From Hyphomicrobiales bacterium (GTDB taxonomy: Bacteria; Pseudomonadota; Alphaproteobacteria; Rhizobiales; Xanthobacteraceae), in the NCBI GenBank assembly GCA_017305665.1, contig JAFKKH010000020.1:79248-143247 (forward strand): DNA of 64,000 nt, written 5' to 3'. The first letter of the stretch is position 1, and each line of letters starts with the position of its first letter. The position numbers were made by a program, and so were the translations under genes. Below are positions 1 to 64,000 of the stretch, one piece after another. The notes under the pieces are model-generated. The model was not told the origin of the DNA. It saw nothing but the letters and a program-made list of their open reading frames with translations, and searched no databases.

Positions 1-1178
1 AGCATATCGACGCCAGATAGTCGCGTCACAGCGGAGAACGGGATGAACGTCGCATCCGTTCCGGCGTTCTCACGCGCGATCTGATATTTGTCCTGCACCA
101 GTGTGATGATCGAGCGACCTTCGGCGGTGTCATCAGCCTCGCTTGCCAGAAGCGCGATGCGCGCCGCCTCTTGCTCGCTAATCCCAGGCGCCGGAATGAT
201 TTCCGACGCCAGCCGGTTGCCGAAGGTGATGGTGCCCGTCTTGTCGAGCAACAGGGTATCGACATCGCCCGCGGCCTCGACGGCGCGGCCGGACATCGCC
301 AGCACATTGAACCGCACCAGCCGGTCCATACCGGCAATTCCGATCGCGGACAGCAAGGCGCCGATTGTCGTCGGGATCAGCGTGACGAATAGCGCCACTA
401 GCACGACGACGGAAATCGCCCCGCCAGCGTAGGCGACATAACTCGGAATAGTCGCCGTCGCGAACACGAAGATGATGGTCAGACCGATCAGCAGGATGTT
501 CAGCGCGATTTCGTTGGGCGTCTTCTGGCGCTCGGCGCCTTCCACGAGCTTGATCATGCGATCGAGAAACGAGGAGCCCGGCGACGACATGATGCGAACG
601 ATAATGCGGTCCGAGATCACGGTGGTGCCACCCGTGACTGCGGACCGGTCGCCGCCGGATTCGCGGATCACCGGCGCAGACTCACCCGTCACCGCGGCCT
701 CGTTGACAGACGCGATGCCTTCGATCACCTCGCCATCGCCGGGAATGATATCGCCGGCCTCGCACACTACGAGATCGCCGACTTCCAATTCGTCCGCGGA
801 GACACCTTCGAACAGATCGTGATTATCAGCCGTCAGGAGACGCTTGGCACGAGTCTGCGTCCGTGTGCTGCGCAAGGCATCGGCCTGCGCCTTTCCCCTG
901 CCCTCGGCCACGGCTTCCGCGAAGTTGGCGAACAGCACGGTGAACCACAGCCAGATCACGATCTGCAACTCGAACGCTATCGGCTGGCTTGCCATGATGT
1001 CCCGCACCAGCAGCGCGCTGGTGAGCAACGTGACCACCTCCAGCACGAACATGACCGGATTTTTGATCAGCGTCCGCGGATCAAGCTTGACGAATGCCTG
1101 GCCGATCGCAGGGATCACGATCGCCGGATCGAATAATGCGGTCGCCGGCATCCGCTTGCGAAGTTTGAGAGTGTCCAT
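1..1178 (-). CDS. kdpB: KdpB, K+-transporting P-type ATPase catalytic subunit (3' end outside window)
   Basis: This is the ATP-hydrolysing subunit of the high-affinity K+ pump KdpFABC in the inner membrane. Only the N-terminal 392 or so codons are present because the gene runs off the left edge. Visible are paired membrane segments near residues 40-60 and 68-90, the actuator TGES at 164-167, further membrane segments at about 225-280, and the phosphorylation motif DKTGT at 312-316, where Asp312 is the phosphorylated residue. The ATG at 1178 lies 18 bp after the kdpA stop, as expected in a kdpFABC operon. KdpC, and any KdpDE sensor pair, would lie to the left of the window. Confidence 0.97.
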
Positions 1179-1196
1179 GGACGGACTCCGATTTGG

Positions 1197-2900
1197 CTAG
1201 AACAGGCTGCCGGACTGCATCGCGAGATGCTCGACGATCGGGCCAAGCGCAAGCGCCGGGAAGAACGTGAGGCCGCCGACGATGAGAATGACGCCGATCA
1301 GAAGACCGACGAACAGCACGCCGGTGGTGGGGAATGTTCCGCTCGACACAGCGACCTTCCTCTTGGCGGCAAGTGCGCCGGCGATCGCCATGGCCGGCAC
1401 GATCATCCAGAAGCGGCCCAAGAACATCGTGACCGCGCCGGTGAGATTGTAGAACAGTGTGTTGCCGGTCAGCCCAGCGAACGCGGATCCGTTATTCGCG
1501 GCCTGCGATGTGAAGGCATAAAGGACTTCACTGAAGCCGTGCGGACCGGCATTGCCCATCGATGCGACGGCGGGCGGATAGACAACGGCAACGGCCGTCC
1601 ATCCCAGCATCACCAGCGGCAGAACCAGGATGGCGAGCATCGCCATCTTGACCTCGCGAGCGTCGATCTTCTTGCCGACATACTCCGGCGTGCGCCCGAC
1701 CATCAGACCCGCGATGAACATCGTGACGATGACGAACAGCAACATGCCGTAAAGTCCAGCGCCGACGCCGCCGATCACGATCTCGCCGAGCTCCATGTTG
1801 ATCAGGGGGATCATGCCGCCAAGCGCGGTGAACGAATCGTGCATGGCATTGACGGCGCCACACGAGGCCGCTGTGGTAACCACCGCAAACAGAGCGGACG
1901 CAACAATGCCGAAGCGCACCTCCTTGCCTTCCATATTGCCCCCGGCGAGGCCGAGGCTGTCCAGCAACGTCGTGCCGTTGGCTTCGGCCCAATAGCAGAC
2001 GGCAACGCCCGCTAAGAACAACACACCCATGGCCGCCAGAATTGCCCACCCCTGGCGCTGGTTGCCGACCATGCGACCGAACACGTTGGTCATGGCTGCG
2101 CCAAGCGCGAAAATCAGAACCATCTGAATGAGATTCGACAGCGCAGTGGGATTCTCGAAGGGGTGGGCGGCGTTGGCGTTGAAGAAGCCACCGCCGTTGG
2201 TGCCGAGCATCTTAATTACGACTTGCGATGCCACCGGACCGACCGCGATGGTCTGGTGTGCACCTTCGAGCGTCGTCGCATCAATGGAGGCGCCGAGCGT
2301 CTGGGGAATACCCTGCCAGATCAGGACGAGCGCAACGGGAATGCAGATCGGCAGCAAGACGTAGAGCGTGCACCTGACGACATCGACCCAGAAATTTCCG
2401 ACCGTTCGTGCAGAGGTACGTGCAAAGCCGCGAACGAGTGCCATCGCGAGCGCAATGCCCGTTGCAGCCGACAGAAAGTTCTGCGACGTCAGGCCCAACA
2501 TCTGCACGAGATAGGACATCGTGCTTTCGCCGCCGTAGTTCTGCCAGTTGGTATTGGTGACGAAGCTCATAGCAGTGTTGAACGACAGATCGGGCGCGAC
2601 CGCCGACTGATCTGCGGGATTGAAGGGCAGCAGCGTCTGCAACCGCATCAGGCCATAAAGAAGGAAAAAGCCGCCCGCGTTGAACAACAGCATGGCGATG
2701 GCATAGCTGAGCCAGTGCTGCTCGTGGTTTTTGTCAACGCCCGCGAGCCGATAGAACCCGGCTTCTACCGGCTGCAACACCGGAGAGAGGAACGTACGCT
2801 CGCCGCTGAAGACGCGCGTCATATAGCCACCGAGCAATGGCGCTAGGGCGACGACGATGGCACAGAATAGAATGATTTGCGCCCAGCCAAAGACGGTCAT
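1197..2900 (-). CDS. kdpA: KdpA, K+-translocating subunit of the Kdp pump
   Basis: KdpA is the channel-like subunit that binds and selects K+ in the KdpFABC complex. The 567-residue product has the usual length of the family and about ten hydrophobic membrane segments. Selectivity-filter-like segments are visible, for example [11 protein letters not shown] at 115-125 and TNGGGFFN at 234-241. The gene lies 9 bp downstream of the kdpF stop and 18 bp before kdpB, so the genes should be cotranscribed. Kdp operons are normally induced by K+ limitation; no KdpE site was identified here. Confidence 0.98.
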
Positions 2901-2909
2901 GTCATTCTC

Positions 2910-2999
2910 CTAGAACCGTTCTGGAAACAGCAGCGCGTAGGTGAGATAGATGAGCAGTCCTGCCGTCACGAACGCGGCCAGGGAATAGTCGATGGACAT
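2910..2999 (-). CDS. kdpF: KdpF, 29-residue Kdp subunit
   Basis: A 29-codon reading frame starting MSIDYSLAAF and ending LLFPERF lies immediately upstream of kdpA. It has one hydrophobic segment (about residues 7-26) followed by a short C-terminal tail. Size, position and the single membrane helix match KdpF, the small hydrophobic peptide that stabilises the KdpABC complex. The ATG at 2999 follows an AGGTGCGCC stretch that can act as a ribosome binding site. Confidence 0.9.
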   Translation of the reverse strand: MSIDYSLAAFVTAGLLIYLTYALLFPERF

Positions 3000-3011
3000 G
3001 GCGCACCTCTT

Positions 3012-3095
3012 TCACAGTCGGTCGCAGACGACGGCGTAGCCAATCGTCAGCGCGAAGAGTGCAGTGCCAAGAGCCAGCATAAGCAGATCGAGCAT
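3012..3095 (-). CDS. 27-residue membrane peptide at the head of the kdp operon
   Basis: A 27-codon frame (MLDLLMLALG to VVCDRL) precedes kdpF by 12 bp and has a strong GGAGGGAG ribosome binding site 5 nt before its ATG. It is one hydrophobic helix ending in a polar CDRL tail, like KdpF in architecture but not in sequence. The good translation signal and the operon position argue that it is a real gene. Its role is unknown: a second accessory peptide of the pump or a leader peptide are both possible. Confidence 0.65.
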   Translation of the reverse strand: MLDLLMLALGTALFALTIGYAVVCDRL

Positions 3096-3270
3096 GGAAA
3101 CTCCCTCCGGATCACGTGGAGCTTCGATGCAGGTAGGCGCGTCCAGATAAGGAAGCGATACGGATTTTGTGAACCGCACATAAAGGCGGCATAAAGACAG
3201 GGACGATTGATGAGCCGATGCCGGCTTCGGCTTTGTCAACCGGTTGGGTTGACTGAACAAATTGCAGATT

Positions 3271-3963
3271 CTACAGCGCGAAGATTACGCCGGTCCTGCA
3301 GTTGCGCACCCTATCGACCCGATCACCGCTCCAGAAATAGTCGAAGTGATCGCCCTGGATCGGAACAGGTATCAAGTTTGGCCAAAAAATCGCAGCGCAT
3401 TCCCCACCCGGGCAACGAACGCTGCGATAGAGGATTCCGTTCGACCCAGCGTCGCGCAGGTCTTTCGCGACAGCATGCGAACGCTTGTAGTCTATAGGAT
3501 CGTGCAGCGTCGGATCGTTGCGCACGTCGTGCAGACCAAGATCGAGCGCATTGATCAGTACGCGAAACTGCGAGGTCCAGCCCGGCTCTTCCCGGCTTTG
3601 GGACATGAACCGGCCATGGTGATAGGCAACTTCGCGGATGGCGACCTCTTCGCGATCTCCCGCGCTATACACGCCATAACTGCCATCGGTGAACCGGCCC
3701 GGACGGTCGCGGCTGACGTGAACAAATGGCGCCATGAGCAAACTCGCTCCAGCGCCGGATACTCGCCGCTCTGGCGGGACGAGATCGAGCCTGCCCAGAT
3801 TTTCCCACACCCGCGGGTTTGTCTTCGACTCCGCGGAGGCAAGCGCTTCCCAATCGCTCGGATCGGCGATGTCTTCGAACAGATCGATCGTCGGAAAAAT
3901 CGAGCGGATAATGCGATAAGCTTTCGGCCATCGCGTCCGGACGACGGGAAAATCGTCGATCAC
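3271..3963 (-). CDS. RES-domain toxin of a RES/Xre toxin-antitoxin pair
   Basis: The 230-residue product has the RES fold signature residues: an Arg in GRFTDGSYGVY (about 91-101), a Glu in the EEVAIREVAYHH stretch, and a Ser in ILYRSVRCPGG, followed by a C-terminal AAIFWP segment. RES toxins such as MbcT and ParT attack NAD+ or ADP-ribosylate a target and stop growth until neutralised. The GTG start at 3963 overlaps the antitoxin stop by 4 nt (GTGA), giving translational coupling. An upstream in-frame start near 4266 would run through the antitoxin gene in another frame and is rejected. Confidence 0.88.
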   Translation of the reverse strand: MIDDFPVVRTRWPKAYRIIRSIFPTIDLFEDIADPSDWEALASAESKTNPRVWENLGRLDLVPPERRVSGAGASLLMAPFVHVSRDRPGRFTDGSYGVYSAGDREEVAIREVAYHHGRFMSQSREEPGWTSQFRVLINALDLGLHDVRNDPTLHDPIDYKRSHAVAKDLRDAGSNGILYRSVRCPGGECAAIFWPNLIPVPIQGDHFDYFWSGDRVDRVRNCRTGVIFAL

Positions 3964-4370
3964 CAACCACCGCGCTCCGCATCCAGATAGGCGCGCACGC
4001 GAGCCAGCGAGAAGATGTCGCCCTGCCCCATGACCTCCGCCGGCGTGCGGCCGCCGAATGCATCGTTCGGCTTGCCGATCCATGCATAACCGCGCTCCGG
4101 ATCCGCGAAGAGGTAACGCAGCCCCTTGTGAATGCCCATCAACAGGGAAAGACGGGTCGCAAGATCCCTGTCGATACGCCCGGGATCGCCGGCCTTCCAG
4201 CGTGCGTAAGTTCGCGCGGCCAAACCACCGAGCATCTCGCGCGCGGTGCCGTCGCCAAGCTTCCATTTCTCAAACAACTTGAGTACGGCGCGCGCCATCG
4301 CCTCTGCTTCAGCAGCTGTGACATGGGGCGTCTCGGGCGACGCAACTGTGGACGCAATCTCGCGAAGCAT
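3960..4370 (-). CDS. Xre/MbcA/ParS-type antitoxin partnered with the RES toxin
   Basis: The 136-residue protein has a helical N-terminal half, including WKLGDGTAREMLGG and ARTYARWKAGD, typical of the Xre-like DNA-binding part. Its C-terminal half contains IHKGLRYLF, GYAWIGKPNDAFGGRTPAEVM and VRAYLD, the hallmark of the MbcA/ParS toxin-binding domain (DUF2384). Antitoxin first, toxin second with a 4-nt overlap is the standard order for this system. The antitoxin should block the RES active site and repress its own promoter. A GGGAATGGAG ribosome binding site precedes the ATG. Confidence 0.9.
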   Translation of the reverse strand: MLREIASTVASPETPHVTAAEAEAMARAVLKLFEKWKLGDGTAREMLGGLAARTYARWKAGDPGRIDRDLATRLSLLMGIHKGLRYLFADPERGYAWIGKPNDAFGGRTPAEVMGQGDIFSLARVRAYLDAERGGW

Positions 4371-4686
4371 GGCTCCATTCCCTATATGGCCAAATATAGT
4401 CTAATTTATGCCAGATGGCAACAACACACGCCCCCTGTCTTTTCAAAGAAACAGAGATATTCAATGAGATAAATCAAGATGTTATTAGAATCGCGTCGGA
4501 AAGCTGGCCATCTCGTCGCGGGAGAAGATGCCGATGGCGTCATTCCCGCCGCACCTCGACCGTTAGTATCAACGCAGCTTCTCGCAGTGCCATTCTGCCA
4601 GAGACTTCGAATACCGCTGATGTCCTGCTTCCGGAGATCGGTTGGCACTCACAGGGCAAGCTCGTCTGGTTGCTGGCTGGAAATCA
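4371..4686. other. Divergent intergenic region between toxin-antitoxin pair and MFS gene
   Basis: This gap holds the AT-rich promoter and inverted repeat of the toxin-antitoxin operon at its left end. Short overlapping reading frames on both strands have no recognisable product. The upstream signals of the MFS gene must lie in its right half, which may shrink if translation starts at the TTG at 4642. No RNA gene was recognised. Confidence 0.5.
4382..4399. promoter_or_regulatory. Inverted repeat in the toxin-antitoxin promoter, candidate operator
   Basis: CTATAT and ATATAG flank a 6-nt spacer (GGCCAA), forming a perfect 6-bp inverted repeat 12 bp upstream of the antitoxin ATG in an AT-rich stretch. 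The position suits autoregulation by the antitoxin. This is inferred from symmetry and location only. Confidence 0.4.
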
Positions 4687-6087
4687 ATGCAGCTACACTT
4701 CCGTGTGACTTCGATTTCCAAACCTGATCATTCCCATCCGTCAACGGCGCTGCTGCACAGGAGGTCCTGGCAGATTGCCATGATCGGTCTCGGCACGGCC
4801 GCGACGCAGCTGGACACGTCAGTCAATATCGCCTTCCCCGCCATTACCCGGTGGTTCGACCTCTCGATCGGCGACATCCAATGGGTCGTCATCTGCTATG
4901 TCCTGACCTATGCCAGCCTGCTTCTCGCACTCGGACGCATTGGCGACGCGATCGGTCATGCCCTTGTTTTCCGGATTGGCCTCATCTGGAGCACGGTCGC
5001 GCTTCTCCTTGTCGGCTGGTCGCCGAGCTTTGGCGCAATGCTCTTCTTTCGCTTCCTGCAGGGCGTTGGCGCCGCACTCGTGCTGAGTTGCGGCATAGCG
5101 CTGGTGACGAGTCTCTATGGCGAGGAACGGCGTAGCCGTGCGCTTGGCATCTACACCATGATGTTCTCCGTTGGATTGATGCTTGGTCCTCTTGTTGGCG
5201 GCGCGTTGACAGCAGCCTGGGATTGGTCGGCGGTGTTCTTGTTCCGGGCTCCAATCGCCGCCGCCGCGCTATTCCTGTTGCGCGGCATGCCGATTTCGGC
5301 GCGGAATCAATCCGCCGATCGCTTTGACATCCTGGGCGCGGCAGCACTGGTATTTGGTCTGGTCATGATGCTGCTGGCCATCAATCGCGTTCGCGAATTC
5401 TCCGCCGTCTGGTTCGCCCTGCTATCCGCCGCGGGTTTTGCTGGCTTCATCTTCCGTGAGTCACGCGCGGCGCGTCCCATCATCGCGTTCGGAGTCCTGA
5501 GGCAACCGGGCTTCGCGCTGCTCAACCTCGTCAGTGTGTTGGCCAATCTCGCCGCATTCTCGGTCTGGATGCTGGTGCCTTATTTCCTGGCGCGCGTGCC
5601 CGGATATACTTTGACCGAAAGCGGCATCATCTTGGCGACCGCTGCGGTCGGAACGGTACTGGCCGCCCCAATCGGCGGGCGCATCTCCGGACAATATATT
5701 TCGCCGGAAAGATTGGCGATCGCAGGCGCGGCTGCGATTGGCGGAGGCCTCTTGCTTGTCAGCACATGGACGGAGCAAACCCCGACAATCCTCCGGATTG
5801 CAGGGCTGGTCGTACAAGGCAGCGGCCTCGGCCTATTCCAGCTCGCCTATTCGGACATCGTGACAGAAATACTTCCAGCCCGAGATCGCGGCGTTGCAGG
5901 CAGTCTTGTATTGCTGACGCGAACGTTCGGCACTGTGACTGCCGCCTCGATCACGCTGCTAATCTTCGGGATCCTGAGCACGAACGATGGCTTCTTCGGA
6001 GGCTTCCAGAGGACATTCCAGCTTGCGGCTGCGCTGGCATTTGCTGCAGCCGGACTATTGGCCTTTTCATCGCGCCAAAAACGATGA
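4687..6087 (+). CDS. MFS transporter, DHA2 (14-helix) drug-efflux type
   Basis: An inner-membrane secondary transporter of the major facilitator superfamily, probably a proton-driven exporter. Features include a first helix with LDTSVNIAFPAI, matching the DHA2 motif LDxTIVNVALP, then GRIGDAIG in the loop after helix 2, and GLMLGPLVGGAL in helix 5. About 14 hydrophobic segments follow. The ATG at 4687 gives 466 residues; an in-frame TTG at 4642 has a better GGAG ribosome binding site and would add 15 residues, so the start is uncertain. It stands alone with no regulator next to it. The substrate is unknown. Confidence 0.85.
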   Translation: MQLHFRVTSISKPDHSHPSTALLHRRSWQIAMIGLGTAATQLDTSVNIAFPAITRWFDLSIGDIQWVVICYVLTYASLLLALGRIGDAIGHALVFRIGLIWSTVALLLVGWSPSFGAMLFFRFLQGVGAALVLSCGIALVTSLYGEERRSRALGIYTMMFSVGLMLGPLVGGALTAAWDWSAVFLFRAPIAAAALFLLRGMPISARNQSADRFDILGAAALVFGLVMMLLAINRVREFSAVWFALLSAAGFAGFIFRESRAARPIIAFGVLRQPGFALLNLVSVLANLAAFSVWMLVPYFLARVPGYTLTESGIILATAAVGTVLAAPIGGRISGQYISPERLAIAGAAAIGGGLLLVSTWTEQTPTILRIAGLVVQGSGLGLFQLAYSDIVTEILPARDRGVAGSLVLLTRTFGTVTAASITLLIFGILSTNDGFFGGFQRTFQLAAALAFAAAGLLAFSSRQKR

Positions 6088-6271
6088 CGCTAAAAAAGCA
6101 AGATTCTCATCCGCGCGGATGCTGGCGCCTCGACGCTGATCAAGATCGTACTTGACCAGCAGGTTACCTCGCCGGCAACGCCGCAGTGCGCACGCCAGCG
6201 ATTGGATGACAAGCACGCACAAGCCGTAAGATTCGCGAGCTGATGTAACTCGGCTATATCGATCGGCTCTA

Positions 6272-6448
6272 CTAAGTTGGCTGCGCGTCAAGTTTCTGTT
6301 TGAGTTGATTGATCACATCCTGGTCGTCGGTGACGACACGAAGATAGCCATGCCAGGTGACCGGCCCGCATTTGGTATGTTCGCTCGCGAGCTGATCTTT
6401 CAGTGACGGGAACAATCCCTTGTGGCGGGGCGGAATCAGAAGTTCCAT
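6272..6448 (-). CDS. 58-residue small soluble protein downstream of minE
   Basis: A 58-codon frame beginning MELLIPPRHK and ending KLDAQPT is preceded by a strong GGAGGT ribosome binding site 5 nt from the ATG. It is hydrophilic, with no signal peptide or membrane segment, and ends in a charged helix (DDQDVINQLKQKLD). It lies 156 bp beyond the minE stop on the same strand, so cotranscription with min is possible but not shown. I do not recognise the family. The translation signal and balanced composition suggest a real gene. Confidence 0.6.
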   Translation of the reverse strand: MELLIPPRHKGLFPSLKDQLASEHTKCGPVTWHGYLRVVTDDQDVINQLKQKLDAQPT

Positions 6449-6604
6449 GTTGTACCTCCACAGATGACGGACTTGAGATACCTCTCAACGAGATTATAGG
6501 CACCCGATTTTGGCGAGCCGTGGACATGACGACCCACCGCTATGATGACGGTGACGCCACACAAGTAACGAGCCGCTACCAGAGGTGGGCGTCAGGCGGT
6601 CCCA

Positions 6605-6886
6605 TCAACTGGCAATCGCCATCTTCTTATCGAAGCCATTCGGGACTTCGATATCGACTTCGAGCGTCGACACGCTCTCTCCCCTGTCCATCCGGACGAC
6701 GACCTTCTCCGGATCCAGCACGACGTGCCGCGAGACCACGGCAAGAATCTCTTCTCGCAGAATCCCCAGCAGATCGGGCTGGCTGCGCAGCCCACGCTCA
6801 TGCGCCAGGAGAATCTGCAACCTTTCCCGCGCAACAGGCGCGGAACCGGTCCGGCGGCGAAGCAGACGCAGAAGATTCATGCTCAT
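6605..6886 (-). CDS. minE: MinE, topological specificity factor for cell division
   Basis: MinE stimulates the MinD ATPase and drives the Min pattern that keeps FtsZ away from the poles. The 93-residue protein has the N-terminal MSMNLLRLL membrane-binding and anti-MinCD segment, [10 protein letters not shown], and the C-terminal dimerisation part [13 protein letters not shown] with [11 protein letters not shown]. Its start overlaps the minD stop by 4 nt (ATGA). The gene order minC-minD-minE is canonical. Confidence 0.97.
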
Positions 6887-7701
6887 GCTGCCCTCCGTCC
6901 AAACAACCGATCCATGAAACCTTTGCGCTGTTCGGTCGGAACCACCATCGTAACCGTCTCGCCACTCAGGCGCCGCGCCGCATCCATGTAGGCGCGGGCA
7001 GGCATGCTCGTGGCGTCGTTCAATGTCACCGGCGATCCGACATTCGACGCCTTCAGGACATCCTGACTTTCAGGGATGATGCCCAGGAGCGGGACCGCGA
7101 GGATTTCAAGGATGTCATCGATGTTGAGCATTTCGCCGCGCGACGCGCGAGACGTGTCGTAGCGTGTGATGAGGACATGCTTCTTCATCTGCTCGCCCTG
7201 CTCGGCCTTCACCGTCTTGGAATCGAGCATCCCGATAATACGATCGGCGTCCCGAACGGATGAGACTTCGGGATTGGTGACGATTACGGCCTCGTCCGCG
7301 TAACGCATCGCCAGTGTCGCACCGCGCTCGATGCCAGCCGGGCTGTCGCAGATCACCCAATCGAACCGAGTGCGCAACTCCGCGATGATGTCGCGGATGC
7401 CCTCGTCCGTCAGCGCGTCCTTGTCGCGGGTCTGCGACGCAGGAAGCAGCCAGAGATTCTCGAGCCGCTTGTCGCGGATCAGTGCCTGCGAGAGCTTTGC
7501 AACGCCCTGCGCGACATTGATGAGATCGAATACGACGCGCCGTTCTGCCCCCATGATGAGGTCGAGATTGCGCAGGCCGACATCGAAATCGACCACGACA
7601 ACCTTCTCCCCCTGCTGCGCAAGCGCTGCGCCGAGCGCGGCCGTGGACGTTGTCTTGCCAACGCCGCCCTTGCCTGATGTCACGACCAAGACTTTGGCCA
7701 T
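6883..7701 (-). CDS. minD: MinD, membrane-associated ATPase of the Min division-site system
   Basis: MinD is a ParA/MinD-type ATPase that recruits MinC to the membrane and is released by MinE. The deviant Walker A motif [10 protein letters not shown] is at residues 9-18, followed by [12 protein letters not shown] (Walker A' region) and [11 protein letters not shown] (switch II). The C-terminal stretch [13 protein letters not shown] is an amphipathic membrane-targeting helix. The 272-residue length is typical. It sits 18 bp downstream of minC. Confidence 0.98.
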
Positions 7702-7719
7702 CGTTGTCTCCTGTGCTTG

Positions 7720-8418
7720 TTAGTTGAGCGGCGTGATTCGCATAACGTCGCCGTCCAGCCACGCCTGCGCGGGCTGCCGACGCAGCGTTTCACCGATATC
7801 TTCTGCAGTCTGGTAGTAGCCATCGATGGCCAGAAGTTCGGCCTCGATCTTCTGGCAATAGATTCGCGCAGCCGAATTGCCGTTGATTCCGGCCATCGCC
7901 CGCCCTCTCAGCGTCCCATAAACATGGATGGAACCGCTCGCGACGATCTCCGCACCGGAGCCGACCGAACCGAGCACCGTGACATCGCCCTCGGTGAATA
8001 CGATCCGTTGTCCCGATCGGACCGGGTTCTGAAGCAGGAGCGACGAGGATGGAGGTGGCGGCTGAACTTCGACCTTTTTCGGCTCCGCCTGCTGGATCAG
8101 GCAGCCGCGTCCGCCGCTCAGCACCGGCGGCAAACCCGAATCCAGTCCGCTCGCCTCCACGCCCTCGAGGCCGAGAATGCGAACCCCGCGCCCCTCGAGA
8201 TTTGAAACCAGATGCGTGATGCCGTGCGAACTCAATTCGACCGCGGAAAGATCGAGCACGATCGGGCGCCCCGCGAAAAAGTCGGGTGAATGCGTCAGCG
8301 TTGCGTCGATTTCCTCAAGCCAGTTCATGATTGGCATGAACGGCGTGAACACGAACGCGACGTAGGACCGGCCTCGGAGGCGCATGATCTGACGTTTCGG
8401 CACCACCTTTGAATCCAT
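7720..8418 (-). CDS. minC: MinC, FtsZ assembly inhibitor
   Basis: The 232-residue product has an N-terminal FtsZ-inhibiting domain (about 1-110, with FFAGRPIVLDLSAVE). A proline-rich linker (QPPPPSS) follows, and then the C-terminal beta-helix domain with the MinC signature PVRSGQRIVFTEGDVTVLG and ASGSIHVYGTLRGRAMAG. That domain dimerises and binds MinD. It is the first gene of minCDE, and a CtrA-type box lies about 60 bp upstream of its ATG. Confidence 0.96.
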   Translation of the reverse strand: MDSKVVPKRQIMRLRGRSYVAFVFTPFMPIMNWLEEIDATLTHSPDFFAGRPIVLDLSAVELSSHGITHLVSNLEGRGVRILGLEGVEASGLDSGLPPVLSGGRGCLIQQAEPKKVEVQPPPPSSSLLLQNPVRSGQRIVFTEGDVTVLGSVGSGAEIVASGSIHVYGTLRGRAMAGINGNSAARIYCQKIEAELLAIDGYYQTAEDIGETLRRQPAQAWLDGDVMRITPLN

Positions 8419-8856
8419 AGTGACCGCTCTCTGCTTTCGAAAAAGTTTGTCATTAGTTAATTTTAAATTGAGCAGTGTCGGTTAACGATTGGTTAACAGC
8501 GACGTTTTTCTGGTCGCAGAATGTTGCGGAGCCACGAGGTGGAGCTTTGAGGTCACATGTCCGAATCGACAGGCGAATCAGGCGTGTCGACGTCAACCGT
8601 GTCGTGGATATGCAGACTGGAATCCGCCAGGCGGAGAGGTTTGCTCCGGCCTTCGAGCGCCAGCGGGCGGCGGGCACCTCGGCACTAGCCGAGATCGTGC
8701 TCGACCAAGAGTCATCTCGCCGGCGGAGACGATCAGCGCATTCAGGAAAACCCACGGGCGGCAAAGCAGGCGGGAGCGCGACGGGCTATGTTGACATCGC
8801 CGTCTTTGAATTCCGACACCAGCACGACGATCGCGGCCAGCCCGCGATCCTGTCCA
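8419..8856. other. Intergenic region upstream of minC, no gene recognised
   Basis: The left 80 bp are AT-rich and carry the CtrA-type box and presumably the min promoter. The rest is GC-rich. Overlapping frames on both strands are arginine/serine-rich, have no recognisable motif and lack convincing ribosome binding sites, so they are not called. It could contain a decayed gene. Confidence 0.5.
8482..8496. promoter_or_regulatory. CtrA-type box (TTAA-N7-TTAA) upstream of minCDE
   Basis: Two GGTTAAC copies spaced one helical turn apart give TTAA, exactly 7 nt, then TTAAC. This equals the full consensus for the alphaproteobacterial cell-cycle regulator CtrA. It lies 64-78 bp upstream of the minC start within an AT-rich stretch. 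CtrA control of minC has been reported in Brucella. Binding here is inferred. Confidence 0.6.
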
Positions 8857-9159
8857 TCACCGGACCGGAAAGTGCACCATGGTCACGCCACCGGAAGCGT
8901 AGTTGGGCACATCGCCTGCAACCGCCTTCCCTTCTTTCGACCCAAGCGCGTTCATCAGCGCATCTTCACTTTCGAAGTCCGCCTCAAAGACGCAGAAATA
9001 TGGCGTCTTGCCGGGTCCCAGAAGCTTCACGTCAAACGAATAGTGCGCAGCCTTCAGGCCCGGCATCTTGCTCGCGAGCGGTACGTGCGTCTCGACATAG
9101 TACTTCTTGAAATGCGAGGGGTCCTTCGGTTCGTTGTAAAGAACCAGCAACCTGTGCAT
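8857..9159 (-). CDS. EthD-family small protein (dimeric alpha/beta-barrel fold)
   Basis: The 100-residue protein starts MHRLLVLYNEPKD, continues FKKYYVETHVPLA, typical of the EthD/ferredoxin-like alpha-beta barrel family, and ends YASGGVTMVHFPV. EthD was named from an ethyl tert-butyl ether degradation operon, but most members have no known reaction. It is soluble, without a signal peptide. It lies downstream of gfa on the same strand but beyond a strong hairpin, so it may be expressed separately or at a lower level than the formaldehyde genes. Confidence 0.8.
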   Translation of the reverse strand: MHRLLVLYNEPKDPSHFKKYYVETHVPLASKMPGLKAAHYSFDVKLLGPGKTPYFCVFEADFESEDALMNALGSKEGKAVAGDVPNYASGGVTMVHFPVR

Positions 9160-9243
9160 TTGGAGTCCCTCCCGATGTCAGTTGATCCGTTCGTTGCCAA
9201 AGCCAAGCTTTGGAACAATGGTCATCAAGTCGTCCGGTTAAAC

Positions 9244-9275
9244 GGCTAGCCCGCGGAGCTATCCGCGGGCTAGCC
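9244..9275 (-). terminator. Perfect 14-bp hairpin after gfa
   Basis: GGCTAGCCCGCGGA and its exact reverse complement are separated by the 4-nt loop GCTA, 75-106 bp past the gfa stop. On the leftward strand a short T-containing stretch follows. It probably ends or attenuates the xoxF-xoxG-dehydrogenase-gfa transcript. The T tract is weak, so mRNA 3'-end protection is an alternative. Confidence 0.6.
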
Positions 9276-9349
9276 GCCAGCCGTGTGATCCGAGCGGATC
9301 GCAGTGCCCCCGCCTCTATGCAACCAAGTTCGACCGGACAGGTCGATCC

Positions 9350-9916
9350 TCAGGCTGCTTTCTGGGATTTTGCCACATGGGTGGCGATCGCATCCATCAA
9401 TGGCGGCGACAGACAATCATAAGGCTCGAGCCCGAGCTCCTTCAGCCGTGACCTGATCCCGCTCATCGCACCGGGATCGACACCGGATTCGATGACCGAC
9501 GATACGAACGCCGCGAAGCCCGGAGCCGCCGAGCCGCTTTCAGTGAAAAGCTCGGGATGAACGAAATCGAGGCCGTAGAACGGATGCGTCTTGTTCTCGA
9601 TGCGGCCGAACATGTGGGTGCCGCAAACCTTGCAGGCGTGCCGTTGGATCGTCTTCGAAGCATCGACGATGTGAAGTTTGTCGCCGTTCTCAAGTATGGT
9701 CACGTTCTCGCGTGGAACCACCGCAACCACCGAGAAGGTCGCGCCGTTCGGCTTCCAACACTGGGTGCAGCCGCAAGCGTGATTATGCGCAACATCACCC
9801 TTGATGCCGATCTTGACCGGCTTGTCCTTGCATTTGCAGACAAGGGTTCCGCCGGCAAAGCTGCCCGAGCCCTTCTTGACACCATCATCAACCGACGGGT
9901 GGATATGGACGGTCAT
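9350..9916 (-). CDS. gfa: Gfa, S-(hydroxymethyl)glutathione synthase
   Basis: Gfa speeds the condensation of formaldehyde with glutathione, the entry step of glutathione-linked formaldehyde oxidation. The zinc ligands of the GFA fold are visible: CKC near residues 28-30, CGCTQC near 49-54, and CKVCGTH near 95-101. A late [10 protein letters not shown] segment is typical of full-length Gfa. The 188-residue length matches the family. It lies 49 bp downstream of the dehydrogenase, which uses its product. Some Gfa proteins have been argued to act as glutathione carriers rather than enzymes. Confidence 0.94.
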
Positions 9917-9965
9917 GGTTATCCTCCTTGTGTCTGACGCTTTGATTTAGAACGTGCTGTTAAAT

Positions 9966-11075
9966 TCAGAATACGACGACCGAACGGATCGACTTACCCT
10001 CATGCATCAAGTCGAATCCCTTGTTGATGTCCTCGAGCTTGAGGACGTGAGTAATCATCGGATCGATCTGGATCTTGCCATTCACGTACCAGTCGACGAT
10101 TTTCGGCACGTCGGTACGACCGCGAGCGCCTCCGAACGCCGTACCTTTCCAAACCCGGCCGGTCACGAGTTGGAACGGCCGCGTGGCGATTTCCTTGCCG
10201 GCTTCGGCGACCCCGATCACAACCGATACGCCCCAGCCGCGATGGCAGGCTTCCAGCGCCTGCCGCATCACCGTGGTATTGCCGGTGCAATCGAAGGTGA
10301 AATCGGCGCCTCCGTCGGTCAGCCCGACCAGATGCTGCACGATGTCGCCATCGACCTTCTTGGGATTGACGAAGTGCGTCATGCCGAAGCGGCGCCCCCA
10401 TTCCTCCTTGGAATCGTTGAGGTCGACGCCGATGATCTTGTCGGCACCCACCATCCGCGCGCCCTGGATGACATTGAGACCGATGCCGCCGAGGCCGAAC
10501 ACCACCACATTGGCGCCCGGCGTGACCTTGGCCGTGTTGACCACCGCACCGACGCCTGTCGTCACGCCGCAGCCGATATAGCAACTCTTGTCGAACGGCG
10601 CGTCTTGACGAATTTTGGCGATCGCGATCTCCGGCAGCACCGTGAAATTCGAAAAGGTGGAGCAGCCCATATAGTGGAAGATGGTCTTGCCCTTGTGACT
10701 GAAACGCGAGGTGCCGTCGGGCATCACGCCTTTGCCCTGTGTGGCACGGATCGCTGTGCAGAGATTGGTCTTTTGGCTGAGGCAGCTTTTGCACTGCCGG
10801 CATTCCGGCGTGTAAAGCGGGATCACATGATCGCCCGGTTTCACCGAGGTGACGCCCGGTCCGACCTCGCGAACGATGCCGGCACCCTCATGGCCGAGAA
10901 TGGAAGGAAAGATTCCTTCACTGTCGAAGCCATCCAGCGTGTAGGCATCGGTGTGGCAAATTCCGGTAGCCTTGATCTCGACCAGGACTTCACCGGCCTT
11001 CGGGCCTTCCAGATCGAGCTCGACGATTTCGAGCGGCTTCTTGGCCTCAAAGGCGACTGCGGCGCGTGTCTTCAT
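9966..11075 (-). CDS. frmA: S-(hydroxymethyl)glutathione dehydrogenase (class III alcohol dehydrogenase)
   Basis: This cytosolic zinc enzyme oxidises S-hydroxymethylglutathione to S-formylglutathione with NAD+. Motifs include the catalytic zinc site [20 protein letters not shown], the structural zinc cluster [15 protein letters not shown] (about 93-107), and the Rossmann motif [15 protein letters not shown] (about 193-207). The 369-residue length is standard. It sits between xoxG and gfa, so formaldehyde made by XoxF flows directly into it. FghA, about 7 kb away, completes the route. Confidence 0.96.
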
Positions 11076-11110
11076 TCCCTGCTCCCGTTGCGCTCTTCAG
11101 CAGCGTGCGC

Positions 11111-11635
11111 TCATTTGATTCCCGTACAGCTTTCCTCGGCCTTCTTCGCGGCTTCGGATTTGTCTTCATGAGACGGAGGACGGCCGCCCGGAATCGCACC
11201 ATTGGCGCGTGCGCGCAGATACACATATATATCGTCGATGTAGCACATCACGTTGACGTTGGTCGCAAACGACGGCATCACCTTGTCGTTGGCGGCATTG
11301 ACGTTCTTGCGGCCGTTGGTGACGACGTTGATGAAGTCGCTGTAGCTCAGCGTCTTCAGCGAATTGGCCAGCGCCGGCGCGTAACTCGATCCTTCTCCGT
11401 TGGGCCCGTGACAGACATGGCAATCGGAGTGATAGCGGCGGAATCCGGAGAACGTGTACCAGTCGACCGTCCCGTCCGGGCTGATCTTGTAGGTCGGGTT
11501 GCCGTCCTTATCCATATACTTGCCGTTGTCGGATGAAGCTACGGCTGGATCGCCGGATCCGTCCGCGTGGGCTACGCCGCTCACCAGCACACCCGCCACA
11601 ACAGCGAGCACAAACTTCCAGGTTTTGATTTTCAC
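11111..11635 (-). CDS. xoxG: XoxG-type cytochrome c, electron acceptor of XoxF
   Basis: A 174-residue exported monohaem cytochrome. A signal peptide at residues 1-24 (TWKFVLAVVAGVLVSG, cleavage near AHA-D) precedes the haem motif CHVCH at 72-76. The C-terminal half has the NVNVMCYIDDIYVYLRARA region typical of methanol-dehydrogenase-associated c-type cytochromes. It takes electrons from the PQQ of XoxF in the periplasm. The GTG at 11635 has a GAGGAAA ribosome binding site; a longer frame to 11707 would spoil the signal peptide and is rejected. It lies 84 bp downstream of xoxF beyond a strong hairpin. Confidence 0.92.
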   Translation of the reverse strand: MKIKTWKFVLAVVAGVLVSGVAHADGSGDPAVASSDNGKYMDKDGNPTYKISPDGTVDWYTFSGFRRYHSDCHVCHGPNGEGSSYAPALANSLKTLSYSDFINVVTNGRKNVNAANDKVMPSFATNVNVMCYIDDIYVYLRARANGAIPGGRPPSHEDKSEAAKKAEESCTGIK

Positions 11636-11665
11636 GTAAGATTTCCTCGCAGAGGATGGAGACAA

Positions 11666-11699
11666 AATCGGCGCGCAGCAGAACGGCGGCGCGCCGATT
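11666..11699 (-). terminator. 11-bp hairpin between xoxF and xoxG, attenuator-like
   Basis: AATCGGCGCGC and its exact reverse complement enclose a 12-nt loop. On the transcribed strand the stem runs directly into a TTTT-containing tract. It lies just after the xoxF stop and ends 30 nt before the xoxG start. It could terminate most transcripts or protect the 3' end of xoxF mRNA, so that XoxF is made in excess over XoxG. Confidence 0.6.
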
Positions 11700-11719
11700 G
11701 ATGTCACTTCACAGTGCTC

Positions 11720-13594
11720 TTACTCCGACGGCAGAGCGAACACGGTCAGCGTCCCGCCGAGCGAGGTGTAGGACGCGAGACCCGCATAACCACCGACGGC
11801 GCCAAGACCCGCGGTATCGACGGTCTTGTCCTTGGTCGGCAGCTTGCCCTGGTCAACCGCATTGTGCCACGCCGCGGCATTTTGAGGCTGCAGCAGGCCA
11901 GCCGCAAGGCCGATACCCGCCCAACCGCCGACGCCGGAGAGTACGGCAATGTATTGCTTGCCGCCGTGCTCATAGGTCATGACGTTGCCGATGATGCCGG
12001 ATGGGGTCTTGAACTTGTAAAGCTCCTTGCCCGTCTTGGCATCGACCGCCTTCAGATAACCTTCGAGCGTACCGTAGAACACGACGCCGCCGGCCGTTGC
12101 GAGAGCACCACCCCACGCGGAGAACTGCTCCTTGTTCGACCAGACGATCTTCCCGGTCTTGCCGTCCCAGGCGATGAAGTTGCCCATGTTGGAATCACCC
12201 TTGGGCGGATACATCGCGACGGCGGCACCGACATAAGCCTGACCTGCGGTGTAGGCCACCTTGTAAGGCTCATAGTCCATGCAGACGTGGTTGGTCGGGA
12301 CGTAGAACAACTGCGTCTCCGGGCTGTAGGCTGCGGGCTGCTCGTCCTTGGTACCCAGTGCCGCCGGGCAAATGCCCTTCGAGTTGTGGTCCTCGCCGCC
12401 ATGCTGCGTGGAATAGGCGTCGACCACCAGCGGACGACCGTAGGTCTTGGACGACTTGTCCATGTCGATCTTGGTAGCCCAGTTCACGACCGGATCGAAT
12501 TTTTCCGCAACCAGCAACTCGCCGGTGGCGCGATCAAGCGTGTAGCCAAAGCCGTTACGGTCGAAGTGCGTCAGCACTTTCCGCATTTTGCCGCCGATCT
12601 TCTGATCGGTGAGGATCATCTCGTTGACGCCGTCATAATCCCACTCGTCGTGTGGCGTCATCTGATAGATCCACTTGACCTTGCCGGTATCGAGGTCGCG
12701 CGCCCAGATCGACATCGACCACTTGTTGTCGCCAGGCCGCTGTACCGGGTTCCATGTCGAGGGGTTGCCTGAACCGTAGTAAACGAGGTTCAGCTCGGGA
12801 TCGTAGGAATACCAGCCCCATGTGGCACCGCCACCGATCTTCCATTGATCACCCTGCCAGGTCTTGATCGATGAATCCGGTCCGACTGGCTTGCCGAGCG
12901 ACGTCGTCTTCTCGGGATCGATCAGCGTGTCGGAGTCCGGCCCTTCCGAATAGCCGCGCCAGGCGAGCTTGCCGTCCTTGATGTTGTAAGCGCTGACCCA
13001 GCCACGAACGCCGAATTCGCCGCCGGAAACGCCAACTAGCACCTTGTCCTTGAATACGAACGGCGCATCCGTTCCGGACTGACCCTTGCCGGCCTCGCCG
13101 TCCATCACCGACCACACCTTGGCGCCAGTCTTGGCGTCGAGCGCAACCAGTGTCGTATCCGCCTGATGCAGGAAAATCTTGCCATCGGCATAAGCGACGC
13201 CACGATTGACCGTATCGCAGCACATGATCGGAATGACATTCGGATCCTGCCGGGGCTCATACTTCCAGATGATCTTGCCTTCGTGATTGAGATCGAGCGC
13301 ATAGACCGTGTTCGGGAACGGGGTATGCACGTACATCACGTCGCCAACGACCAGCGGGCCGCCTTCATGGCCGCGCAGTACACCGGTCGAGAAGGTCCAG
13401 GCGACCTGTAGCTTCTTGACGTTCGACGCGTTGATCTGCTTGAGCTTCGAGAACCGCGTGTTCGCGTCGTCACCTTGCTGCATGACCCATTGCTTGGGAT
13501 CCTTGGCAAGTTTGTCCAATGCCTCATCGGCGCGAAGCGCCGATGTCTGCATGACCATGAGGCTAAGACCGGTAGCGAGTAACACTTTGCGCAT
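11720..13594 (-). CDS. xoxF: XoxF, lanthanide-dependent PQQ methanol dehydrogenase
   Basis: This periplasmic quinoprotein oxidises methanol, and often formaldehyde, using PQQ and a light lanthanide. A signal peptide covers residues 1-22. The vicinal CysCys of the PQQ pocket is at 125-126. Metal ligands by family alignment are Glu193 (GGEFG), Asn277 (GSGNPSTW) and Asp319. Asp321 completes the DYD motif (HDEWDYDG) that marks lanthanide-dependent XoxF; calcium-type MxaF has Ala there. Length is 624 residues. A strong GGGAGG ribosome binding site precedes the ATG. It heads the leftward xoxF-xoxG-frmA-gfa unit and is divergent from an AraC regulator. Confidence 0.97.
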
Positions 13595-13977
13595 AGTGAA
13601 TCCTCCCAGTTGTTAGCGAAGTGTTTCCGTAAAAGACGGGCCACTTTTCAGTTTTCTTCACGAGTATCTTACCCGGTCCGGAATAGGAAACTTGCCCGAG
13701 AGAGAAGCGCGTTTGCGCGAAAGCGAAACACATCGATCTTTTTAACGGGACTCGAAACCTTCGCTGGCCGCAGGGCGTTTATGTTGCGCAGCATCATCGG
13801 CCGCGCTTCCTCTTGACGGCGCGAAAACTAAGTCCGAGGATTATCAGAGGGATGACAGCAGGGCGTGCTGTTCCAAAGCCCCAAGACCGCCTTAAATCGG
13901 GGCCAGAATTATTTCGATCGTGACAGTGCCTTTATCGGTAAGCGGTCACGTTTCGATTTCAGATCGGTGGCTGGATA
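13595..13977. promoter_or_regulatory. Divergent promoter region between xoxF and AraC regulator
   Basis: This 383-bp gap must hold the promoters of both xoxF and the AraC gene. It contains a spaced inverted repeat, CGTGAC at 13919-13924 and GTCACG at 13945-13950 (20-nt spacer), shortly before the AraC start. It also contains a CGCG-TTTG-CGCG element near 13710. No convincing gene lies inside. Which element is an operator cannot be decided from sequence. Confidence 0.45.
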
Positions 13978-14952
13978 ATGTCCGACACGGTTCACTCGCT
14001 TAACACTAGCGGTTTCACACCGAAGAAGCAGATCCAGGTTTGGTCAGATGCACTGACTGATCTTTGCGGCCGTTTCGACATCGATCCGCTGGAGGCTTCG
14101 TCATTCGAAGGCCGGATCAACTATACGACGGTCTCGAAGCTCAAGCTCTGTCAGATCGAGGCGAGTCAGCATCGGTTAGCACACGCAGCATCCCGCACCG
14201 AACCGGGCGGCCACCCCTTCGTCAAAATATTATTTCAAACTTATGGCATCTCGCACTTCGAGCAGAGCGACCGCCACATCGAGCTGATGCCTGGCGACTG
14301 TCTGGCCTACGATGTGTCCTGCCCGCATACGATCGTCAGCCCGACGCTGACTCGGCACGAGGTCGTTATCGTGCCGAAGACGCTGTTGCAGGAACGCGGC
14401 TTCCGCTCAGCGAAGATGACGGCATGCAAACTCTCGGCGCGGACGGGCACCGGCCGGATCGCGTACAATTTTGTCCACGCCGCGTTCGACGAAGCAGCCA
14501 AGTTGTCCCCGAACAACGCGATCGGGGTTGCTGATTCGCTTATCGACCTCCTGCTGTTGCCGCTCCGCGAGGCCGACGTGATGTTCGATCGGGGTGGGCC
14601 CGAGGCAATGCATGTCCGGGCTCAGTTCTTCATCCGCGAGCATCTGCGCGATCCTGATCTTTCCATCGATCGGATCTCGGCGGCCCTGGGCTGCACCAAG
14701 CGCTATCTGCACATGCTCTTCAGCGACCGGGGCACCACTATCAGCGACTATATCCGGCATGCAAGGTTGCAAAACTGTCGCCAGGAGCTCGAGACCCAGG
14801 CTGGAAAATCCATCACGGATGTCGCATTTTCGTGGGGCTTCTCAAGCTCGTCCCACTTCAGCCGTGTATTCCGGGAATATTTCGGAGTCGTTCCGTCTGC
14901 GATCCACAAAGCACAGTACGGCAGCGCCTCGTCTGACGGTTCTTACGAATAA
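13978..14952 (+). CDS. AraC-family transcriptional regulator divergent from xoxF
   Basis: A 324-residue cytosolic regulator. The N-terminal 200 residues resemble the cupin-like AraC ligand domain (HFEQSDRHIELMPGDCLAYD). The C-terminal part (about 215-315) has the two AraC helix-turn-helix motifs, with LSIDRISAALGCTKRYLHMLF and the signature ITDVAFSWGFSSSSHFSRVFREYFG. It is transcribed away from xoxF across a shared promoter region, so it is a good candidate controller of methanol oxidation. Its ligand (alcohol, aldehyde, metal state) is unknown. Confidence 0.9.
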   Translation: MSDTVHSLNTSGFTPKKQIQVWSDALTDLCGRFDIDPLEASSFEGRINYTTVSKLKLCQIEASQHRLAHAASRTEPGGHPFVKILFQTYGISHFEQSDRHIELMPGDCLAYDVSCPHTIVSPTLTRHEVVIVPKTLLQERGFRSAKMTACKLSARTGTGRIAYNFVHAAFDEAAKLSPNNAIGVADSLIDLLLLPLREADVMFDRGGPEAMHVRAQFFIREHLRDPDLSIDRISAALGCTKRYLHMLFSDRGTTISDYIRHARLQNCRQELETQAGKSITDVAFSWGFSSSSHFSRVFREYFGVVPSAIHKAQYGSASSDGSYE

Positions 14953-15028
14953 CCTCTGCCTAAGCACGGCAGATACTTCGTATGCATCGTCGCTGGATAT
15001 CTTGGAATCGTTGACAGGACGCCTGCCA

Positions 15029-15059
15029 CGGCTCGACACAAAGCTTGCTGATCGAGCCG
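15029..15059. terminator. Hairpin between the AraC gene and pqqA
   Basis: CGGCTCGA and TCGAGCCG (8-bp stem, 15-nt loop) lie 22 bp beyond the pqqA stop and 76 bp beyond the AraC stop. These genes converge here, so it may act as a shared terminator. There is no clear T tract, so confidence is low. Confidence 0.35.
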
Positions 15060-15080
15060 GGCAGATCGCTTCGATGTCGC

Positions 15081-15161
15081 CTATTTGCGCGCCGCGCAAG
15101 CGTACATGTTGATTTCCATACCCACTTGCACTTCGACAATCTTAGGAGTCTTCCAGGTCAT
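15081..15161 (-). CDS. pqqA: PqqA, peptide precursor of the PQQ cofactor
   Basis: A 26-codon gene encoding a peptide that begins MTWKTPKIVEV and contains Glu16 and Tyr20 in the EINMY motif. PqqE cross-links these two residues, which are then excised to build PQQ, the cofactor of XoxF. The start MxWxxP and the E-x3-Y spacing match PqqA. A GGGAGGATGG ribosome binding site precedes the ATG. No pqqBCDE genes are in the window, so this copy stands apart from the rest of the pathway. A longer upstream frame to 15446 is spurious. Confidence 0.93.
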   Translation of the reverse strand: MTWKTPKIVEVQVGMEINMYACAARK

Positions 15162-15177
15162 TCCATCCTCCCAGGTG

Positions 15178-15208
15178 GTTCGGCGCAATCTCCACGCCAA
15201 CGCCGAAC
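15178..15208 (-). promoter_or_regulatory. Leader hairpin upstream of pqqA
   Basis: GTTCGGCG and CGCCGAAC form an 8-bp stem with a 15-nt loop ending 16 nt before the pqqA ATG, directly in front of its ribosome binding site. Such a 5' leader structure could tune pqqA translation or mRNA stability. It is seen in sequence; the role is inferred. Confidence 0.4.
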
Positions 15209-15336
15209 TTAGGAGTCCGCCCAACATCACGCAAGTACGACAGATTGAAAGTCGAACACCCGTAGTTCTCTCCTGAATAAAACAACTTCTCTCTCGGACA
15301 ATGCGCTCACGCAGCGACGTGATCTGAACGAGAAAA

Positions 15337-16539
15337 TTATTTAAGCGAGCATTTGGTCTCGGGGCGATCAAGACCGAGCGTATCGAGCGTCGATACCTGA
15401 TGGAGGAAGCCTTCCTGAGGCGAAACGGATACCGTGTTTCTGCCATCGAACAACAGGATCGGCTGCCGCAACTGCAAATTCCAGTCGCGAAGCGTCAACT
15501 TCTGACCCTTGAAAGCTGCGACAGAGAACGCCGGGCTTTTCAGGTACGCGAGCATTTTCGCCGAATCGTTGGAGCCGGTTCGGGCCGCGGCTTCACCGAT
15601 CATGCGAACCGCCGTCCACACCTGCATGTCGTGCGCTGTCATCGGGCGCTGGAACGCCTTCGTAAAGCGGTTCTGCAGTTGCACGGCACCCCATTGATCA
15701 AACGCCGCGTCCCACGTGGTAGGCACTAATCCGGCAGAGCCGGCGACCGGGCGAGCGTCCCAGGTACGGTACGGCAGATAGCCAGCAAACACCTCGCTTT
15801 CGTCCGCCGCGACCAGAACATCATGGTCAGGAAGACTTTGCGTCACCACCGGCATCTGCTTCTGGATCTCGGCAATACCGCTGTCGGTCCGCCGCGCGCC
15901 GCCGTTGTCCTTGAATACTCGTTCCTCGACGATCTTGGCGCCAAACCGCTTCGCTGCATGGCGCAACGCACCGGCGAACAGCTTGTCGTTGTCGTGCGAC
16001 CCAACAATCAGCGCCCATTTGCGCCACTTCTTCCAGACCAGGTATTGCGCCAGCCCGTCGGCCAGCATGGAACGCGTGGGCGCGACATGAATGACATTGG
16101 CGCGGCAATTCTCTTCGCGCAGGCGCTCGTCCAGAGCCAAAGCGTTGAAAAAGGTTTCGCCACGCGCCTTGCCGGCATCAGCTGTCTTCAGAAGGCGGTC
16201 AGCATCGAGGCTCGTAACGATGAAGGACACGCCCTGATCGGCCAGCGCACTCATGGCCGTGACCGGATCATCGTTGTCGCCGACGAGTTTCTCGATCAGC
16301 GTGTAATGCTGCTTGAGAAAGCGGCCGGTCGTATTGTCGTCTTTGATCGCCAGTTGAGCACCGGCAAGCCCATCGTTGGCGGCCGGCACGTCGATCAGCG
16401 ATATCCGGATTCGCGACGGCGCCTGGTGCAGATAGCCGATCTTGATTTCCAGCGGCTGGTCGGCCCGGCCGGTTCCATTCAAAGCGATGAGCACGAGAAC
16501 GCCAATCAGGAACCGGAGCAAATCGAATCTCCATGCCAT
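15337..16539 (-). CDS. Quinoprotein-associated ABC substrate-binding protein (PedA1/LutA-like)
   Basis: A 400-residue exported periplasmic binding protein of the branched-chain amino acid receptor fold. The signal peptide is LLRFLIGVLVLIALNGTGRA, the mature start EIKIGYLHQAPSR, and the middle contains WALIVGSHDNDKLFAGALR. This subfamily accompanies PQQ alcohol dehydrogenases (TIGR03863 type). Relatives are LutA of the Methylobacterium lanthanide uptake cluster and part of Pseudomonas PedA1A2BC, needed at low lanthanide. The ATG at 16539 has a GGAG site; 16581 is a possible longer start. It faces away from the beta-propeller gene. Its likely partners are the ATPase and permease at 27.8-29.4 kb. 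Confidence 0.85.
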   Translation of the reverse strand: MAWRFDLLRFLIGVLVLIALNGTGRADQPLEIKIGYLHQAPSRIRISLIDVPAANDGLAGAQLAIKDDNTTGRFLKQHYTLIEKLVGDNDDPVTAMSALADQGVSFIVTSLDADRLLKTADAGKARGETFFNALALDERLREENCRANVIHVAPTRSMLADGLAQYLVWKKWRKWALIVGSHDNDKLFAGALRHAAKRFGAKIVEERVFKDNGGARRTDSGIAEIQKQMPVVTQSLPDHDVLVAADESEVFAGYLPYRTWDARPVAGSAGLVPTTWDAAFDQWGAVQLQNRFTKAFQRPMTAHDMQVWTAVRMIGEAAARTGSNDSAKMLAYLKSPAFSVAAFKGQKLTLRDWNLQLRQPILLFDGRNTVSVSPQEGFLHQVSTLDTLGLDRPETKCSLK

Positions 16540-16724
16540 GTTCGACCGCTCCATGCGCTCGTTTCGATTGCGCCGCAACATCGCCGACCGAAGCTCGCGC
16601 CTGTTTGAGCTTTCACGCTACTCCATCTATCGTCCGAAGCAAGCAACGCCGCCGGCTGATAAAAGTTGAAACGGCCGCGATTTGTTCGCCGGGCGTTTCG
16701 GGCTGCATGTTGGAGAACACACCC

Positions 16725-17708
16725 ATGTTCGCTTTGCGCTGGATCACAGTAACAGGCCTGTCTTTGTTCGCGTTTCTTGTCTCATTCGATCCCGCCTTTG
16801 CGTTCCTTGCCTATGTTTCGAATGAAAAGGGCAACTCGATCTCGGTGATCGACACCGACAAAATGGAGACCGTCGACACCATCAAGACGGGACAGCGGCC
16901 GCGCGGCATCGAAGTTACTCATGACGGCAAATTGATTTTTGTCGCCGTCGGTGACGACGACAAGATACAGACCTTCGATACCAAGACCCGCGAGGACGCC
17001 GGCGATTTACCGTCAGGCGCGGACCCCGAACAGTTCATCCTCGATCCATCCGGGAAATTCCTCTACGTCGCGAATGAGAACGATTCGATGGTGACGATCA
17101 TCGACACGGCGAAACGTACGGCCATTGGACAAGTGTCGGTCGGTACGGAACCCGAAGGCATGGCAGTCAGCCCGGATTCCAAGATGCTGATATGCACCTC
17201 CGAGACGACGAGCATGGTTCACTTCATCGATCCGGCGACCCGCGAAGTTGTCGACAATCTGCTCGTCGGCTCCCGGCCGCGTTTTGCTGAATTCAAGTCC
17301 GATGGATCGGAATTGTGGGTCACATCGGAAATCGGCGGGAGCCTCGCGATCATCGACCCGACAACACGAAAGATCAAAAAAACCGTGACATTCGAAGTTC
17401 CGGGCCTGAGATCCGAATCGATCCAGCCGGTCGGCATCAATATCACCAAAGACGGCAAGCTGGGCTTCATCGATCTGGGGCCAGCCAATCGCGTGGCGGT
17501 GGTCGACGGCGTCACGCACGCCGTCCTGAAATATTTGCTGGTGGGTCAACGCGTCTGGCACGGCGCATTCACACCCGACGAAAAGTACCTGCTCGTTGCC
17601 AATGGCGTTTCAAACGACGTTTCGGTGATCGACGTCGCAGCTCAGAAAGTGATCAAATCCATTCAGGTCGGCGAACTGCCGTGGGGCGTTGCCTTCGGGC
17701 CGAAATAG
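16725..17708 (+). CDS. PQQ-associated YVTN beta-propeller protein
   Basis: A 327-residue exported protein. A signal peptide (about 1-26, LSLFAFLVSFDPAFA) is followed by repeated 40-residue blades, each with the YVxNExxxSIsVIDT pattern (AYVSNEKGNSISVIDT, YVANENDSMVTIIDT, LLVANGVSNDVSVIDV). The family regularly sits beside PQQ alcohol dehydrogenases (TIGR03866 type), and a similar protein occurs in lanthanide utilisation clusters. The role is unknown: scaffold, metal handling or PQQ handling are all possible. The ATG at 16725 has a GGAG site; 16707 is an alternative. Confidence 0.85.
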   Translation: MFALRWITVTGLSLFAFLVSFDPAFAFLAYVSNEKGNSISVIDTDKMETVDTIKTGQRPRGIEVTHDGKLIFVAVGDDDKIQTFDTKTREDAGDLPSGADPEQFILDPSGKFLYVANENDSMVTIIDTAKRTAIGQVSVGTEPEGMAVSPDSKMLICTSETTSMVHFIDPATREVVDNLLVGSRPRFAEFKSDGSELWVTSEIGGSLAIIDPTTRKIKKTVTFEVPGLRSESIQPVGINITKDGKLGFIDLGPANRVAVVDGVTHAVLKYLLVGQRVWHGAFTPDEKYLLVANGVSNDVSVIDVAAQKVIKSIQVGELPWGVAFGPK

Positions 17709-17753
17709 GTACGCGCAACGCCTCCGCTGCACCGCGCATGGGCGATGCCCGGA

Positions 17754-17960
17754 TCAAATCCTCCGTTTTTCATGGCCGGGATATTCGCAGCTCCATTTCT
17801 TGGCGGTCCACTGCGGATGATCGCCGATCCACTGGGCGATGTAGGGTTGTGCGGCCATCATGCATTGATTGATGGAGCCATCCCACGCGAATTGAAGATA
17901 TTTTTCTTCACAATGGGCCGGATTCGCGATGGCGCAGACAGTCAGGATGATCTCGATCAT
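17754..17960 (-). CDS. 68-residue cysteine-containing small protein of unknown function
   Basis: A small protein with a hydrophobic N-terminus (MIEIILTVCAIANPAHC), four cysteines (about 9, 17, 33 and 58) and five tryptophans or so in the rest. It could be exported or membrane-attached, with disulfides. A GAGGACACTGG ribosome binding site precedes the ATG. It lies between the beta-propeller gene and fghA on the opposite strand, inside the methanol/lanthanide region. I do not recognise the family. Confidence 0.65.
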   Translation of the reverse strand: MIEIILTVCAIANPAHCEEKYLQFAWDGSINQCMMAAQPYIAQWIGDHPQWTAKKWSCEYPGHEKRRI

Positions 17961-18156
17961 TCCAGTGTCCTCTATCCAACAATGAACCCGAGGATATTAC
18001 GCCGAGTTTGCCATCCCGTCTCGAATTTCGTTTGAACCGTGCCGAGCAGCCGTGGTTCCATGGCCGTCAGCCGCGCAACCGGACCACGCCCACGATTATC
18101 AGCCGCCGGCATCCGTGATAATCATCGCGCCGTTGGAACGCCGGAGACAGAAAGTT

Positions 18157-19002
18157 ATGTCCCTCGAAACTATCTCGCTGAACACGTCGTACGAAGGCAC
18201 GCAGGGCGTTTACAGACACGCCAGCCGCGAGACGAAGACAGCGATGACCTTCTCCGTCTATGTGCCTCCGCATCGGGCGAACGCGAAACTGCCGGTGATT
18301 TATTATCTGTCGGGCCTGACCTGCACGCACGCCAATGTCACGGAGAAGGGCGAGTTTCGGCGGGCCTGCGCTGAACTCGGCATGGTTTTCGTTGCGCCGG
18401 ATACCAGCCCGCGGGGCGAAGGCGTGCCGGATGATCCTGCCGGCGCCTACGATTTCGGACTTGGCGCGGGCTTCTATGTCGATGCCACGCAGCCTCCGTT
18501 CGCGGAAAACTACCGCATGTGGAGCTACGTGACGGAAGAACTTCCCGAATTGATCGCCGGGCATTTCCCGGTTGATGCAACGCGGCAATCTATTCTCGGG
18601 CATTCCATGGGCGGCCATGGTGCGCTCACGATTGCGTTACGCCATCCCAAGCGTTATCGCGCCGCCAGTGCTTTCTCGCCAATTGTTGCCCCGTCACAGG
18701 TGCCGTGGGGGATCAAGGCGTTGGGTGGCTATCTCGGGGGAGCGCGCGCGTCCTGGCGCGGCCACGACACGATCGCGTTGATCGAAGATGGCGCGCGCTT
18801 CTCTGAGTTTCTCGTCGACTATGGCGACGCCGATCAATTCCTGACCGAACAGCTTCGCCCCGAGCTTTTGCAGCAAGCCTGCACACAGGCAAACATCCCG
18901 CTGACCCTTCGCCGCCACGCCGGCTATGACCACAGCTACTATTTCATCTCGACTTTCATGGACGACCATATCCGCTGGCATGCCGCACGATTGGCGGCAT
19001 GA
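18157..19002 (+). CDS. fghA: FghA, S-formylglutathione hydrolase
   Basis: This cytosolic esterase-D type alpha/beta hydrolase splits S-formylglutathione into formate and glutathione, the last step of the pathway run by Gfa and the class III dehydrogenase. The 281-residue product has YYLSGLTCTHANVTEKGEF, the oxyanion-side APDTSPRG, the nucleophile motif GHSMGGHGAL (Ser near 149) and the late HAGYDHSYYF carrying the catalytic His. The ATG at 18157 follows a GGAGACAG site; the longer frame from 18052 is rejected because the family starts at MSLETIS. Confidence 0.95.
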   Translation: MSLETISLNTSYEGTQGVYRHASRETKTAMTFSVYVPPHRANAKLPVIYYLSGLTCTHANVTEKGEFRRACAELGMVFVAPDTSPRGEGVPDDPAGAYDFGLGAGFYVDATQPPFAENYRMWSYVTEELPELIAGHFPVDATRQSILGHSMGGHGALTIALRHPKRYRAASAFSPIVAPSQVPWGIKALGGYLGGARASWRGHDTIALIEDGARFSEFLVDYGDADQFLTEQLRPELLQQACTQANIPLTLRRHAGYDHSYYFISTFMDDHIRWHAARLAA

Positions 19003-19027
19003 TCCGGCCGCAACCGTTCCGTTCGGA

Positions 19028-19552
19028 CTATTTTGTAGGAGTGCCGTCGCCTGATGGCGCGTCGGGCGGGAGCCGGTTCCGCACCAGAAAGCGCACGCCG
19101 TGCTCATAAGCCTCAGGTGTGTCGCCGCGAATCTGGCCGCCAAGGTGTGCAATCCTGGCGCCGTTGGAAGCGTCGATGATCCAGATGTCCATGGATGAGA
19201 TCAGCGACGACACCTTGTGAACCACGGACACGACTGCGTAGGCCGCACCGGCCTTACGCGCCACAGGCAGAAAGCAGTCGCCGCATCGATACCGTGGCAC
19301 GGTTTTTGCGATCTCGGCACTGAACGGTTCGAGATCAATGGGAGAATAACGTCCGGTTTTCTCCAGTGCCTGCGACAGGACGCGCGTCGCCATCGCGAGC
19401 CTTTCAGCCCGGTCGGGCTGCGGAGGCTCACCGCTGGTGTCGTAGATCTCGAAGGGAAAGATGGCCGCTGCCGGCGCAGCCATGACACCGGTGCAACCCA
19501 CGGCACAGACAACAGCTACCAATATCCTCGCCGACATTGCTGAGGACGCCAT
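19028..19552 (-). CDS. Exported DUF2380/DUF3280-like protein
   Basis: A 174-residue protein with a signal peptide (ARILVAVVCAVGCTGVMAAPAAA) and then IFPFEIYDTSGEPPQPDRAERLAM. It also has a CGDCFLPVARKAGAAYAVVSVVHKVS block and DIWIIDASNGARI. The pattern resembles secreted domains of unknown function found near PQQ dehydrogenases in methylotrophs. The Cys pair CGDC may form a disulfide or bind metal. It converges on fghA with only 25 bp between stops. The ATG at 19552 is preferred over an in-frame GTG at 19597. Confidence 0.75.
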   Translation of the reverse strand: MASSAMSARILVAVVCAVGCTGVMAAPAAAIFPFEIYDTSGEPPQPDRAERLAMATRVLSQALEKTGRYSPIDLEPFSAEIAKTVPRYRCGDCFLPVARKAGAAYAVVSVVHKVSSLISSMDIWIIDASNGARIAHLGGQIRGDTPEAYEHGVRFLVRNRLPPDAPSGDGTPTK

Positions 19553-19695
19553 CGTGACTCGATCCCGCGCGATCCCGAAGTCGTTTTCTGTTAACACGCA
19601 CGCGGCGCGATGGCATCATCCATTTTTCGGCCACTACGGATGCAAGCTCTCGCAAGTGACGGAGAAAGTCATCAATGTTCCAGGAGCAGCGCAAC

Positions 19696-20037
19696 ATGAC
19701 CAAGGCGATTATTCTGGCGACTTTCATTTTGGCATTCACGTCCGCGGGTGCGTTGGCAAAGGACACCCGGTTCTGGAACCTGACCGCTAACACGATCACC
19801 GCGCTGCAACTTTCACCAGCCGGCAAAAACGAATGGGGCCGCAATCAGACCGACAACGACCGCGACCGCACCGTGGATCACGATGAGCGGCTGAAGATCA
19901 CAGATACAGCCACCGGCGTCTACGACGTGAAATTCACCGACAAGAGCGGACGGACCTGCGTGGTCCCGAATGTCGAGATCAAGGCAAATGGGATTTTCAC
20001 GATCGAAGAGAAGGTTTTGAAAGACTGCACCAAATAA
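19696..20037 (+). CDS. Small periplasmic protein with an EF-hand-like acidic loop
   Basis: A 113-residue exported protein with signal peptide 1-22 (IILATFILAFTSAGALA). The mature part looks like a small beta-sandwich (FWNLTANTITALQLSPAGKNEWG, then GVYDVKFTDKSGRTCVVPNVEI), with two cysteines that could pair. Residues 53-64 read DNDRDRTVDHDE: acids at positions 1, 3, 5, 9 and 12 and Val at 8, which fits an EF-hand loop except for the usual Gly at 6. In a lanthanide-utilisation locus this suggests metal binding, by inference only. The ATG at 19696 has a GGAGCAG site; ATG 19675 is unlikely. Confidence 0.8.
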   Translation: MTKAIILATFILAFTSAGALAKDTRFWNLTANTITALQLSPAGKNEWGRNQTDNDRDRTVDHDERLKITDTATGVYDVKFTDKSGRTCVVPNVEIKANGIFTIEEKVLKDCTK

Positions 20038-20235
20038 TCGCAGCCGAACCTTCGCCGTAGAAATGGATGCCTGTCAGAGCAATCAAGATGCGGTCTTTGC
20101 CGCGCCGCATCCAAAACCCGCACAGCCGACCCTAACGGCTTCTGCCACCATTGCCATCCCATCCGGAGAATGGACAGGATCTAGCGGTGAGTTCGCCATT
20201 CCTTTGATGAATGGACAGCGCGGATAATTTCTCGC

Positions 20236-21234
20236 ATGAATGACCGAGTGAGAACCAACTCTCTATTCGGCGGTCTGGTAGTGGCACTCTGTCTCATAGT
20301 CGGGACAGCCCCGACGCTGGCCGCAGAGACGTTGCGCATCGGACTGCAGACCACCGGCACATTTGCCTGGCAATTGGACGTGATCCGCCGCCACAACCTT
20401 GCGAAGCGCGCCGGTCTCGATCTGAAAATCAGCGGCTTTGCATCTCCCGATGCCGGCAAGCTCGCCATCAACAGTGGCTCGGTCGACATCGCCGTCGTCG
20501 ATTTTCTGTGGGTCGCTCGCGCCCGTGCGCTCGGCGCCAAATTGCTGTTCTATCCGTACTCCAGCGCGGTGGGCGCAATCATGGTGAAGAATGATTCGCC
20601 GCTGAACAAACTTAAGGACCTCAAAGGTCACGTTCTCGGCGTTGCCGGTGGCCCGCTCGACAAAAGCTGGCTGATCGTCCAGGCCGCCGCCATTCGCCAG
20701 GGCATCGATCTCAAGAAAAGTGCGACGCTGCAATATGGCGCGCCGCCGCTGATTTCCCAGAAATTGCAACAGGGCGAGGCTGAAGCAAGCCTCAATTTCT
20801 GGAATTTCTGCGCCGACCTGGAGGCGCGAGGCTATCGTCGCATCTTCGAGGTGCGCGACGCTGAAACCTCCCTGGGGGTGAAAGAACCGGTCGCCATGAT
20901 CGGTTATGTGTTTTCCGAGTCATTCGCCGCCACACACCGAAGTGCGATCGACCGCTTCATCGAAATCACGCAGCAAGCCAACGATATCATGCTGCAATCG
21001 GATCAAGAGTGGGACGCGCTGCGCCCCCTGATGAACGCGGAGGACGACCGGACCTTCAAGGCCTATCGCGACCGAACCAGAGAGGGCATGCCGCGACGGC
21101 CCGTGACCGCCGAAGTCACCGATGCCAGCGCGCTGTTCCATACTCTCGCCGCGATCGGCGGCTCGGACCTCGTAGGGCCGTCGCAAGAACTCGACCAGAG
21201 TCTCTACTATCAACCGGCCCGGCGCGGAGACTAA
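20236..21234 (+). CDS. NitT/TauT-type ABC substrate-binding protein in the methanol cluster
   Basis: A 332-residue periplasmic solute receptor. The signal peptide (FGGLVVALCLIVGTAPTLAA) is followed by ETLRIGLQTTGTFAWQLDVIRRHNLAKRAGLDLKI, typical of the SsuA/TauA/NMT1-like fold. It starts a compact SBP-permease-ATPase cassette whose genes are 3 bp apart or overlapping. Family members bind sulfonates, nitrate or thiamine precursors. The setting among lanthanide genes hints at another ligand, possibly a metal chelate, but no ligand residue can be assigned. Confidence 0.88.
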   Translation: MNDRVRTNSLFGGLVVALCLIVGTAPTLAAETLRIGLQTTGTFAWQLDVIRRHNLAKRAGLDLKISGFASPDAGKLAINSGSVDIAVVDFLWVARARALGAKLLFYPYSSAVGAIMVKNDSPLNKLKDLKGHVLGVAGGPLDKSWLIVQAAAIRQGIDLKKSATLQYGAPPLISQKLQQGEAEASLNFWNFCADLEARGYRRIFEVRDAETSLGVKEPVAMIGYVFSESFAATHRSAIDRFIEITQQANDIMLQSDQEWDALRPLMNAEDDRTFKAYRDRTREGMPRRPVTAEVTDASALFHTLAAIGGSDLVGPSQELDQSLYYQPARRGD

Positions 21235-21237
21235 GCG

Positions 21238-21975
21238 TTGCAGAGATTTCTTTCGCTAGCCGTCATGATCACGACCTGGGCTATCGCCGCAGCCCTGGTG
21301 CATTCGCGGTTGCTCCCCAGCCCGCTCACGGTCGGCGCGACCACTCTCGCGGAAATTCGCTCGGGCGAATTGCCATTCCAGATGGCCTGCACCCTTGGAC
21401 GCGTCATCGGCTCCTTCGCTATCGCAATGCTCCTCGGCAGCACCATGGGTTATGCGATGGGACGCTTGAAGCCATTGGACCGTTTCGCCGATTCATGGCT
21501 GGTCGTACTGATCAACATGCCGGCGCTGGTCATCATCATCTTCGCCTATATCTGGATCGGCCTGAACGAGACCGCTGCGATTTTGGCGGTCGCCATCAAC
21601 AAGCTGCCGAATGTCATTGTGGTGATGCGCGAAGGCGCCCGCGCGCTCGATCCCGAGATCGACGAAATGGCGCGCGCTTTCCAGTTCTCCAGAATCAAGA
21701 GAATCCGTCATGTCGTGATCCCACAGCTTGCTCCTTATCTGGCGGCCAGTTCGCGCTCCGGCCTCTCCATCGTCTGGAAGATCGTGCTGGTTGTCGAACT
21801 GCTCGGGCGGCCCAATGGCGTGGGCTTCGTACTCGGCTCGGCATTCTCTCTGTTCGACATGGCGAAGATCCTGAGCTATGCGATTTGCTTCATCGTACTG
21901 ATGTTGGTCATCGAAAGCCTTGTCGTGCAACCGCTCGAACGACGCGCAAACCGCTGGCGGCGCCGCCTTGCTTGA
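21238..21975 (+). CDS. ABC transporter permease, NitT/TauT type
   Basis: A 245-residue inner-membrane permease with about six helices. It carries the importer loop that contacts the ATPase, here EIDEMARAFQFSRIKRIRHVVIPQLAPYL (about 140-168), close to the EAA consensus. Translation probably begins at the TTG 3 bp after the binding-protein stop. The gene overlaps the ATPase gene and works with both neighbours as an uptake system of unknown substrate. Confidence 0.88.
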   Translation: MQRFLSLAVMITTWAIAAALVHSRLLPSPLTVGATTLAEIRSGELPFQMACTLGRVIGSFAIAMLLGSTMGYAMGRLKPLDRFADSWLVVLINMPALVIIIFAYIWIGLNETAAILAVAINKLPNVIVVMREGARALDPEIDEMARAFQFSRIKRIRHVVIPQLAPYLAASSRSGLSIVWKIVLVVELLGRPNGVGFVLGSAFSLFDMAKILSYAICFIVLMLVIESLVVQPLERRANRWRRRLA

Positions 21976-22693
21976 GCTCCGCATCGACGCCAAGAGCTAC
22001 CGATCGGCAGAGGGTACGCCGATCGAGGTCGTTCGTGACCTGAAGCTTCAGCTCGAGGCCGGATCGTTCGGCGCGCTGATCGGCCCGTCCGGCTGCGGCA
22101 AGACCACCATCCTGAAGATCGCGGCCGGGCTCGACACCGACTTTCGCGGTGAAGTTCGAAGGCCGGAATCCGGTCGGCTCGGAATGGTGTTTCAGGAGCC
22201 GCGCCTGCTGGCATGGCGCACCGTCGATCAAAACATCCGGCTTGCGCTTCCGCCGGAGCGAGCGGGCGTCGATCTGACAGACCTCATTGAAACCCTCGGC
22301 CTCGGTGCTCACCTCGCGCTATATCCCGGCGAATTGTCGCTCGGACTTGCGCGCCGCGTCGCTATCGCCCGCGCTTTTGCCGTCGATCCGGATTTTCTGC
22401 TACTCGACGAGCCCTTCGTGTCGCTCGACGAGGCAACAGCCGACCGGCTGCGCGGCGAACTGATTGCGCTGACCGAACGAACCAAAGCGACGACTCTGCT
22501 TGTCACGCATGATCTGCCGGAGGCCGTGCAACTGGCTGATCGGCTGTTTTTCCTGTGCGATCGACCGACGCGGATCGTTCTGGAGCAAGAACTGCCCCCG
22601 CGTTACACGCGCAGCAAGGATACGGTGACATCGATCAGCGATGAAATGCGCGCGCTGGCGGTGCAGGCCGTGGCAGGCGCCCACGGAAACTGA
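21968..22693 (+). CDS. ABC transporter ATPase, NitT/TauT type, with unusual signature motif
   Basis: The nucleotide-binding subunit of the cassette. Walker A is GPSGCGKTT, Walker B is DFLLLDEPF, and the switch His lies in VTHDLPEA. The signature reads LSLGLARR instead of the canonical LSGGQ, a clear deviation. A TTG at 21968 gives 241 residues and an 8-nt overlap with the permease. A TTG at 21920 is an alternative, and neither has a strong ribosome binding site. The stop is 3 bp from the convergent response-regulator gene. Confidence 0.88.
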   Translation: MLELRIDAKSYRSAEGTPIEVVRDLKLQLEAGSFGALIGPSGCGKTTILKIAAGLDTDFRGEVRRPESGRLGMVFQEPRLLAWRTVDQNIRLALPPERAGVDLTDLIETLGLGAHLALYPGELSLGLARRVAIARAFAVDPDFLLLDEPFVSLDEATADRLRGELIALTERTKATTLLVTHDLPEAVQLADRLFFLCDRPTRIVLEQELPPRYTRSKDTVTSISDEMRALAVQAVAGAHGN

Positions 22694-22696
22694 AGG

Positions 22697-23317
22697 TCAG
22701 ACCAGCCGGCTCTCGATCGCGAAGCGCACGAGTTCCGACAACGAGCGCAGACCGAGCTTCTGGCGAATGATTGAAGATGCATTGGCAATCGTCTTGTATG
22801 ACGAATGAACCAGCCATGCGATCTCGGAAAGGTTCTTGCCGTTGCTGAGCAGCCGCAAGATCTCGATCTCGCGCGTCGTTAGCTTCGACAGCGGACTTTG
22901 AGCGAAAGCCGGTCCTGCGAAGGCCACGCTTCGCGCGATCGCCGCCGGCAGGTAGACCCCACCATTGCCGACTTCACGAATGGCCTCGACGAGGTCGTTG
23001 GGATCGCCGGATTTCGAGACATAACCCTTGGCGCCAACCTCGATTGCGCGCGCGGCGAACACCGGATCATCGTTCATGCTGAACATGATGATGCGCGCGG
23101 TGGCCACATGCGCAAGAATGCGCCGTGCCAGCTCAAATCCCGAAACCGTCGGCAGATTGATGTCAAGGACGCAGATATCGGGCTTTTCGGCGACGAACAT
23201 CCGCTCGCCACTCTCTGCGTCGGACGCCTCCAGGATCGCGATCTCCGGGTCGCCCGCGAGCAGCGCACGGCACCCCGAAGCCACAATCGGATGATCATCG
23301 ACGATCAGAACACGCAT
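22697..23317 (-). CDS. NarL/LuxR-type response regulator
   Basis: A 206-residue two-component regulator. The receiver domain (1-120) has the acidic pocket DD at 7-8, phosphoacceptor Asp52 (VLDINLP) and Lys near 102 (YVSKSGD). The LuxR-type DNA-binding domain covers about 140-203 (LTTREIEILRLLSNGKNLSEIA). It is divergent from the histidine kinase that is its obvious partner. Location beside the TonB receptor and lanthanide genes suggests that it regulates them, comparable in placement to the MxbDM-type control of methanol genes, but this is inference. Confidence 0.92.
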   Translation of the reverse strand: MRVLIVDDHPIVASGCRALLAGDPEIAILEASDAESGERMFVAEKPDICVLDINLPTVSGFELARRILAHVATARIIMFSMNDDPVFAARAIEVGAKGYVSKSGDPNDLVEAIREVGNGGVYLPAAIARSVAFAGPAFAQSPLSKLTTREIEILRLLSNGKNLSEIAWLVHSSYKTIANASSIIRQKLGLRSLSELVRFAIESRLV

Positions 23318-23526
23318 CGGCGTTGGCCCGAATCCCGTGTCAGCCTTCGTTATTGCATCGCATCGAACAGAGCAGCAAACGTATCATTCGCCTCAAACCT
23401 GTTCTGGTCAGGATTGTGCATCCCGGCCGCAGTTGCGGTACGCTTCAATTAGATAACCACCCTTTTTGTCTGTCAACGTTCCTCTTGATGCAACAGCGGC
23501 GCGGGCCGCGATACTGGACGAAGACG

Positions 23527-24990
23527 ATGTGGCAGAAATTATCCTTGCGCTCTCGCCTCACCTTGCTGCTGGCGCTGGTTCTCACGTTGGGTCTCGCGAT
23601 CAACATCGCGCGGCTGGTGTTCGAAGCTGGCCCTCGCGTTCAGGCAGAAGACCAGAGCGTGATTCGGCTGGCTCGCGAGTTCACCGAAACATTGGTGGCG
23701 GGATTGAATGAAATGCGCGATCCCGACGCGCGGCTCATACAGATCGTCCAAAACCTCAACCGGTTGCGCCACGTCAGTATCACGCGGCAGGAAGATACGG
23801 CGGATAACTCCGAGACGGCCGCGAACAGCGATAATAACGAGAAGCGATCCTCGGTTCCGGCGTGGTTCGTTTCCCTCATCCACCCGGAAAAGACCGCAGT
23901 CAGCGTTCCGATTTCGATCGGCGACCGGGCGGAACATCTGGTGATCACGTCACATCCGGACGACGAGATGAACGAAATCTGGGACGGGATCATGACCCAG
24001 CTCGAAGTCGGCTCCGCGATCGCGGTGGCGCTTTTTCTGATCACGATGATGGTGGTCAACCGGGCGCTGGCGCCCCTTCAGTCGCTTTCCGACGCCATGA
24101 CCGATATCGAATCCGGTAGCTACGATACACGCGTAAAGCCCGACGGCTCGCCCGAACTCGCCGCTATCTGCATCAAGCTCAATCACCTTGCAGCAACGCT
24201 TGGCAAAGCCGTCGAAGAAAAGCGGCAACTGGCCGAGCGCGCGGTTTCTCTGCAGGATGCAGAGCGCAAGGAGATTGCGCGCGAGCTCCACGATGAGGTT
24301 GGCCCCTATCTCTTTGCCCTGAGAGCGCATGCCAGTTCGCTGATGCGGACCGCCGGCTTATCCGAGCCGAACGCCGAGGTTCTACACAAGCACGGCACTG
24401 CGATTCTTGAGCACGTCAACGCCTTGCAACAATTCAATCGGCGGGTGCTCGAACGACTGCGGCCGATTGGCCTTGCGGAACTCGGCCTGCGCGAGGCGAT
24501 CGGTGCATTGCAGCGCCTGTGGCGCGAGACGCATCCGGGCGTGGCGATCGAAACTGCGATCTCGTCTTCCCTGGGCGCCGCCGGCGAGACCGCGGAATTG
24601 ACGATCTACCGCATCGTCCAGGAGGCCCTGACCAACGTATTCCGGCACGCCCGCGCGACCGAAGTCGAGATTACAGTTCAGCCTGCATCCTATCGGCAGA
24701 TAGGAACCACATCTGATAGGATCGAAGCAACCAAAGTCAGCGTGCGCGACAACGGCGCTGGTCTTCCGCCCGATCACAAGCAAGGTTTCGGCATGATCGG
24801 GATGCGCGAGCGGGTGCTTGCGCTGGGCGGCACCATGACGGTCGCCTCGACAGCCCGAGGGGTAACTGTCGAGGCGCTCGTTCCCAATGCCCCCTCCATG
24901 CCACCGAGTTCTGATAGCTTGCGCAAGTACATCCGCGATAGGACTCATTCGCGGTCGGACCGAGAAATGCTGCCTAGAACTTTGCCCTGA
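23527..24990 (+). CDS. Sensor histidine kinase (HisKA_3 family) paired with the response regulator
   Basis: A 487-residue membrane sensor. One transmembrane helix is at about 8-32 and a second near 158-180, bounding a periplasmic sensor of about 125 residues; a HAMP domain lies at about 180-232. The H-box ERKEIARELHDEVG contains His255. The ATPase domain has ALTNVFRHARA, DNGAGLP and GFGMIGMRERV. This NarX/DegS-like kinase should phosphorylate the divergent response regulator. The ATG at 23527 has a GGACGAAG site; upstream starts are rejected. Its 3' end overlaps the convergent TonB-receptor gene by 17 bp. Confidence 0.92.
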   Translation: MWQKLSLRSRLTLLLALVLTLGLAINIARLVFEAGPRVQAEDQSVIRLAREFTETLVAGLNEMRDPDARLIQIVQNLNRLRHVSITRQEDTADNSETAANSDNNEKRSSVPAWFVSLIHPEKTAVSVPISIGDRAEHLVITSHPDDEMNEIWDGIMTQLEVGSAIAVALFLITMMVVNRALAPLQSLSDAMTDIESGSYDTRVKPDGSPELAAICIKLNHLAATLGKAVEEKRQLAERAVSLQDAERKEIARELHDEVGPYLFALRAHASSLMRTAGLSEPNAEVLHKHGTAILEHVNALQQFNRRVLERLRPIGLAELGLREAIGALQRLWRETHPGVAIETAISSSLGAAGETAELTIYRIVQEALTNVFRHARATEVEITVQPASYRQIGTTSDRIEATKVSVRDNGAGLPPDHKQGFGMIGMRERVLALGGTMTVASTARGVTVEALVPNAPSMPPSSDSLRKYIRDRTHSRSDREMLPRTLP

Positions 24991-27535
24991 TACCGGCATA
25001 CGCGGAGAGCGGCATGCCCGGCACGAAGGAGCGGGGATCGCTCAGTTGCGCCATCAGATTGGGGGCACCGCCGGCACTCGTAAAGCCACCGGCCCCGAAG
25101 AACGTGCCGCCGAGATAGTAGTGCTGGTTGAAGACGTTGTTGATCAGGCCGAACACCTCAATATTCGGCGTGATTCGATATGAGGTGTGCAGGTTGACGA
25201 CAGTATAGGCCGGCACCTTCGGGCTCTGGTTGGTGGAGTCGCCAGCGAGCCATTGGCTACCCACGACGTTCACGTCGGCTCCGACCTTCCATGCGTCCGT
25301 GGCTTGGTACTCGATGCCGGCCTTGAATCGATGCGCGGGAATGCCCGGAATATGGTCGCCCGGCTTGACATTGATAAATTGCACGTCGTCGTTATTTGGG
25401 TCGGTCAAAGCATTTGGATTGCCCGGAGACGACAGTGTGTTCGCGCTTTGGTAGGTCGCGTCGATATAGGTGTAGTTTGCGTAGGCATTCCATCGCCCGA
25501 ATCGATAATCGAGCTTGGCCTCGATGCCTTGCCGCAGCGTCTGTCCCGCATTCTGGAAGAAGCCGAAATTATTCACGCCAAGCGGGCTTGTGACCTGGAT
25601 GATGTCATCGTCGGACATGGTCCGGAACACGCCGAGGCCCCACGTTAGCATGCCGAACCGTGCATCGCGTCCCCAGCCACCGCGCAGTCCTGCCTCGATA
25701 GTATGCGACACGACTTGCTTGAGTGGCGGATCGGCCACCAGAAAGCTGTCAATCATGCAGGGATGGTTGGGATCAGAACAGCCGAGCTCGAGCGGCGTCG
25801 GCGCTCGATTGGCCTCTGAATAGCCGGCATAGGCGGTGAGGTTCGGAGTGATCTTGAAGGTGCCGCCGATTACCGGGTTGAAGCGCTGGAAGCGGTTGTT
25901 GCTGTTGAGCAGGTCATTGGTTCCGGTCTGGTCCTGCAAATCGATCTGCGCGTAATTGAATCGCCCGCCCGCCGTCACCGAAAACCTGTTGGTTACATCG
26001 AACGTATCGGTGAGGTAGACGCCGGTGTAGGTGTTGGTGGCACGCAGATCGACCGGGCTGAGGCCGGCATCCGGCTGGTTGATGAAGACCCCGGTGCCGC
26101 TGACGAACAGATTGTTCGGATCGATTGTCCCGAGTTCGCTGGTTGCAGTGAATTGTGTATTCCCATGATCGACACTGACGCCCATCACGACGTGGTTATC
26201 GTGCCCGAACAGCCGGTCCGTATTGGTCAACTGGGCTGTGCCGCCGAAGCTGTTGGTCGCAGCCTGGTTGCGATCGATTTCGCCAAGGAAAGCGTTCCCG
26301 AGCGTGTTCGGTGTCGGTGGACCACCGCTCGCTGGACCTGAGATCGGAAGGCCATCGCCGATGCACAAGTTCGTGGGATCGTCGCAGGGCGCGACATCCG
26401 TGCCGTTGCCGTCGATATGGGACTGCCGGAAGCCGCGGAAGTAGGCGTTACCTTGGAACGACCATGTGTCCGAAAAATTGTGATTCAGGGTCGCGTTAAC
26501 GAAAGCGAGTTGAAGCAGCGTCGACTGCGGCCAGGTATAGACGCTCGACCACCGCTGATTGAGCATCTGGATCGGCGTTGCCGCGACATTCCCGAGCAAA
26601 TTGCTGGCGCCGGTGAAATTGACGTGGAATTCGGTGTCGTCGTTGCGCGCACCAACGTCCACGTACATGCGATTCACGTGAGACGAATTTGCGAAGTCGC
26701 GCCAGCCTCTGTCGTAAGCGGATTCGAACGCCGCGTATGCGGAGACGTTGTCCTTCTGGGCGCCGGCCTGCACGCTGCCCTGCACGCGTCCGTAGGAGCC
26801 CCCGAACAGTTCGGCCTCGGAGCCCTGATAGGTGAAGCCGTTCTTCATCTGGATGCTCAGCGCGCCACCGATCGCATTGAGGCCGAAGACAGGATTGTTG
26901 GGAAAGAGCGAAACCCGATCAATGGCCTTCTCTGGAATGAAATCCCAATTGACGACGTCGCCCCAGGACTCGTTGATCCGCACGCCGTTCTGGTAGACCG
27001 CGATACCCTGCGGCGTCCCCTGAACTGGCGAGGCGGTGAAACCGCGGTAGTCGAGATCGCGCTGGAACGGATTGCCGGTCTGGTCGCCCAACGTAACGCC
27101 GGGCAATTTCCGATTCACGGAATCAAGAAAGTTCGTCGAATAGTTGCGGCTGAAATCCGCCGATGTCAGCACCTCGGTATTGGACGGAACCTTGTCGCGA
27201 TCAATCAGGCTCGCGTCGCGATCGGAAGCCCCCGGGGCCCTTGAGGCCGCCGTCTGCACTATCGGCGCCTGAACGCGCGCGCGTCGTACTCGGGTGGTTC
27301 GCGGTCTGCTTGCTACCTGCCGACTTGCCGGCTTCGGACTGCGCGTCCCGGATAGCGGCGATGGAGCAATCACGGTAACTGGCGGCAGTTCGGTCGATGC
27401 GGATGCGTTAGCCTGAGCGCGTGCGCTCGTAGGTTCCATTGCGATCCCAACGGCAAGCAGGACGGCCGTGGCTCCGCACATGTGCGGGAAGAAGAATGGA
27501 TATCGAGTCGCTGCACGTAACAACGCAACGTTCAT
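24974..27535 (-). CDS. TonB-dependent outer-membrane receptor, candidate lanthanide/lanthanophore receptor (LutH-like)
   Basis: An 853-residue outer-membrane protein. The signal region is followed by ELPPVTVIAPSP and an unusual Arg/Pro-rich linker (residues about 60-100). A plug domain comes next (TEVLTSADFSRNYSTNFLDSV, YRGFTASPVQGTPQGIAVYQNGVRIN), then a 22-strand-type barrel ending with the aromatic signal SAYAGIRAKF. Position within quinoprotein-associated ABC genes parallels LutH, the receptor required for lanthanide uptake in Methylobacterium. Extracellular loops contain acidic stretches such as DPNNDD. The ATG at 27535 gives a good export signal; an upstream frame to 27619 is less likely. 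Confidence 0.88.
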   Translation of the reverse strand: MNVALLRAATRYPFFFPHMCGATAVLLAVGIAMEPTSARAQANASASTELPPVTVIAPSPLSGTRSPKPASRQVASRPRTTRVRRARVQAPIVQTAASRAPGASDRDASLIDRDKVPSNTEVLTSADFSRNYSTNFLDSVNRKLPGVTLGDQTGNPFQRDLDYRGFTASPVQGTPQGIAVYQNGVRINESWGDVVNWDFIPEKAIDRVSLFPNNPVFGLNAIGGALSIQMKNGFTYQGSEAELFGGSYGRVQGSVQAGAQKDNVSAYAAFESAYDRGWRDFANSSHVNRMYVDVGARNDDTEFHVNFTGASNLLGNVAATPIQMLNQRWSSVYTWPQSTLLQLAFVNATLNHNFSDTWSFQGNAYFRGFRQSHIDGNGTDVAPCDDPTNLCIGDGLPISGPASGGPPTPNTLGNAFLGEIDRNQAATNSFGGTAQLTNTDRLFGHDNHVVMGVSVDHGNTQFTATSELGTIDPNNLFVSGTGVFINQPDAGLSPVDLRATNTYTGVYLTDTFDVTNRFSVTAGGRFNYAQIDLQDQTGTNDLLNSNNRFQRFNPVIGGTFKITPNLTAYAGYSEANRAPTPLELGCSDPNHPCMIDSFLVADPPLKQVVSHTIEAGLRGGWGRDARFGMLTWGLGVFRTMSDDDIIQVTSPLGVNNFGFFQNAGQTLRQGIEAKLDYRFGRWNAYANYTYIDATYQSANTLSSPGNPNALTDPNNDDVQFINVKPGDHIPGIPAHRFKAGIEYQATDAWKVGADVNVVGSQWLAGDSTNQSPKVPAYTVVNLHTSYRITPNIEVFGLINNVFNQHYYLGGTFFGAGGFTSAGGAPNLMAQLSDPRSFVPGMPLSAYAGIRAKF

Positions 27536-27781
27536 GGCGCCCACCCTGTTGCCGCGGCTCGTCATTGTCCTCAACAAACCTGCGCTTGAGAGACTGCTCA
27601 AGGAGGCTGCGTTTGGCAAACGCGAATCCGTTGCGCGTTCGGGATTTTTTTTCCAACTGATCGGGAAAAATTCCCGGCTTCTGATCGAGCCAGCGGCTCG
27701 GCCTCGCGCGTTCTACGCCGGCATGAAGGTCACGTTCTGAAACATCAAAACGAACCTCCAGTCGCGAGCACACCGGGAATT

Positions 27782-28630
27782 TCAGGCTGGTGGCCCACCA
27801 CCACGGCGGGCGAGGAAGCCGCGAGCCGGATCGTAGGCGAGTATCGCACCAAAGAGGAACACGGCGGTGCAGCCGACCACTACGCCCAGGGAAATCCACG
27901 CGACCCGCCCGTACAGTGCGAAGCGAATGAGCTCGGTCGCATGCGTGAAGGGATTGAGCTCGCAGATGTAATACAATAGCGGGCTCGACTCCTTGACTCG
28001 CCATAGCGGGTATAGCGCCGAGGATGCGAAGAACATCGGGAAGATCACGAAATTCATTACGCCTGCAAAATTCTCCAGTTGCTTGATCAGCGACGAGATC
28101 AGCATTCCCAGGGCGCCCAGCATGAAGCCGCTGAGCAGCAATGCGGGCAGCAGCGCAAAATAACCGATCGGAGGCGCCTCGATCTCCCAGAACCAGGCGA
28201 TCACCAGAAAAGCGTAAGCCTGCAGGACGGAAACCAACGTGCCTGCCAGGAGTTTCGAGGCCAGCAGCCACCAGCGCGGGAATGGACTGACCAGCAGTGT
28301 GCGCATTCCCCCGGTCTCCCGATCATAGACCATGGTCAGCGACGACTGCATGCCATTGAAAAGCTGGATCATCGCAATCAGTCCCGGCGCGATATAGACC
28401 TCGTACAGTACATAGGTCTCGTAAGGCGGAATGATCGAAACGCCGAGTACCTGACGAAATCCCGCGGCGAAAATAAACAGCCACACCAGCGGACGGACCA
28501 GCGCGGAAATGAAACGTTCGCGCTGATGGATAAAGCGCAGGGTTTCACGCCAGACGATGCCCCTGAGACAGATGAAATACTGCGCCAGCGAAAAGCTGTG
28601 TTTGCTGGTTGCGCCGGCGATCACCGTCAT
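27782..28630 (-). CDS. ABC-2 type permease of the quinoprotein-associated system (PedC/LutF-like)
   Basis: A 282-residue inner-membrane protein with six hydrophobic segments and the ABC-2 layout: an amphipathic N-terminus, VRPLVWLFIFAAGFRQVLG, YDRETGGMRTLLVSPFPRWWLLASKLLAGT, and a late FPMFFASSALYPLWRVKE. Its start overlaps the ATPase stop by 4 nt. This subfamily accompanies PQQ alcohol dehydrogenases. PedC and LutF relatives are needed for growth at low lanthanide. Although ABC-2 permeases are often exporters, genetics in those bacteria points to a role in lanthanide acquisition. Confidence 0.88.
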   Translation of the reverse strand: MTVIAGATSKHSFSLAQYFICLRGIVWRETLRFIHQRERFISALVRPLVWLFIFAAGFRQVLGVSIIPPYETYVLYEVYIAPGLIAMIQLFNGMQSSLTMVYDRETGGMRTLLVSPFPRWWLLASKLLAGTLVSVLQAYAFLVIAWFWEIEAPPIGYFALLPALLLSGFMLGALGMLISSLIKQLENFAGVMNFVIFPMFFASSALYPLWRVKESSPLLYYICELNPFTHATELIRFALYGRVAWISLGVVVGCTAVFLFGAILAYDPARGFLARRGGGPPA

Positions 28631-29430
28631 CGGTCTGTTTCCGGTTCGATCTGATCGGCCGTCCCAGTCAGCCGGTTGAACGCCTCGCGCAAATCGGTAC
28701 CGCCAGACCGATCTATCACGTCGCGCACCGTGCCCTGCGCAAGCACCCGACCCTTGTGCAGCACCACGACGTCGTCGCCGTCGCTGACCTCGTCGATCAA
28801 GTGCGTCGCCCAGAGCACGCCGATACCCTGCTCCACCGACAAGCGGCGAACGTGATCGAGAATATCGGCACGCGCCTTGATATCGAGACCGACGGTGGGC
28901 TCATCCAACAGCAACAGGCGTGGCTGATGGAGCAGCGAACGGGCGATCTCGATACGCCGCATTTGGCCGATGGAAAGATTGCCGACGCGATCGAGGCTGC
29001 GGTCGGCCATGGCGACCCGATCCAGTACCTGCGCAATCAACTCGTTGGCGCGCCTGGTACCGATGCCATGCAGGGCGGCGTGGTACATCAGGTTCTGCCG
29101 CACCGAAATGTCGATGTCGAGTGCGCGAGACTGAAACACGACTCCAAGCTGGCTCAACGCCGCACCGGCTTCACGCCCGACATCATGGCCAAAGATGCGT
29201 ATTTGACCCGACCGGATCGCGTAGAGCCGCGTAATCAGGGAAAACAGCGTCGACTTGCCGGCACCGTTCAATCCAAGCAACACCGTAAACGACGACTGCC
29301 GAACATCCAGTCTCACGTCGTTCAACGCAACGCGCGCACCATAGCGATGGCTAACGTTGTCAACCGCAAGCGCCGAAATCTGAGCACGATCGAATGGCGT
29401 CATGACCATTCCCGAAAATTCCGTACCCAT
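28627..29430 (-). CDS. ABC ATPase of the quinoprotein-associated system (PedB/LutE-like)
   Basis: A 267-residue ATPase with Walker A GLNGAGKST, signature LSIGQMRR, Walker B RLLLLDEPTVGLD and the switch ATHLIDE. The DEPTVGLDIKARAD form is typical of ABC-2 partners. It overlaps the permease gene by 4 nt. The binding protein at 15.3 kb and the propeller at 16.7 kb are the likely periplasmic partners, although they are unlinked in transcription. The start at 29430 adds a short tail; MTPFDRAQ at about 29403 is an alternative. Confidence 0.88.
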   Translation of the reverse strand: MGTEFSGMVMTPFDRAQISALAVDNVSHRYGARVALNDVRLDVRQSSFTVLLGLNGAGKSTLFSLITRLYAIRSGQIRIFGHDVGREAGAALSQLGVVFQSRALDIDISVRQNLMYHAALHGIGTRRANELIAQVLDRVAMADRSLDRVGNLSIGQMRRIEIARSLLHQPRLLLLDEPTVGLDIKARADILDHVRRLSVEQGIGVLWATHLIDEVSDGDDVVVLHKGRVLAQGTVRDVIDRSGGTDLREAFNRLTGTADQIEPETDR

Positions 29431-29749
29431 TCATAGGCCGACGGGCGGATATTTCAAAATGAAGAGGCCAGCACCATCAAGAGCCGATGAAGCGCACTAT
29501 GCGATCCGTTCTCGACACACGACCTTGTGAAGCTCGAAAGTGGCGATTTAGCTTACGGCATTCGCGGCAGCAAGATGGCCAACATGCATAATGCGCCTGA
29601 CGCTACGACCAAAAGCTAGTCTCGAGTTTTCGAGCATTACCGGACCCAAGCTTGACCTCGATAGTTGGTCCTGACAAAATTGTTCACCTTCCGCAGTGCA
29701 ACTTCGCCATTCCAATTGGATAAAGCCGCAATCAAAAACGGGTGAGCCA
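29431..29749. promoter_or_regulatory. Divergent promoter region between ABC ATPase and cytochrome c
   Basis: A gap of about 319 bp with AT-rich patches near 29550-29590 and 29670-29745. It must hold the promoters of the leftward ABC pair and the rightward cytochrome pair. No gene, RNA or perfect palindrome was noticed. Confidence 0.4.
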
Positions 29750-30142
29750 GTGACACAATATCGGATTTACGCATTCGCAGCTTTCGCTCTGGCATTCTCG
29801 ATTGGCGCGGCAAACGCTCAGGATGCGGCGCTCGGCGAAAAGGTGTTTGTCAAATGCAAGGCCTGTCACCAGATCGGCGAAGGCGCCAAAAACGCCGTCG
29901 GACCGGTGCTGAATGGTGTGGTCGGCCGCAAAGCCGGCTCCTATCCAGGTTATTCCTACAGCGATGCCAACAAAAAATCAGGACTTACCTGGGATGAGGC
30001 GACCCTGAAGGAATATCTGAAGAATCCCCGGGTCAAGGTTCCCGGCACCAAGATGATCTTCCCCGGTCTGACCAAGGAAGCGGACATCGACAATGTCATC
30101 GCCTATCTCAAGCAGTTCGGGGCCGACGGCAAGAAATCCTGA
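29750..30142 (+). CDS. Exported class I cytochrome c (c2/c550 type)
   Basis: A 130-residue periplasmic monohaem cytochrome. The signal peptide at 1-23 (FAAFALAFSIGAANA) precedes the haem motif CKACH at 36-40. VGPVLNGVVGRKAGSYPGYSYS and the Met ligand segment GTKMIFPGL follow, then DIDNVIAYLKQF. The pattern matches mitochondrial-like cytochrome c2. It likely takes electrons from XoxG and passes them to a terminal oxidase. The GTG at 29750 has a GGTGAG site; the ATG at 29696 would leave a long charged leader. Confidence 0.92.
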   Translation: MTQYRIYAFAAFALAFSIGAANAQDAALGEKVFVKCKACHQIGEGAKNAVGPVLNGVVGRKAGSYPGYSYSDANKKSGLTWDEATLKEYLKNPRVKVPGTKMIFPGLTKEADIDNVIAYLKQFGADGKKS

Positions 30143-30524
30143 GCGGCACAATTCTGAACTGAAGACTAACCTGCGCGGTTTGCTTTGGCTTACGGCTGTG
30201 TCAGTGGCATGGATTTCCATTGCCGCGCCGCACGCTCAAGCCGAGGATCTCAACGATTATCCGACATCTGCGCGTGCCGACTACGTTTTTGCTTGCATGA
30301 AAGCCAATGGCGAGACGCAGGAACTCCTGCGGAAATGCTCCTGCTCGATCGACGTGATCGCCTCGATCATTCCGTACGATCACTATGTCACAGCCGAGAC
30401 CATTCTTTCGATGTCGCAGGTTACAGGCCCGGTCGGGTCCGAATTCAGGTCGACCGAGCAGGCCCGACTTGCCTTGCAGAATTTCCGCCGCGCGCAAGCG
30501 GAAGCAGAAATCCGCTGCTTCTGA
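30093..30524 (+). CDS. Small exported protein of unknown function with four cysteines
   Basis: The mature part, after a signal-like segment (LLWLTAVSVAWISIAAPHAQA), has YVFACMKANGETQELLRKCSCSIDVIASIIPYDHYV and ends IRCF. Cysteines lie in FAC, KCSC and RCF. The pattern is helical and could bind a metal or form disulfides. The ATG at 30093 lies inside the cytochrome gene (50-nt overlap); a start near 30180 (TTG) would fit the signal peptide better, so the N-terminus is uncertain. It is likely cotranscribed with the cytochrome. No family was recognised. Confidence 0.75.
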   Translation: MSSPISSSSGPTARNPERHNSELKTNLRGLLWLTAVSVAWISIAAPHAQAEDLNDYPTSARADYVFACMKANGETQELLRKCSCSIDVIASIIPYDHYVTAETILSMSQVTGPVGSEFRSTEQARLALQNFRRAQAEAEIRCF

Positions 30525-30562
30525 ACCAATGACCCCCAATGCCGGCTGTCAGGACGCCAGCG

Positions 30563-31414
30563 CTACAGCATCGACTTCTCGACACTCCATTCGTTCTTGA
30601 AGATATGCTTGCTGGTATCGACCGCCTCGACGCGGAAGTGACCGGTGCCATTGGGCTCGTAGTTAAAGCGAATGTTCGGATCTTCCGAAATCGAAATCCC
30701 GCCGTCCATCTCCACCATCAGTTCGTCGCCCTGCCAGATCTTGAGATCTTGGATAAAGAACGGCGGAATGTAGAGCCGCGTCAGCTGATCCATTTGCAAT
30801 CCGGAATTCTGCGGATGACGCACCATGATTTGCGCTTCTGGCGCTGCGCTGGCTTGTTGCGGGAAAGCGCGGAATTTCATCTGGCCAAGCATCGACTTGG
30901 TCGCATCTGAATTCGAAGCCGCCGGCGCCGAACAACCGCCGGATGCCTTCACGAACGTCTTGACGCCATAGAGCTTGCCATCACTGAGCTCGGCGATCAG
31001 GCGAACGTAGGAATACGAATTGACCCGAACCCGCGTCGAAATCGACGTCACGCCAGCATGGGGGCCGATCGTGAAGGTGCCGGCGACAGGCGCTGGATTT
31101 TCATCGATCACCAGCGTCAGCGATTTCAGGGTGCGCTTGTCGCCGCCGCTAAGGTTGACGCGCATGCCTACCGGTACGACCGCGGCGTCTTCCGCACGAC
31201 GCGGCGCATCAAGCGTCACCAAACCCGACCCGTCGAGAATGGGGCGACCCTTGAAGATATCTCCCTTGATGCTGTTCCAGGTTTCTTCCGATGGCTGGTC
31301 CTGGCTGGCAGCGGCTTGGGCATTCACCCGCGACAACCCAACCAAATTCGGCAGTCCACCGAAACACAGCGCGGCCATCAAGGTCGGAGCGATCACTCTG
31401 GAAAAAATCGACAT
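30563..31414 (-). CDS. Quinoprotein-associated SoxYZ-like carrier protein
   Basis: A 283-residue exported fusion resembling the sulfur carrier pair SoxY-SoxZ. A signal peptide is followed by a SoxY-like domain (TWNSIKGDIFKGRPI to VKTFVKASGGCSAPA). That domain ends in a GGC motif near the centre, and then comes a SoxZ-like domain (IMVRHPQNSGLQMD, IWQGDELMVEMDGGISISEDPNIRF). In SoxY the Cys of the swinging arm carries the sulfur. Fusions of this kind sit next to PQQ dehydrogenases (TIGR04557 type), with unknown cargo. It shares a strand with the metallohydrolase 69 bp upstream. Confidence 0.88.
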   Translation of the reverse strand: MSIFSRVIAPTLMAALCFGGLPNLVGLSRVNAQAAASQDQPSEETWNSIKGDIFKGRPILDGSGLVTLDAPRRAEDAAVVPVGMRVNLSGGDKRTLKSLTLVIDENPAPVAGTFTIGPHAGVTSISTRVRVNSYSYVRLIAELSDGKLYGVKTFVKASGGCSAPAASNSDATKSMLGQMKFRAFPQQASAAPEAQIMVRHPQNSGLQMDQLTRLYIPPFFIQDLKIWQGDELMVEMDGGISISEDPNIRFNYEPNGTGHFRVEAVDTSKHIFKNEWSVEKSML

Positions 31415-31483
31415 GGTCGAATTCCTTTTCCACAAGGGAGCCACGGTAAATTTATCCAAAACCTCCTCCTGCGACAAGAACGG

Positions 31484-32614
31484 TCATTCCCATTCGAGTT
31501 CACCGAACACGGCAATGACATTGCGCGAACCGTACTCATCGAACAACTTCCACTGCGATTGCTGACTTCTGCCGGCTATTTCTGCCGCCCTGGTCAGAGG
31601 TACCCCCTTCGCAATCAGGCCGCGCACTTCCTTGACCAGATTTTCGAAATAACGCTGCTCGTTTGTAACCGCGCCACGCCAATCGGCCACGACCGGTCCA
31701 TGTCCTGGAACGACGCGCGCAGCCGGCATGCGCAACAATTTCGGCATGTCAGCGAGAAAGCCGCGGACACTGCCATCGATCACCGGCAGATGTTCGACAA
31801 ACAACAAATCGCCCGCAAATAGCGTCGAACTGGCATCGTCGAATACCGTGAGATCATTGTCGGTATGTCCGGGTGGCCACGCCTTTAACGTCAACGTGCG
31901 GTTGCCTAGATCAATTTTCATTTCATCATCGACGAGCAACGTCGGCGGAACGATCTTTACCTCATCGATCAGGGAATCGCCGAGCACGCTGCGAAATGCC
32001 TTGAGATAATAATCGCCCCGCGCCGTCAACGCACGCGGCAAATTCTTGTGTCCAACAAAGATAGTTCGCTCTCGTGCAAGAGAATTTCCCTCTCGCACAA
32101 ATGCAGCATTGCCGAAAATGTGATCGGGGTGAACATGTGTATTGATGACGTAGCGAATAGGCTTCGGCGTCACGGAGCGGATCGCAGCAAGGAAGCGTGC
32201 GCCTTCGCGAGCACTTCCGCCAGTGTCGATCACGGCCACAGCATCATCGCCAACGATGAAGCCAACATTGGCCGCGTCGCCCTGGTTGGCCTCGTTCATC
32301 ATAGCGATATGACCAATGTGAACAAACACGCCCGGCGCGATCTCGGAGATTTGCAACGGCGTCAGCGACGTTTCCGATTGTGCATCGCAATCGAAAGAGC
32401 CCAGAACGAAAAAGAAAACGACAGCGAGGAAAGCGCTCGTAACGTATCGAGGCCAAGCGAAATCCCTATAAAAATAGGCCTTTCCAACCATTGCGGCCAT
32501 AGGACGTCGAGAAGTCCTCGACCTGGTGACGCGACTTTGCGTGTGACCACTCGCATGGAGCAGCGCGCCGTAAGCTGCTCGTCGTGCTTCGCAACTGTCA
32601 GGTTTGATTGACAT
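31484..32614 (-). CDS. Quinoprotein-relay zinc metallohydrolase (SoxH-like, MBL fold)
   Basis: A 376-residue metallo-beta-lactamase-fold protein with the metal motif HVHPDH, later [20 protein letters not shown] and VPGHGPVV. A single N-terminal hydrophobic segment ([18 protein letters not shown]) suggests export or membrane anchoring. Members of this group (TIGR04559 type) occur with the SoxYZ-like carrier near PQQ dehydrogenases, and the pair is thought to form a relay. The reaction is unknown. The ATG at 32614 has GGAG just upstream; starts at 32500 or 32491 would shorten the leader and are also possible. Confidence 0.87.
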
Positions 32615-32866
32615 CATTGCTCCGCGTATCAACCTTTGGGTTCCTACGCACGCTGCAGCGCAAGGGATCGCCGATCTGTTCCAAATCATACCTTGCTTAT
32701 GACGGACCAGTTACCTAATCTTTTTTCGCTTTCACTCGCTGCCTGCAGCGCTACGCGACACCAGCAATTCTTTATCCAGATGAGACTAATGATGCTCCTG
32801 GAGAATTTGCACGTATCGCAGCAAGGCCAGCGCTCCAAAAGCCGACGCCAGTCACGCAGGTATCAG

Positions 32867-33802
32867 ATGAACGCAACCCATGCCCAAGACTTCGTTCGGC
32901 CTTTGCCACGGTCATCGACCCGAACGGCGATTGTGATTGCCGCACTCGGTATGCTGACTTGCGGATTGATTACGCTCCTGCCGGTCAAGGCCCTTGCGCA
33001 AACACCTATGCAGGACAACAAAGCCGGCTCGCTCGAACTCGTCGATCCTGACGTGTTTCGCGCCTGTGGTGATCCGCGCAACCTGCCGTTCTCGAACGAC
33101 AAGAGCGAAGGCTTTGAAAATAAGCTCGCTGAATTGTTCGCTGCCAAGCTCGGCAAAAAACTCAGCTACACGTATTTCCCGCAAGCTACGGGTTTTGTCC
33201 GGATGACGCTCGGCTCATACCGTTGCGATGTGATCATAGGATTCCCGCAAGGCGACGATCAGGCGCAGGCAACCATCCCCTACTACCGAACGACCTATGC
33301 CCTGATCACTAAACGCGGTAGCGGACTTGAAGATGTCACCGCCATCAACGACCCACGGCTCAAGGGCAAACGGATCGGCGTCGTCGCCAAGACGCCACCA
33401 AGCACCTATATGGCAGCCAACGGCCTTTTGGGGCACGCCAAATCCTATCCGCTATTCATCGACACGCGCGCGGACTCTTCTGCGCAAGCCATGATCGACG
33501 ATCTCAATCAAGGCAACATCGATTGCGGCATATTGTGGGGGCCGATGGCAGGCTATTACGCTGCCAAAGCCAACCCGCCCTTAGTAGTGGTGCCGCTGGT
33601 GAAGGAGACCACGGGTCCACAAATGATGTATCGGATCGGCATGGCTGTCCGTCCGGCAGATCAGGAGTGGAAACGCACGCTCAACAAGCTGATTACGGAG
33701 AACCAGGTTGAGATCAACAAGCTCCTGATCAGCTACAACATCCCGATTCTCGATGAAACCAATAAACCGATCACATCAGAGACGCTTTCCAAACGGCCAT
33801 GA
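32867..33802 (+). CDS. xoxJ: XoxJ/MxaJ-like quinoprotein-associated binding protein
   Basis: A 311-residue periplasmic protein of the bacterial solute-binding fold. After a signal segment (VIAALGMLTCGLITLLPVKALA) it reads LELVDPDVFRACGDPRNLPFSND, the hallmark of the MxaJ/XoxJ group, then GSYRCDVIIGFPQGDDQ and QGNIDCGILWGPMAGYYA. XoxJ is thought to help mature or activate XoxF. It is separated from xoxF by about 20 kb, within the same cluster. The ATG at 32867 has an AGGT site; ATGs at 32780-32792 are alternatives. It overlaps the next gene by 4 nt. Confidence 0.9.
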   Translation: MNATHAQDFVRPLPRSSTRTAIVIAALGMLTCGLITLLPVKALAQTPMQDNKAGSLELVDPDVFRACGDPRNLPFSNDKSEGFENKLAELFAAKLGKKLSYTYFPQATGFVRMTLGSYRCDVIIGFPQGDDQAQATIPYYRTTYALITKRGSGLEDVTAINDPRLKGKRIGVVAKTPPSTYMAANGLLGHAKSYPLFIDTRADSSAQAMIDDLNQGNIDCGILWGPMAGYYAAKANPPLVVVPLVKETTGPQMMYRIGMAVRPADQEWKRTLNKLITENQVEINKLLISYNIPILDETNKPITSETLSKRP

Positions 33803-34356
33803 TGAATCCCGCTGCTCTGACTGCATTTGCGATGATTGCATTTGCCGTCATGGGCGCTCGGGCGGCGGAAGTACTTGAGCCGAATGATTATCGTCTTGAG
33901 GATTATCGCGCGCCGACACCTGCAACGTTGCGGGGCGCCAGGGTCGTAGGGACGCCAGAGGCGGAAAAAATCTGGCGGAGCCGTACCGCGTCTTTCATCG
34001 ATGTGCTGCCGAGACCACCGCGGCCACGGAGCCTGCCGGAGGGAACGCTTTGGCACGACAAGCCGCGCGCCGATATTCCCGACAGCATTTGGTTGCCTGA
34101 CACCGGCTACGGCAAGCTCGCGCCCAGCATGGCCGATTACTTTGCGAAGGGATTGGAGAAAGCGACCCATGGCGATCACACCAGACTGATCGTGCTTTAT
34201 TGTCTGACGGATTGCTGGATGTCGTGGAACGCAGCGAAGCGAGCGCTCTCGCTCGGCTACTCAAATGTTGCGTGGTATCGCGAAGGGACCGACGGCTGGC
34301 TTGCGGCCGGCCTGCCGCTGAAAGATGCCACGCCGGAGCCGCGCCCTGCCGAATAG
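33799..34356 (+). CDS. PQQ-associated rhodanese-like protein with Cys/Trp motif
   Basis: A 185-residue exported protein. A signal peptide (LTAFAMIAFAVMGARA) and DYRAPTPATLRGARVVGTPEA are followed by a rhodanese-like core (SFIDVLPRPPRP) and the motif LYCLTDCWMSWNAAKRA near residue 136. This matches the family described next to PQQ dehydrogenases as having a Cys-Cys-Trp motif (TIGR03865 type); the spacing seen here is C-x3-C-W. The active-site-like Cys may carry sulfur, linking it to the SoxYZ-like carrier. It overlaps xoxJ by 4 nt, so they are coupled. Confidence 0.9.
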   Translation: MMNPAALTAFAMIAFAVMGARAAEVLEPNDYRLEDYRAPTPATLRGARVVGTPEAEKIWRSRTASFIDVLPRPPRPRSLPEGTLWHDKPRADIPDSIWLPDTGYGKLAPSMADYFAKGLEKATHGDHTRLIVLYCLTDCWMSWNAAKRALSLGYSNVAWYREGTDGWLAAGLPLKDATPEPRPAE

Positions 34357-34367
34357 CCGACTTCCCT

Positions 34368-34390
34368 TTCCCGATCTTCCCGATCGGGAA
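34368..34390. terminator. Hairpin between convergent genes
   Basis: TTCCCGATC and GATCGGGAA form a perfect 9-bp stem with a 5-nt loop, 11 bp past the rhodanese-like stop and 10 bp before the end of the convergent coiled-coil gene. The position suits a two-way terminator, although neither side has a long T tract. Confidence 0.55.
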
Positions 34391-34400
34391 CTTCTGGCCT

Positions 34401-35045
34401 TCATGGCTTTGACGAGTCGGCGTTCATGGCGTCCTGAATTGCACGTCCTAAATCAAACAGTCGTTTCTCGATCAGGACAGGTACATCACATACATAGGAT
34501 GTCGATTTCCGCCGATCCTCGAAGATGCGCGTCTGCCACGCAAGCCGGCTAGTGAGTTCCTGGACCTGCGTCTGATCGCCGTTCGATTTGTCCTGTATTT
34601 CCCGCAGCTTGTCCACTTCCTTACGGATGTCATCGGCGGCGGCCTTTTGCTTGCGCGAAAAACGCTCGATGCCGTTCATCACCTCGTCACGCTGCGCATC
34701 AAGCGTCGAGTACAAGGCGGCGAAAAGTGCTGTTCCTTTTTTCTGTCTTTCCGCGCTCGTGCCAACGACATAGTCAGCAATCAATTTCCGGGCATCCTCA
34801 ATCGGAGTACGGCGAGCCGCCAGCCGCGATACCAGTTCGGCTTGTTTCGTGTCGACCGGTTTTGCCTGATCTCCAGTGTCGATCGACGGCCCGGCCCAGA
34901 CGCTTGCAACTGCAATTCCCGGCACCTTCAGTTGCTGGCATGGCCAATCCGGATACCGAGGGTCCAGCGCAAAGGCCGACTGAATCCAGCACGTGACAAT
35001 CGCGGCCACGATGCAGCGCAAAAAGTTTCGCTTTGAAAGAGCCAC
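34401..35045 (-). CDS. Exported coiled-coil protein of unknown function
   Basis: A 214-residue protein with a signal segment (FLRCIVAAIVTCWIQSAFA), then DPRYPDWPCQQLKVPGIAVASVWAGPSID. A long helical stretch (about 60-180) follows, with heptad-like RFSRKQKAAADDIRKEVDKLREIQDKS, and ends with VPVLIEKRLFDLGRAI. A CQQ near the mature start and a late YVCDVP give two cysteines. The GTG at 35045 has a GGGAG site; an ATG at 35102 is possible. It is the last gene of the methanol region and no family was recognised. Confidence 0.75.
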   Translation of the reverse strand: MALSKRNFLRCIVAAIVTCWIQSAFALDPRYPDWPCQQLKVPGIAVASVWAGPSIDTGDQAKPVDTKQAELVSRLAARRTPIEDARKLIADYVVGTSAERQKKGTALFAALYSTLDAQRDEVMNGIERFSRKQKAAADDIRKEVDKLREIQDKSNGDQTQVQELTSRLAWQTRIFEDRRKSTSYVCDVPVLIEKRLFDLGRAIQDAMNADSSKP

Positions 35046-35196
35046 GCTGCAACTCCCTATGGTCAGCAACCGCCCCCTCGTCTCGCCGACGCCAGACATC
35101 ATAGAAGCTATTCTATATCCATCACCCGCCGCAATTGGGTTTTCTAATCAAACTTGGCCGCCGGCTAAGCGAGAAAAATTTACCCGAAAGAAAATT

Positions 35197-36009
35197 TTAC
35201 GGAAAGTGACGTTGAATGGTGGCACGCATCGCGCGGATGATACGCTTCTTTTGACGGTCGATGTCCTCGATCCAGCCGGACACGCCAATGGCGAGAGACC
35301 TCTGAGCGCGCCCCTCCGTCAACGGCAGCCGCATCGAAATATGCCCGCCGCCTGGCGTCACCAACTCGCGTGAGAAGAAATAACCCTGGCGGCGAAACTC
35401 CCTCACGTTCTCGAGAACCTGCTTGATCTCCAGTTTGTGGGTCTGCTGCTCGGCCGCCGTCCTTCGAACGAGAATCCGGATTTCGTCATCGGGAACGTCA
35501 CGCAGAAGCGCGAAACCCGCGGCCGACCATACCAGCAAACGATTGGTTCCTGTCGGCGTGTGCAGCCGCAACGTGCTGTTGATCGCCTGAATGACGTGGA
35601 CATATTGCGCATAGATCCCGTTGCGCAACGCAACAGTGATCGTTGCGCCGGTCTCCGCGCTGAGTTCATCCATCAGGCGCCCGACCGTGCCGTTTGCCGC
35701 CATCCCGTTCGCGATCCACGAACCCAATAATGCCACCTGCATGGTTGGGATATAGGACCGATCGATGGAATCGAATTCCAGGTAACCGAGCTTTGTCAGA
35801 CTTTGCAGCAATACCGACGTGGACGATTGGGGATAGCCCGCACGTTCGGCGATCTCGCCAACCCGCATCCCGCGCTGCACGTCGTCGAATATCGCAAGAA
35901 TGCGCAGCACGCGCGCAGCCGATTTGACCACCGCATGCTTTTCTGTCGTCGCATCGACGACAGAAACTTCGCGCGCGCGGCGCGTCATGGATCGATTCTT
36001 CACTGGCAT
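35197..36009 (-). CDS. IclR-family transcriptional regulator of the acyl-CoA cluster
   Basis: A 270-residue regulator. A winged helix-turn-helix at about 28-90 (AARVLRILAIFDD, GYPQSSTSVLLQSLTKLGYL) is followed by the IclR effector domain (TVALRNGIYAQYVHVIQ, GYFFSRELVTPGGGHISMRLP). It is the last gene of the leftward set CoA-transferase, ABC importer, enoyl-CoA hydratase, two acyl-CoA dehydrogenases, with 85 bp between. It probably senses a pathway intermediate and controls the divergent promoter near 43.3 kb, where a perfect palindrome lies. Confidence 0.92.
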   Translation of the reverse strand: MPVKNRSMTRRAREVSVVDATTEKHAVVKSAARVLRILAIFDDVQRGMRVGEIAERAGYPQSSTSVLLQSLTKLGYLEFDSIDRSYIPTMQVALLGSWIANGMAANGTVGRLMDELSAETGATITVALRNGIYAQYVHVIQAINSTLRLHTPTGTNRLLVWSAAGFALLRDVPDDEIRILVRRTAAEQQTHKLEIKQVLENVREFRRQGYFFSRELVTPGGGHISMRLPLTEGRAQRSLAIGVSGWIEDIDRQKKRIIRAMRATIQRHFP

Positions 36010-36094
36010 CCGGCAATCGCCTCGACCGTATCAACGTGTCGGCAAATCTTGCTTCAAGAGCCGGGCTGACGCAATTCAGCGCGTCGATTCGCGC

Positions 36095-37171
36095 TCAGCG
36101 AAACCCGGTAATCGACGGCCACAGCGCTTCGCCGCCCATCGCGCAGACGTTCCGGCCGATCCATTCCTGCCAATAACTTTCCGAGCCGCCCTCATCGCGC
36201 CACGACCAAAGGCGGCGCGTGACGAAGTGCAACGCATGCTCGTGGGTAAATCCCATCGCGCCGTGAACCTGATGGCATACCGCAGCGACATGCCCCGCCG
36301 CTTCGCCGCACCGCGATTTCGCGACCGCAATTGCAAAGCGGTCGCCGGCGAAGATGTCACTCTCGCCCATGGCGTCGGCCGCGGCCGACGCCGCAGCAAA
36401 ATGTCCTGCGGCGACGGCCAGCATATGCTGAATGGCTTGAAACTTTCCGATTGGTCGACCGAACTGCACGCGTTCGTTGGCATAGGTCAGCGCATAATCG
36501 AGCGCGCGCTCCATGCCGCCGACCATCTGCTGCACGCGTATCGCAGCCACGTAAGACAGAAGTCCATCGCCACCCAAGGTGTCCGGAGCCTTGAGGACCG
36601 CGTTAAGCGGTACGTCGATCCGATCCAGTTGCAGATTATCGCGTGGCTCGTACGCGACGTTGCGCCGGCGCTGATTGGTTCCAACCGTATCGCGCTCTAC
36701 ATGCGCAAGGTAACCCACCCCCTTCTCGTCGCGCGCAAAAATCACGAGATGACGGACATCGCCGCCCCAGGGCACATGGCCGATCGTGCCGTTCAGTGTT
36801 GCGCCTTCGCGGTTGAAGGCGATCGCGATCCTGTCGTCCGCGGTAACGGGCGCAAAGGTCGTCGGTCCGTCGAGCAGCGAACCTCCGGCCTCGACCCACA
36901 GGTGATTGGCGACCATCGTCTCGGCAAGCGGTAACGGCAACGCATGATAGCCCATCCGCCGCATCAGACTCATGGCGTCCGCCGGCGCGAGGCCGAGACC
37001 GCCGGAGGCCTCAGCGACCATGGCGTGAGGAAGGCCGGCTTCACTGACGGCCTCCCACAATCCTTCCTGCCACTCGCCGCTGTCGGCTGCCGTCAGCACG
37101 TCCTTGGACACCTGCTTTTCGAACAGGCGCCCCACCTGCTCGATCATGATCTTTGAGAAATCTTCCGACAT
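36095..37171 (-). CDS. Acyl-CoA dehydrogenase-like protein, second subunit type
   Basis: A 358-residue flavoprotein of the acyl-CoA dehydrogenase family. The N-terminal helical domain (WEAVSEAGLPHAMVAEASGGLGL), a middle beta domain and the C-terminal four-helix domain (YANERVQFGRPIGKFQAIQHMLA, QVHGAMGFTHEHALHFVTRRLW) are recognisable. The C-terminus reads RDEGGSESYWQEWIGR, without the usual GGTxEI base motif of the neighbouring gene. It starts 15 bp after that neighbour. The pair may form a heteromeric enzyme such as pimeloyl-CoA or steroid side-chain dehydrogenases, where only one subunit carries the base. Confidence 0.88.
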   Translation of the reverse strand: MSEDFSKIMIEQVGRLFEKQVSKDVLTAADSGEWQEGLWEAVSEAGLPHAMVAEASGGLGLAPADAMSLMRRMGYHALPLPLAETMVANHLWVEAGGSLLDGPTTFAPVTADDRIAIAFNREGATLNGTIGHVPWGGDVRHLVIFARDEKGVGYLAHVERDTVGTNQRRRNVAYEPRDNLQLDRIDVPLNAVLKAPDTLGGDGLLSYVAAIRVQQMVGGMERALDYALTYANERVQFGRPIGKFQAIQHMLAVAAGHFAAASAAADAMGESDIFAGDRFAIAVAKSRCGEAAGHVAAVCHQVHGAMGFTHEHALHFVTRRLWSWRDEGGSESYWQEWIGRNVCAMGGEALWPSITGFR

Positions 37172-37186
37172 GGCAACCTCCGAAAG

Positions 37187-38335
37187 TCAGCGCAATCCCA
37201 GGCCGCGGGCAATCATGCCGCGCAGGATTTCCGGCGTGCCCCCGCGAAGGGTGAACGACGGCGCATGCAGCAGCACATGCGCCAGCGCTTGCGAAAATTC
37301 GTCCTCGTCATCGAGACTGGACTCGCTAGGCACCAGACTGCGGACCATCTCGGGAATCTCGCGCTCGAACGCAGTGCCGACATCCTTGACGAGCGCCGCC
37401 TCGGTGATCGGGCGCTCGCCACGCTCGAGCAGCCCCGCGATCGACGCCGACATCCGCCGCAGCGCGGAGAAATGCGCGACACAACGGCCCACCGCGATCG
37501 CCTGTCGTTCGGACGGCTCGGCGCCAACCTTATCGATGAGGCTCACCAGAAGACGAATATCCGACATGAACCGGTCCGGACCGGCGCGTTCGAACGCCAG
37601 TTCACCGGTGACGTGCTTCCAGCCCTCGCCGGGTTGGCCCATCACCATGTCGTCCGGCACGAACACGTCCTTGAAGAACACCTCATTGAACTCGTGGCCA
37701 CCGGCCATGTTGAGGATCGGCCGGATCTGGATGCCTTTGGAGTCAGTCGCAACGATGAATTGCGTCAGCCCGGCGTGCCGGTCCTGGTCGAGCGGCGAGG
37801 TCCGCGCCAGGACAATAAGATAGTGAACGCGATGCGCATTCGAGGTCCAGATCTTCGATCCGTTGATGGTCCAGCCGCCATCGACTCGCGTCGCTTTGGT
37901 CCTGACGGCGGCGAGATCAGACCCCGAATCCGGCTCGCTCATGCCAATCCCGAAATAGCATTCGCCGGCCGCGATCTTCGGCAGGATTGTTGCGCGAGCA
38001 CGCTCGCTGCCATGCTTGAGGATCTGCGGTCCCGACTGACGATCGGCGATCCAGTGTGCGCCAGCGGGCGCACCCGCGGCCAGCATTTCCTCGGTGACGA
38101 CGAAGCGCTCGAGATTGGAATATTCACCACCGCCGTATTGCTTGGGCCAGGTCATGCCGACGAAGCCCGCGGCCGCGGCGCGACGGCTGAATTCAGCATC
38201 GAAGGTCGACCACGAGGAGCGATGCGCTGCAAAACGGTTGTGCGACCGTTCGTCCTGCAGGAAGGCTCGGACCTTTTTGCGCATGGCCTGAGCTTCGGGC
38301 GGAAGCGAGAGAGCCTCGAATCGAAACGCCTGCAT
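37187..38335 (-). CDS. Acyl-CoA dehydrogenase, first subunit
   Basis: A 382-residue enzyme that should introduce an alpha-beta double bond into a CoA thioester with FAD. Signatures: WPKQYGGGEYSNLERFVVTEEM, FGIGMSEPDSGSDLAAVRTKA (FAD and substrate contact), WTINGSKIWTSNAH, and the C-terminal GGTPEILRGMIARGLGLR, with the Glu in the position used as catalytic base. It lies 38 bp downstream of the enoyl-CoA hydratase and directly upstream of its probable partner subunit. The chain type of the substrate cannot be told. Confidence 0.93.
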   Translation of the reverse strand: MQAFRFEALSLPPEAQAMRKKVRAFLQDERSHNRFAAHRSSWSTFDAEFSRRAAAAGFVGMTWPKQYGGGEYSNLERFVVTEEMLAAGAPAGAHWIADRQSGPQILKHGSERARATILPKIAAGECYFGIGMSEPDSGSDLAAVRTKATRVDGGWTINGSKIWTSNAHRVHYLIVLARTSPLDQDRHAGLTQFIVATDSKGIQIRPILNMAGGHEFNEVFFKDVFVPDDMVMGQPGEGWKHVTGELAFERAGPDRFMSDIRLLVSLIDKVGAEPSERQAIAVGRCVAHFSALRRMSASIAGLLERGERPITEAALVKDVGTAFEREIPEMVRSLVPSESSLDDEDEFSQALAHVLLHAPSFTLRGGTPEILRGMIARGLGLR

Positions 38336-38373
38336 GGATGATCCCTCAAGATTCTTTGGGTCGACGTTTGTGG

Positions 38374-39171
38374 TCAGATGCCCTTGAACACCGGCTTGCG
38401 CTTATCGAGGAACGCAGTCACCGCCTCGTGCTGATCCGCGGTGTGCTGGATCAGCGCCTGCATGCTCGCGGCCATCTCGAGATGGGTCGGCAGTCCGATG
38501 GCGGCGGAATCACGAACCAGCTTCTTGCACATCCGGATCGACTGCGCGGGATAGGCGGCGATCTGCTTCGCCATCTTCTGCGCTTCGGCCAGCAATTCAC
38601 CCTTCGGGACCACGCGGGAGACAAGGCCCCATTCGAGCGCCTTGTCGGCTTTGATGAAATTGCCGGTGAAGGTCATCTCGTAGGCCCGCGACAGGCCGAC
38701 GACGCGCGGCAGGAACCAGGCGCCGCCATCGCCGGACACCAGACCCACACGCATGAAGCTTTCGGCGAATTCGGCATTATCGGCCGCGATACGGATGTCG
38801 CACATCAGCGACAGGTCGCAGCCCGCTCCGACGGCGAACCCGTTGACGGCGGCGATCGACGGCACCTGCAGATCATACATCGCCAGCGGGATCTGCTGGA
38901 TGCCGTGAAGATAGCCGCGCCGGATTTCAGCCGGCGTCCCGCCGAACAGACCGGTGCGATCCCGCATTTCCTTGACGTTGCCCCCGGACGAAAAGCCCTC
39001 GCCAGCGCCGGTCACGATGACGCACCGCACCGACATGTCCTGATTGATCCGGGCGCAATACGCGACAAGCTGCTCGACGATCGCCGGCGAAATCGCGTTA
39101 CGGGTAGCCGGCTCGTTCAGCGTCAGCGTGACGACACCATCGTCCTGCTCGTATTTCACGCTCTCAGACAT
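38374..39171 (-). CDS. Enoyl-CoA hydratase/isomerase family protein
   Basis: A 265-residue crotonase-fold enzyme expected to hydrate the enoyl-CoA made by the dehydrogenase pair. The oxyanion-hole segments are GAGEGFSSGGNVKEM (about 58-72) and NGFAVGAGCDLSLMCDIRIA (about 108-127). RVGLVSGDGGAWFLPRVVG follows; of the two classical catalytic glutamates, the one in YEMTFTG seems present, while the other position reads differently. This variation occurs in subfamilies with other chemistry, so isomerase or hydrolase activity is possible. Confidence 0.9.
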   Translation of the reverse strand: MSESVKYEQDDGVVTLTLNEPATRNAISPAIVEQLVAYCARINQDMSVRCVIVTGAGEGFSSGGNVKEMRDRTGLFGGTPAEIRRGYLHGIQQIPLAMYDLQVPSIAAVNGFAVGAGCDLSLMCDIRIAADNAEFAESFMRVGLVSGDGGAWFLPRVVGLSRAYEMTFTGNFIKADKALEWGLVSRVVPKGELLAEAQKMAKQIAAYPAQSIRMCKKLVRDSAAIGLPTHLEMAASMQALIQHTADQHEAVTAFLDKRKPVFKGI

Positions 39172-39209
39172 TCGAGATTCCTTCTTTCAACTCAGCGACC
39201 AGCACATCG

Positions 39210-40115
39210 TCAGCCGCCATGCATTCCCCAACGCCGCACCGTGAGGCGCTCGATGGTCTGGAAGATCACGCCTTCCACGAACAGGCCGACGATCATCACA
39301 GTGATCAGGCCGGCAAACACACCGGATGTTTCGAGCAGGTTGCGCTTTTCGAAGATGTACCAACCGAGGCCGCCCTGTCCCGCCGAGACGCCGAACACCA
39401 GTTCGGCCGCAACAAGCGTTCGCCATGCGAAAGCCCAGCCGATCTTGAGACCACTGAGAATGGCCGGGAATGCCGCCGGAATCAGGATGCCCGTGACAAA
39501 GCGCAATCCGCGCAATCCAAAAGTCTGGCCGGCCATCCGCAGCGTGTTGGACACCGACAGGAAACCGGCATGGGTGTTGAGCGCAACCGCCCAGAGCACG
39601 GAATGCACGATAACGAAGATCAGGCTGGGCACGCCAAGTCCGAACCACAGAAGCGCCAGCGGCAGGAGTGCGATCGCCGGCATCGGATTGAACATCGCAG
39701 TCAGCGTCGACAGCAGGTCCGTGGCAAAACGCGTCGAGACCGCCAACGTCGTCAGTAACGCTGCCAGCAGAATACCGAGACCATAGCCCATCAGAAGGAT
39801 GCGCAGGGTGACCTGCAATCGCTCTGGAATCGTGCCGCTGGCAATGTCGGTCCAAAGCGAGGTCAGGGTCTCGCTCAGCGTCGGGAAACTCAGGGGGTTA
39901 TCGAGCCAGCGGCCGTAACTCTCCCATACGATGGCCAGGATCACCAGAATGACGCCGCGCCGGACCAGCGACGAGTTCCAGATGCGCTGCGTCCATGGCA
40001 GCGGCACCTCGATCGTCCCGATTTCAGACACGGGAACGACCTTCCGTGTGAAATCCTGGCGCTTCACTGGAGATACGAACGGCGGCCGAACTCCGGCCTG
40101 CTTGGCGTCGATCAT
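39210..40115 (-). CDS. ABC transporter permease, NitT/TauT type
   Basis: A 301-residue permease with a cytoplasmic N-terminus of about 45 residues and six membrane segments. The importer coupling loop is SNTLRMAGQTFGLRGLRFVTGILIPAAFPAI (about 175-205). It overlaps the ATPase gene by 4 nt and follows the SBP-ATPase order of a complete uptake system. The substrate is probably the compound degraded by the adjacent CoA-dependent enzymes, by context only. Confidence 0.9.
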   Translation of the reverse strand: MIDAKQAGVRPPFVSPVKRQDFTRKVVPVSEIGTIEVPLPWTQRIWNSSLVRRGVILVILAIVWESYGRWLDNPLSFPTLSETLTSLWTDIASGTIPERLQVTLRILLMGYGLGILLAALLTTLAVSTRFATDLLSTLTAMFNPMPAIALLPLALLWFGLGVPSLIFVIVHSVLWAVALNTHAGFLSVSNTLRMAGQTFGLRGLRFVTGILIPAAFPAILSGLKIGWAFAWRTLVAAELVFGVSAGQGGLGWYIFEKRNLLETSGVFAGLITVMIVGLFVEGVIFQTIERLTVRRWGMHGG

Positions 40116-40912
40116 TGTGCTTCTCCAGCAGACGGAAACAACAGGTCATGAATCCGGCGGCAGGCAGCTTGAAAATCCTCGCCGCTGGAATTTGGTCCAC
40201 CGAGATGATCAACGTTGATCTCGGCACAGACCTGTCCGGGATGCGGCGACAACACCACGACGCGGCTGCCGACCAGGACCGCCTCCTCGATCGAATGGGT
40301 GACGAAGATCAGCGTGAAGCCAACCGCCTCCCATAGCGCGACCAGCTCTTCCTGCATCTTGCGGCGGGTGAGCGCGTCAAGCGCCGCGAACGGCTCATCC
40401 ATCAGCAGGATATACGGACGCATGGCCATGGCCCGGGCGATCGCGACGCGCTGCTTCATGCCGCCGGACAGCGTATGCGGATAGGAGTCGATGAATCCGG
40501 ACAGGTTGACACTCTCGATCACCTGCTCGGCGCGCCGGTTGGCTTCTTCGGCTGAGACACCATTGCAGCGCATCGGGTACGTCACGTTGTGGCGCACCGT
40601 CTTCCACGGCAGGAGCTGATCGAACTCCTGAAAAACCATCATCCGGTCAGGGCCGGGGCGCGTGATCGGCGCGCCGCTGAGTCGGATCGATCCCTCGACC
40701 GGCCGGATGAATCCAGCGATGGCCTTCAACAAGGTGGATTTGCCGCAACCAGACGGTCCCAACAAAACCAGCCGCTCGCCAGGGTGGATGTCGAAATCCA
40801 CCCTATAGGTCGCGGTCACCCGCCGTTCCGGCGTGCGATATTGCAGCGTCACGCCATTGACCTGCAAAAGCGCTTCACCGCCGCTTGAATCGTTCACGTT
40901 GGGCTGAAGCAC
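40112..40912 (-). CDS. ABC transporter ATPase, NitT/TauT type
   Basis: A 266-residue nucleotide-binding subunit. Walker A GPSGCGKST (about 54-62), Q-loop FQEFDQLLPW, signature LSGGMKQR, Walker B ILLMDEPFAALD and switch VTHSIEEA are all intact. The pattern is the SsuB/TauB branch. It lies 27 bp downstream of the binding-protein gene and overlaps the permease gene by 4 nt. Confidence 0.94.
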   Translation of the reverse strand: MLQPNVNDSSGGEALLQVNGVTLQYRTPERRVTATYRVDFDIHPGERLVLLGPSGCGKSTLLKAIAGFIRPVEGSIRLSGAPITRPGPDRMMVFQEFDQLLPWKTVRHNVTYPMRCNGVSAEEANRRAEQVIESVNLSGFIDSYPHTLSGGMKQRVAIARAMAMRPYILLMDEPFAALDALTRRKMQEELVALWEAVGFTLIFVTHSIEEAVLVGSRVVVLSPHPGQVCAEINVDHLGGPNSSGEDFQAACRRIHDLLFPSAGEAQ

Positions 40913-40939
40913 GGCTCGCCTCCGGATGCTGGGGAGAGG

Positions 40940-41932
40940 TTAGTGGTTGTTGCCACCATCGATCGGAAAGAACACGTCCTTCCAGCCCGCTGGCGCCTTA
41001 CGCAGCATGCCCTGATCGATCATGAACTTGGCAAACAGTTCGATACCTTCCGGCTCGGTCGAATAGCTGACCGTGCCATCGGTCAGGATCTTCTGAACGT
41101 CCTCGACCGTCATCTGGACCTTCTCGGACTTCAGATAGATCTCGGCGGCCTGCTTCGGATCGTCCTTGATCAGCTTGTCAGCGTCCTGCAATCCGCGCAG
41201 CAACGCCTGCGCGACCTTCGGATTGGCATCGACGAAGGACTGCTGCGCCGTCAGCGTGGCGCCCGTGACCTTCTGCCCGTCGCTGATCGCCGTTGATTTC
41301 ATCACGACATGAACGTTTGGATTTTTCTCCACCATCTGGGTGAATGGCGGTGTCGCAAAATAGCCACCGATCGCCTTTCCGCTCATGATCGCAGCGGACG
41401 CATCCGGATGCGGCAGAGTCACCATCAGCTTGTCTGCTCGCGATGCATCTCCGTCCTTCGCCGCCATGGCCCGCAAAAGGATCGCCTGCGGCGAGTTGAA
41501 GGCCGGCACGGCGATCTTGTCGTTCGGCGTGAAATCCTTGAACGATTTAATGTTTTCGCGATTGGTAAACAGCACATACACGATGCTCGAGAGCGACCCG
41601 ATGGTCTTGATGTGCTGCTGTCCGCGCGTCTTGTCCCATGCGATCAGAGCCCCGGCGGTACCCAGTGTTCCTGCTTCGACGTTCTTCGAGAGCAGCGCCT
41701 CGTTCATCGCGGTCGATCCGCTGAAGCGGGTCAGTTCGACATCGAGGCCGGGCAGCCCGAGCGCTTTGGCGTTCTTGTCGAACAGGCCCGCGCTCTGCCC
41801 GACGACGACCGGCAGGTAGGTCAGGCCGTACTGCAGGCCGATACGCACCTTCGCAACTTCAGCGGCTGCGGGCCCGATCAGTGCGCAGCTGAGCGCGGCC
41901 GTTAGAAGCATTCGTCTGGTGGTGGACAGCAT
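40940..41932 (-). CDS. ABC substrate-binding protein, NitT/TauT (SsuA) type
   Basis: A 330-residue periplasmic receptor. Signal peptide MLSTTRRMLLTAALSCALIGPAAA, then KVRIGLQYGLTYLPVVVGQSAGLFDKNAKALGL, GSTAMNEALLSKNVEAGTLGTAG and VPAFNSPQAILLRAMA, the layout of aliphatic sulfonate and related receptors. The ATG at 41932 has a GGGAG ribosome binding site and gives a clean signal peptide; the longer frame to 41989 is rejected. It lies 104 bp downstream of the CoA-transferase. Confidence 0.92.
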   Translation of the reverse strand: MLSTTRRMLLTAALSCALIGPAAAEVAKVRIGLQYGLTYLPVVVGQSAGLFDKNAKALGLPGLDVELTRFSGSTAMNEALLSKNVEAGTLGTAGALIAWDKTRGQQHIKTIGSLSSIVYVLFTNRENIKSFKDFTPNDKIAVPAFNSPQAILLRAMAAKDGDASRADKLMVTLPHPDASAAIMSGKAIGGYFATPPFTQMVEKNPNVHVVMKSTAISDGQKVTGATLTAQQSFVDANPKVAQALLRGLQDADKLIKDDPKQAAEIYLKSEKVQMTVEDVQKILTDGTVSYSTEPEGIELFAKFMIDQGMLRKAPAGWKDVFFPIDGGNNH

Positions 41933-42036
41933 TTTATTGATCTCCCGTTTTTTGCTGTTCTTGTTGAGTGCGAGCAACGTCGCCCGCATAGTTGGAAATG
42001 ACAGCCGACCTATCGGCTTCGCACGTCACCGCTGCC

Positions 42037-43221
42037 TCATTCGGTTGCTGCCGCTGCATCTTTCGGCAAGCCGATCTCCCTGAGGATCTCGTCGGTATGC
42101 TCGCCAAGACGAGGCGCATGCCGGCGAATACGGAATGGCGCGGAACTGAATGACACCGGTCGCCGGATCGTCTTGTACCGGCCCTCGGTCGGATGATCGT
42201 CATAACCGAACATGCCGACGGCTTTCATGTGCGGGTCGTCGGGGAGATCGCCGAGCGACAGAACCGGCATGCAGGGAATGCTGACGCGATCACAGAATTC
42301 GACCCATTCGGCGTTCGTTCGCTTGACGGCTTCCTCCTCGACGATGCCGTAAAGATATTCGATGTGCAGGACGCGCTCGGTGAGGTAGTGGAAGCGCGTA
42401 TCCTCCTTCATTTCCGGCCGTCCGATGAAATCGAAAAAATCGCGCCAGTTCCGATCCGAATACGGCAACAGGCACATATAGCCGTCGCTGGTCTTGAACG
42501 GCTTGCGTGTCGGACTGACGACCCTTGTATAGCCGGGCTCGCTCAATGGCGGATCGAAAGCAAACCCCAGCAGATGCTCGATATAGGCGAACTCCGCCGT
42601 GGTCTCGAACATCGGCACTTCGATCGCCTGACCGCCGCCGCCGCGCTCACGCTGAAACAGCGCCGCGAGCACCGAATAGGCAATCGCCTGCCCCGACAGC
42701 TTGTCGCACAAAACGGTAGGCATGAAGGCAGGTGCGCCCCGCGCCGCCTGATGAAGTGCTGCAAGGCCGGCACCGGCCTGAATGATATCGTCGTAGGCCG
42801 CCTTGTCGCGATAGGGCCCGGCATTGCCGAACCCGTAGGCACCGCAATAAATGATGTCAGACCGGATCGTCTTGACCCGATCATAGGTGTATCCAAGCTT
42901 CTCGATCGCCTTGGGGCGCAGCGAGTGAACAAAAACATCCGCTGTCGCAATCAGCCTGTCGAGGGCCTCACGACCCGCCGCCGTCTTGAGATCCAGCACT
43001 ACGCTGCGCTTGTTGCGATTGAGATGCAGGAATCCGCCTGCCATGCCGGTGTTGCGGTTCGGCTTGTAAGACCTGAACGAATCGCCTTCGGGACTTTCGA
43101 CCTTGATGACGTCGGCTCCCATATCGGCGAGCACATGGGTCGCATACGGTCCCATGATGACGTTGGTGAAGTCGATGACGCGAATGCCCCCCAAAGGGCC
43201 GTCGGTCGGTGTTGTGTCCAT
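42037..43221 (-). CDS. CaiB/BaiF-type (family III) CoA-transferase
   Basis: A 394-residue enzyme that moves CoA between acids, here probably activating the imported substrate. It opens LGGIRVIDFTNVIMGPYATHVLADMGADVIKVE, the family signature, and has AYDDIIQAG with the catalytic Asp near 144. LHLNRNKRSVVLDLK and PYRDKAAY are also typical. It is the first gene of the leftward set, so CoA transfer, dehydrogenation and hydration follow in operon order with no CoA ligase seen. The ATG at 43221 fits the family; upstream codons to 43362 are rejected. Confidence 0.93.
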   Translation of the reverse strand: MDTTPTDGPLGGIRVIDFTNVIMGPYATHVLADMGADVIKVESPEGDSFRSYKPNRNTGMAGGFLHLNRNKRSVVLDLKTAAGREALDRLIATADVFVHSLRPKAIEKLGYTYDRVKTIRSDIIYCGAYGFGNAGPYRDKAAYDDIIQAGAGLAALHQAARGAPAFMPTVLCDKLSGQAIAYSVLAALFQRERGGGGQAIEVPMFETTAEFAYIEHLLGFAFDPPLSEPGYTRVVSPTRKPFKTSDGYMCLLPYSDRNWRDFFDFIGRPEMKEDTRFHYLTERVLHIEYLYGIVEEEAVKRTNAEWVEFCDRVSIPCMPVLSLGDLPDDPHMKAVGMFGYDDHPTEGRYKTIRRPVSFSSAPFRIRRHAPRLGEHTDEILREIGLPKDAAAATE

Positions 43222-43357
43222 CAGAACGCTGCTCTTCCGACTGAATTTGTTCTGCACAATCTGATTGCAGCGACCGATGGCACGACCGCCGCGCGTCGCT
43301 CGATAAACTGCATCGAGCGGTACAGTCGCAACACGTTTTGCCGTCGAAAACGCACAT

Positions 43358-43371
43358 ATCACATATGTGAT
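43358..43371. promoter_or_regulatory. Perfect 14-bp palindrome in the divergent promoter of the acyl-CoA cluster
   Basis: ATCACATATGTGAT reads the same on both strands. It lies in the 230-bp gap between the CoA-transferase and TRAP genes, 137 bp from one start and 81 bp from the other. Such a symmetrical AT-centred site is typical of a dimeric repressor; the IclR protein of this cluster is the obvious candidate, and a GntR-type protein elsewhere is the alternative. Confidence 0.55.
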
Positions 43372-43451
43372 GTTTTACATCCGATCTTTCCCTCCACTGC
43401 GGTACGTTGTTTGATGGCAGTTAGAAAAACAAAAGACATGAGGAAACGAGA

Positions 43452-44453
43452 ATGCGAATTGCTCAATTTCGCGCCGCAGCACTGGCAACGTTTTTCGCCC
43501 TTGCAACGCTGCTGCCATCGATCCCCGCCGCTACCGCCGCCGAAAACTGGAATCTCTATGTTTACAATCCCGTGGCGACTGTTGCCGCGGTGAAAGGCCT
43601 CAATTCCGCGATTGAGCAAATCCAGAAAGACACCAATGGCGCGTTGAACATTCGCCTGCATCTCGGCGGGTCGCTTCCTATCAACACGACCAACATCACA
43701 CCTGCCGTGAGCGACGACGTCGTTCAGATGGGCGATGATGGATACTTCCTCGGTAACGTGCCGATTGGCGGCGTCCTGCGGTTGCCGATGCTGATCCGCT
43801 CGCGCGAGGAATACGACAAGGCCGCCGCGATCATGACGCCGCACCTTGAAAAAGCCTTCGGGCGAAAGGGCCTCGTCGTTCTCGGCCAGTACCTCTATCC
43901 ATATCAGGTCGCCTATTCGCGCAACAAGCTGACTTCCCTGGCGGACTTCAAGGGCCAGAAGATTCGCGTGACGTCACCCGAGCAAGGTGAGTTCATCAAG
44001 CGCCTCGGCGGCGTTCCCGTCACCATCGGCGCTCCTGAAGTGCCCTCCGCACTCGATCGAGGCGTCGTCGATGGCGTGCTGACCGCCAATACCGGCGGCG
44101 GCAACATCTGGCGCGATCTGCTGAAGTTCAACTTCAGGCTCGGTATCAACTACTTCAACTCCGTCATCATCGTGAACAAGGATCGGTTCGATAAACTCTC
44201 GCCCGATATCCAGACCAAGGTCCGCAAGGCGTTCGCAGACAACCTTCCGCGCATCACCCAGGCGATGGAAGACGAGGAAGACGGCCTAACCAAGAAACTC
44301 GCCGAAGGCGGCATGACCATCACCAAGCCGACTCAGGCCGATGTGGATGAAGCCACCAAGATAATCTCGAGCTACTGGGACCAATGGGCAAAATCCAAAG
44401 GCCCTGAGGCCGTTGAAGCTCTGAAGCAGGTGCGTGCCGCTCTTGGAAGGTGA
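43452..44453 (+). CDS. TRAP transporter substrate-binding protein, DctP family
   Basis: A 333-residue periplasmic receptor for a carboxylic acid. Signal peptide (FRAAALATFFALATLLPSIPAATA), then NWNLYVYNPVATVAAVKGLNSAIEQIQKDTNGALNIRLHLGGSL. The DctP stretch LADFKGQKIRVTSPEQGEFIKRLGGVPVTIGAPEVPSALDRGVVDG contains the Arg that usually binds the substrate carboxylate. The membrane subunits follow 3 bp downstream. It supplies a second uptake route to the acyl-CoA cluster, so an organic acid substrate is likely. Confidence 0.95.
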   Translation: MRIAQFRAAALATFFALATLLPSIPAATAAENWNLYVYNPVATVAAVKGLNSAIEQIQKDTNGALNIRLHLGGSLPINTTNITPAVSDDVVQMGDDGYFLGNVPIGGVLRLPMLIRSREEYDKAAAIMTPHLEKAFGRKGLVVLGQYLYPYQVAYSRNKLTSLADFKGQKIRVTSPEQGEFIKRLGGVPVTIGAPEVPSALDRGVVDGVLTANTGGGNIWRDLLKFNFRLGINYFNSVIIVNKDRFDKLSPDIQTKVRKAFADNLPRITQAMEDEEDGLTKKLAEGGMTITKPTQADVDEATKIISSYWDQWAKSKGPEAVEALKQVRAALGR

Positions 44454-44456
44454 ACC

Positions 44457-44993
44457 ATGTCGGAACTCACACCGAATGACATGCCTCACCGCATCGATGC
44501 CCCGGTCGCCGGGGCATCGATCATCGACCGGGTGTCCGAAGCCGTCTGCAGCCTGCTTCTGGTCGCAGCCATCGCACTCATTTCCATGGAGGTGATTGCG
44601 CGAAACGTTTTCGGCACGTCACTGCAGATTTCCGACGAAGTGGTCGGCTACCTGCTCGTCGCGATCACCTTTCTCAGCATGCCGGTCGCAGAAGCTCACG
44701 GCGCCTTTCACCGGGTCGAACTGATCCAGATGCGGCTTGGCCGTCGCGGGCAATTGATCTCGCAAACAATCTTCGATCTGCTATCGCTCGCAGCTTCGAT
44801 TGCCGTCACCTGGCAGTTGATCCGTCTCGCCATGAATTCGTGGCGCTCGGCAGACGTCGCGGCGACGCTGCTGCAGACCCCGCTTTGGTTCCCGCAAAGC
44901 GCAATGGGCCTCGGTATGGCCCTGCTCTGTCTTGCACTTGTGCGATCGATCATGGTCAAGCTCGCGCTGCTGCGCACCGGTGGTGCGGCATGA
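44457..44993 (+). CDS. TRAP transporter small membrane subunit, DctQ family
   Basis: A 178-residue membrane protein with four helices, the standard DctQ size. ALISMEVIARNVFGTSLQISDEVVGYLLVAITFLSMPVAEAHGAFHRVELI is diagnostic. It overlaps the large subunit by 4 nt. A very stable 13-bp hairpin lies in its first 25 codons and could limit translation of the membrane subunits relative to the receptor. Confidence 0.93.
   Translation: MSELTPNDMPHRIDAPVAGASIIDRVSEAVCSLLLVAAIALISMEVIARNVFGTSLQISDEVVGYLLVAITFLSMPVAEAHGAFHRVELIQMRLGRRGQLISQTIFDLLSLAASIAVTWQLIRLAMNSWRSADVAATLLQTPLWFPQSAMGLGMALLCLALVRSIMVKLALLRTGGAA
44493..44521 (+). other. Strong intragenic hairpin at the start of the DctQ gene
   Basis: ATCGATGCCCCGG and its exact reverse complement CCGGGGCATCGAT are separated only by TCG, 36 nt after the start codon. 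A 13-bp, GC-rich stem so near a start is unusual and may slow or pause ribosomes, or cap the mRNA of the upstream receptor gene. Confidence 0.55.
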
Positions 44994-46297
44994 CACCAGG
45001 CGTCGAGCTTTTTGTCGTTCTGGCCGTGTTCATCGGCCTTCTCTGCGCCGGCATGACGATCCCGTTCGCGATCCTCGTTCCGTCTATTCTGTATCTTCTG
45101 CTTCAATCGGGTATGGCCGGACTGAAAGGCCTAGGCCTGGTCAGTTGGGGCAGCATGAACAGCTTCACGCTGAGCGCGATCCCGCTTTTCATCCTGATGT
45201 CGGAAATCCTGCAGGAAAGTCGGCTCAGTCAACGTGTCTATCGCGGCCTGTCCGTACTGCTGACCTGGCTTCCCGGCGGCTTGCTGCAGACCAATATCGC
45301 GGGATGCGCGATTTTCGCCTCGATCAGCGGCTCGAGCGTCGCCACAGCGGCGTCGATCGGCCGCGTCGCGCTGCCGGAACTGATGCGGCGCGAATACGGC
45401 CCGCGCATCTCCGCCGGCTCGCTGGCCGCTGGCGGGACTCTCGGCATCCTGCTGCCGCCGAGCATCGCCATGATCGTCTATGGCACGTTCACCGAAACGT
45501 CGGTGGCGAAGCTTTTCATGGCCGGCGTGATGCCCGGACTGCTGCTCGCCGCGATGTTCATGGCCTACATCGCACTCCATAGCTGGCAGCGGCCACACAC
45601 CGCGCCGAAGATGGCGGGCCCGAAATCGGTGCGCGAAGTCGCCCTGGCGTGCGTCGATGTCGTCCCGTTCGTCGTCCTGATCGGCGGAACGATCGGCAGC
45701 ATTTACACCGGCCTCGTCACTCCGACCGAAGCCGCAGCGGTCGGCTGCCTGCTGTCGGTGCTGCTTGCCTGGTGCTGCGGCGATTTCAATTTCGCCATTT
45801 TAAATCGCGCGCTGCAGGCGACGGTCAGGGTCTGCGGCAACATCCTGTTCATCGTCTATGCCGCCTACGCTTTCTCCTACGCGATCAGCTACGCGGGCGT
45901 GGGAGAACAGATCACGCAGTTCCTGGTCGGCCTCAAGCTCTCCCAACTGGAGTTCTTCGTCGCGCTCTTCGTGCTCTACACGGTTCTGGGATGCCTGGTC
46001 GAAAGCCTCGGCATGATCGTCGTGACCGTGCCCCTGCTCTATCCCGTGCTGGTTCAGTACGGCATCGATCCGATCTGGTTCGGCGTGATTCTCGTGCTGT
46101 TCATCGAGATGGGACAGATCTCGCCGCCGATCGGCATCAACCTGTTCGTGATCCAGAGCATCTGGAGCGGCAAGCTGAGCGACGTGGTGATGGGAACGAT
46201 TCCCTTTCATCTCATCATGTTTATCCTGCTTGCGTTACTGGTGTTCTTCCCTGAAATCGCGATGTGGCTGCCCTCCCGGGTGGCCGCGCTACCCTGA
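44990..46297 (+). CDS. TRAP transporter large membrane subunit, DctM family
   Basis: A 435-residue transport subunit with about 12 hydrophobic segments. Markers are TNIAGCAIFASISGSSVATAASIGRVALPEL, AAGGTLGILLPPSIAMIVYGTFTETSVAKLFMAGVMPG and EMGQISPPIGINLFVIQ. These residues line the Na+/substrate path in the elevator mechanism of the family. The ATG overlaps the small-subunit stop (ATGA); a longer frame from 44840 is spurious. Together with the two preceding genes it forms a full Na+-driven importer. Confidence 0.95.
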   Translation: MTPGVELFVVLAVFIGLLCAGMTIPFAILVPSILYLLLQSGMAGLKGLGLVSWGSMNSFTLSAIPLFILMSEILQESRLSQRVYRGLSVLLTWLPGGLLQTNIAGCAIFASISGSSVATAASIGRVALPELMRREYGPRISAGSLAAGGTLGILLPPSIAMIVYGTFTETSVAKLFMAGVMPGLLLAAMFMAYIALHSWQRPHTAPKMAGPKSVREVALACVDVVPFVVLIGGTIGSIYTGLVTPTEAAAVGCLLSVLLAWCCGDFNFAILNRALQATVRVCGNILFIVYAAYAFSYAISYAGVGEQITQFLVGLKLSQLEFFVALFVLYTVLGCLVESLGMIVVTVPLLYPVLVQYGIDPIWFGVILVLFIEMGQISPPIGINLFVIQSIWSGKLSDVVMGTIPFHLIMFILLALLVFFPEIAMWLPSRVAALP

Positions 46298-46308
46298 AGG
46301 CGCCCATC

Positions 46309-47244
46309 ATGTTTGCTCCGCCCCCGGTTATCGAAACCAAGGTCTTCGCACGGCTTCCGGACAAATTCCGTCGCAAGGACAAGGACAATGCGTGGGCCAT
46401 CGTGAACCGGCGCGGAATACCGGTCGATTCCTTCATCGAAGGCCCGTCCTTCGACAAGAGCGGCAATCTCTACATCGTCGACATTCCCTATGGACGGGTT
46501 TTCCGCATCGACCCGGCCGGTGCGTTCACGCTCATCACCGAATATGACGGCGAACCCAACGGCCTGAAGATCGACAAAGATGGCCGCATCGTCATTACCG
46601 ACTACAAGAACGGGCTGGTGCAACTCGATCCCGCGACGGGGACTATCACCCCGCTGATCGACCGCCGATGGTCGGAGCGGTTCAAGGGCGTCAACGATCT
46701 GTTCTTTGCCCGGAACGGCGACATCTACTTCACCGACCAAGGCCAGACCGGCCTGCACGATCCAACCGGCCGGGTCTATCGTCTGCGCAGCAATGGCCAA
46801 CTCGACCTGATCGTCGGCAACGTCCCTAGCCCGAACGGGCTGGTCCTGAACGGCGCCGAACACATCCTCTATGTCGCCGTCACGCGGGGCAACTGCATCT
46901 GGCGCGTTCCGTTGATGCCCGACGGCACGGCGTCGAAGGTCGGCATCTTCGTGCAACTGTCCGGAGGACTGGGCGGCCCCGACGGACTGGCCATGGACGC
47001 AGAGGACAATCTTGCGATTGCGCATGCCGGCCTCGGAACAGTCTGGCTGTTCAGCCGGATCGGCGAGCCGCTGTACCGCATTCGCTCCTGCGAAGGGCTT
47101 GCGACGACCAATGCCGCTTATGGCGGTCCGGACAACAAAGACCTGTACATTACTGAGTCCGAGAGTGGCTGCGTGCTCGTCGCACGGCTTCCGACGCCCG
47201 GACGGCCGATGTATTCACATCAGAGTTCAAATACCTTAGCCTAA
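46309..47244 (+). CDS. SMP-30/gluconolactonase-like hydrolase
   Basis: A 311-residue six-bladed propeller enzyme, probably cytosolic because no signal peptide is seen. The metal-site motifs FIEGPSFDKSGNLYIVDI (Glu), FKGVNDLFFA (Asn), VPSPNGLVLN (Asn) and LGGPDGLAMDAEDNL (Asp) are all present, so a divalent-metal lactonase is plausible. It lies 11 bp downstream of the TRAP genes, and a lactone in the degraded compound would explain it. ATG 46309 has a GAAGGCG site. Confidence 0.9.
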   Translation: MFAPPPVIETKVFARLPDKFRRKDKDNAWAIVNRRGIPVDSFIEGPSFDKSGNLYIVDIPYGRVFRIDPAGAFTLITEYDGEPNGLKIDKDGRIVITDYKNGLVQLDPATGTITPLIDRRWSERFKGVNDLFFARNGDIYFTDQGQTGLHDPTGRVYRLRSNGQLDLIVGNVPSPNGLVLNGAEHILYVAVTRGNCIWRVPLMPDGTASKVGIFVQLSGGLGGPDGLAMDAEDNLAIAHAGLGTVWLFSRIGEPLYRIRSCEGLATTNAAYGGPDNKDLYITESESGCVLVARLPTPGRPMYSHQSSNTLA

Positions 47245-47300
47245 CCGGCGAAATTATCTGCACGCGCAAAAGCGGCATGAAATTCAGGGAGGACATTGAA

Positions 47301-48524
47301 ATGAAAAAATCAAACGACAGGTCCAGGCGATCCGGTGTCAAACGTCGCGATTTTCTCAAGCTGGCGGGCGGCTCGCTCGCGGCCAGCGGAATAGCCGCCA
47401 TCCCGACCATTTCGAGGGCCGCCGAAACGATCAATATCGGCGCACTTTATCCGACCACCGGCAGTATGGCTCAAATTGGCGTCGGCTGCGTCGCTGCCGC
47501 CAAGCTCGCCGTGGATATGGTCAACGAAGCCGGCGGCATCAAATCGATGGGCGGGGCTAAGCTTAATCTCGTGATTTCCGATGTGCAAAGCGATACCACC
47601 GTCACCCGCACCGAAACGGATCGCCTGATCAACGGGAACAAGCTCTCGGCCATTCACGGCTGCTACGCCAGCGCCCTCACCATGATTGCCAGCGAGGTAT
47701 GCGAGCGCGCCAAGGTTCCGCTGATTACCGGCTCCAGCTCCGACCAATTGAATAAAGGGCGTCACTACACCTTCACCCCCTTCGCTCGCGCGTCTCAATT
47801 CGCCCAGGCGCAATTGCGGATGTCAAAGCTTGTCAGCGACAAGCCAAAGGTCGCCGTGATCTTCGAGAACACCGCGTTCGGCACGTCGACATCGAACGGC
47901 TTGAAGGAACTTTCCGCCGGTGAAGGCGTCGAAATCGTGATGTTCGAGCCGTATTCGGCCGGATTCACGGATGCGAGCCCATTGATCAACAAGGTCAAGG
48001 CTTCCGGCGCAAATACGCTTTTCTCGCTGTCCTATCTCAACGATCTCATCCTGATCGTACGTACCGTCCGCCAGGTTGGCCTCAATATCGCGATCAACGG
48101 CGGCTCCGGCGGCTTCGTCATGCCGGACTTCTACAAGAACGTAGGCAAGGCGGCCGAAGGTCTGCAGGGCGTCGCCCACTGGAACCACGACATCAACGCT
48201 GACTCGCAGAAGGTGAACGCCGAATTCAAGAAGCGCACCGGCGAATTTGCGTTTGAATATGCCGGTGGCCTTGTCGCGCAGACGTTCATGCTGGCGGACG
48301 CGCTGGAACGCGCGGCATCGCCCGACCCGAAGAAGGTGCGGGAAGCGCTATCGACGCTCGACGTTTCCTCCGGATACGCTGCAATGGCGCCGGGCGGCAA
48401 GGTCAAATTCGGGCCCGACGGCAAAAACATCTACGGTCGCCCGGTTGGCGTGCAGTGGCAGAATACGGACCTTGTCAGCATATTTCCGAAGGAAGACGCC
48501 CGCGCTCCGCTCCTGAAGATCTGA
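47301..48524 (+). CDS. Branched-chain-type ABC substrate-binding protein with Tat-like signal
   Basis: A 407-residue receptor of the LivJ/LivK fold (type I periplasmic binding protein). The N-terminus RRSGVKRRDFLKLAGGSLAASG resembles a twin-arginine signal, so it may be exported folded. It then reads TINIGALYPTTGSMAQIGVGCVAAAKLAVDMVNEAGGI, typical of the family. The ATG at 47301 has a GGGAGG site; an upstream ATG at 47277 would add eight residues. It starts a complete five-gene importer. Confidence 0.93.
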   Translation: MKKSNDRSRRSGVKRRDFLKLAGGSLAASGIAAIPTISRAAETINIGALYPTTGSMAQIGVGCVAAAKLAVDMVNEAGGIKSMGGAKLNLVISDVQSDTTVTRTETDRLINGNKLSAIHGCYASALTMIASEVCERAKVPLITGSSSDQLNKGRHYTFTPFARASQFAQAQLRMSKLVSDKPKVAVIFENTAFGTSTSNGLKELSAGEGVEIVMFEPYSAGFTDASPLINKVKASGANTLFSLSYLNDLILIVRTVRQVGLNIAINGGSGGFVMPDFYKNVGKAAEGLQGVAHWNHDINADSQKVNAEFKKRTGEFAFEYAGGLVAQTFMLADALERAASPDPKKVREALSTLDVSSGYAAMAPGGKVKFGPDGKNIYGRPVGVQWQNTDLVSIFPKEDARAPLLKI

Positions 48525-48539
48525 TCGCGGTACCAATCG

Positions 48540-49409
48540 ATGGTCGGCACAATCATCCAGGCCGTGATCAACGGCCTGCTCATCGGTGGCATCTATGCGC
48601 TCGTCAGCATAGGTGTCACGCTGATTTTCGGCGTGGTCAAGATCGTCAATTTCGCCCAAGGCGAATTCGTGATGATCGGAATGTACATCAGCTTCTTTCT
48701 ATCGACACAGCTGGGGATCGACCCAATCGTCTCTCTCGTCGTTACGATGCCAGTGCTTTTCGTGGTCGGCGTGCTGGTCCAGCATTTTCTGATCCGTCGG
48801 GTTCTCGGCCCGAACGACATGCCCCAGATATTCTTGACGTTCGCGCTTTCGCTGCTGCTGCTCAACCTGTCGCTGATGCTGTTCACCGCCAACTATCGCA
48901 CGGTTCATACCTGGTATTCGGATGAAGCTTTCCATTTCGCAGGCCTCTACGTTCCGTACGCAAAGCTGATCGCTTTCGTCGTCGCGATGGCGCTCAGCGG
49001 TTGTCTCTGGGTCTTCTTGCGTACGACCGATCTGGGAAAAGCGATGCGGGCGGCGTCCCAGAACCGTGACGTTGCATCGTTGATGGGCATCAATCCCGAT
49101 CGCGTGTTCGCGGTCGCGTTTGGCCTGGCTTTGGCGCTGGCGGGCGCCGCCGGTTCGCTGTTGATGCCGTTTCAATCGGCCTATCCGTTCGTCGGACAGG
49201 TCTTCGTCTTGATGGCGTTCATCGCAGTTGTCCTCGGCACACTTGGAAACGTCATTGGCGCACTGGTCGCCAGCCTTTTGATGGGAATAGCGGAGTCGCT
49301 CGGCATCCAGTTTGTCGGCGCCGACTCCGGCCTGCTCGTTGTCTTCGTGATGTTCCTGCTGACGCTTGTCTTCAAGCCGAATGGCCTTGGCGGCGGAAAG
49401 GCGCGCTAG
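48540..49409 (+). CDS. Branched-chain-type ABC permease (LivH-like)
   Basis: A 289-residue inner-membrane protein with about eight helices. It starts VINGLLIGGIYALVSIGVTLIFGVVKIVNFAQGEFVMIGMYI, the LivH hallmark, and has a later GKAMRAASQNRDVASLMGIN coupling region. It lies 15 bp after the binding protein and shares one nucleotide with the next permease (TAGTG). Confidence 0.93.
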   Translation: MVGTIIQAVINGLLIGGIYALVSIGVTLIFGVVKIVNFAQGEFVMIGMYISFFLSTQLGIDPIVSLVVTMPVLFVVGVLVQHFLIRRVLGPNDMPQIFLTFALSLLLLNLSLMLFTANYRTVHTWYSDEAFHFAGLYVPYAKLIAFVVAMALSGCLWVFLRTTDLGKAMRAASQNRDVASLMGINPDRVFAVAFGLALALAGAAGSLLMPFQSAYPFVGQVFVLMAFIAVVLGTLGNVIGALVASLLMGIAESLGIQFVGADSGLLVVFVMFLLTLVFKPNGLGGGKAR

Positions 49410-50392
49410 TGAAAAATCCTGATATGCGCTGGGTGATCGGCCTGATTGCCGCAGTCGCAGTGCTGATCGCGCTGCCGTTGGTCGTGGAGAGTGCGTTCGC
49501 CATCGACATCTGCATCCGGATCCTGCTGTTCTCATTCATCGGTGTCGCCTGGAATTTGATGGGTGGATATGCCAAGCAACTTTCGCTAGGTCATGCCGCT
49601 TACTTTGGGCTGGGCGCTTACACGTCGACCATTCTGCAGATCAACTACGACATTTCGCCGTGGATCGGCATGGTAGCCGGCGGCTGCGTGGCCATGCTCG
49701 CCAGCCTTCCCATCGGATGGCTTTGCTTCCGCTTGCGGGGCCCCTATTTCACCATCGCAACCATCGCCACCGCGCAGGCCTTGATGCTGATCTTCTTGAA
49801 GTTTCGCGATTTCGCCTGGGGGGCCGAAGGTACGACGATTCCGAACCTTGGCAATGCTCCGCTGATGATGCAGTTCGAGGAAAAAGCCGGCTATTACTAT
49901 GTCGTGCTCGGCCTGCTCGCACTGGCGCTCGCCATCAATTACAAGATCGAGAAATCGTGGATGGGGTATTACCTCGTTGCTATCGGCGAGGATGAAGATG
50001 CCGCGGAAGCAGTCGGTATCAACGCGCCACGCATCAAGCGCGATATCTATCTGATCAGCTCGTTTCTCACCGCCCTCGCCGGTACGTTCTACGTTCAATA
50101 CATCTACTTCATCGATCCCGCGACGGCGTTCAGTTTCAACGTGTCGATCGAGGCCGCACTGGTATCGATCGTTGGAGGCATCGGCACGCTGTGGGGACCG
50201 GTCATCGGTACTGTTTTGCTGGAGACGACATCGGCCTTGCTGCAAAGCTGGCTCGGCAGCGGGATCGGTGGGATTCAGCTCACCATTTATAGTTTGATCC
50301 TGATGGCCGTGATCCTGTGGCGACCGACCGGCATCATGGGCTACTTCTATGAACTCGCCGCGCGTCGGCGCGCCCGCCTGGTAAAGGCCTGA
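49409..50392 (+). CDS. Branched-chain-type ABC permease (LivM-like)
   Basis: A 327-residue second permease of the same importer. Typical stretches are AWNLMGGYAKQLSLGHAAYFGLGAYTSTIL, RLRGPYFTIATIATAQALMLIFLK and the coupling segment YLVAIGEDEDAAEAVGINAPRIKRDIYLIS. Translation starts at a GTG whose first base is the last base of the LivH-like stop codon. The stop is 2 bp before the first ATPase gene. Confidence 0.93.
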   Translation: MKNPDMRWVIGLIAAVAVLIALPLVVESAFAIDICIRILLFSFIGVAWNLMGGYAKQLSLGHAAYFGLGAYTSTILQINYDISPWIGMVAGGCVAMLASLPIGWLCFRLRGPYFTIATIATAQALMLIFLKFRDFAWGAEGTTIPNLGNAPLMMQFEEKAGYYYVVLGLLALALAINYKIEKSWMGYYLVAIGEDEDAAEAVGINAPRIKRDIYLISSFLTALAGTFYVQYIYFIDPATAFSFNVSIEAALVSIVGGIGTLWGPVIGTVLLETTSALLQSWLGSGIGGIQLTIYSLILMAVILWRPTGIMGYFYELAARRRARLVKA

Positions 50393-50394
50393 TC

Positions 50395-51138
50395 ATGGCC
50401 GACGCGCTCGTCATCAAAAAGCTCAACAAGCGATTTGGCGGTCTGCGGGCCGTGCAGGACGTGTCATTCACCGTGCGGGAGAACGAAACCCTCGCGCTGA
50501 TCGGCCCGAATGGCGCCGGCAAGACGACGGCCTTCAACCTGATCATGGGCTTCCATCGGCCCGACGAAGGTTCGGTAACCGCATTCGGAACGGAAATCGT
50601 CGGCATGCGTCCGTATCAGGTGTGCGCCCAAGGCCTCGCCCGGACCTTCCAGGTAGCCAAACCGTTCGGCGGAATGACGGTGCTCGACAATGTCATGACC
50701 GGCGCGTTCCTGCACTATCGAAACCCCGAAGAAGCGCGCGACAAGGCGCGCGAGGTCATCGAATTCGTAGGGCTGTCTGCACGCGAAAGCACCGCTGCCC
50801 GCGATATCACCACGATCGATCAGCGGAGGCTCGAAATGGCCCGAGCCCTCGCGACACAGCCAAAGATTCTGCTCCTCGACGAGGTGATGGCTGGACTCAA
50901 TCCGTCCGAGGTGGATCAGGCGGTCGCGCTGATCGACAAGCTGTCGGGCAGCGGCCTGACGATCGTGATCGTCGAGCATCTGATGCGTGCGATCATGGCC
51001 GTGTCGAAGCATATCGTCGTGCTCGATCACGGACAGAAGATCGCGGAAGGCAATCCGAAGGACGTGATGGCCAACCCGGAGGTGATCCGCGCGTATCTTG
51101 GCTCGTACGCGCATTCGCCGAACGGAGGGGTCGCATGA
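50395..51138 (+). CDS. Branched-chain-type ABC ATPase (LivG-like)
   Basis: A 247-residue nucleotide-binding subunit. It has Walker A GPNGAGKTT, a LARTFQVAKPFGGMTVLDNVMTGA segment, TTIDQRRLEMARAL in the signature region (the LSxGQ is replaced by TTIDQ), and Walker B ILLLDEVMAGLNPSE. The signature departs from the usual LSYGxQR of LivG, though such variants occur in this subfamily. It overlaps the next ATPase by 4 nt (ATGA). Confidence 0.92.
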   Translation: MADALVIKKLNKRFGGLRAVQDVSFTVRENETLALIGPNGAGKTTAFNLIMGFHRPDEGSVTAFGTEIVGMRPYQVCAQGLARTFQVAKPFGGMTVLDNVMTGAFLHYRNPEEARDKAREVIEFVGLSARESTAARDITTIDQRRLEMARALATQPKILLLDEVMAGLNPSEVDQAVALIDKLSGSGLTIVIVEHLMRAIMAVSKHIVVLDHGQKIAEGNPKDVMANPEVIRAYLGSYAHSPNGGVA

Positions 51139-51839
51139 TCGAGCTTCAGAACGTCAGCGCGGCCTACGACAGGGTGCCGGCCATTCATGGCGTCACCATC
51201 AAACTTGGCGAAGGCGAAGCCGTCGGCTTGCTGGGCACGAACGGTGCGGGCAAGAGCACAACGCTGCGCGCCATTTCCGGACTCGTGAAGCTCACGGCAG
51301 GCCGCGTGACCTTCATGGGCCAGGATCTGGCTGCATTGCCGCCACACAAGATCGCAGAACTCGGCATCGCCCACGTCCCGGAAGGCCGTCAGGTGTTCCC
51401 CGAGATGACGGTGAACGAAAATCTCGAGATCGGCTCCTACGCGCCCCGCGCGAAGGCGGATCGCGAGAGTTCACTGGATCTCGTCTACACGATCTTCCCG
51501 CGTCTTGCGGAGCGCCGCAAGCAACTCGCGGGCACCATGAGCGGTGGCGAGCAGCAGATGCTCGCGGTCGGCCGCGGCATGATGCTGAAACCCCGCCTGC
51601 TCATGCTGGACGAACCGTCGCTCGGCCTCGCACCTGTGATGTGTGATGTGACGTTCGAGAAAATTCAGGAAATCCACAAGATGGGCACTTCCATCCTGCT
51701 CGTCGAACAGAACGTTAGCCGCGCGCTCACACTGGTCGAACGCGCCTACGTGCTGGAGGGCGGACAGGTGATCATGCACGGCTCTAGCGCCGAGCTTGCA
51801 AGCGACAAGCGCGTTCAGGCCGCATATTTGGGCCTATAG
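51135..51839 (+). CDS. Branched-chain-type ABC ATPase (LivF-like)
   Basis: A 234-residue second ATPase of the importer. Walker A GTNGAGKST, IAHVPEGRQVFPEMTVNENLEIGSY, signature MSGGEQQML and Walker B LLMLDEPSLGLAPV match LivF. It is the last gene of the rightward set TRAP-lactonase-ABC. The start at 51135 overlaps the previous stop; a longer frame from 50622 is an out-of-phase extension over the preceding gene. Confidence 0.94.
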   Translation: MIELQNVSAAYDRVPAIHGVTIKLGEGEAVGLLGTNGAGKSTTLRAISGLVKLTAGRVTFMGQDLAALPPHKIAELGIAHVPEGRQVFPEMTVNENLEIGSYAPRAKADRESSLDLVYTIFPRLAERRKQLAGTMSGGEQQMLAVGRGMMLKPRLLMLDEPSLGLAPVMCDVTFEKIQEIHKMGTSILLVEQNVSRALTLVERAYVLEGGQVIMHGSSAELASDKRVQAAYLGL

Positions 51840-52267
51840 CCTCTCATCAGAAGACTCGGCGCCACCACACGCGCTCGGCGCGCCAGCGAATTCCGTTGAC
51901 GCTCACCTCAAGGGGGATTGACCGACATTCAAGCATATGGCGCCTTCGTCGAATTCACGGACGATGTCGGCCCATTCACATGTCCGACGTGCCGTTTCCA
52001 TGGATCAGGACATCGAGATTCTCGACATTGACGCCATAAAGCGCCGCGTCTCGCTCGGAATGTCGCGATGACCCCAACCCGTGGGAGAGTCGCAGAGACG
52101 CCCCAGAATGCGCATAGTCTGCCTGCAACGTCACTAAGCGTAACGCCACCGACACTCGCCACGCTTCAGGCTTTTTATTGAGATTCGAAATGCTGGAAGA
52201 AATCTGGCGCTGCCGTGGCGGGCAGTTCACAAACCCTGTCAATGGATGATCCGGGATTCAGGCATCG
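51840..52267. other. Gene-free stretch after the importer operon
   Basis: About 430 bp in which only short, motif-free frames on both strands were seen. The first 60 bp contain repeated GGCGC words that could fold into a weak terminator. The right end must hold the start signals of the next gene. No RNA gene or insertion sequence end was recognised. Confidence 0.5.
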
Positions 52268-53113
52268 ATGAACCAGCAGAGTCAGGTTGATCTCGCCCGC
52301 ATCGAAGCGCTCCGAGGGAATGTCGAAGCGGCATTGCCCGTCCTTGTCCGACACGCGGAAGCGGGCGACGATAGTGCTGCGGTTTCCGCCGCGGAGTTGT
52401 CCGCTTATCTGTGGCGATGGGATGATGTCATCGCTCAGGCTGCGCGGCTGATTGCCAATCCTTATGCAGTCTACGCCGGCAACGTCTTTCACGAGCTCGT
52501 CCTGCTGTTGGGGCGTGCGGGACAGGAGACAGGCGACTGGCGGACCATCGCCCGCGTGGCCGATGCCGCTTCACAGCGAGTCGAAGCCGACTTGCGGGCA
52601 AATCCTTGGGGCTTTCCCGAAACGAAGATCGAGGGTGCGCAGTCGCTTCTGCTGATCCTTGACCGGCTCGGCGAATATGCCTTGGGAGAAGGGCATATCC
52701 GGCTGCACGGCTACCTCGATATCTTCAGTCCGAGACCGGAGATACCGAAGCCCGATCTGTTTAAAGCCGCCATGAAGCTGAAGCAGAATCAGGGTTCGCC
52801 GGAGCGCCGGCTCATTTTCGCGTCCATGTATCATCTCGACGATGAAATGATCCGTCTGTTCGAGACGATGAACGGAAAAGTCCGATTCGAGCACGCCGTT
52901 AGCATTGCAAAGGCGTATTTGCGCCGCGGCGACGAGGCCACGGCGTGGGAAGCGGTGCGTGCCAATTGGGCGGACTGGGCGCCGGTGGATCGTGCCCAGA
53001 CGGCGCCTCTCGTCTTCTTCATCGATACAGCTTTAGTAAATCTCGTCACACGGGATAGAGCGACCGATCTCGTGCATCGTCCACGCGCCGCACACCTATC
53101 GAATCCGGCGTAG
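52268..53113 (+). CDS. Conserved-looking helical repeat protein of unknown function
   Basis: A 281-residue soluble protein without signal peptide or membrane segment. The helical pattern (ARIEALRGNVEAALPVLVRHAEAGDDSAAVSAAELSAYLW, then WDDVIAQAARLIANP) and the later SIAKAYLRRGDEATAWEAVRANW look like TPR- or Sel1-type repeats. It stands alone between two gene-free gaps. An AGGCATCG stretch before the ATG may serve as ribosome binding site. No enzymatic motif was seen; a protein-protein interaction role is possible. Confidence 0.7.
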   Translation: MNQQSQVDLARIEALRGNVEAALPVLVRHAEAGDDSAAVSAAELSAYLWRWDDVIAQAARLIANPYAVYAGNVFHELVLLLGRAGQETGDWRTIARVADAASQRVEADLRANPWGFPETKIEGAQSLLLILDRLGEYALGEGHIRLHGYLDIFSPRPEIPKPDLFKAAMKLKQNQGSPERRLIFASMYHLDDEMIRLFETMNGKVRFEHAVSIAKAYLRRGDEATAWEAVRANWADWAPVDRAQTAPLVFFIDTALVNLVTRDRATDLVHRPRAAHLSNPA

Positions 53114-53460
53114 CCGAACGTCAACAGGTTTCGCCAAATTCCAACAGACCGCGAACGAAAATGTTCGTAGTTTTGTACATAAGTGCGCGCGCCCACCGGG
53201 ATAAAGATAGGCACCGGGATTTCTGGAAATTTCAATGTGAATGGAGCTGCGAAGCTTGTTCCTGCTTAAGCCCATTTTGCATATCTGCGATCTGCTATGC
53301 TCGTGATTGCAGATGCGCGCCCATTGCACTAATCTTCTACGATCGCATTCAGCCGACCAGTCTCTGGGATGATCGGTCAATTTTTAGATATCCGAAAAAC
53401 GCACACGGCGGATTAGATCTTCGATGAAATAGTCACAGGTGAACACACGGAGCTAGAGCC
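53114..53460. other. Gene-free stretch upstream of the amidohydrolase
   Basis: About 350 bp, more AT-rich than the neighbours from 53380 on, with only short frames lacking family features. It presumably holds the promoter of the amidohydrolase gene; no operator-like symmetry was noticed. Confidence 0.5.
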
Positions 53461-54816
53461 ATGGCTTTCAAGTTCGGGTCCATCGCCGCAACCGTGTTTT
53501 TGGGTTCAGCAACAATCCTCTCGCCTGAGGCCTATTCGCAAACCGCCCCTCAACCGGGCGCGACATTATTTCAGAACGTTCACATTTTCGATGGCACGGG
53601 CTCCTCCCTCTCGCCTTCCTCCAACGTACTCGTCAAAGGGAAAATCATCGAGCGCATCTCGACTGCGCCAATCGACGCCGAGCCCGGCACGAAAGTGATC
53701 GCTGGAGGTGGCCGGACACTGATGCCAGGTCTGATCGACGCTCACTGGCATGCCATGCTGATACGATTAAGTCCGGCACAAGCGATCGGTGGAGACGTCG
53801 GATACAACAACATCGTCGCCGCCGATGAGGCGACTGACACCCTCATGCGTGGATTCACGACTGTGCGCGACGTCGGCGGCCCGTCATTTGGACTCAAAAG
53901 GGCTATCGACGAAGGCATCGTCAGAGGCCCTCGCATCTACCCCTCCGGCGCGATGATCACCGTTACCAGTGGACATGGGGATTTTCGTCAGCAGTCTGAC
54001 CTGCCCCGCAGCATGGGCACGCTGACTCGTATGGAATTGGTCGGTGGCAGCATGGTAGCCGATAGCCCCGATGAAGTGCGCCTTCGGGTCCGCGAGCAAC
54101 TGATGCAAGGTGCTTCGCAGATCAAGCTGACAGGCGGCGGTGGCGTGTCGTCACCTTTCAGTCCGATCGACGTTGTGACTTTTACAGAGCCGGAACTTCG
54201 CGCTGCCGTTGAAGCCGCGGAGAACTGGGGCACCTATGTCACCGTCCACGCCTTCACTCCCAGGGCCATTCAGCTTGCCATTTCTGCGGGCGCAAAATGC
54301 ATCGAGCACGGCTTCCTGATGGACGACGCAACAGCCCGCCTGATAGCGGAGAAAGGGATATGGCTGAGCCTGCAACCCTTGCCGGAAGAAATGCGGGAAG
54401 GCTTTCCGGAAGGATCGATGCAACGGGAAAAGGCTGACGAGGTCTGGCCCGGAATCGATCAGGCTTATCGATTAGCGAAAAAATACAAGCTTAAGACAGC
54501 CTGGGGCACCGATGTGCTCTTCTCGCGTGAACTAGCACAGCGCCAGGGAGCGATACTGGCTTCGCTTGTCCGCTGGTACACGCCTGCCGAAACGTTAGCG
54601 ATGGCGACCGGGACCAATGCCGAATTGCTGTCCATGTCCGGCAAACGCAATCCTTACCCCGGCAAGCTCGGAGTGGTCCAGCAAGGGGCGCTCGCGGATT
54701 TATTGCTCGTCGACGGAAATCCGCTGGAGAACATCAATCTCATCGCAAATCCGGACAAGAACTTCCTGATCATCATGAAGGACGGAAAAATCTACAAGAA
54801 TACAGTGCCGAAATGA
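53461..54816 (+). CDS. Exported amidohydrolase (imidazolonepropionase/prolidase-like)
   Basis: A 451-residue metal-dependent hydrolase of the amidohydrolase superfamily. A signal peptide (about 1-27, TVFLGSATILSPEAYSQ) is followed by the N-terminal beta-sandwich and GRTLMPGLIDAHWHAM, with metal ligands His95 and His97. Later come GFTTVRDVGG, QIKLTGGGG (Lys region), VHAFTPRAIQLAISAGAKCIEHG and KTAWGTDVLF (Asp ligand). Members act on peptides, carbamates or lactams; the substrate here is unknown. It appears to be a single-gene unit. Confidence 0.9.
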   Translation: MAFKFGSIAATVFLGSATILSPEAYSQTAPQPGATLFQNVHIFDGTGSSLSPSSNVLVKGKIIERISTAPIDAEPGTKVIAGGGRTLMPGLIDAHWHAMLIRLSPAQAIGGDVGYNNIVAADEATDTLMRGFTTVRDVGGPSFGLKRAIDEGIVRGPRIYPSGAMITVTSGHGDFRQQSDLPRSMGTLTRMELVGGSMVADSPDEVRLRVREQLMQGASQIKLTGGGGVSSPFSPIDVVTFTEPELRAAVEAAENWGTYVTVHAFTPRAIQLAISAGAKCIEHGFLMDDATARLIAEKGIWLSLQPLPEEMREGFPEGSMQREKADEVWPGIDQAYRLAKKYKLKTAWGTDVLFSRELAQRQGAILASLVRWYTPAETLAMATGTNAELLSMSGKRNPYPGKLGVVQQGALADLLLVDGNPLENINLIANPDKNFLIIMKDGKIYKNTVPK

Positions 54817-55108
54817 CATTCAGCTCCGCGTCATTCGTGTAGCCACCTTGCGGACACTCTATTGCACATCGGCGTTTTGCTGCGAATAGCGATGGCGAAA
54901 ATTCGCAAGTGTATCCGGCGTTGGTTCACGTGCCGCAAAAATCATTCGGCGCTTGTGGCGATGCTGACAATCATTCCGGCAGGAGGTCTGTCAAATTATC
55001 TGACAGGAGAAATCCCCAGCGACGAACCGCCGGGGCCCGGCACACGCGCCAGGCACTAACGAGGCAACACGAGCCGCTCGTTTAACATCATCTTCTGAGG
55101 AGGCAATT
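54817..55108. other. Intergenic region upstream of the HdeD-like gene
   Basis: A gap of about 290 bp. It contains an inverted repeat CTGTCA-N7-TGACAG at 54988-55006, a possible operator about 100 bp before the HdeD-like start. A 55-codon frame from ATG 54892 has a basic N-terminus and one hydrophobic stretch but no clear ribosome binding site, and is not called. Confidence 0.4.
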
Positions 55109-55663
55109 ATGACGACCATCTCATCCCTTAGGCCTTCCGGACTAAACGCCCCTCCCCGATGGGTCTGCATTCTCCTTGGCCTTGTCATGGTCTTCGTCGG
55201 CTTTCTCGTTCTAAGCGACGTGATGCTGTTCACCGTGGTGAGCACCATTTTCATCGGCTGGATGGCGATCATCGCGGGCGGATTCGAAATCATTCACTCG
55301 TTTTGGACAAAAGGATCGGGCGGCATGCTCTGGCAGATACTGCTCGGCATCCTCTATGTCGCATTCGGTACTGCCCTCGTCACCCAGCCACTCTTTAGCG
55401 CGCTGATCCTGACCTACATCCTAGGCATCGCGCTGCTGATTTCCGGCATCACGCGTATCATGCTGGGCATCAGCTTCTGGCAGCGGTCAGGCTGGATCAT
55501 GGTCATATCCGGCCTCTTCGGCGCCGCTGCAGGCCTGATTATCCTGACTGGGTTTCCGGCGAGCGGCCTGTGGGTGCTGGGAATGCTGCTCGGCATCGAT
55601 CTGATCATCCATGGCGTTGGATGGATGAGCTACGCATGGCAATCGACCGCCAAGCCTACGTAA
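55109..55663 (+). CDS. HdeD/DUF308-family membrane protein
   Basis: A 184-residue inner-membrane protein with six hydrophobic helices in pairs. Helix-start patterns such as WVCILLGLVMVFVGFLVLSD, IFIGWMAIIAGGFEIIHSFW and LLGILYVAFGTALVTQP are typical of HdeD, a family linked to acid resistance in enteric bacteria but of unknown biochemical role. A TGAGGAGG ribosome binding site precedes the ATG. Its stop codon lies 1 bp from a tRNA-Arg fragment. Confidence 0.9.
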   Translation: MTTISSLRPSGLNAPPRWVCILLGLVMVFVGFLVLSDVMLFTVVSTIFIGWMAIIAGGFEIIHSFWTKGSGGMLWQILLGILYVAFGTALVTQPLFSALILTYILGIALLISGITRIMLGISFWQRSGWIMVISGLFGAAAGLIILTGFPASGLWVLGMLLGIDLIIHGVGWMSYAWQSTAKPT

Positions 55664-55664
55664 A

Positions 55665-55711
55665 TGGCGCGCCCGAAGAGATTCGAACTCCTGCCCCAGA
55701 TTCGTAGTCTG
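55665..55711 (-). repeat. 3' half of a tRNA-Arg(ACG) gene, likely attachment-site remnant
   Basis: On the minus strand the sequence carries the anticodon stem-loop with CTACGAA (anticodon ACG), a variable region, the T arm (AGGAG, loop TTCGAAT, CTCTT) and the acceptor 3' strand CGGGCGC-G-CCA. The D arm and the 5' acceptor strand are absent upstream, so it is not a functional tRNA. Such 3' tRNA halves are what site-specific integrases duplicate on insertion, which makes this a probable att scar. Confidence 0.75.
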
Positions 55712-55859
55712 CGCCGCCCCGTTGAAGTCATTGCGATCTGTTACCGTAAGGAGCGACACAATCGACGGGATCACCTCTTTTCGCGGTTCTAGATGAAATA
55801 CCATTCCACAAGACAAGATTGGGTACCGACTTCAACCTAGGGCACGCGCTGATCGCGTT

Positions 55860-57278
55860 TCATTCGCCCCTTCGGCGCTGATCCACGCTCACCCGCACCG
55901 CCTCAATACCCCGCGACCCGGCAGAGGACAGTCTCGACGTACTTAGCGCGGCAGCGAACAGCGCAACGCCTGCGCCGATCAACAGAGAAACTTGCGCACC
56001 CTTAGCCGGATAGCGGGCGAGCAGCAAAGCGACCAATGCAGCGCCGATCGTTTGTCCTAGAAGCCGCGCTGTCCCCAACATGCCGCTGGCACCACCGCTG
56101 CGTTCGCGGGGTGCCGCCGCGATCATAGTGCGATTGTTAGGCGATTGAAACAGACCAAAACCGGCGCCGCTAAGCGCCATTCGCCATACGACGTCCATCA
56201 GGGAAGGATGAGCCGGCAGTATCGCCAGCGCGCCGAGGCCGCCGGCAAAAAGCAAAAGACCGATGCCGCCCAAAAGCCCGGCTGGATAGTGCTCGACCAG
56301 GCGGCCGGCCAAGGGCGCGATAATCGCGATGGCAATTGGCCATGGAGTGATCAAAAGGCCTATTTCCACAGCCGAAAATCCAAAGTGGGCTTGCAGATAA
56401 AACGGTAGCGCGACGAACGCAAGCATCTGCGCACAGAAGGACGCGATCGAGGTGCAGATCGACAGCGTGAAGACAGGAATGCGCAGGAGGTCCACCGGCA
56501 GCAACGGCGAAGGAACAAATGACTGTCGGCGAACCAGCCACACGCAAGCGAGCGTCGCGATTGCCATTTCCGAAAGATAAAAAGCCGGCGCCTCGCCGTG
56601 ACCTACGCTATCGATCGCGGTTATGCCAACGCCAAAAGTGACAGCGCTTAGAACAGCGCTTAGCCAATCGAAGGAATGGCTGGCAAGCGGAGTAAACGGC
56701 AGACAGCGCCATGCCAGCGACAGCGCCGCGACCCCAAGTGGGATATTGATGACGAACAGGTAGGGCCATGTCCCTATTGCCAATATTCCAGCGGCCAGCG
56801 TTGGGCCAACGGCCGCCGATATGGCAACCACGAGCGCGTTGATGCCGATACCGCGTCCCAATTGCGAATGCGGGTAGGTAAAGCGAACCAAGGCCGCATT
56901 GACGCTTAAAATTCCCGCAGCGCCGAAGCCTTGCAAGACGCGCGCAACTGTCAACAACACCAGCGTGTGGGCTAAAGCGCAAAACAGCGAGGCCAGCGTG
57001 AAGAATAAAAGTCCGGCGAGATACACACGGCGATAACCGAAAATCTCGCCAAGCGCAGCGAACGGCAGCAGCGAAATGGTGATCGCGAGTTGATATCCGT
57101 TGACGATCCATATCGAAAACGCCGGACTCGCATTCAGATCCTGCGCAATTGTAGGCAGCGCGACGTTTGCAATGGAACCGTCTATGACGGCCATGACAAG
57201 CCCGAGCCCGATCGTTAGAATCGCCCAATAACGTTGAGGCAGAGGCAGGCCGTCAGCTGATTTCACAATCGCAGCCAA
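55860..57278 (-). CDS. MFS transporter, DHA2/EmrB-QacA type
   Basis: A 472-residue exporter with 14 predicted helices. The first helix carries VMAVIDGSIANVALPTIAQDLNA, the DHA2 signature. QLAITISLLPFAALGEIFGYRRVYLAGL follows at the loop 2-3 motif, and GLFQSPNNRTMIAAAPRERSG is typical of drug and detergent exporters. It is transcribed alone, away from the gene-free stretch at 57.3 kb, and lies just right of the tRNA fragment, so it may be part of a mobile island. Confidence 0.9.
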   Translation of the reverse strand: MAAIVKSADGLPLPQRYWAILTIGLGLVMAVIDGSIANVALPTIAQDLNASPAFSIWIVNGYQLAITISLLPFAALGEIFGYRRVYLAGLLFFTLASLFCALAHTLVLLTVARVLQGFGAAGILSVNAALVRFTYPHSQLGRGIGINALVVAISAAVGPTLAAGILAIGTWPYLFVINIPLGVAALSLAWRCLPFTPLASHSFDWLSAVLSAVTFGVGITAIDSVGHGEAPAFYLSEMAIATLACVWLVRRQSFVPSPLLPVDLLRIPVFTLSICTSIASFCAQMLAFVALPFYLQAHFGFSAVEIGLLITPWPIAIAIIAPLAGRLVEHYPAGLLGGIGLLLFAGGLGALAILPAHPSLMDVVWRMALSGAGFGLFQSPNNRTMIAAAPRERSGGASGMLGTARLLGQTIGAALVALLLARYPAKGAQVSLLIGAGVALFAAALSTSRLSSAGSRGIEAVRVSVDQRRRGE

Positions 57279-57635
57279 TGTTAGCTAAGCCCGCTGTACC
57301 AGCGAACAGCATCGATCCGGCGCGACATCCAGTCTCCTCAAGTTACAGTTCCGACATTCATTTTAGCCCGACGGGAATTCAAAGCCAACCGCTCTCCTGA
57401 TGAGCCCGCCAGTTCGGATAAAGGAACGCCAAGCTCGCGAACTACGCCGCGAGCGGCGTCTGCAACACCGTGAGCGGCAACGGCATCAGAGTGTGCCGCT
57501 ACCGCATCCGCCTATGGCGGTGCAGCGAAAGGCCTCTGGATAAGAGCACGACAAGAGAGTCCGAAGGGCCATCGTGCACTTCGGGTGCGAACCGTCGCCG
57601 TGTGGCACCAAGATGTGTTCCGGCCAACCCCGAAG
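57279..57635. other. Gene-free stretch between the MFS gene and the deaminase-like gene
   Basis: About 357 bp. It includes the MFS promoter side. Frames on the plus strand here are Arg/Cys-rich and have no recognisable domain. Small self-complementary words (CCGCAT... ATGGCGG near 57500) are present but no clear RNA gene could be defined. Confidence 0.45.
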
Positions 57636-58391
57636 CTAGACCTCAACTATCCGCTCACTAAAGACCCGCCGGCAATCCATCTCGTATTCGAGGTCCTGCA
57701 CCGGCGGCCGATTGAAATGCCAGGTCAAGCCGTTGCGGAAAACACCGCGTTTCGCCAGTTCGCCCTCAAGAAACGGAAAGATGTCGTGCACGGTGTAGAG
57801 CTGCACGGCGGTTAGCTTGCTCCAGTCGCCGCCGAGCGCGGCCATGCGGCGCTCCATTTCACCGAGCACCCACTTCGCCTTTTCCTGCATGGCGGCCGGG
57901 CTGGTGTCGCCAAGGCGAATTGCATGTGCGCGATAATCGCCCTTGCCTTCCGGCGCCTCGCCGCTGCCGGCGACGACGAAAGAGCCGGGCGCATTGGAGG
58001 CCTCGACCGTGAAGGCGAACGCGTGAAGACTCGGCGCCGCAGGCGGATTGACCTTCGGGCAGACGTTGCTGCGTGCGACCGGATTGGTACCGCTCTTCAG
58101 CAGGCCCCACTGGTCGAGGAACTTGGTGTATTCGCCGTTGAAGCTCTTGAAGCCGCTTTCAGTAAATGGTGCCGGGGAGCGCAGCTCGCAGGCGGCGAAT
58201 GCGGTCAACGGACGATCGGCGGCCTTGATGATCTCGGCCACACGCGCGAATCCTTCCGCGATCGGTACCGGATTGGAAAACCTCACGCGCTCGAGGGCGA
58301 ATCCCGGCAAAGCTGCAACACCCGCGGAATACTGGCTGACACCGGGGATGAACCTGTAGCCACCATCGCGCAGTTCAACAGTCTCGATCAT
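57636..58391 (-). CDS. CnbZ-like protein (2-amino-5-chloromuconate deaminase family)
   Basis: A 251-residue soluble protein beginning MIETVELRDGGYRFIPGVSQYSAGVAALPGFALERVRF. It contains GTNPVARSNVCPKVNPPAAPSLHAFAFTV and SFVVAGSGEAPEGKGDYRAHAIRLGDTS, and ends with LTAVQLYTVHDIFPFLEGELAKRG. The last part recalls YjgF/RidA-like folds. By recollection of the family, the closest named member is CnbZ, which removes the amino group of 2-amino-5-chloromuconate; that match is tentative. It is 54 bp downstream of a complete ABC importer, so it may deaminate or hydrolyse the imported compound. Confidence 0.65.
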   Translation of the reverse strand: MIETVELRDGGYRFIPGVSQYSAGVAALPGFALERVRFSNPVPIAEGFARVAEIIKAADRPLTAFAACELRSPAPFTESGFKSFNGEYTKFLDQWGLLKSGTNPVARSNVCPKVNPPAAPSLHAFAFTVEASNAPGSFVVAGSGEAPEGKGDYRAHAIRLGDTSPAAMQEKAKWVLGEMERRMAALGGDWSKLTAVQLYTVHDIFPFLEGELAKRGVFRNGLTWHFNRPPVQDLEYEMDCRRVFSERIVEV

Positions 58392-58444
58392 AATGACGCT
58401 TTACCTCTTTGGTCTGGAGAAGAAGGGTTGCGAGCGCGCAGAAA

Positions 58445-59176
58445 CTAGCTTTTGAGCACGCCCAGATACGCTTCGCCGATGATCGGATCGGCGAGAAGAT
58501 CCTGTCCGGAACCGGATCGCACGATCCGCCCCATATCCATGACAAACGCGGAATGACACAGGTCGAGCGCGGTGATGACGTCCTGCTCCACCAACAGGAT
58601 CGACATGCCCTCCGCGTTCAGGGTCCGCAGTGCGGCGACGAGCTGTTCAACCAGAAGCGGCGACAGACCGAGCGACAGCTCGTCGATCATCAGCAGCTTC
58701 GGCGCACCCATCAAACCGCGGCCGATCGCGCACATCTGCTGTTCGCCACCGGACAACGTTCCCGCCGCCTGATAGCGGCGCTCGAACAGCTTCGGGAACG
58801 TGGTATAGACGCGATTGAGATCGCGTTTGAGTTCGGTCGACGACACGCGGCGCGAATATGCGCCCATCAACAGATTGTCCTCGATGCTCATCGCGCCAAA
58901 CAGCCGCCGCCCCTCCGGGACATGCACGATGCCGTGCGAGAGGATGGTGACGGCATTGGCCGTCGATAGATCCACGCCACCGGACAGATAGGAACCGGAC
59001 TGCACCGGGATCAGACCCGACAGCGCGCGCATCAGGGTGGTCTTGCCGGCGCCGTTCGATCCGATCAGTGCGGTGATTTCACCCGTTGGCACGGCGAGAT
59101 CGATACCCCACAAGACCTGTACCTCGCCGTAGCCCGCACGCAGACCTTTCAGCTCGACAATGTTGGTCTCAGCCAT
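58445..59176 (-). CDS. Branched-chain-type ABC ATPase (LivF-like), second importer
   Basis: A 243-residue ATPase with Walker A GSNGAGKTT, IVHVPEGRRLFGAMSIEDNLLMGAY, signature LSGGEQQM and Walker B LLMIDELSLGLSPL; the Walker B Asp-Glu is followed by LSLG. The ATG at 59176 overlaps the LivG-like stop by 8 nt. It is the last subunit of the importer before the CnbZ-like gene. Confidence 0.93.
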   Translation of the reverse strand: MAETNIVELKGLRAGYGEVQVLWGIDLAVPTGEITALIGSNGAGKTTLMRALSGLIPVQSGSYLSGGVDLSTANAVTILSHGIVHVPEGRRLFGAMSIEDNLLMGAYSRRVSSTELKRDLNRVYTTFPKLFERRYQAAGTLSGGEQQMCAIGRGLMGAPKLLMIDELSLGLSPLLVEQLVAALRTLNAEGMSILLVEQDVITALDLCHSAFVMDMGRIVRSGSGQDLLADPIIGEAYLGVLKS

Positions 59177-59918
59177 GGACGCCGGCCCTTTGCGCATATT
59201 GCTGACCCAGATAGGCCTCGATGACAGCCGGATTCGTCATCACGTCGCGCGGCTGGCCGTCCGCAATCAAGCGCCCGTTGTGCAGCACGACGATCCGCGA
59301 GCAGACATTCAGCACCACCTTCATCAGATGCTCGATCATGACGATGGTAATGCCATCGGCAGCAAGCTGATGGATCAGAGCGGTCGCCCGCTCAACTTCT
59401 GCACTGTTGAGGCCGGCATTGACTTCGTCGAGGAACAACAGCTTCGGTCGCATCGCCAGCGCCTTCGCAAGCTCCAGTCGCTTGCGCATCGCGAGCGTCA
59501 GCGTCGCGGCCTCTTGAGCGGCTTGCGCCTCGAGCCCGACAAATGCGAGGTGCCGTCGCGCCTCCTCACGCGCAGCCTTCAGGCTTTCACCAGGCTTGGA
59601 GAACAGCGCCGCCGCGGCAACGTTATCGAGCGCACTGAACTCGGCGAACGGTTGCACAATCTGGAAGGTGCGCGACAGGCCGAGCCGTGCCGACCGATAG
59701 GTCTTGACCTTTGTGATGTCCTCGCCGTCAAAGACGACCGCGCCGCCCGTAGCCGGCGTCACGCCGGTCACCACATTGACCAGCGTGGTCTTGCCCGCGC
59801 CGTTCGGCCCGATCAGGCCGATCACTTCCCCTTTGTTCACGGTGAGCGAGATGTCGCGCAGCGCCTGCAAGCCGCCGAAGCGGCGCGAAACCGATTGAAG
59901 GCGAAGAATCTCAGGCAT
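59169..59918 (-). CDS. Branched-chain-type ABC ATPase (LivG-like), second importer
   Basis: A 249-residue ATPase. Walker A GPNGAGKTT, LGLSRTFQIVQPFAEFSALDNVAAAAL, TLAMRKRLELAKAL in the signature region (again without a classical LSxGQ) and Walker B LLFLDEVNAGLN are visible. Its start overlaps the LivM-like gene by 8 nt. The same signature change as in the first importer suggests that both belong to one subfamily for aromatic or organic acids. Confidence 0.93.
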   Translation of the reverse strand: MPEILRLQSVSRRFGGLQALRDISLTVNKGEVIGLIGPNGAGKTTLVNVVTGVTPATGGAVVFDGEDITKVKTYRSARLGLSRTFQIVQPFAEFSALDNVAAAALFSKPGESLKAAREEARRHLAFVGLEAQAAQEAATLTLAMRKRLELAKALAMRPKLLFLDEVNAGLNSAEVERATALIHQLAADGITIVMIEHLMKVVLNVCSRIVVLHNGRLIADGQPRDVMTNPAVIEAYLGQQYAQRAGVHG

Positions 59919-60846
59919 TCTTCATCCCTCGCCGCCAACGCCACGAACCAACCGACATCAGGCCATGCGGCAGGAACAGCAACAGAAGAACAATGATGAT
60001 CCCGAGTACGCCACTATGGATCTGGATGTAGTTGCGCCAGACGACCTCCTCGAGGCCGAGATAGACGAAGGCGCCGACGGTCACGCCCAGCGGCGAGCCG
60101 AGCCCGCCGATCAGCGCCATCACGATCGGCTTTACCGAATAGAGGATATCGAACACGTCGGACGGATCGATATAGTGAACCCACGCCGCATAGATTCCAC
60201 CCGCGCTGCCGACGAAACAGGCCGACAATCCAAAAGCAATGCTCTTGTAGAGCGTGGTGTTGAGCCCGACCATATTGGCCGCGGTTTCGTTCTGCCGAAT
60301 GCAGGACAGACCGAAGCCGAGCTTGGATAACGACACGGCCATCACCATCACGGCGGTGACCAGCAGCAGGCTCCACATCGCGTAGAAGAAGAAAGTTGCA
60401 TCCGCCATTACGCCAGCGCTGGCCGAGAGCGGAATGTTCAGACCCATGCCGCCGCCGGTTAGATCGGTTGCGTTGTTGACAACTTCACGGAAGACTTCGA
60501 TCAACGACAGGCTGGCGATCGCAAAATAATGGCCGCGCAATCGCAACAGGGCTGCGCCGAGCAGCGCGGCCACGAGAAATGAGCCAATCCCCGCGATCGG
60601 AACCGCCGCGGCAAGAGGCATCCCGCGGGCCAGCAGCACGCCACCGATATAGGCACCGAGACCGAAGAATGCCGCGGTCGCGAATGACGGATAGCCGGCA
60701 AGACCCCCGACGACGTTCCACGACAATGCCAGGATCGCATACATGCATGCGATAGTGCCCAGGCGGAGTGCGTAAGCTCCGCCGAACATTGGCAGCGCCG
60801 CGATGCAGGCGATCAGCGCCAGCAGGATCAGATTCGAGCGGCTCAT
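59911..60846 (-). CDS. Branched-chain-type ABC permease (LivM-like), second importer
   Basis: A 311-residue permease with about nine helices. Typical stretches are SWNVVGGLAGYPSFATAAFFGLGAYIGGVLLARG, RLRGHYFAIASLSLIEVFREVVNNATDLTGGGMG and the coupling region FGLSCIRQNETAANMVGLN. The ATG at 60846 overlaps the LivH-like stop by 4 nt (ATGA); the ORF extending to 61110 is out-of-phase sequence over that gene. Confidence 0.93.
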   Translation of the reverse strand: MSRSNLILLALIACIAALPMFGGAYALRLGTIACMYAILALSWNVVGGLAGYPSFATAAFFGLGAYIGGVLLARGMPLAAAVPIAGIGSFLVAALLGAALLRLRGHYFAIASLSLIEVFREVVNNATDLTGGGMGLNIPLSASAGVMADATFFFYAMWSLLLVTAVMVMAVSLSKLGFGLSCIRQNETAANMVGLNTTLYKSIAFGLSACFVGSAGGIYAAWVHYIDPSDVFDILYSVKPIVMALIGGLGSPLGVTVGAFVYLGLEEVVWRNYIQIHSGVLGIIIVLLLLFLPHGLMSVGSWRWRRGMKNA

Positions 60847-61709
60847 TCGAAGCCCTTTCGGCCAAGCAAGCCTTGGGGCCTGAGAATCAGGAACACGATC
60901 AGCAGCACGAAGGACAGCGTTGTCGCATGCGCAGGGCCGAACATCGCCGACCCGACACCCTCGATCAGCGCCAGTAGCACGCCTCCGGCAAGCGCGCCCG
61001 ATACACTGCCGAGGCCGCCCAGGACACAGACCACAAAGGCCTTGCCGAGATAGGCCGTGGACGTGAGCGGAGAAATCGGAAAGATCAGGGCCATCAGCAC
61101 GCCGGCGCATCCGGCCAGCGCCGTGCCGAGCCCGAAGGCAATCGCATAGATCGCATTGACGTCAACGCCCATCAGCACCGCGGCGTCGCGATCAAGCCGC
61201 ACCGCGACAATGGCCCGCCCGACACGCAAACGGCGCAGGATCAGATACAGAATGCCGGTCAACGCCAGCGCCGCGATGGTCGCAACCAATCGATCGACCG
61301 GCACCACGACGTCGAAGATCGACACCGATCCCATCGGCGGCTTCAGCGTCAGCTTACGATAGTCGGCCTTGAAGTAATAGATCATCGCATTGTTCAGGAT
61401 CAGGTCGAGCCCGAACGTCATGGTCAGCGTGACGAGGACCGGCGCGGTGATCACGCGATTCAGAACGATACGCTGGATCACATAGCCGAACACGAAGAAC
61501 AACGGCGCCGCAATCACCAACGCATACCAGGGCGAGACGTGAAAGCCCTGATACAGGCTCCACGCCAGATAGGCGCCGAGCACGATGAAGGAACCGTGGA
61601 TCAGATTGATGACGTTGAGAACGCCCCAGACCAGCGAGAACCCGATCGCGATGCACGCGTAAAGGCAGCCCAGCACCAAGGCATTGATCAGAATCTGGGC
61701 TGCAAACAT
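60843..61709 (-). CDS. Branched-chain-type ABC permease (LivH-like), second importer
   Basis: A 288-residue permease opening QILINALVLGCLYACIAIGFSLVWGVLNVINLIHGSFIVLGAYLAW, the LivH pattern, and with VGRAIVAVRLDRDAAVLMGVDVNAIY as coupling region. It follows the binding protein by 33 bp on the same strand and overlaps the LivM-like gene by 4 nt. Confidence 0.93.
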   Translation of the reverse strand: MFAAQILINALVLGCLYACIAIGFSLVWGVLNVINLIHGSFIVLGAYLAWSLYQGFHVSPWYALVIAAPLFFVFGYVIQRIVLNRVITAPVLVTLTMTFGLDLILNNAMIYYFKADYRKLTLKPPMGSVSIFDVVVPVDRLVATIAALALTGILYLILRRLRVGRAIVAVRLDRDAAVLMGVDVNAIYAIAFGLGTALAGCAGVLMALIFPISPLTSTAYLGKAFVVCVLGGLGSVSGALAGGVLLALIEGVGSAMFGPAHATTLSFVLLIVFLILRPQGLLGRKGFE

Positions 61710-61742
61710 GTCGGAATATCGCGTTCGATGCTGTCAGTGCAC

Positions 61743-62957
61743 TCAGTTCACGCCGAGCTTGAATTCGCCCTGCTTGATAATGTCCGGAGACAACACAATG
61801 GCCTTACCGCCCTGCAGTTGGAACACGGGTGGTTCGAGCGAATTGATCTGGCCGGTCGGGCCGAAGCGCACCGGTCCCCAGAACGTCATGACGTCGGTCG
61901 CGGCCAGTGCGTCACGCACCTTTTCCTTGTCGAGGGTACCGGCTTTTTCGATCGCCATCTGGAATAGCGCCCCCGACACCGAGGCCGAGGCCTGTGCGTA
62001 GTCGGGATCCGACTTGTATTTCTCGCGGAACAATTTCACGTAGTTCGCGGTGGTGCCGAAGATGTCCTTGCCATCGTACTTGGCCGCCGGATGCCACCAC
62101 GCGGCGCTGGAGATGTTCTCGCCGCTCGGGCCTGCCGCATCGATGAATTCCTGATAGGCCGGACCGGCGATCATCGAGACAACGTCTGCCTTGATTTCCT
62201 GATCGCTCATCTGCTTGCGCACCAGGAGCAGGTCATTGATGTAACCGGTGACGAAGATCCACTGCGGAGCAAGGCTCTTGATCTGCGACAGGGTCGCCGA
62301 ATGGTCGAGCGTGCCGATGGCGTACTTTTCGAAGTAGACGACATCCAGACCGTTGGCTTTCGCCGACTTCTCCATCTCTTGCGCGATCGCCAACGGGAAC
62401 AGGTCGTTGCGCGCCAGAATCGCCACCTTCTTCACATTCGGGGCCTTCGCCTTGACGATCTTCGTCAGCGGCGTGGTCAGCGTGTCATTCGGCGTGAAGG
62501 TGCCGAACAGATACTTGTAACCCTGATCGTAGACCTGAGGCGAAGATGCAGTCGATGCGATGGTCGGCATCTTGTAGCGTTCGGAGAGGCTGCTCGCCGC
62601 CTTCGCCGCGCCGGAACCGAACGGGCTGAACATGAAGTTCACGCCATCCTGGGTAATCATCTGCTCGGTGGCTTGCACGGCGCGGGGCGTGTTCGACTGA
62701 TAGTCCGAATAGACGATCTCGACCTTGTACTTCTTTCCGCCGACCGAAATGCCGCCCGCCTTGTTGACCTGTTCGGCCCACAGATCATAGCCCTGCTGCT
62801 GCTTGATCGCCTCGGGCGCAAGCGGGCCGGTCAGCGGCAACGGCGCACCGAACTTGATCACGTCCTGCGCGAACGCGGCGGACGCCGAGAGTGCAACGGC
62901 CGCCGCGACCACCAACGATCGGGACAAACGCGCATAAAGGGGAAGAGAGCGAGCCAT
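61743..62957 (-). CDS. Branched-chain-type ABC substrate-binding protein, second importer
   Basis: A 404-residue periplasmic receptor. A signal peptide (LVVAAAVALSASAAFAQ) is followed by VIKFGAPLPLTGPLAPEAIKQQQGYDLWAEQVNKAGGI, the type I receptor opening. It is the first gene of the leftward importer and is divergent from a LysR regulator, so the importer and CnbZ-like gene probably respond to that regulator. The ligand is unknown; the CnbZ-like neighbour hints at an aromatic ring-cleavage product. Confidence 0.93.
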   Translation of the reverse strand: MARSLPLYARLSRSLVVAAAVALSASAAFAQDVIKFGAPLPLTGPLAPEAIKQQQGYDLWAEQVNKAGGISVGGKKYKVEIVYSDYQSNTPRAVQATEQMITQDGVNFMFSPFGSGAAKAASSLSERYKMPTIASTASSPQVYDQGYKYLFGTFTPNDTLTTPLTKIVKAKAPNVKKVAILARNDLFPLAIAQEMEKSAKANGLDVVYFEKYAIGTLDHSATLSQIKSLAPQWIFVTGYINDLLLVRKQMSDQEIKADVVSMIAGPAYQEFIDAAGPSGENISSAAWWHPAAKYDGKDIFGTTANYVKLFREKYKSDPDYAQASASVSGALFQMAIEKAGTLDKEKVRDALAATDVMTFWGPVRFGPTGQINSLEPPVFQLQGGKAIVLSPDIIKQGEFKLGVN

Positions 62958-63128
62958 CGATGGGTCTCCATTTGCGGTCGGCGCATGATTTGCGCCGAAA
63001 GGATGGCAAATGCGGAATTTGAATTAAAGCGTTGAATTTCGAACTCAGAGATCTGATAATTAGAACGTTGTGCGCCGCAGCGATCACTTTTTAATCTTAC
63101 CTGGCGTCGCTTCAAGGATTTGAGATTC

Positions 63129-64000
63129 ATGATCGAATCGACTGCCATTCGATATTTTCGAGAGGTCACCGCCCGTGGCTCGATCAAGCGAGCAGCCGAA
63201 TCGCTTCGCATCGCACCCAGCGCCATCAGCCGACAGATTCAGGGACTTGAGGATGAGCTCTCGGCAAAGCTGTTCGAGCGCGGCGCACGCGGCATGCATC
63301 TGACGGACACAGGAAACCTGCTTTATCGCTATGCCGTTGAAAACCAGACCAGGCTCGAACGTATCCACACGCAAGTGGAGGAATTCGGTTCGCTTCAGCG
63401 GGGCCATATCAAGATCGCGACGGTCGAAGGCTTGCTGGCGAGTTTCCTTTCAGATTTCATCGCCAAACTTGACCGCGATCATCCCGGTATCTCGACCGCC
63501 GTCACGGCGGTCGGATCGCGCGACGTCGCCGAGATGCTCAGCCGACACGAGGCTGATCTTGGCCTTGTGTTCGGCCGCGCGCCTCGGCGCGATCTGGTCG
63601 AACTGGCACACATGCGGCAATCCCTGTGTCTGATGGTGGCATCCCATCATCGACTTGCGCGCAGCGACTCCTGCACGATCAAGGATCTCGCCGGATTGCG
63701 CGTGGTGCTTCCAGACCCGTCGTTTGGCATTCGACAAGAAATCGACCGGGCGTGCGTGCAGGCGAACGTTGAACTTCAACTCTGTACCGAGACCAATTCG
63801 CTGGCGTTCGCCCGCGCCATCGTCGCTCAAACCGACCTGGCCACGTTTCTGCCGCGCGAAGCGGCCATGCCGGAGTTGATAGCTGGCACCCTGGTAGCCC
63901 TTCCGCTAAGGGACAAACGACTCGAGGCAACCCAAGTCACACTTGTTCAGCTCGCTTCACGCAACGCATCACTATCCGCGGCGCACGTTATTCAATTGCT
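63129..64000 (+). CDS. LysR-family regulator (3' end outside window)
   Basis: The first 290 or so codons of a LysR-type regulator. The winged helix-turn-helix is at about 1-60 (AIRYFREVTARGSIKRAAESLRIAPSAISRQIQGLEDELSAKLFER), followed by the effector domain (GHIKIATVEGLLASFLSDFIAKLDRDHPGI). It is divergent from the second importer across 171 bp. LysR proteins usually control the divergent neighbour and themselves. The C-terminus is cut by the window edge. Confidence 0.93.
   Translation, partial: MIESTAIRYFREVTARGSIKRAAESLRIAPSAISRQIQGLEDELSAKLFERGARGMHLTDTGNLLYRYAVENQTRLERIHTQVEEFGSLQRGHIKIATVEGLLASFLSDFIAKLDRDHPGISTAVTAVGSRDVAEMLSRHEADLGLVFGRAPRRDLVELAHMRQSLCLMVASHHRLARSDSCTIKDLAGLRVVLPDPSFGIRQEIDRACVQANVELQLCTETNSLAFARAIVAQTDLATFLPREAAMPELIAGTLVALPLRDKRLEATQVTLVQLASRNASLSAAHVIQL

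Follow-up and report, generated by a model that had tools for sequence, protein, structure and literature searches.

A candidate rare-earth-binding protein with a conserved EF-hand-like loop, encoded among lanthanide-uptake genes

A small exported protein, encoded in a lanthanide locus of a Hyphomicrobiales bacterium, carries a single loop of EF-hand type. As this loop is strongly conserved, and as its gene often lies beside rare-earth uptake genes, the protein is, on sequence grounds, a promising candidate for another type of natural rare-earth binder. We put at about even the chance that it is a periplasmic, one-site lanthanide binder or chaperone in the place of landiscernin (LanD), with an EF-hand-like loop that arose by convergence in a beta-rich family. 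The portions of the literature available to us name three small periplasmic lanthanide binders, LanM, LanD and LanP, and we found no description of the loop protein in open-licence papers, likewise available in part. Unnamed proteins of ~110-130 amino acids are reported from XoxF3 clusters of Acidobacteria and others (PMC10875860, excerpt). The stretch of DNA analyzed, here called the window, is 64,000 nucleotides long.

Results

The loop-protein gene lies at 19696-20037 (+ strand). Translated from the ATG at 19696, it encodes 113 amino acids, the length given in an earlier note made from this DNA alone; a longer ORF, of 120 amino acids, starts at 19675. By eye, residues 1-21 (19696-19758, +) read as a probable signal peptide, ending in AGALA and followed by KDT. 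The EF-hand-like 12-residue loop, DNDRDRTVDHDE, occupies residues 53-64 and exactly positions 19852-19887 (+), where the earlier note had placed it, and the acids that were read at loop positions 1, 3, 5, 9 and 12, with a hydrophobic residue (Val) at 8, are indeed there. A six-frame translation of the whole window contains its acid pattern, [DE]x[DE]x[DE]xx[hydrophobic][DE]xx[DE], a single time. The protein matches no Pfam model above cutoff (EVI2A gives a sub-cutoff match, with E 0.009 and 16 bits where the cutoff is 25) and no NCBIfam or PHROG model at E <= 1. Neither the protein nor the profiles of the two branches of its family gave a PDB match below E 0.28, so that no solved structure of the family was found, and a plasmid search for the loop gene gave no match.

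We drew homologs from three sources: the window's genome and 60 near genomes, with a match in 7 of the 61; a scan of GTDB contigs, which gave 13 loci (one of them, L019, labelled Acetobacteraceae); and 397 genomes of the order, with a match in 37. The compared set comprises 38 motif-bearing loci, in which near-duplicates (L010 and L012, for example) each count separately, and 24 non-redundant representatives below 80% identity. Across the class, where 289 genomes were searched, the window's own genome alone had the loop motif; with few genomes per family, this says little about rarity.

The loop is conserved across this set. D55 (position 3) is invariant, and D57 (position 5) is Asp in 36 loci and Asn in the other two (D55-x-D57, 19858-19866, +). 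Along V60-D61-H62-D63-E64, which are positions 8-12 (19873-19887, +), the same residue recurs in 35, 35, 32, 37 and 38 loci, respectively. E64 is invariant, D61 is otherwise Glu (3/38), and D63, an acid that the earlier note did not list, is Asn once. Homologs in lanthanide loci keep the acids, so that the proposal of a metal loop passes the sequence test set in that note, which turned on whether such homologs lack them. The note's further statement, that a missing Gly at position 6 is the only major departure from the EF-hand consensus, has to be revised: position 6 is Arg in the window protein and Gly in 12 of the 24 representatives, and the unconserved ligand is position 1, which is acidic in 8 of the 38 loci (Asp 7, Glu 1) and otherwise Leu, Lys or Ala.

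Codons tell a similar story. Among seven close homologs, all 39 pairwise differences at the motif codons 55, 57, 60, 61, 63 and 64 are synonymous, and the mature protein outside these six codons has a pN/pS of 0.22. Acids outside the motif are mostly variable, with the exception of D77 (36/38). Judged by its codons, the loop is under strong selection. A chance resemblance in an acid-rich surface loop might be imagined, as the same acid pattern arises in 161 of 100,000 shuffles of the mature window protein, a rate at which some chance cases are expected per whole proteome. The conservation over 38 loci and 24 representatives, together with the lack of non-synonymous change at the motif codons, makes this extremely improbable.

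A second possibility is that the acidic loop is a docking surface for another protein (a cytochrome c, LanM or the ABC binding protein) and holds no specific metal. R65 (36/38) and H62 are kept beside the acids while position 1 is free, and a metal site needs neither of the two. However, the 3-5-9-12 spacing, the Gly at position 6 in half of the representatives and the Val at position 8 make up a metal-loop pattern, and a docking patch needs no such register. We therefore regard docking as quite improbable.

The motif-bearing proteins group together within a larger exported family that has no name, and the motif is missing from its other members in our sample. In 20 related loci (profile E 3.6e-11 to 6.6e-4), the full spaced acid motif is absent in register from all 20; one of them, L108, has an off-register match to the acid pattern. 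Their loop columns contain 1 to 6 acids, and 14 of the 20 rows have gaps in the loop, for example RKD---TVAAGK. Profile comparison of the two branches with hhalign (99.3% probability, E 4.6e-20) identifies them as homologous. In a tree of 57 of the 58 rows (L133 was too short and was omitted), the motif rows fall on one side of one branch, with support 91/97 and in 92% of 200 bootstrap trees, on a short alignment for which the program warned of long branches meeting.

Among the 20 motif-less relatives, acids occur at loop position 3 in 11, at 5 in 6, at 9 in 11, at 11 in 1 and at 12 in 5. Judging by these frequencies, the acids at 3 and 9 could be ancestral, and those at 5, 11 and 12 appear to have been gained. 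In three relatives (L107, L108 and L136), the loop has the same length and carries acids at positions 1, 5 and 9, Gly6 and Leu8, but neither position 3 nor position 12 is acidic. This is perhaps a half-formed intermediate or a different site, and its equal length suggests that the loop was not a clean one-step insertion in one clade. Together, the motif-less relatives and these three offer a ready evolutionary control for the making of such a site.

In true EF-hands, position 1 is the most conserved ligand. Set against the EF-hand ligand scheme (positions 1, 3, 5, 7, 9 and 12), the window loop fits, and the homologs fit at the side-chain positions except 1. The PROSITE EF-hand pattern allows R at position 6. 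In its 13-residue form, the pattern matches none of the 38 motif loci, and its first 12 positions match 7; position 13 of the window protein (R65) is Arg, not hydrophobic. The earlier note had envisaged a scaffold other than the EF-hand, and the sequence searches agree: there is no Pfam EF-hand match above cutoff in the window protein or in 14 homologs scanned, and one of the 14 gives two sub-cutoff matches (E 0.084 and 0.48), the window protein none. By eye, the flanks of the loop look like strands.

Lanmodulin (LanM; PDB 6mi5, 8fns, 8dq2) resembles the loop protein in being exported, of about 12 kDa, and built on EF-hand-type 12-residue loops, and the loop of one homolog, DNDKDGTVDHDE in L016, is identical to the first Mex-LanM loop at 8 of 12 positions. 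Yet lanmodulin has four EF loops 12-13 residues apart, where the loop protein has one, and the window protein lacks Pro at loop position 2. The best BLASTP alignment (E 0.056) covers loops only. The comparison with LanM and LanD suggested in the earlier note gives no homology to LanM beyond the loop and none to LanD, and we rejected lanmodulin as an identity for the protein. Lanpepsy (LanP) is likewise a periplasmic lanthanide binder outside the LanM family, and consists of two PepSY domains (PMC12482762, excerpt). It too was rejected: the window protein has no PepSY match, and a scan of 14 homologs yielded a single one, no better than E 0.32.

EF-hand-like loops are known from other scaffolds. 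According to the accessible part of one study, Dx[DN]xDG calcium loops arose many times in non-EF-hand folds, including strand-loop-strand arrangements, and bind Ca2+ (PMC3123361). The loop described here differs in that its position-1 Asp is unconserved and its gene is linked to lanthanide genes. The definition itself does not cover it, as the window loop has R at position 6 and D stands at position 1 in 7 of 38 loci; L016 has the full DNDKDG. The repeated origin of these loops favors what we consider the main rival, namely that the loop binds calcium and steadies a turn, and that the linkage to lanthanide genes reflects a partner role (with an ABC transporter or PQQ dehydrogenase) or shared ancestry.

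The genes around the loop gene bear on this question. As the earlier note had proposed, the setting is a lanthanide locus, with lut homologs and a XoxF-type dehydrogenase on the same window. The PQQ methanol dehydrogenase of XoxF type (TIGR03075; 11720-13594, -) has a D-Y-D motif (D319, D321) where XoxF enzymes, in the literature excerpts available, have their lanthanide aspartates, and adjoins a probable cytochrome c (11111-11707, -; CxxCH by eye). Homologs of LutA (substrate-binding protein, TIGR03863; 15337-16581, -), LutB (beta-propeller protein, TIGR03866; 16632-17708, +), LutF (ABC permease, TIGR03861; 27782-28630, -) and LutE (ABC ATPase, TIGR03864; 28627-29430, -) occur together near xoxF with a TonB-dependent receptor (24974-27619, -), which is LutH-like by position and 37-42% identity. 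A LutG-like protein (34434-34952, -) is 37% identical to LutG of the Methylobacterium-like locus L081. LutC and LutD gave no match in the window's genome at E <= 0.01. We took the Lut names from gene order in Methylobacterium-like L081-L083 and L085 (LutA-B-C-D-E-F-G-TonB-LanM), L084, in which no TonB match was seen, and an excerpt of PMC7391723. In agreement with the window, the available part of PMC12628762 reports a similar inventory for Bradyrhizobium, where lutA, lutB, lutE, lutF and lutG have homologs and lutH a weaker one. LanM was not seen in the window and is encoded elsewhere in its genome (G000:C6, 67% identity).

Linkage to such genes extends to the homologs. With marker thresholds and a 12-kb limit of our choosing, lut, lanM or xoxF markers lie near the loop gene in 29 of 38 motif loci vs 1 of 20 motif-less relatives (Fisher 1.3e-7, a value that overstates independence because the species are related, the markers are window-derived and the motif loci are the nearest relatives). 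The counts are 28/35 vs 1/20 after L019, which has a TonB marker only, is set as unmarked and stretches of <=5 kb (L013, L017 and L142) are dropped. L135 (G222) gave no row in this comparison, and G365 was left out. In 12 of the 38 loci (L014-L016 and 9 of 13 g24 genomes), lanM itself is within 12 kb. Since the markers are the window's own neighbors and the motif loci its nearest relatives, shared ancestry explains part of the linkage.

Whole genomes show the same tendency. The 22 loop genomes of the 397-genome set, defined by a profile E below 1e-25, have XoxF in 20 and LanM in 13, vs 98 and 53 of all 397 genomes of the order; 15 genomes of that set with weaker family matches only have XoxF in 3 and LanM in 3. 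Among 32 further near genomes, the loop gene is present in 4 (G012, G013, G018 and G028) and XoxF in 4 (G010, G012, G013 and G028). Eight congeners of the window's genome have no loop gene, XoxF or LanM at the cutoffs used.

There are exceptions, which count against a lanthanide chaperone, as does the unconserved position 1. Nine of the 38 motif loci are unmarked, three on stretches of <=5 kb and six on longer ones (L089, L098, L099, L101, L102 and L105). Three genomes (G357, G362 and G018) carry the loop and no XoxF at cutoff, G018 also being without LanM. In G018, the loop gene adjoins, by eye, putative formylmethanofuran dehydrogenase genes; in G362, it sits beside LutA-, LutB-, LutE- and LutF-like genes and a more distant dehydrogenase. 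The six unmarked loci on long stretches also speak for calcium. Against it stands the motif-less family (consensus near WEEDxLGxDxLxxG), which is homologous to the window protein but has no lanthanide marker within 12 kb in 19 of 20 loci; a structural calcium would predict no such link, which shared ancestry could produce in part. On balance, we judge calcium binding to be unlikely.

Landiscernin (LanD/LutD; PDB 9c8w) is the known protein whose place the loop protein may hold. Both are small exported proteins of lut clusters, possibly at the same point of the pathway, but landiscernin is a 61-residue chain with another gene position and no alignment with the window protein. LutC, LutD, LutG and LutI queries were taken from L081 by gene order, and its LutD matches the solved LanD chain 9c8w at E 2.4e-16. 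BLASTP of the loop protein against this LutD gave no alignment at E <= 100, 9c8w is absent from the PDB matches of the window protein and its profile, and tblastn of the four queries on the window found LutG only (34434-34952, E <= 1e-6). We rejected all four as identities for the loop protein. Its gene is flanked by DUF3280/FghA on one side and an NMT1-type ABC transporter on the other, whereas LanD is encoded between lutC and lutE.

The loop gene and LutD seldom share a genome. LutD was not found in 25 of 26 loop genomes at E <= 0.01, and was present in 6 of the 31 genomes searched, namely five Methylobacterium-like controls and G208. G208 has both, with the loop gene on a contig other than that of the lut cluster. 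LutC was found in 8 of the 31 (the five controls, G208, G244 and, weakly, G012 at E 0.0086). The near-exclusion of the two suggests that the loop protein stands in for LanD, but may also just follow a lineage split. LanD reportedly offers only four protein ligands, in a surface site.

About 200 bases downstream of the loop gene, on the same strand, are the genes of an NMT1-type ABC transporter: an NMT1/SsuA-like substrate-binding protein (20236-21234, +), a permease (21238-21975, +) and an ATPase (21920-22693, +). At least two of the three are found within 3 kb and on the same strand in 22 of 38 motif loci, which makes a joint role in uptake plausible for the loop protein and the transporter. 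In a Beijerinckiaceae strain, ssuABC genes are described as lanthanide-responsive without alkanesulfonates (PMC10848612, excerpt). This NMT1/SsuABC-like system (20236-22693, +) is distinct from LutAEF.

Discussion

We favor a model in which a lone EF-hand-like metal loop evolved from one turn of an unnamed, probably beta-rich exported family. If it works as EF-hand loops do, loop positions 3, 5, 9 and 12 would supply side-chain ligands and position 7 its backbone carbonyl, and position 1 would not be required. D63, at position 11, would perhaps belong to the second shell; in Hans-LanM, an Asp at position 11 reportedly supports an Arg (PMC11845868, excerpt). Most likely, one trivalent lanthanide would be bound in the periplasm, in a partly open site. 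An open site with no fixed ligand at position 1 would suit transfer, and recalls the four-ligand site of LanD. The loop protein might shuttle the lanthanide among lanmodulin, XoxF and the components of uptake (LutH, LutAEF and the NMT1-type ABC transporter), and would thereby take the position held by landiscernin in Methylobacterium. We infer metal binding, a preference for lanthanides, the beta fold and the role in transfer from the patterns described above. LanM is encoded in the window's genome as well, so a second binder is not obviously needed.

The fuller claim, that this is an undescribed family of lanthanide binders with a beta-type scaffold and an open site without a position-1 ligand, replacing landiscernin in Bradyrhizobium-like and Roseiarcus-like lut pathways, falls in our estimate a little short of an even chance. 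If it is true, a further scaffold would join the known ones, implying that lanthanide chaperones evolve repeatedly, and the working of lut clusters that lack LanD would be easier to explain. Rare-earth separation or sensing would also gain a small protein with one binding site.

Several observations concern the wider locus. The divergent neighbor of the loop gene encodes an exported-looking DUF3280 protein (19028-19597, -; Pfam E 1.4e-32), relatives of which are found near LutA in L082-L085. Between the ABC genes and the TonB receptor is a response regulator and histidine kinase pair (22697-24990), which recurs in L010-L012 and L014-L016 and is a possible lanthanide-responsive regulator. The window's genome has its lut/XoxF cluster (11111-29430) and a LanM gene on another contig (G000:C6:10904-11212), and eight congeners gave no XoxF, LanM or loop gene at the cutoffs used, consistent with one gain or repeated loss. 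In L105 (4487-8144), the loop gene is near putative formylmethanofuran dehydrogenase subunits, read by eye, in a genome with no XoxF match at cutoff. Finally, LanM in L090-L093 and L111-L114 has as its neighbor a second PQQ dehydrogenase, which shares 38-39% identity with the window XoxF.
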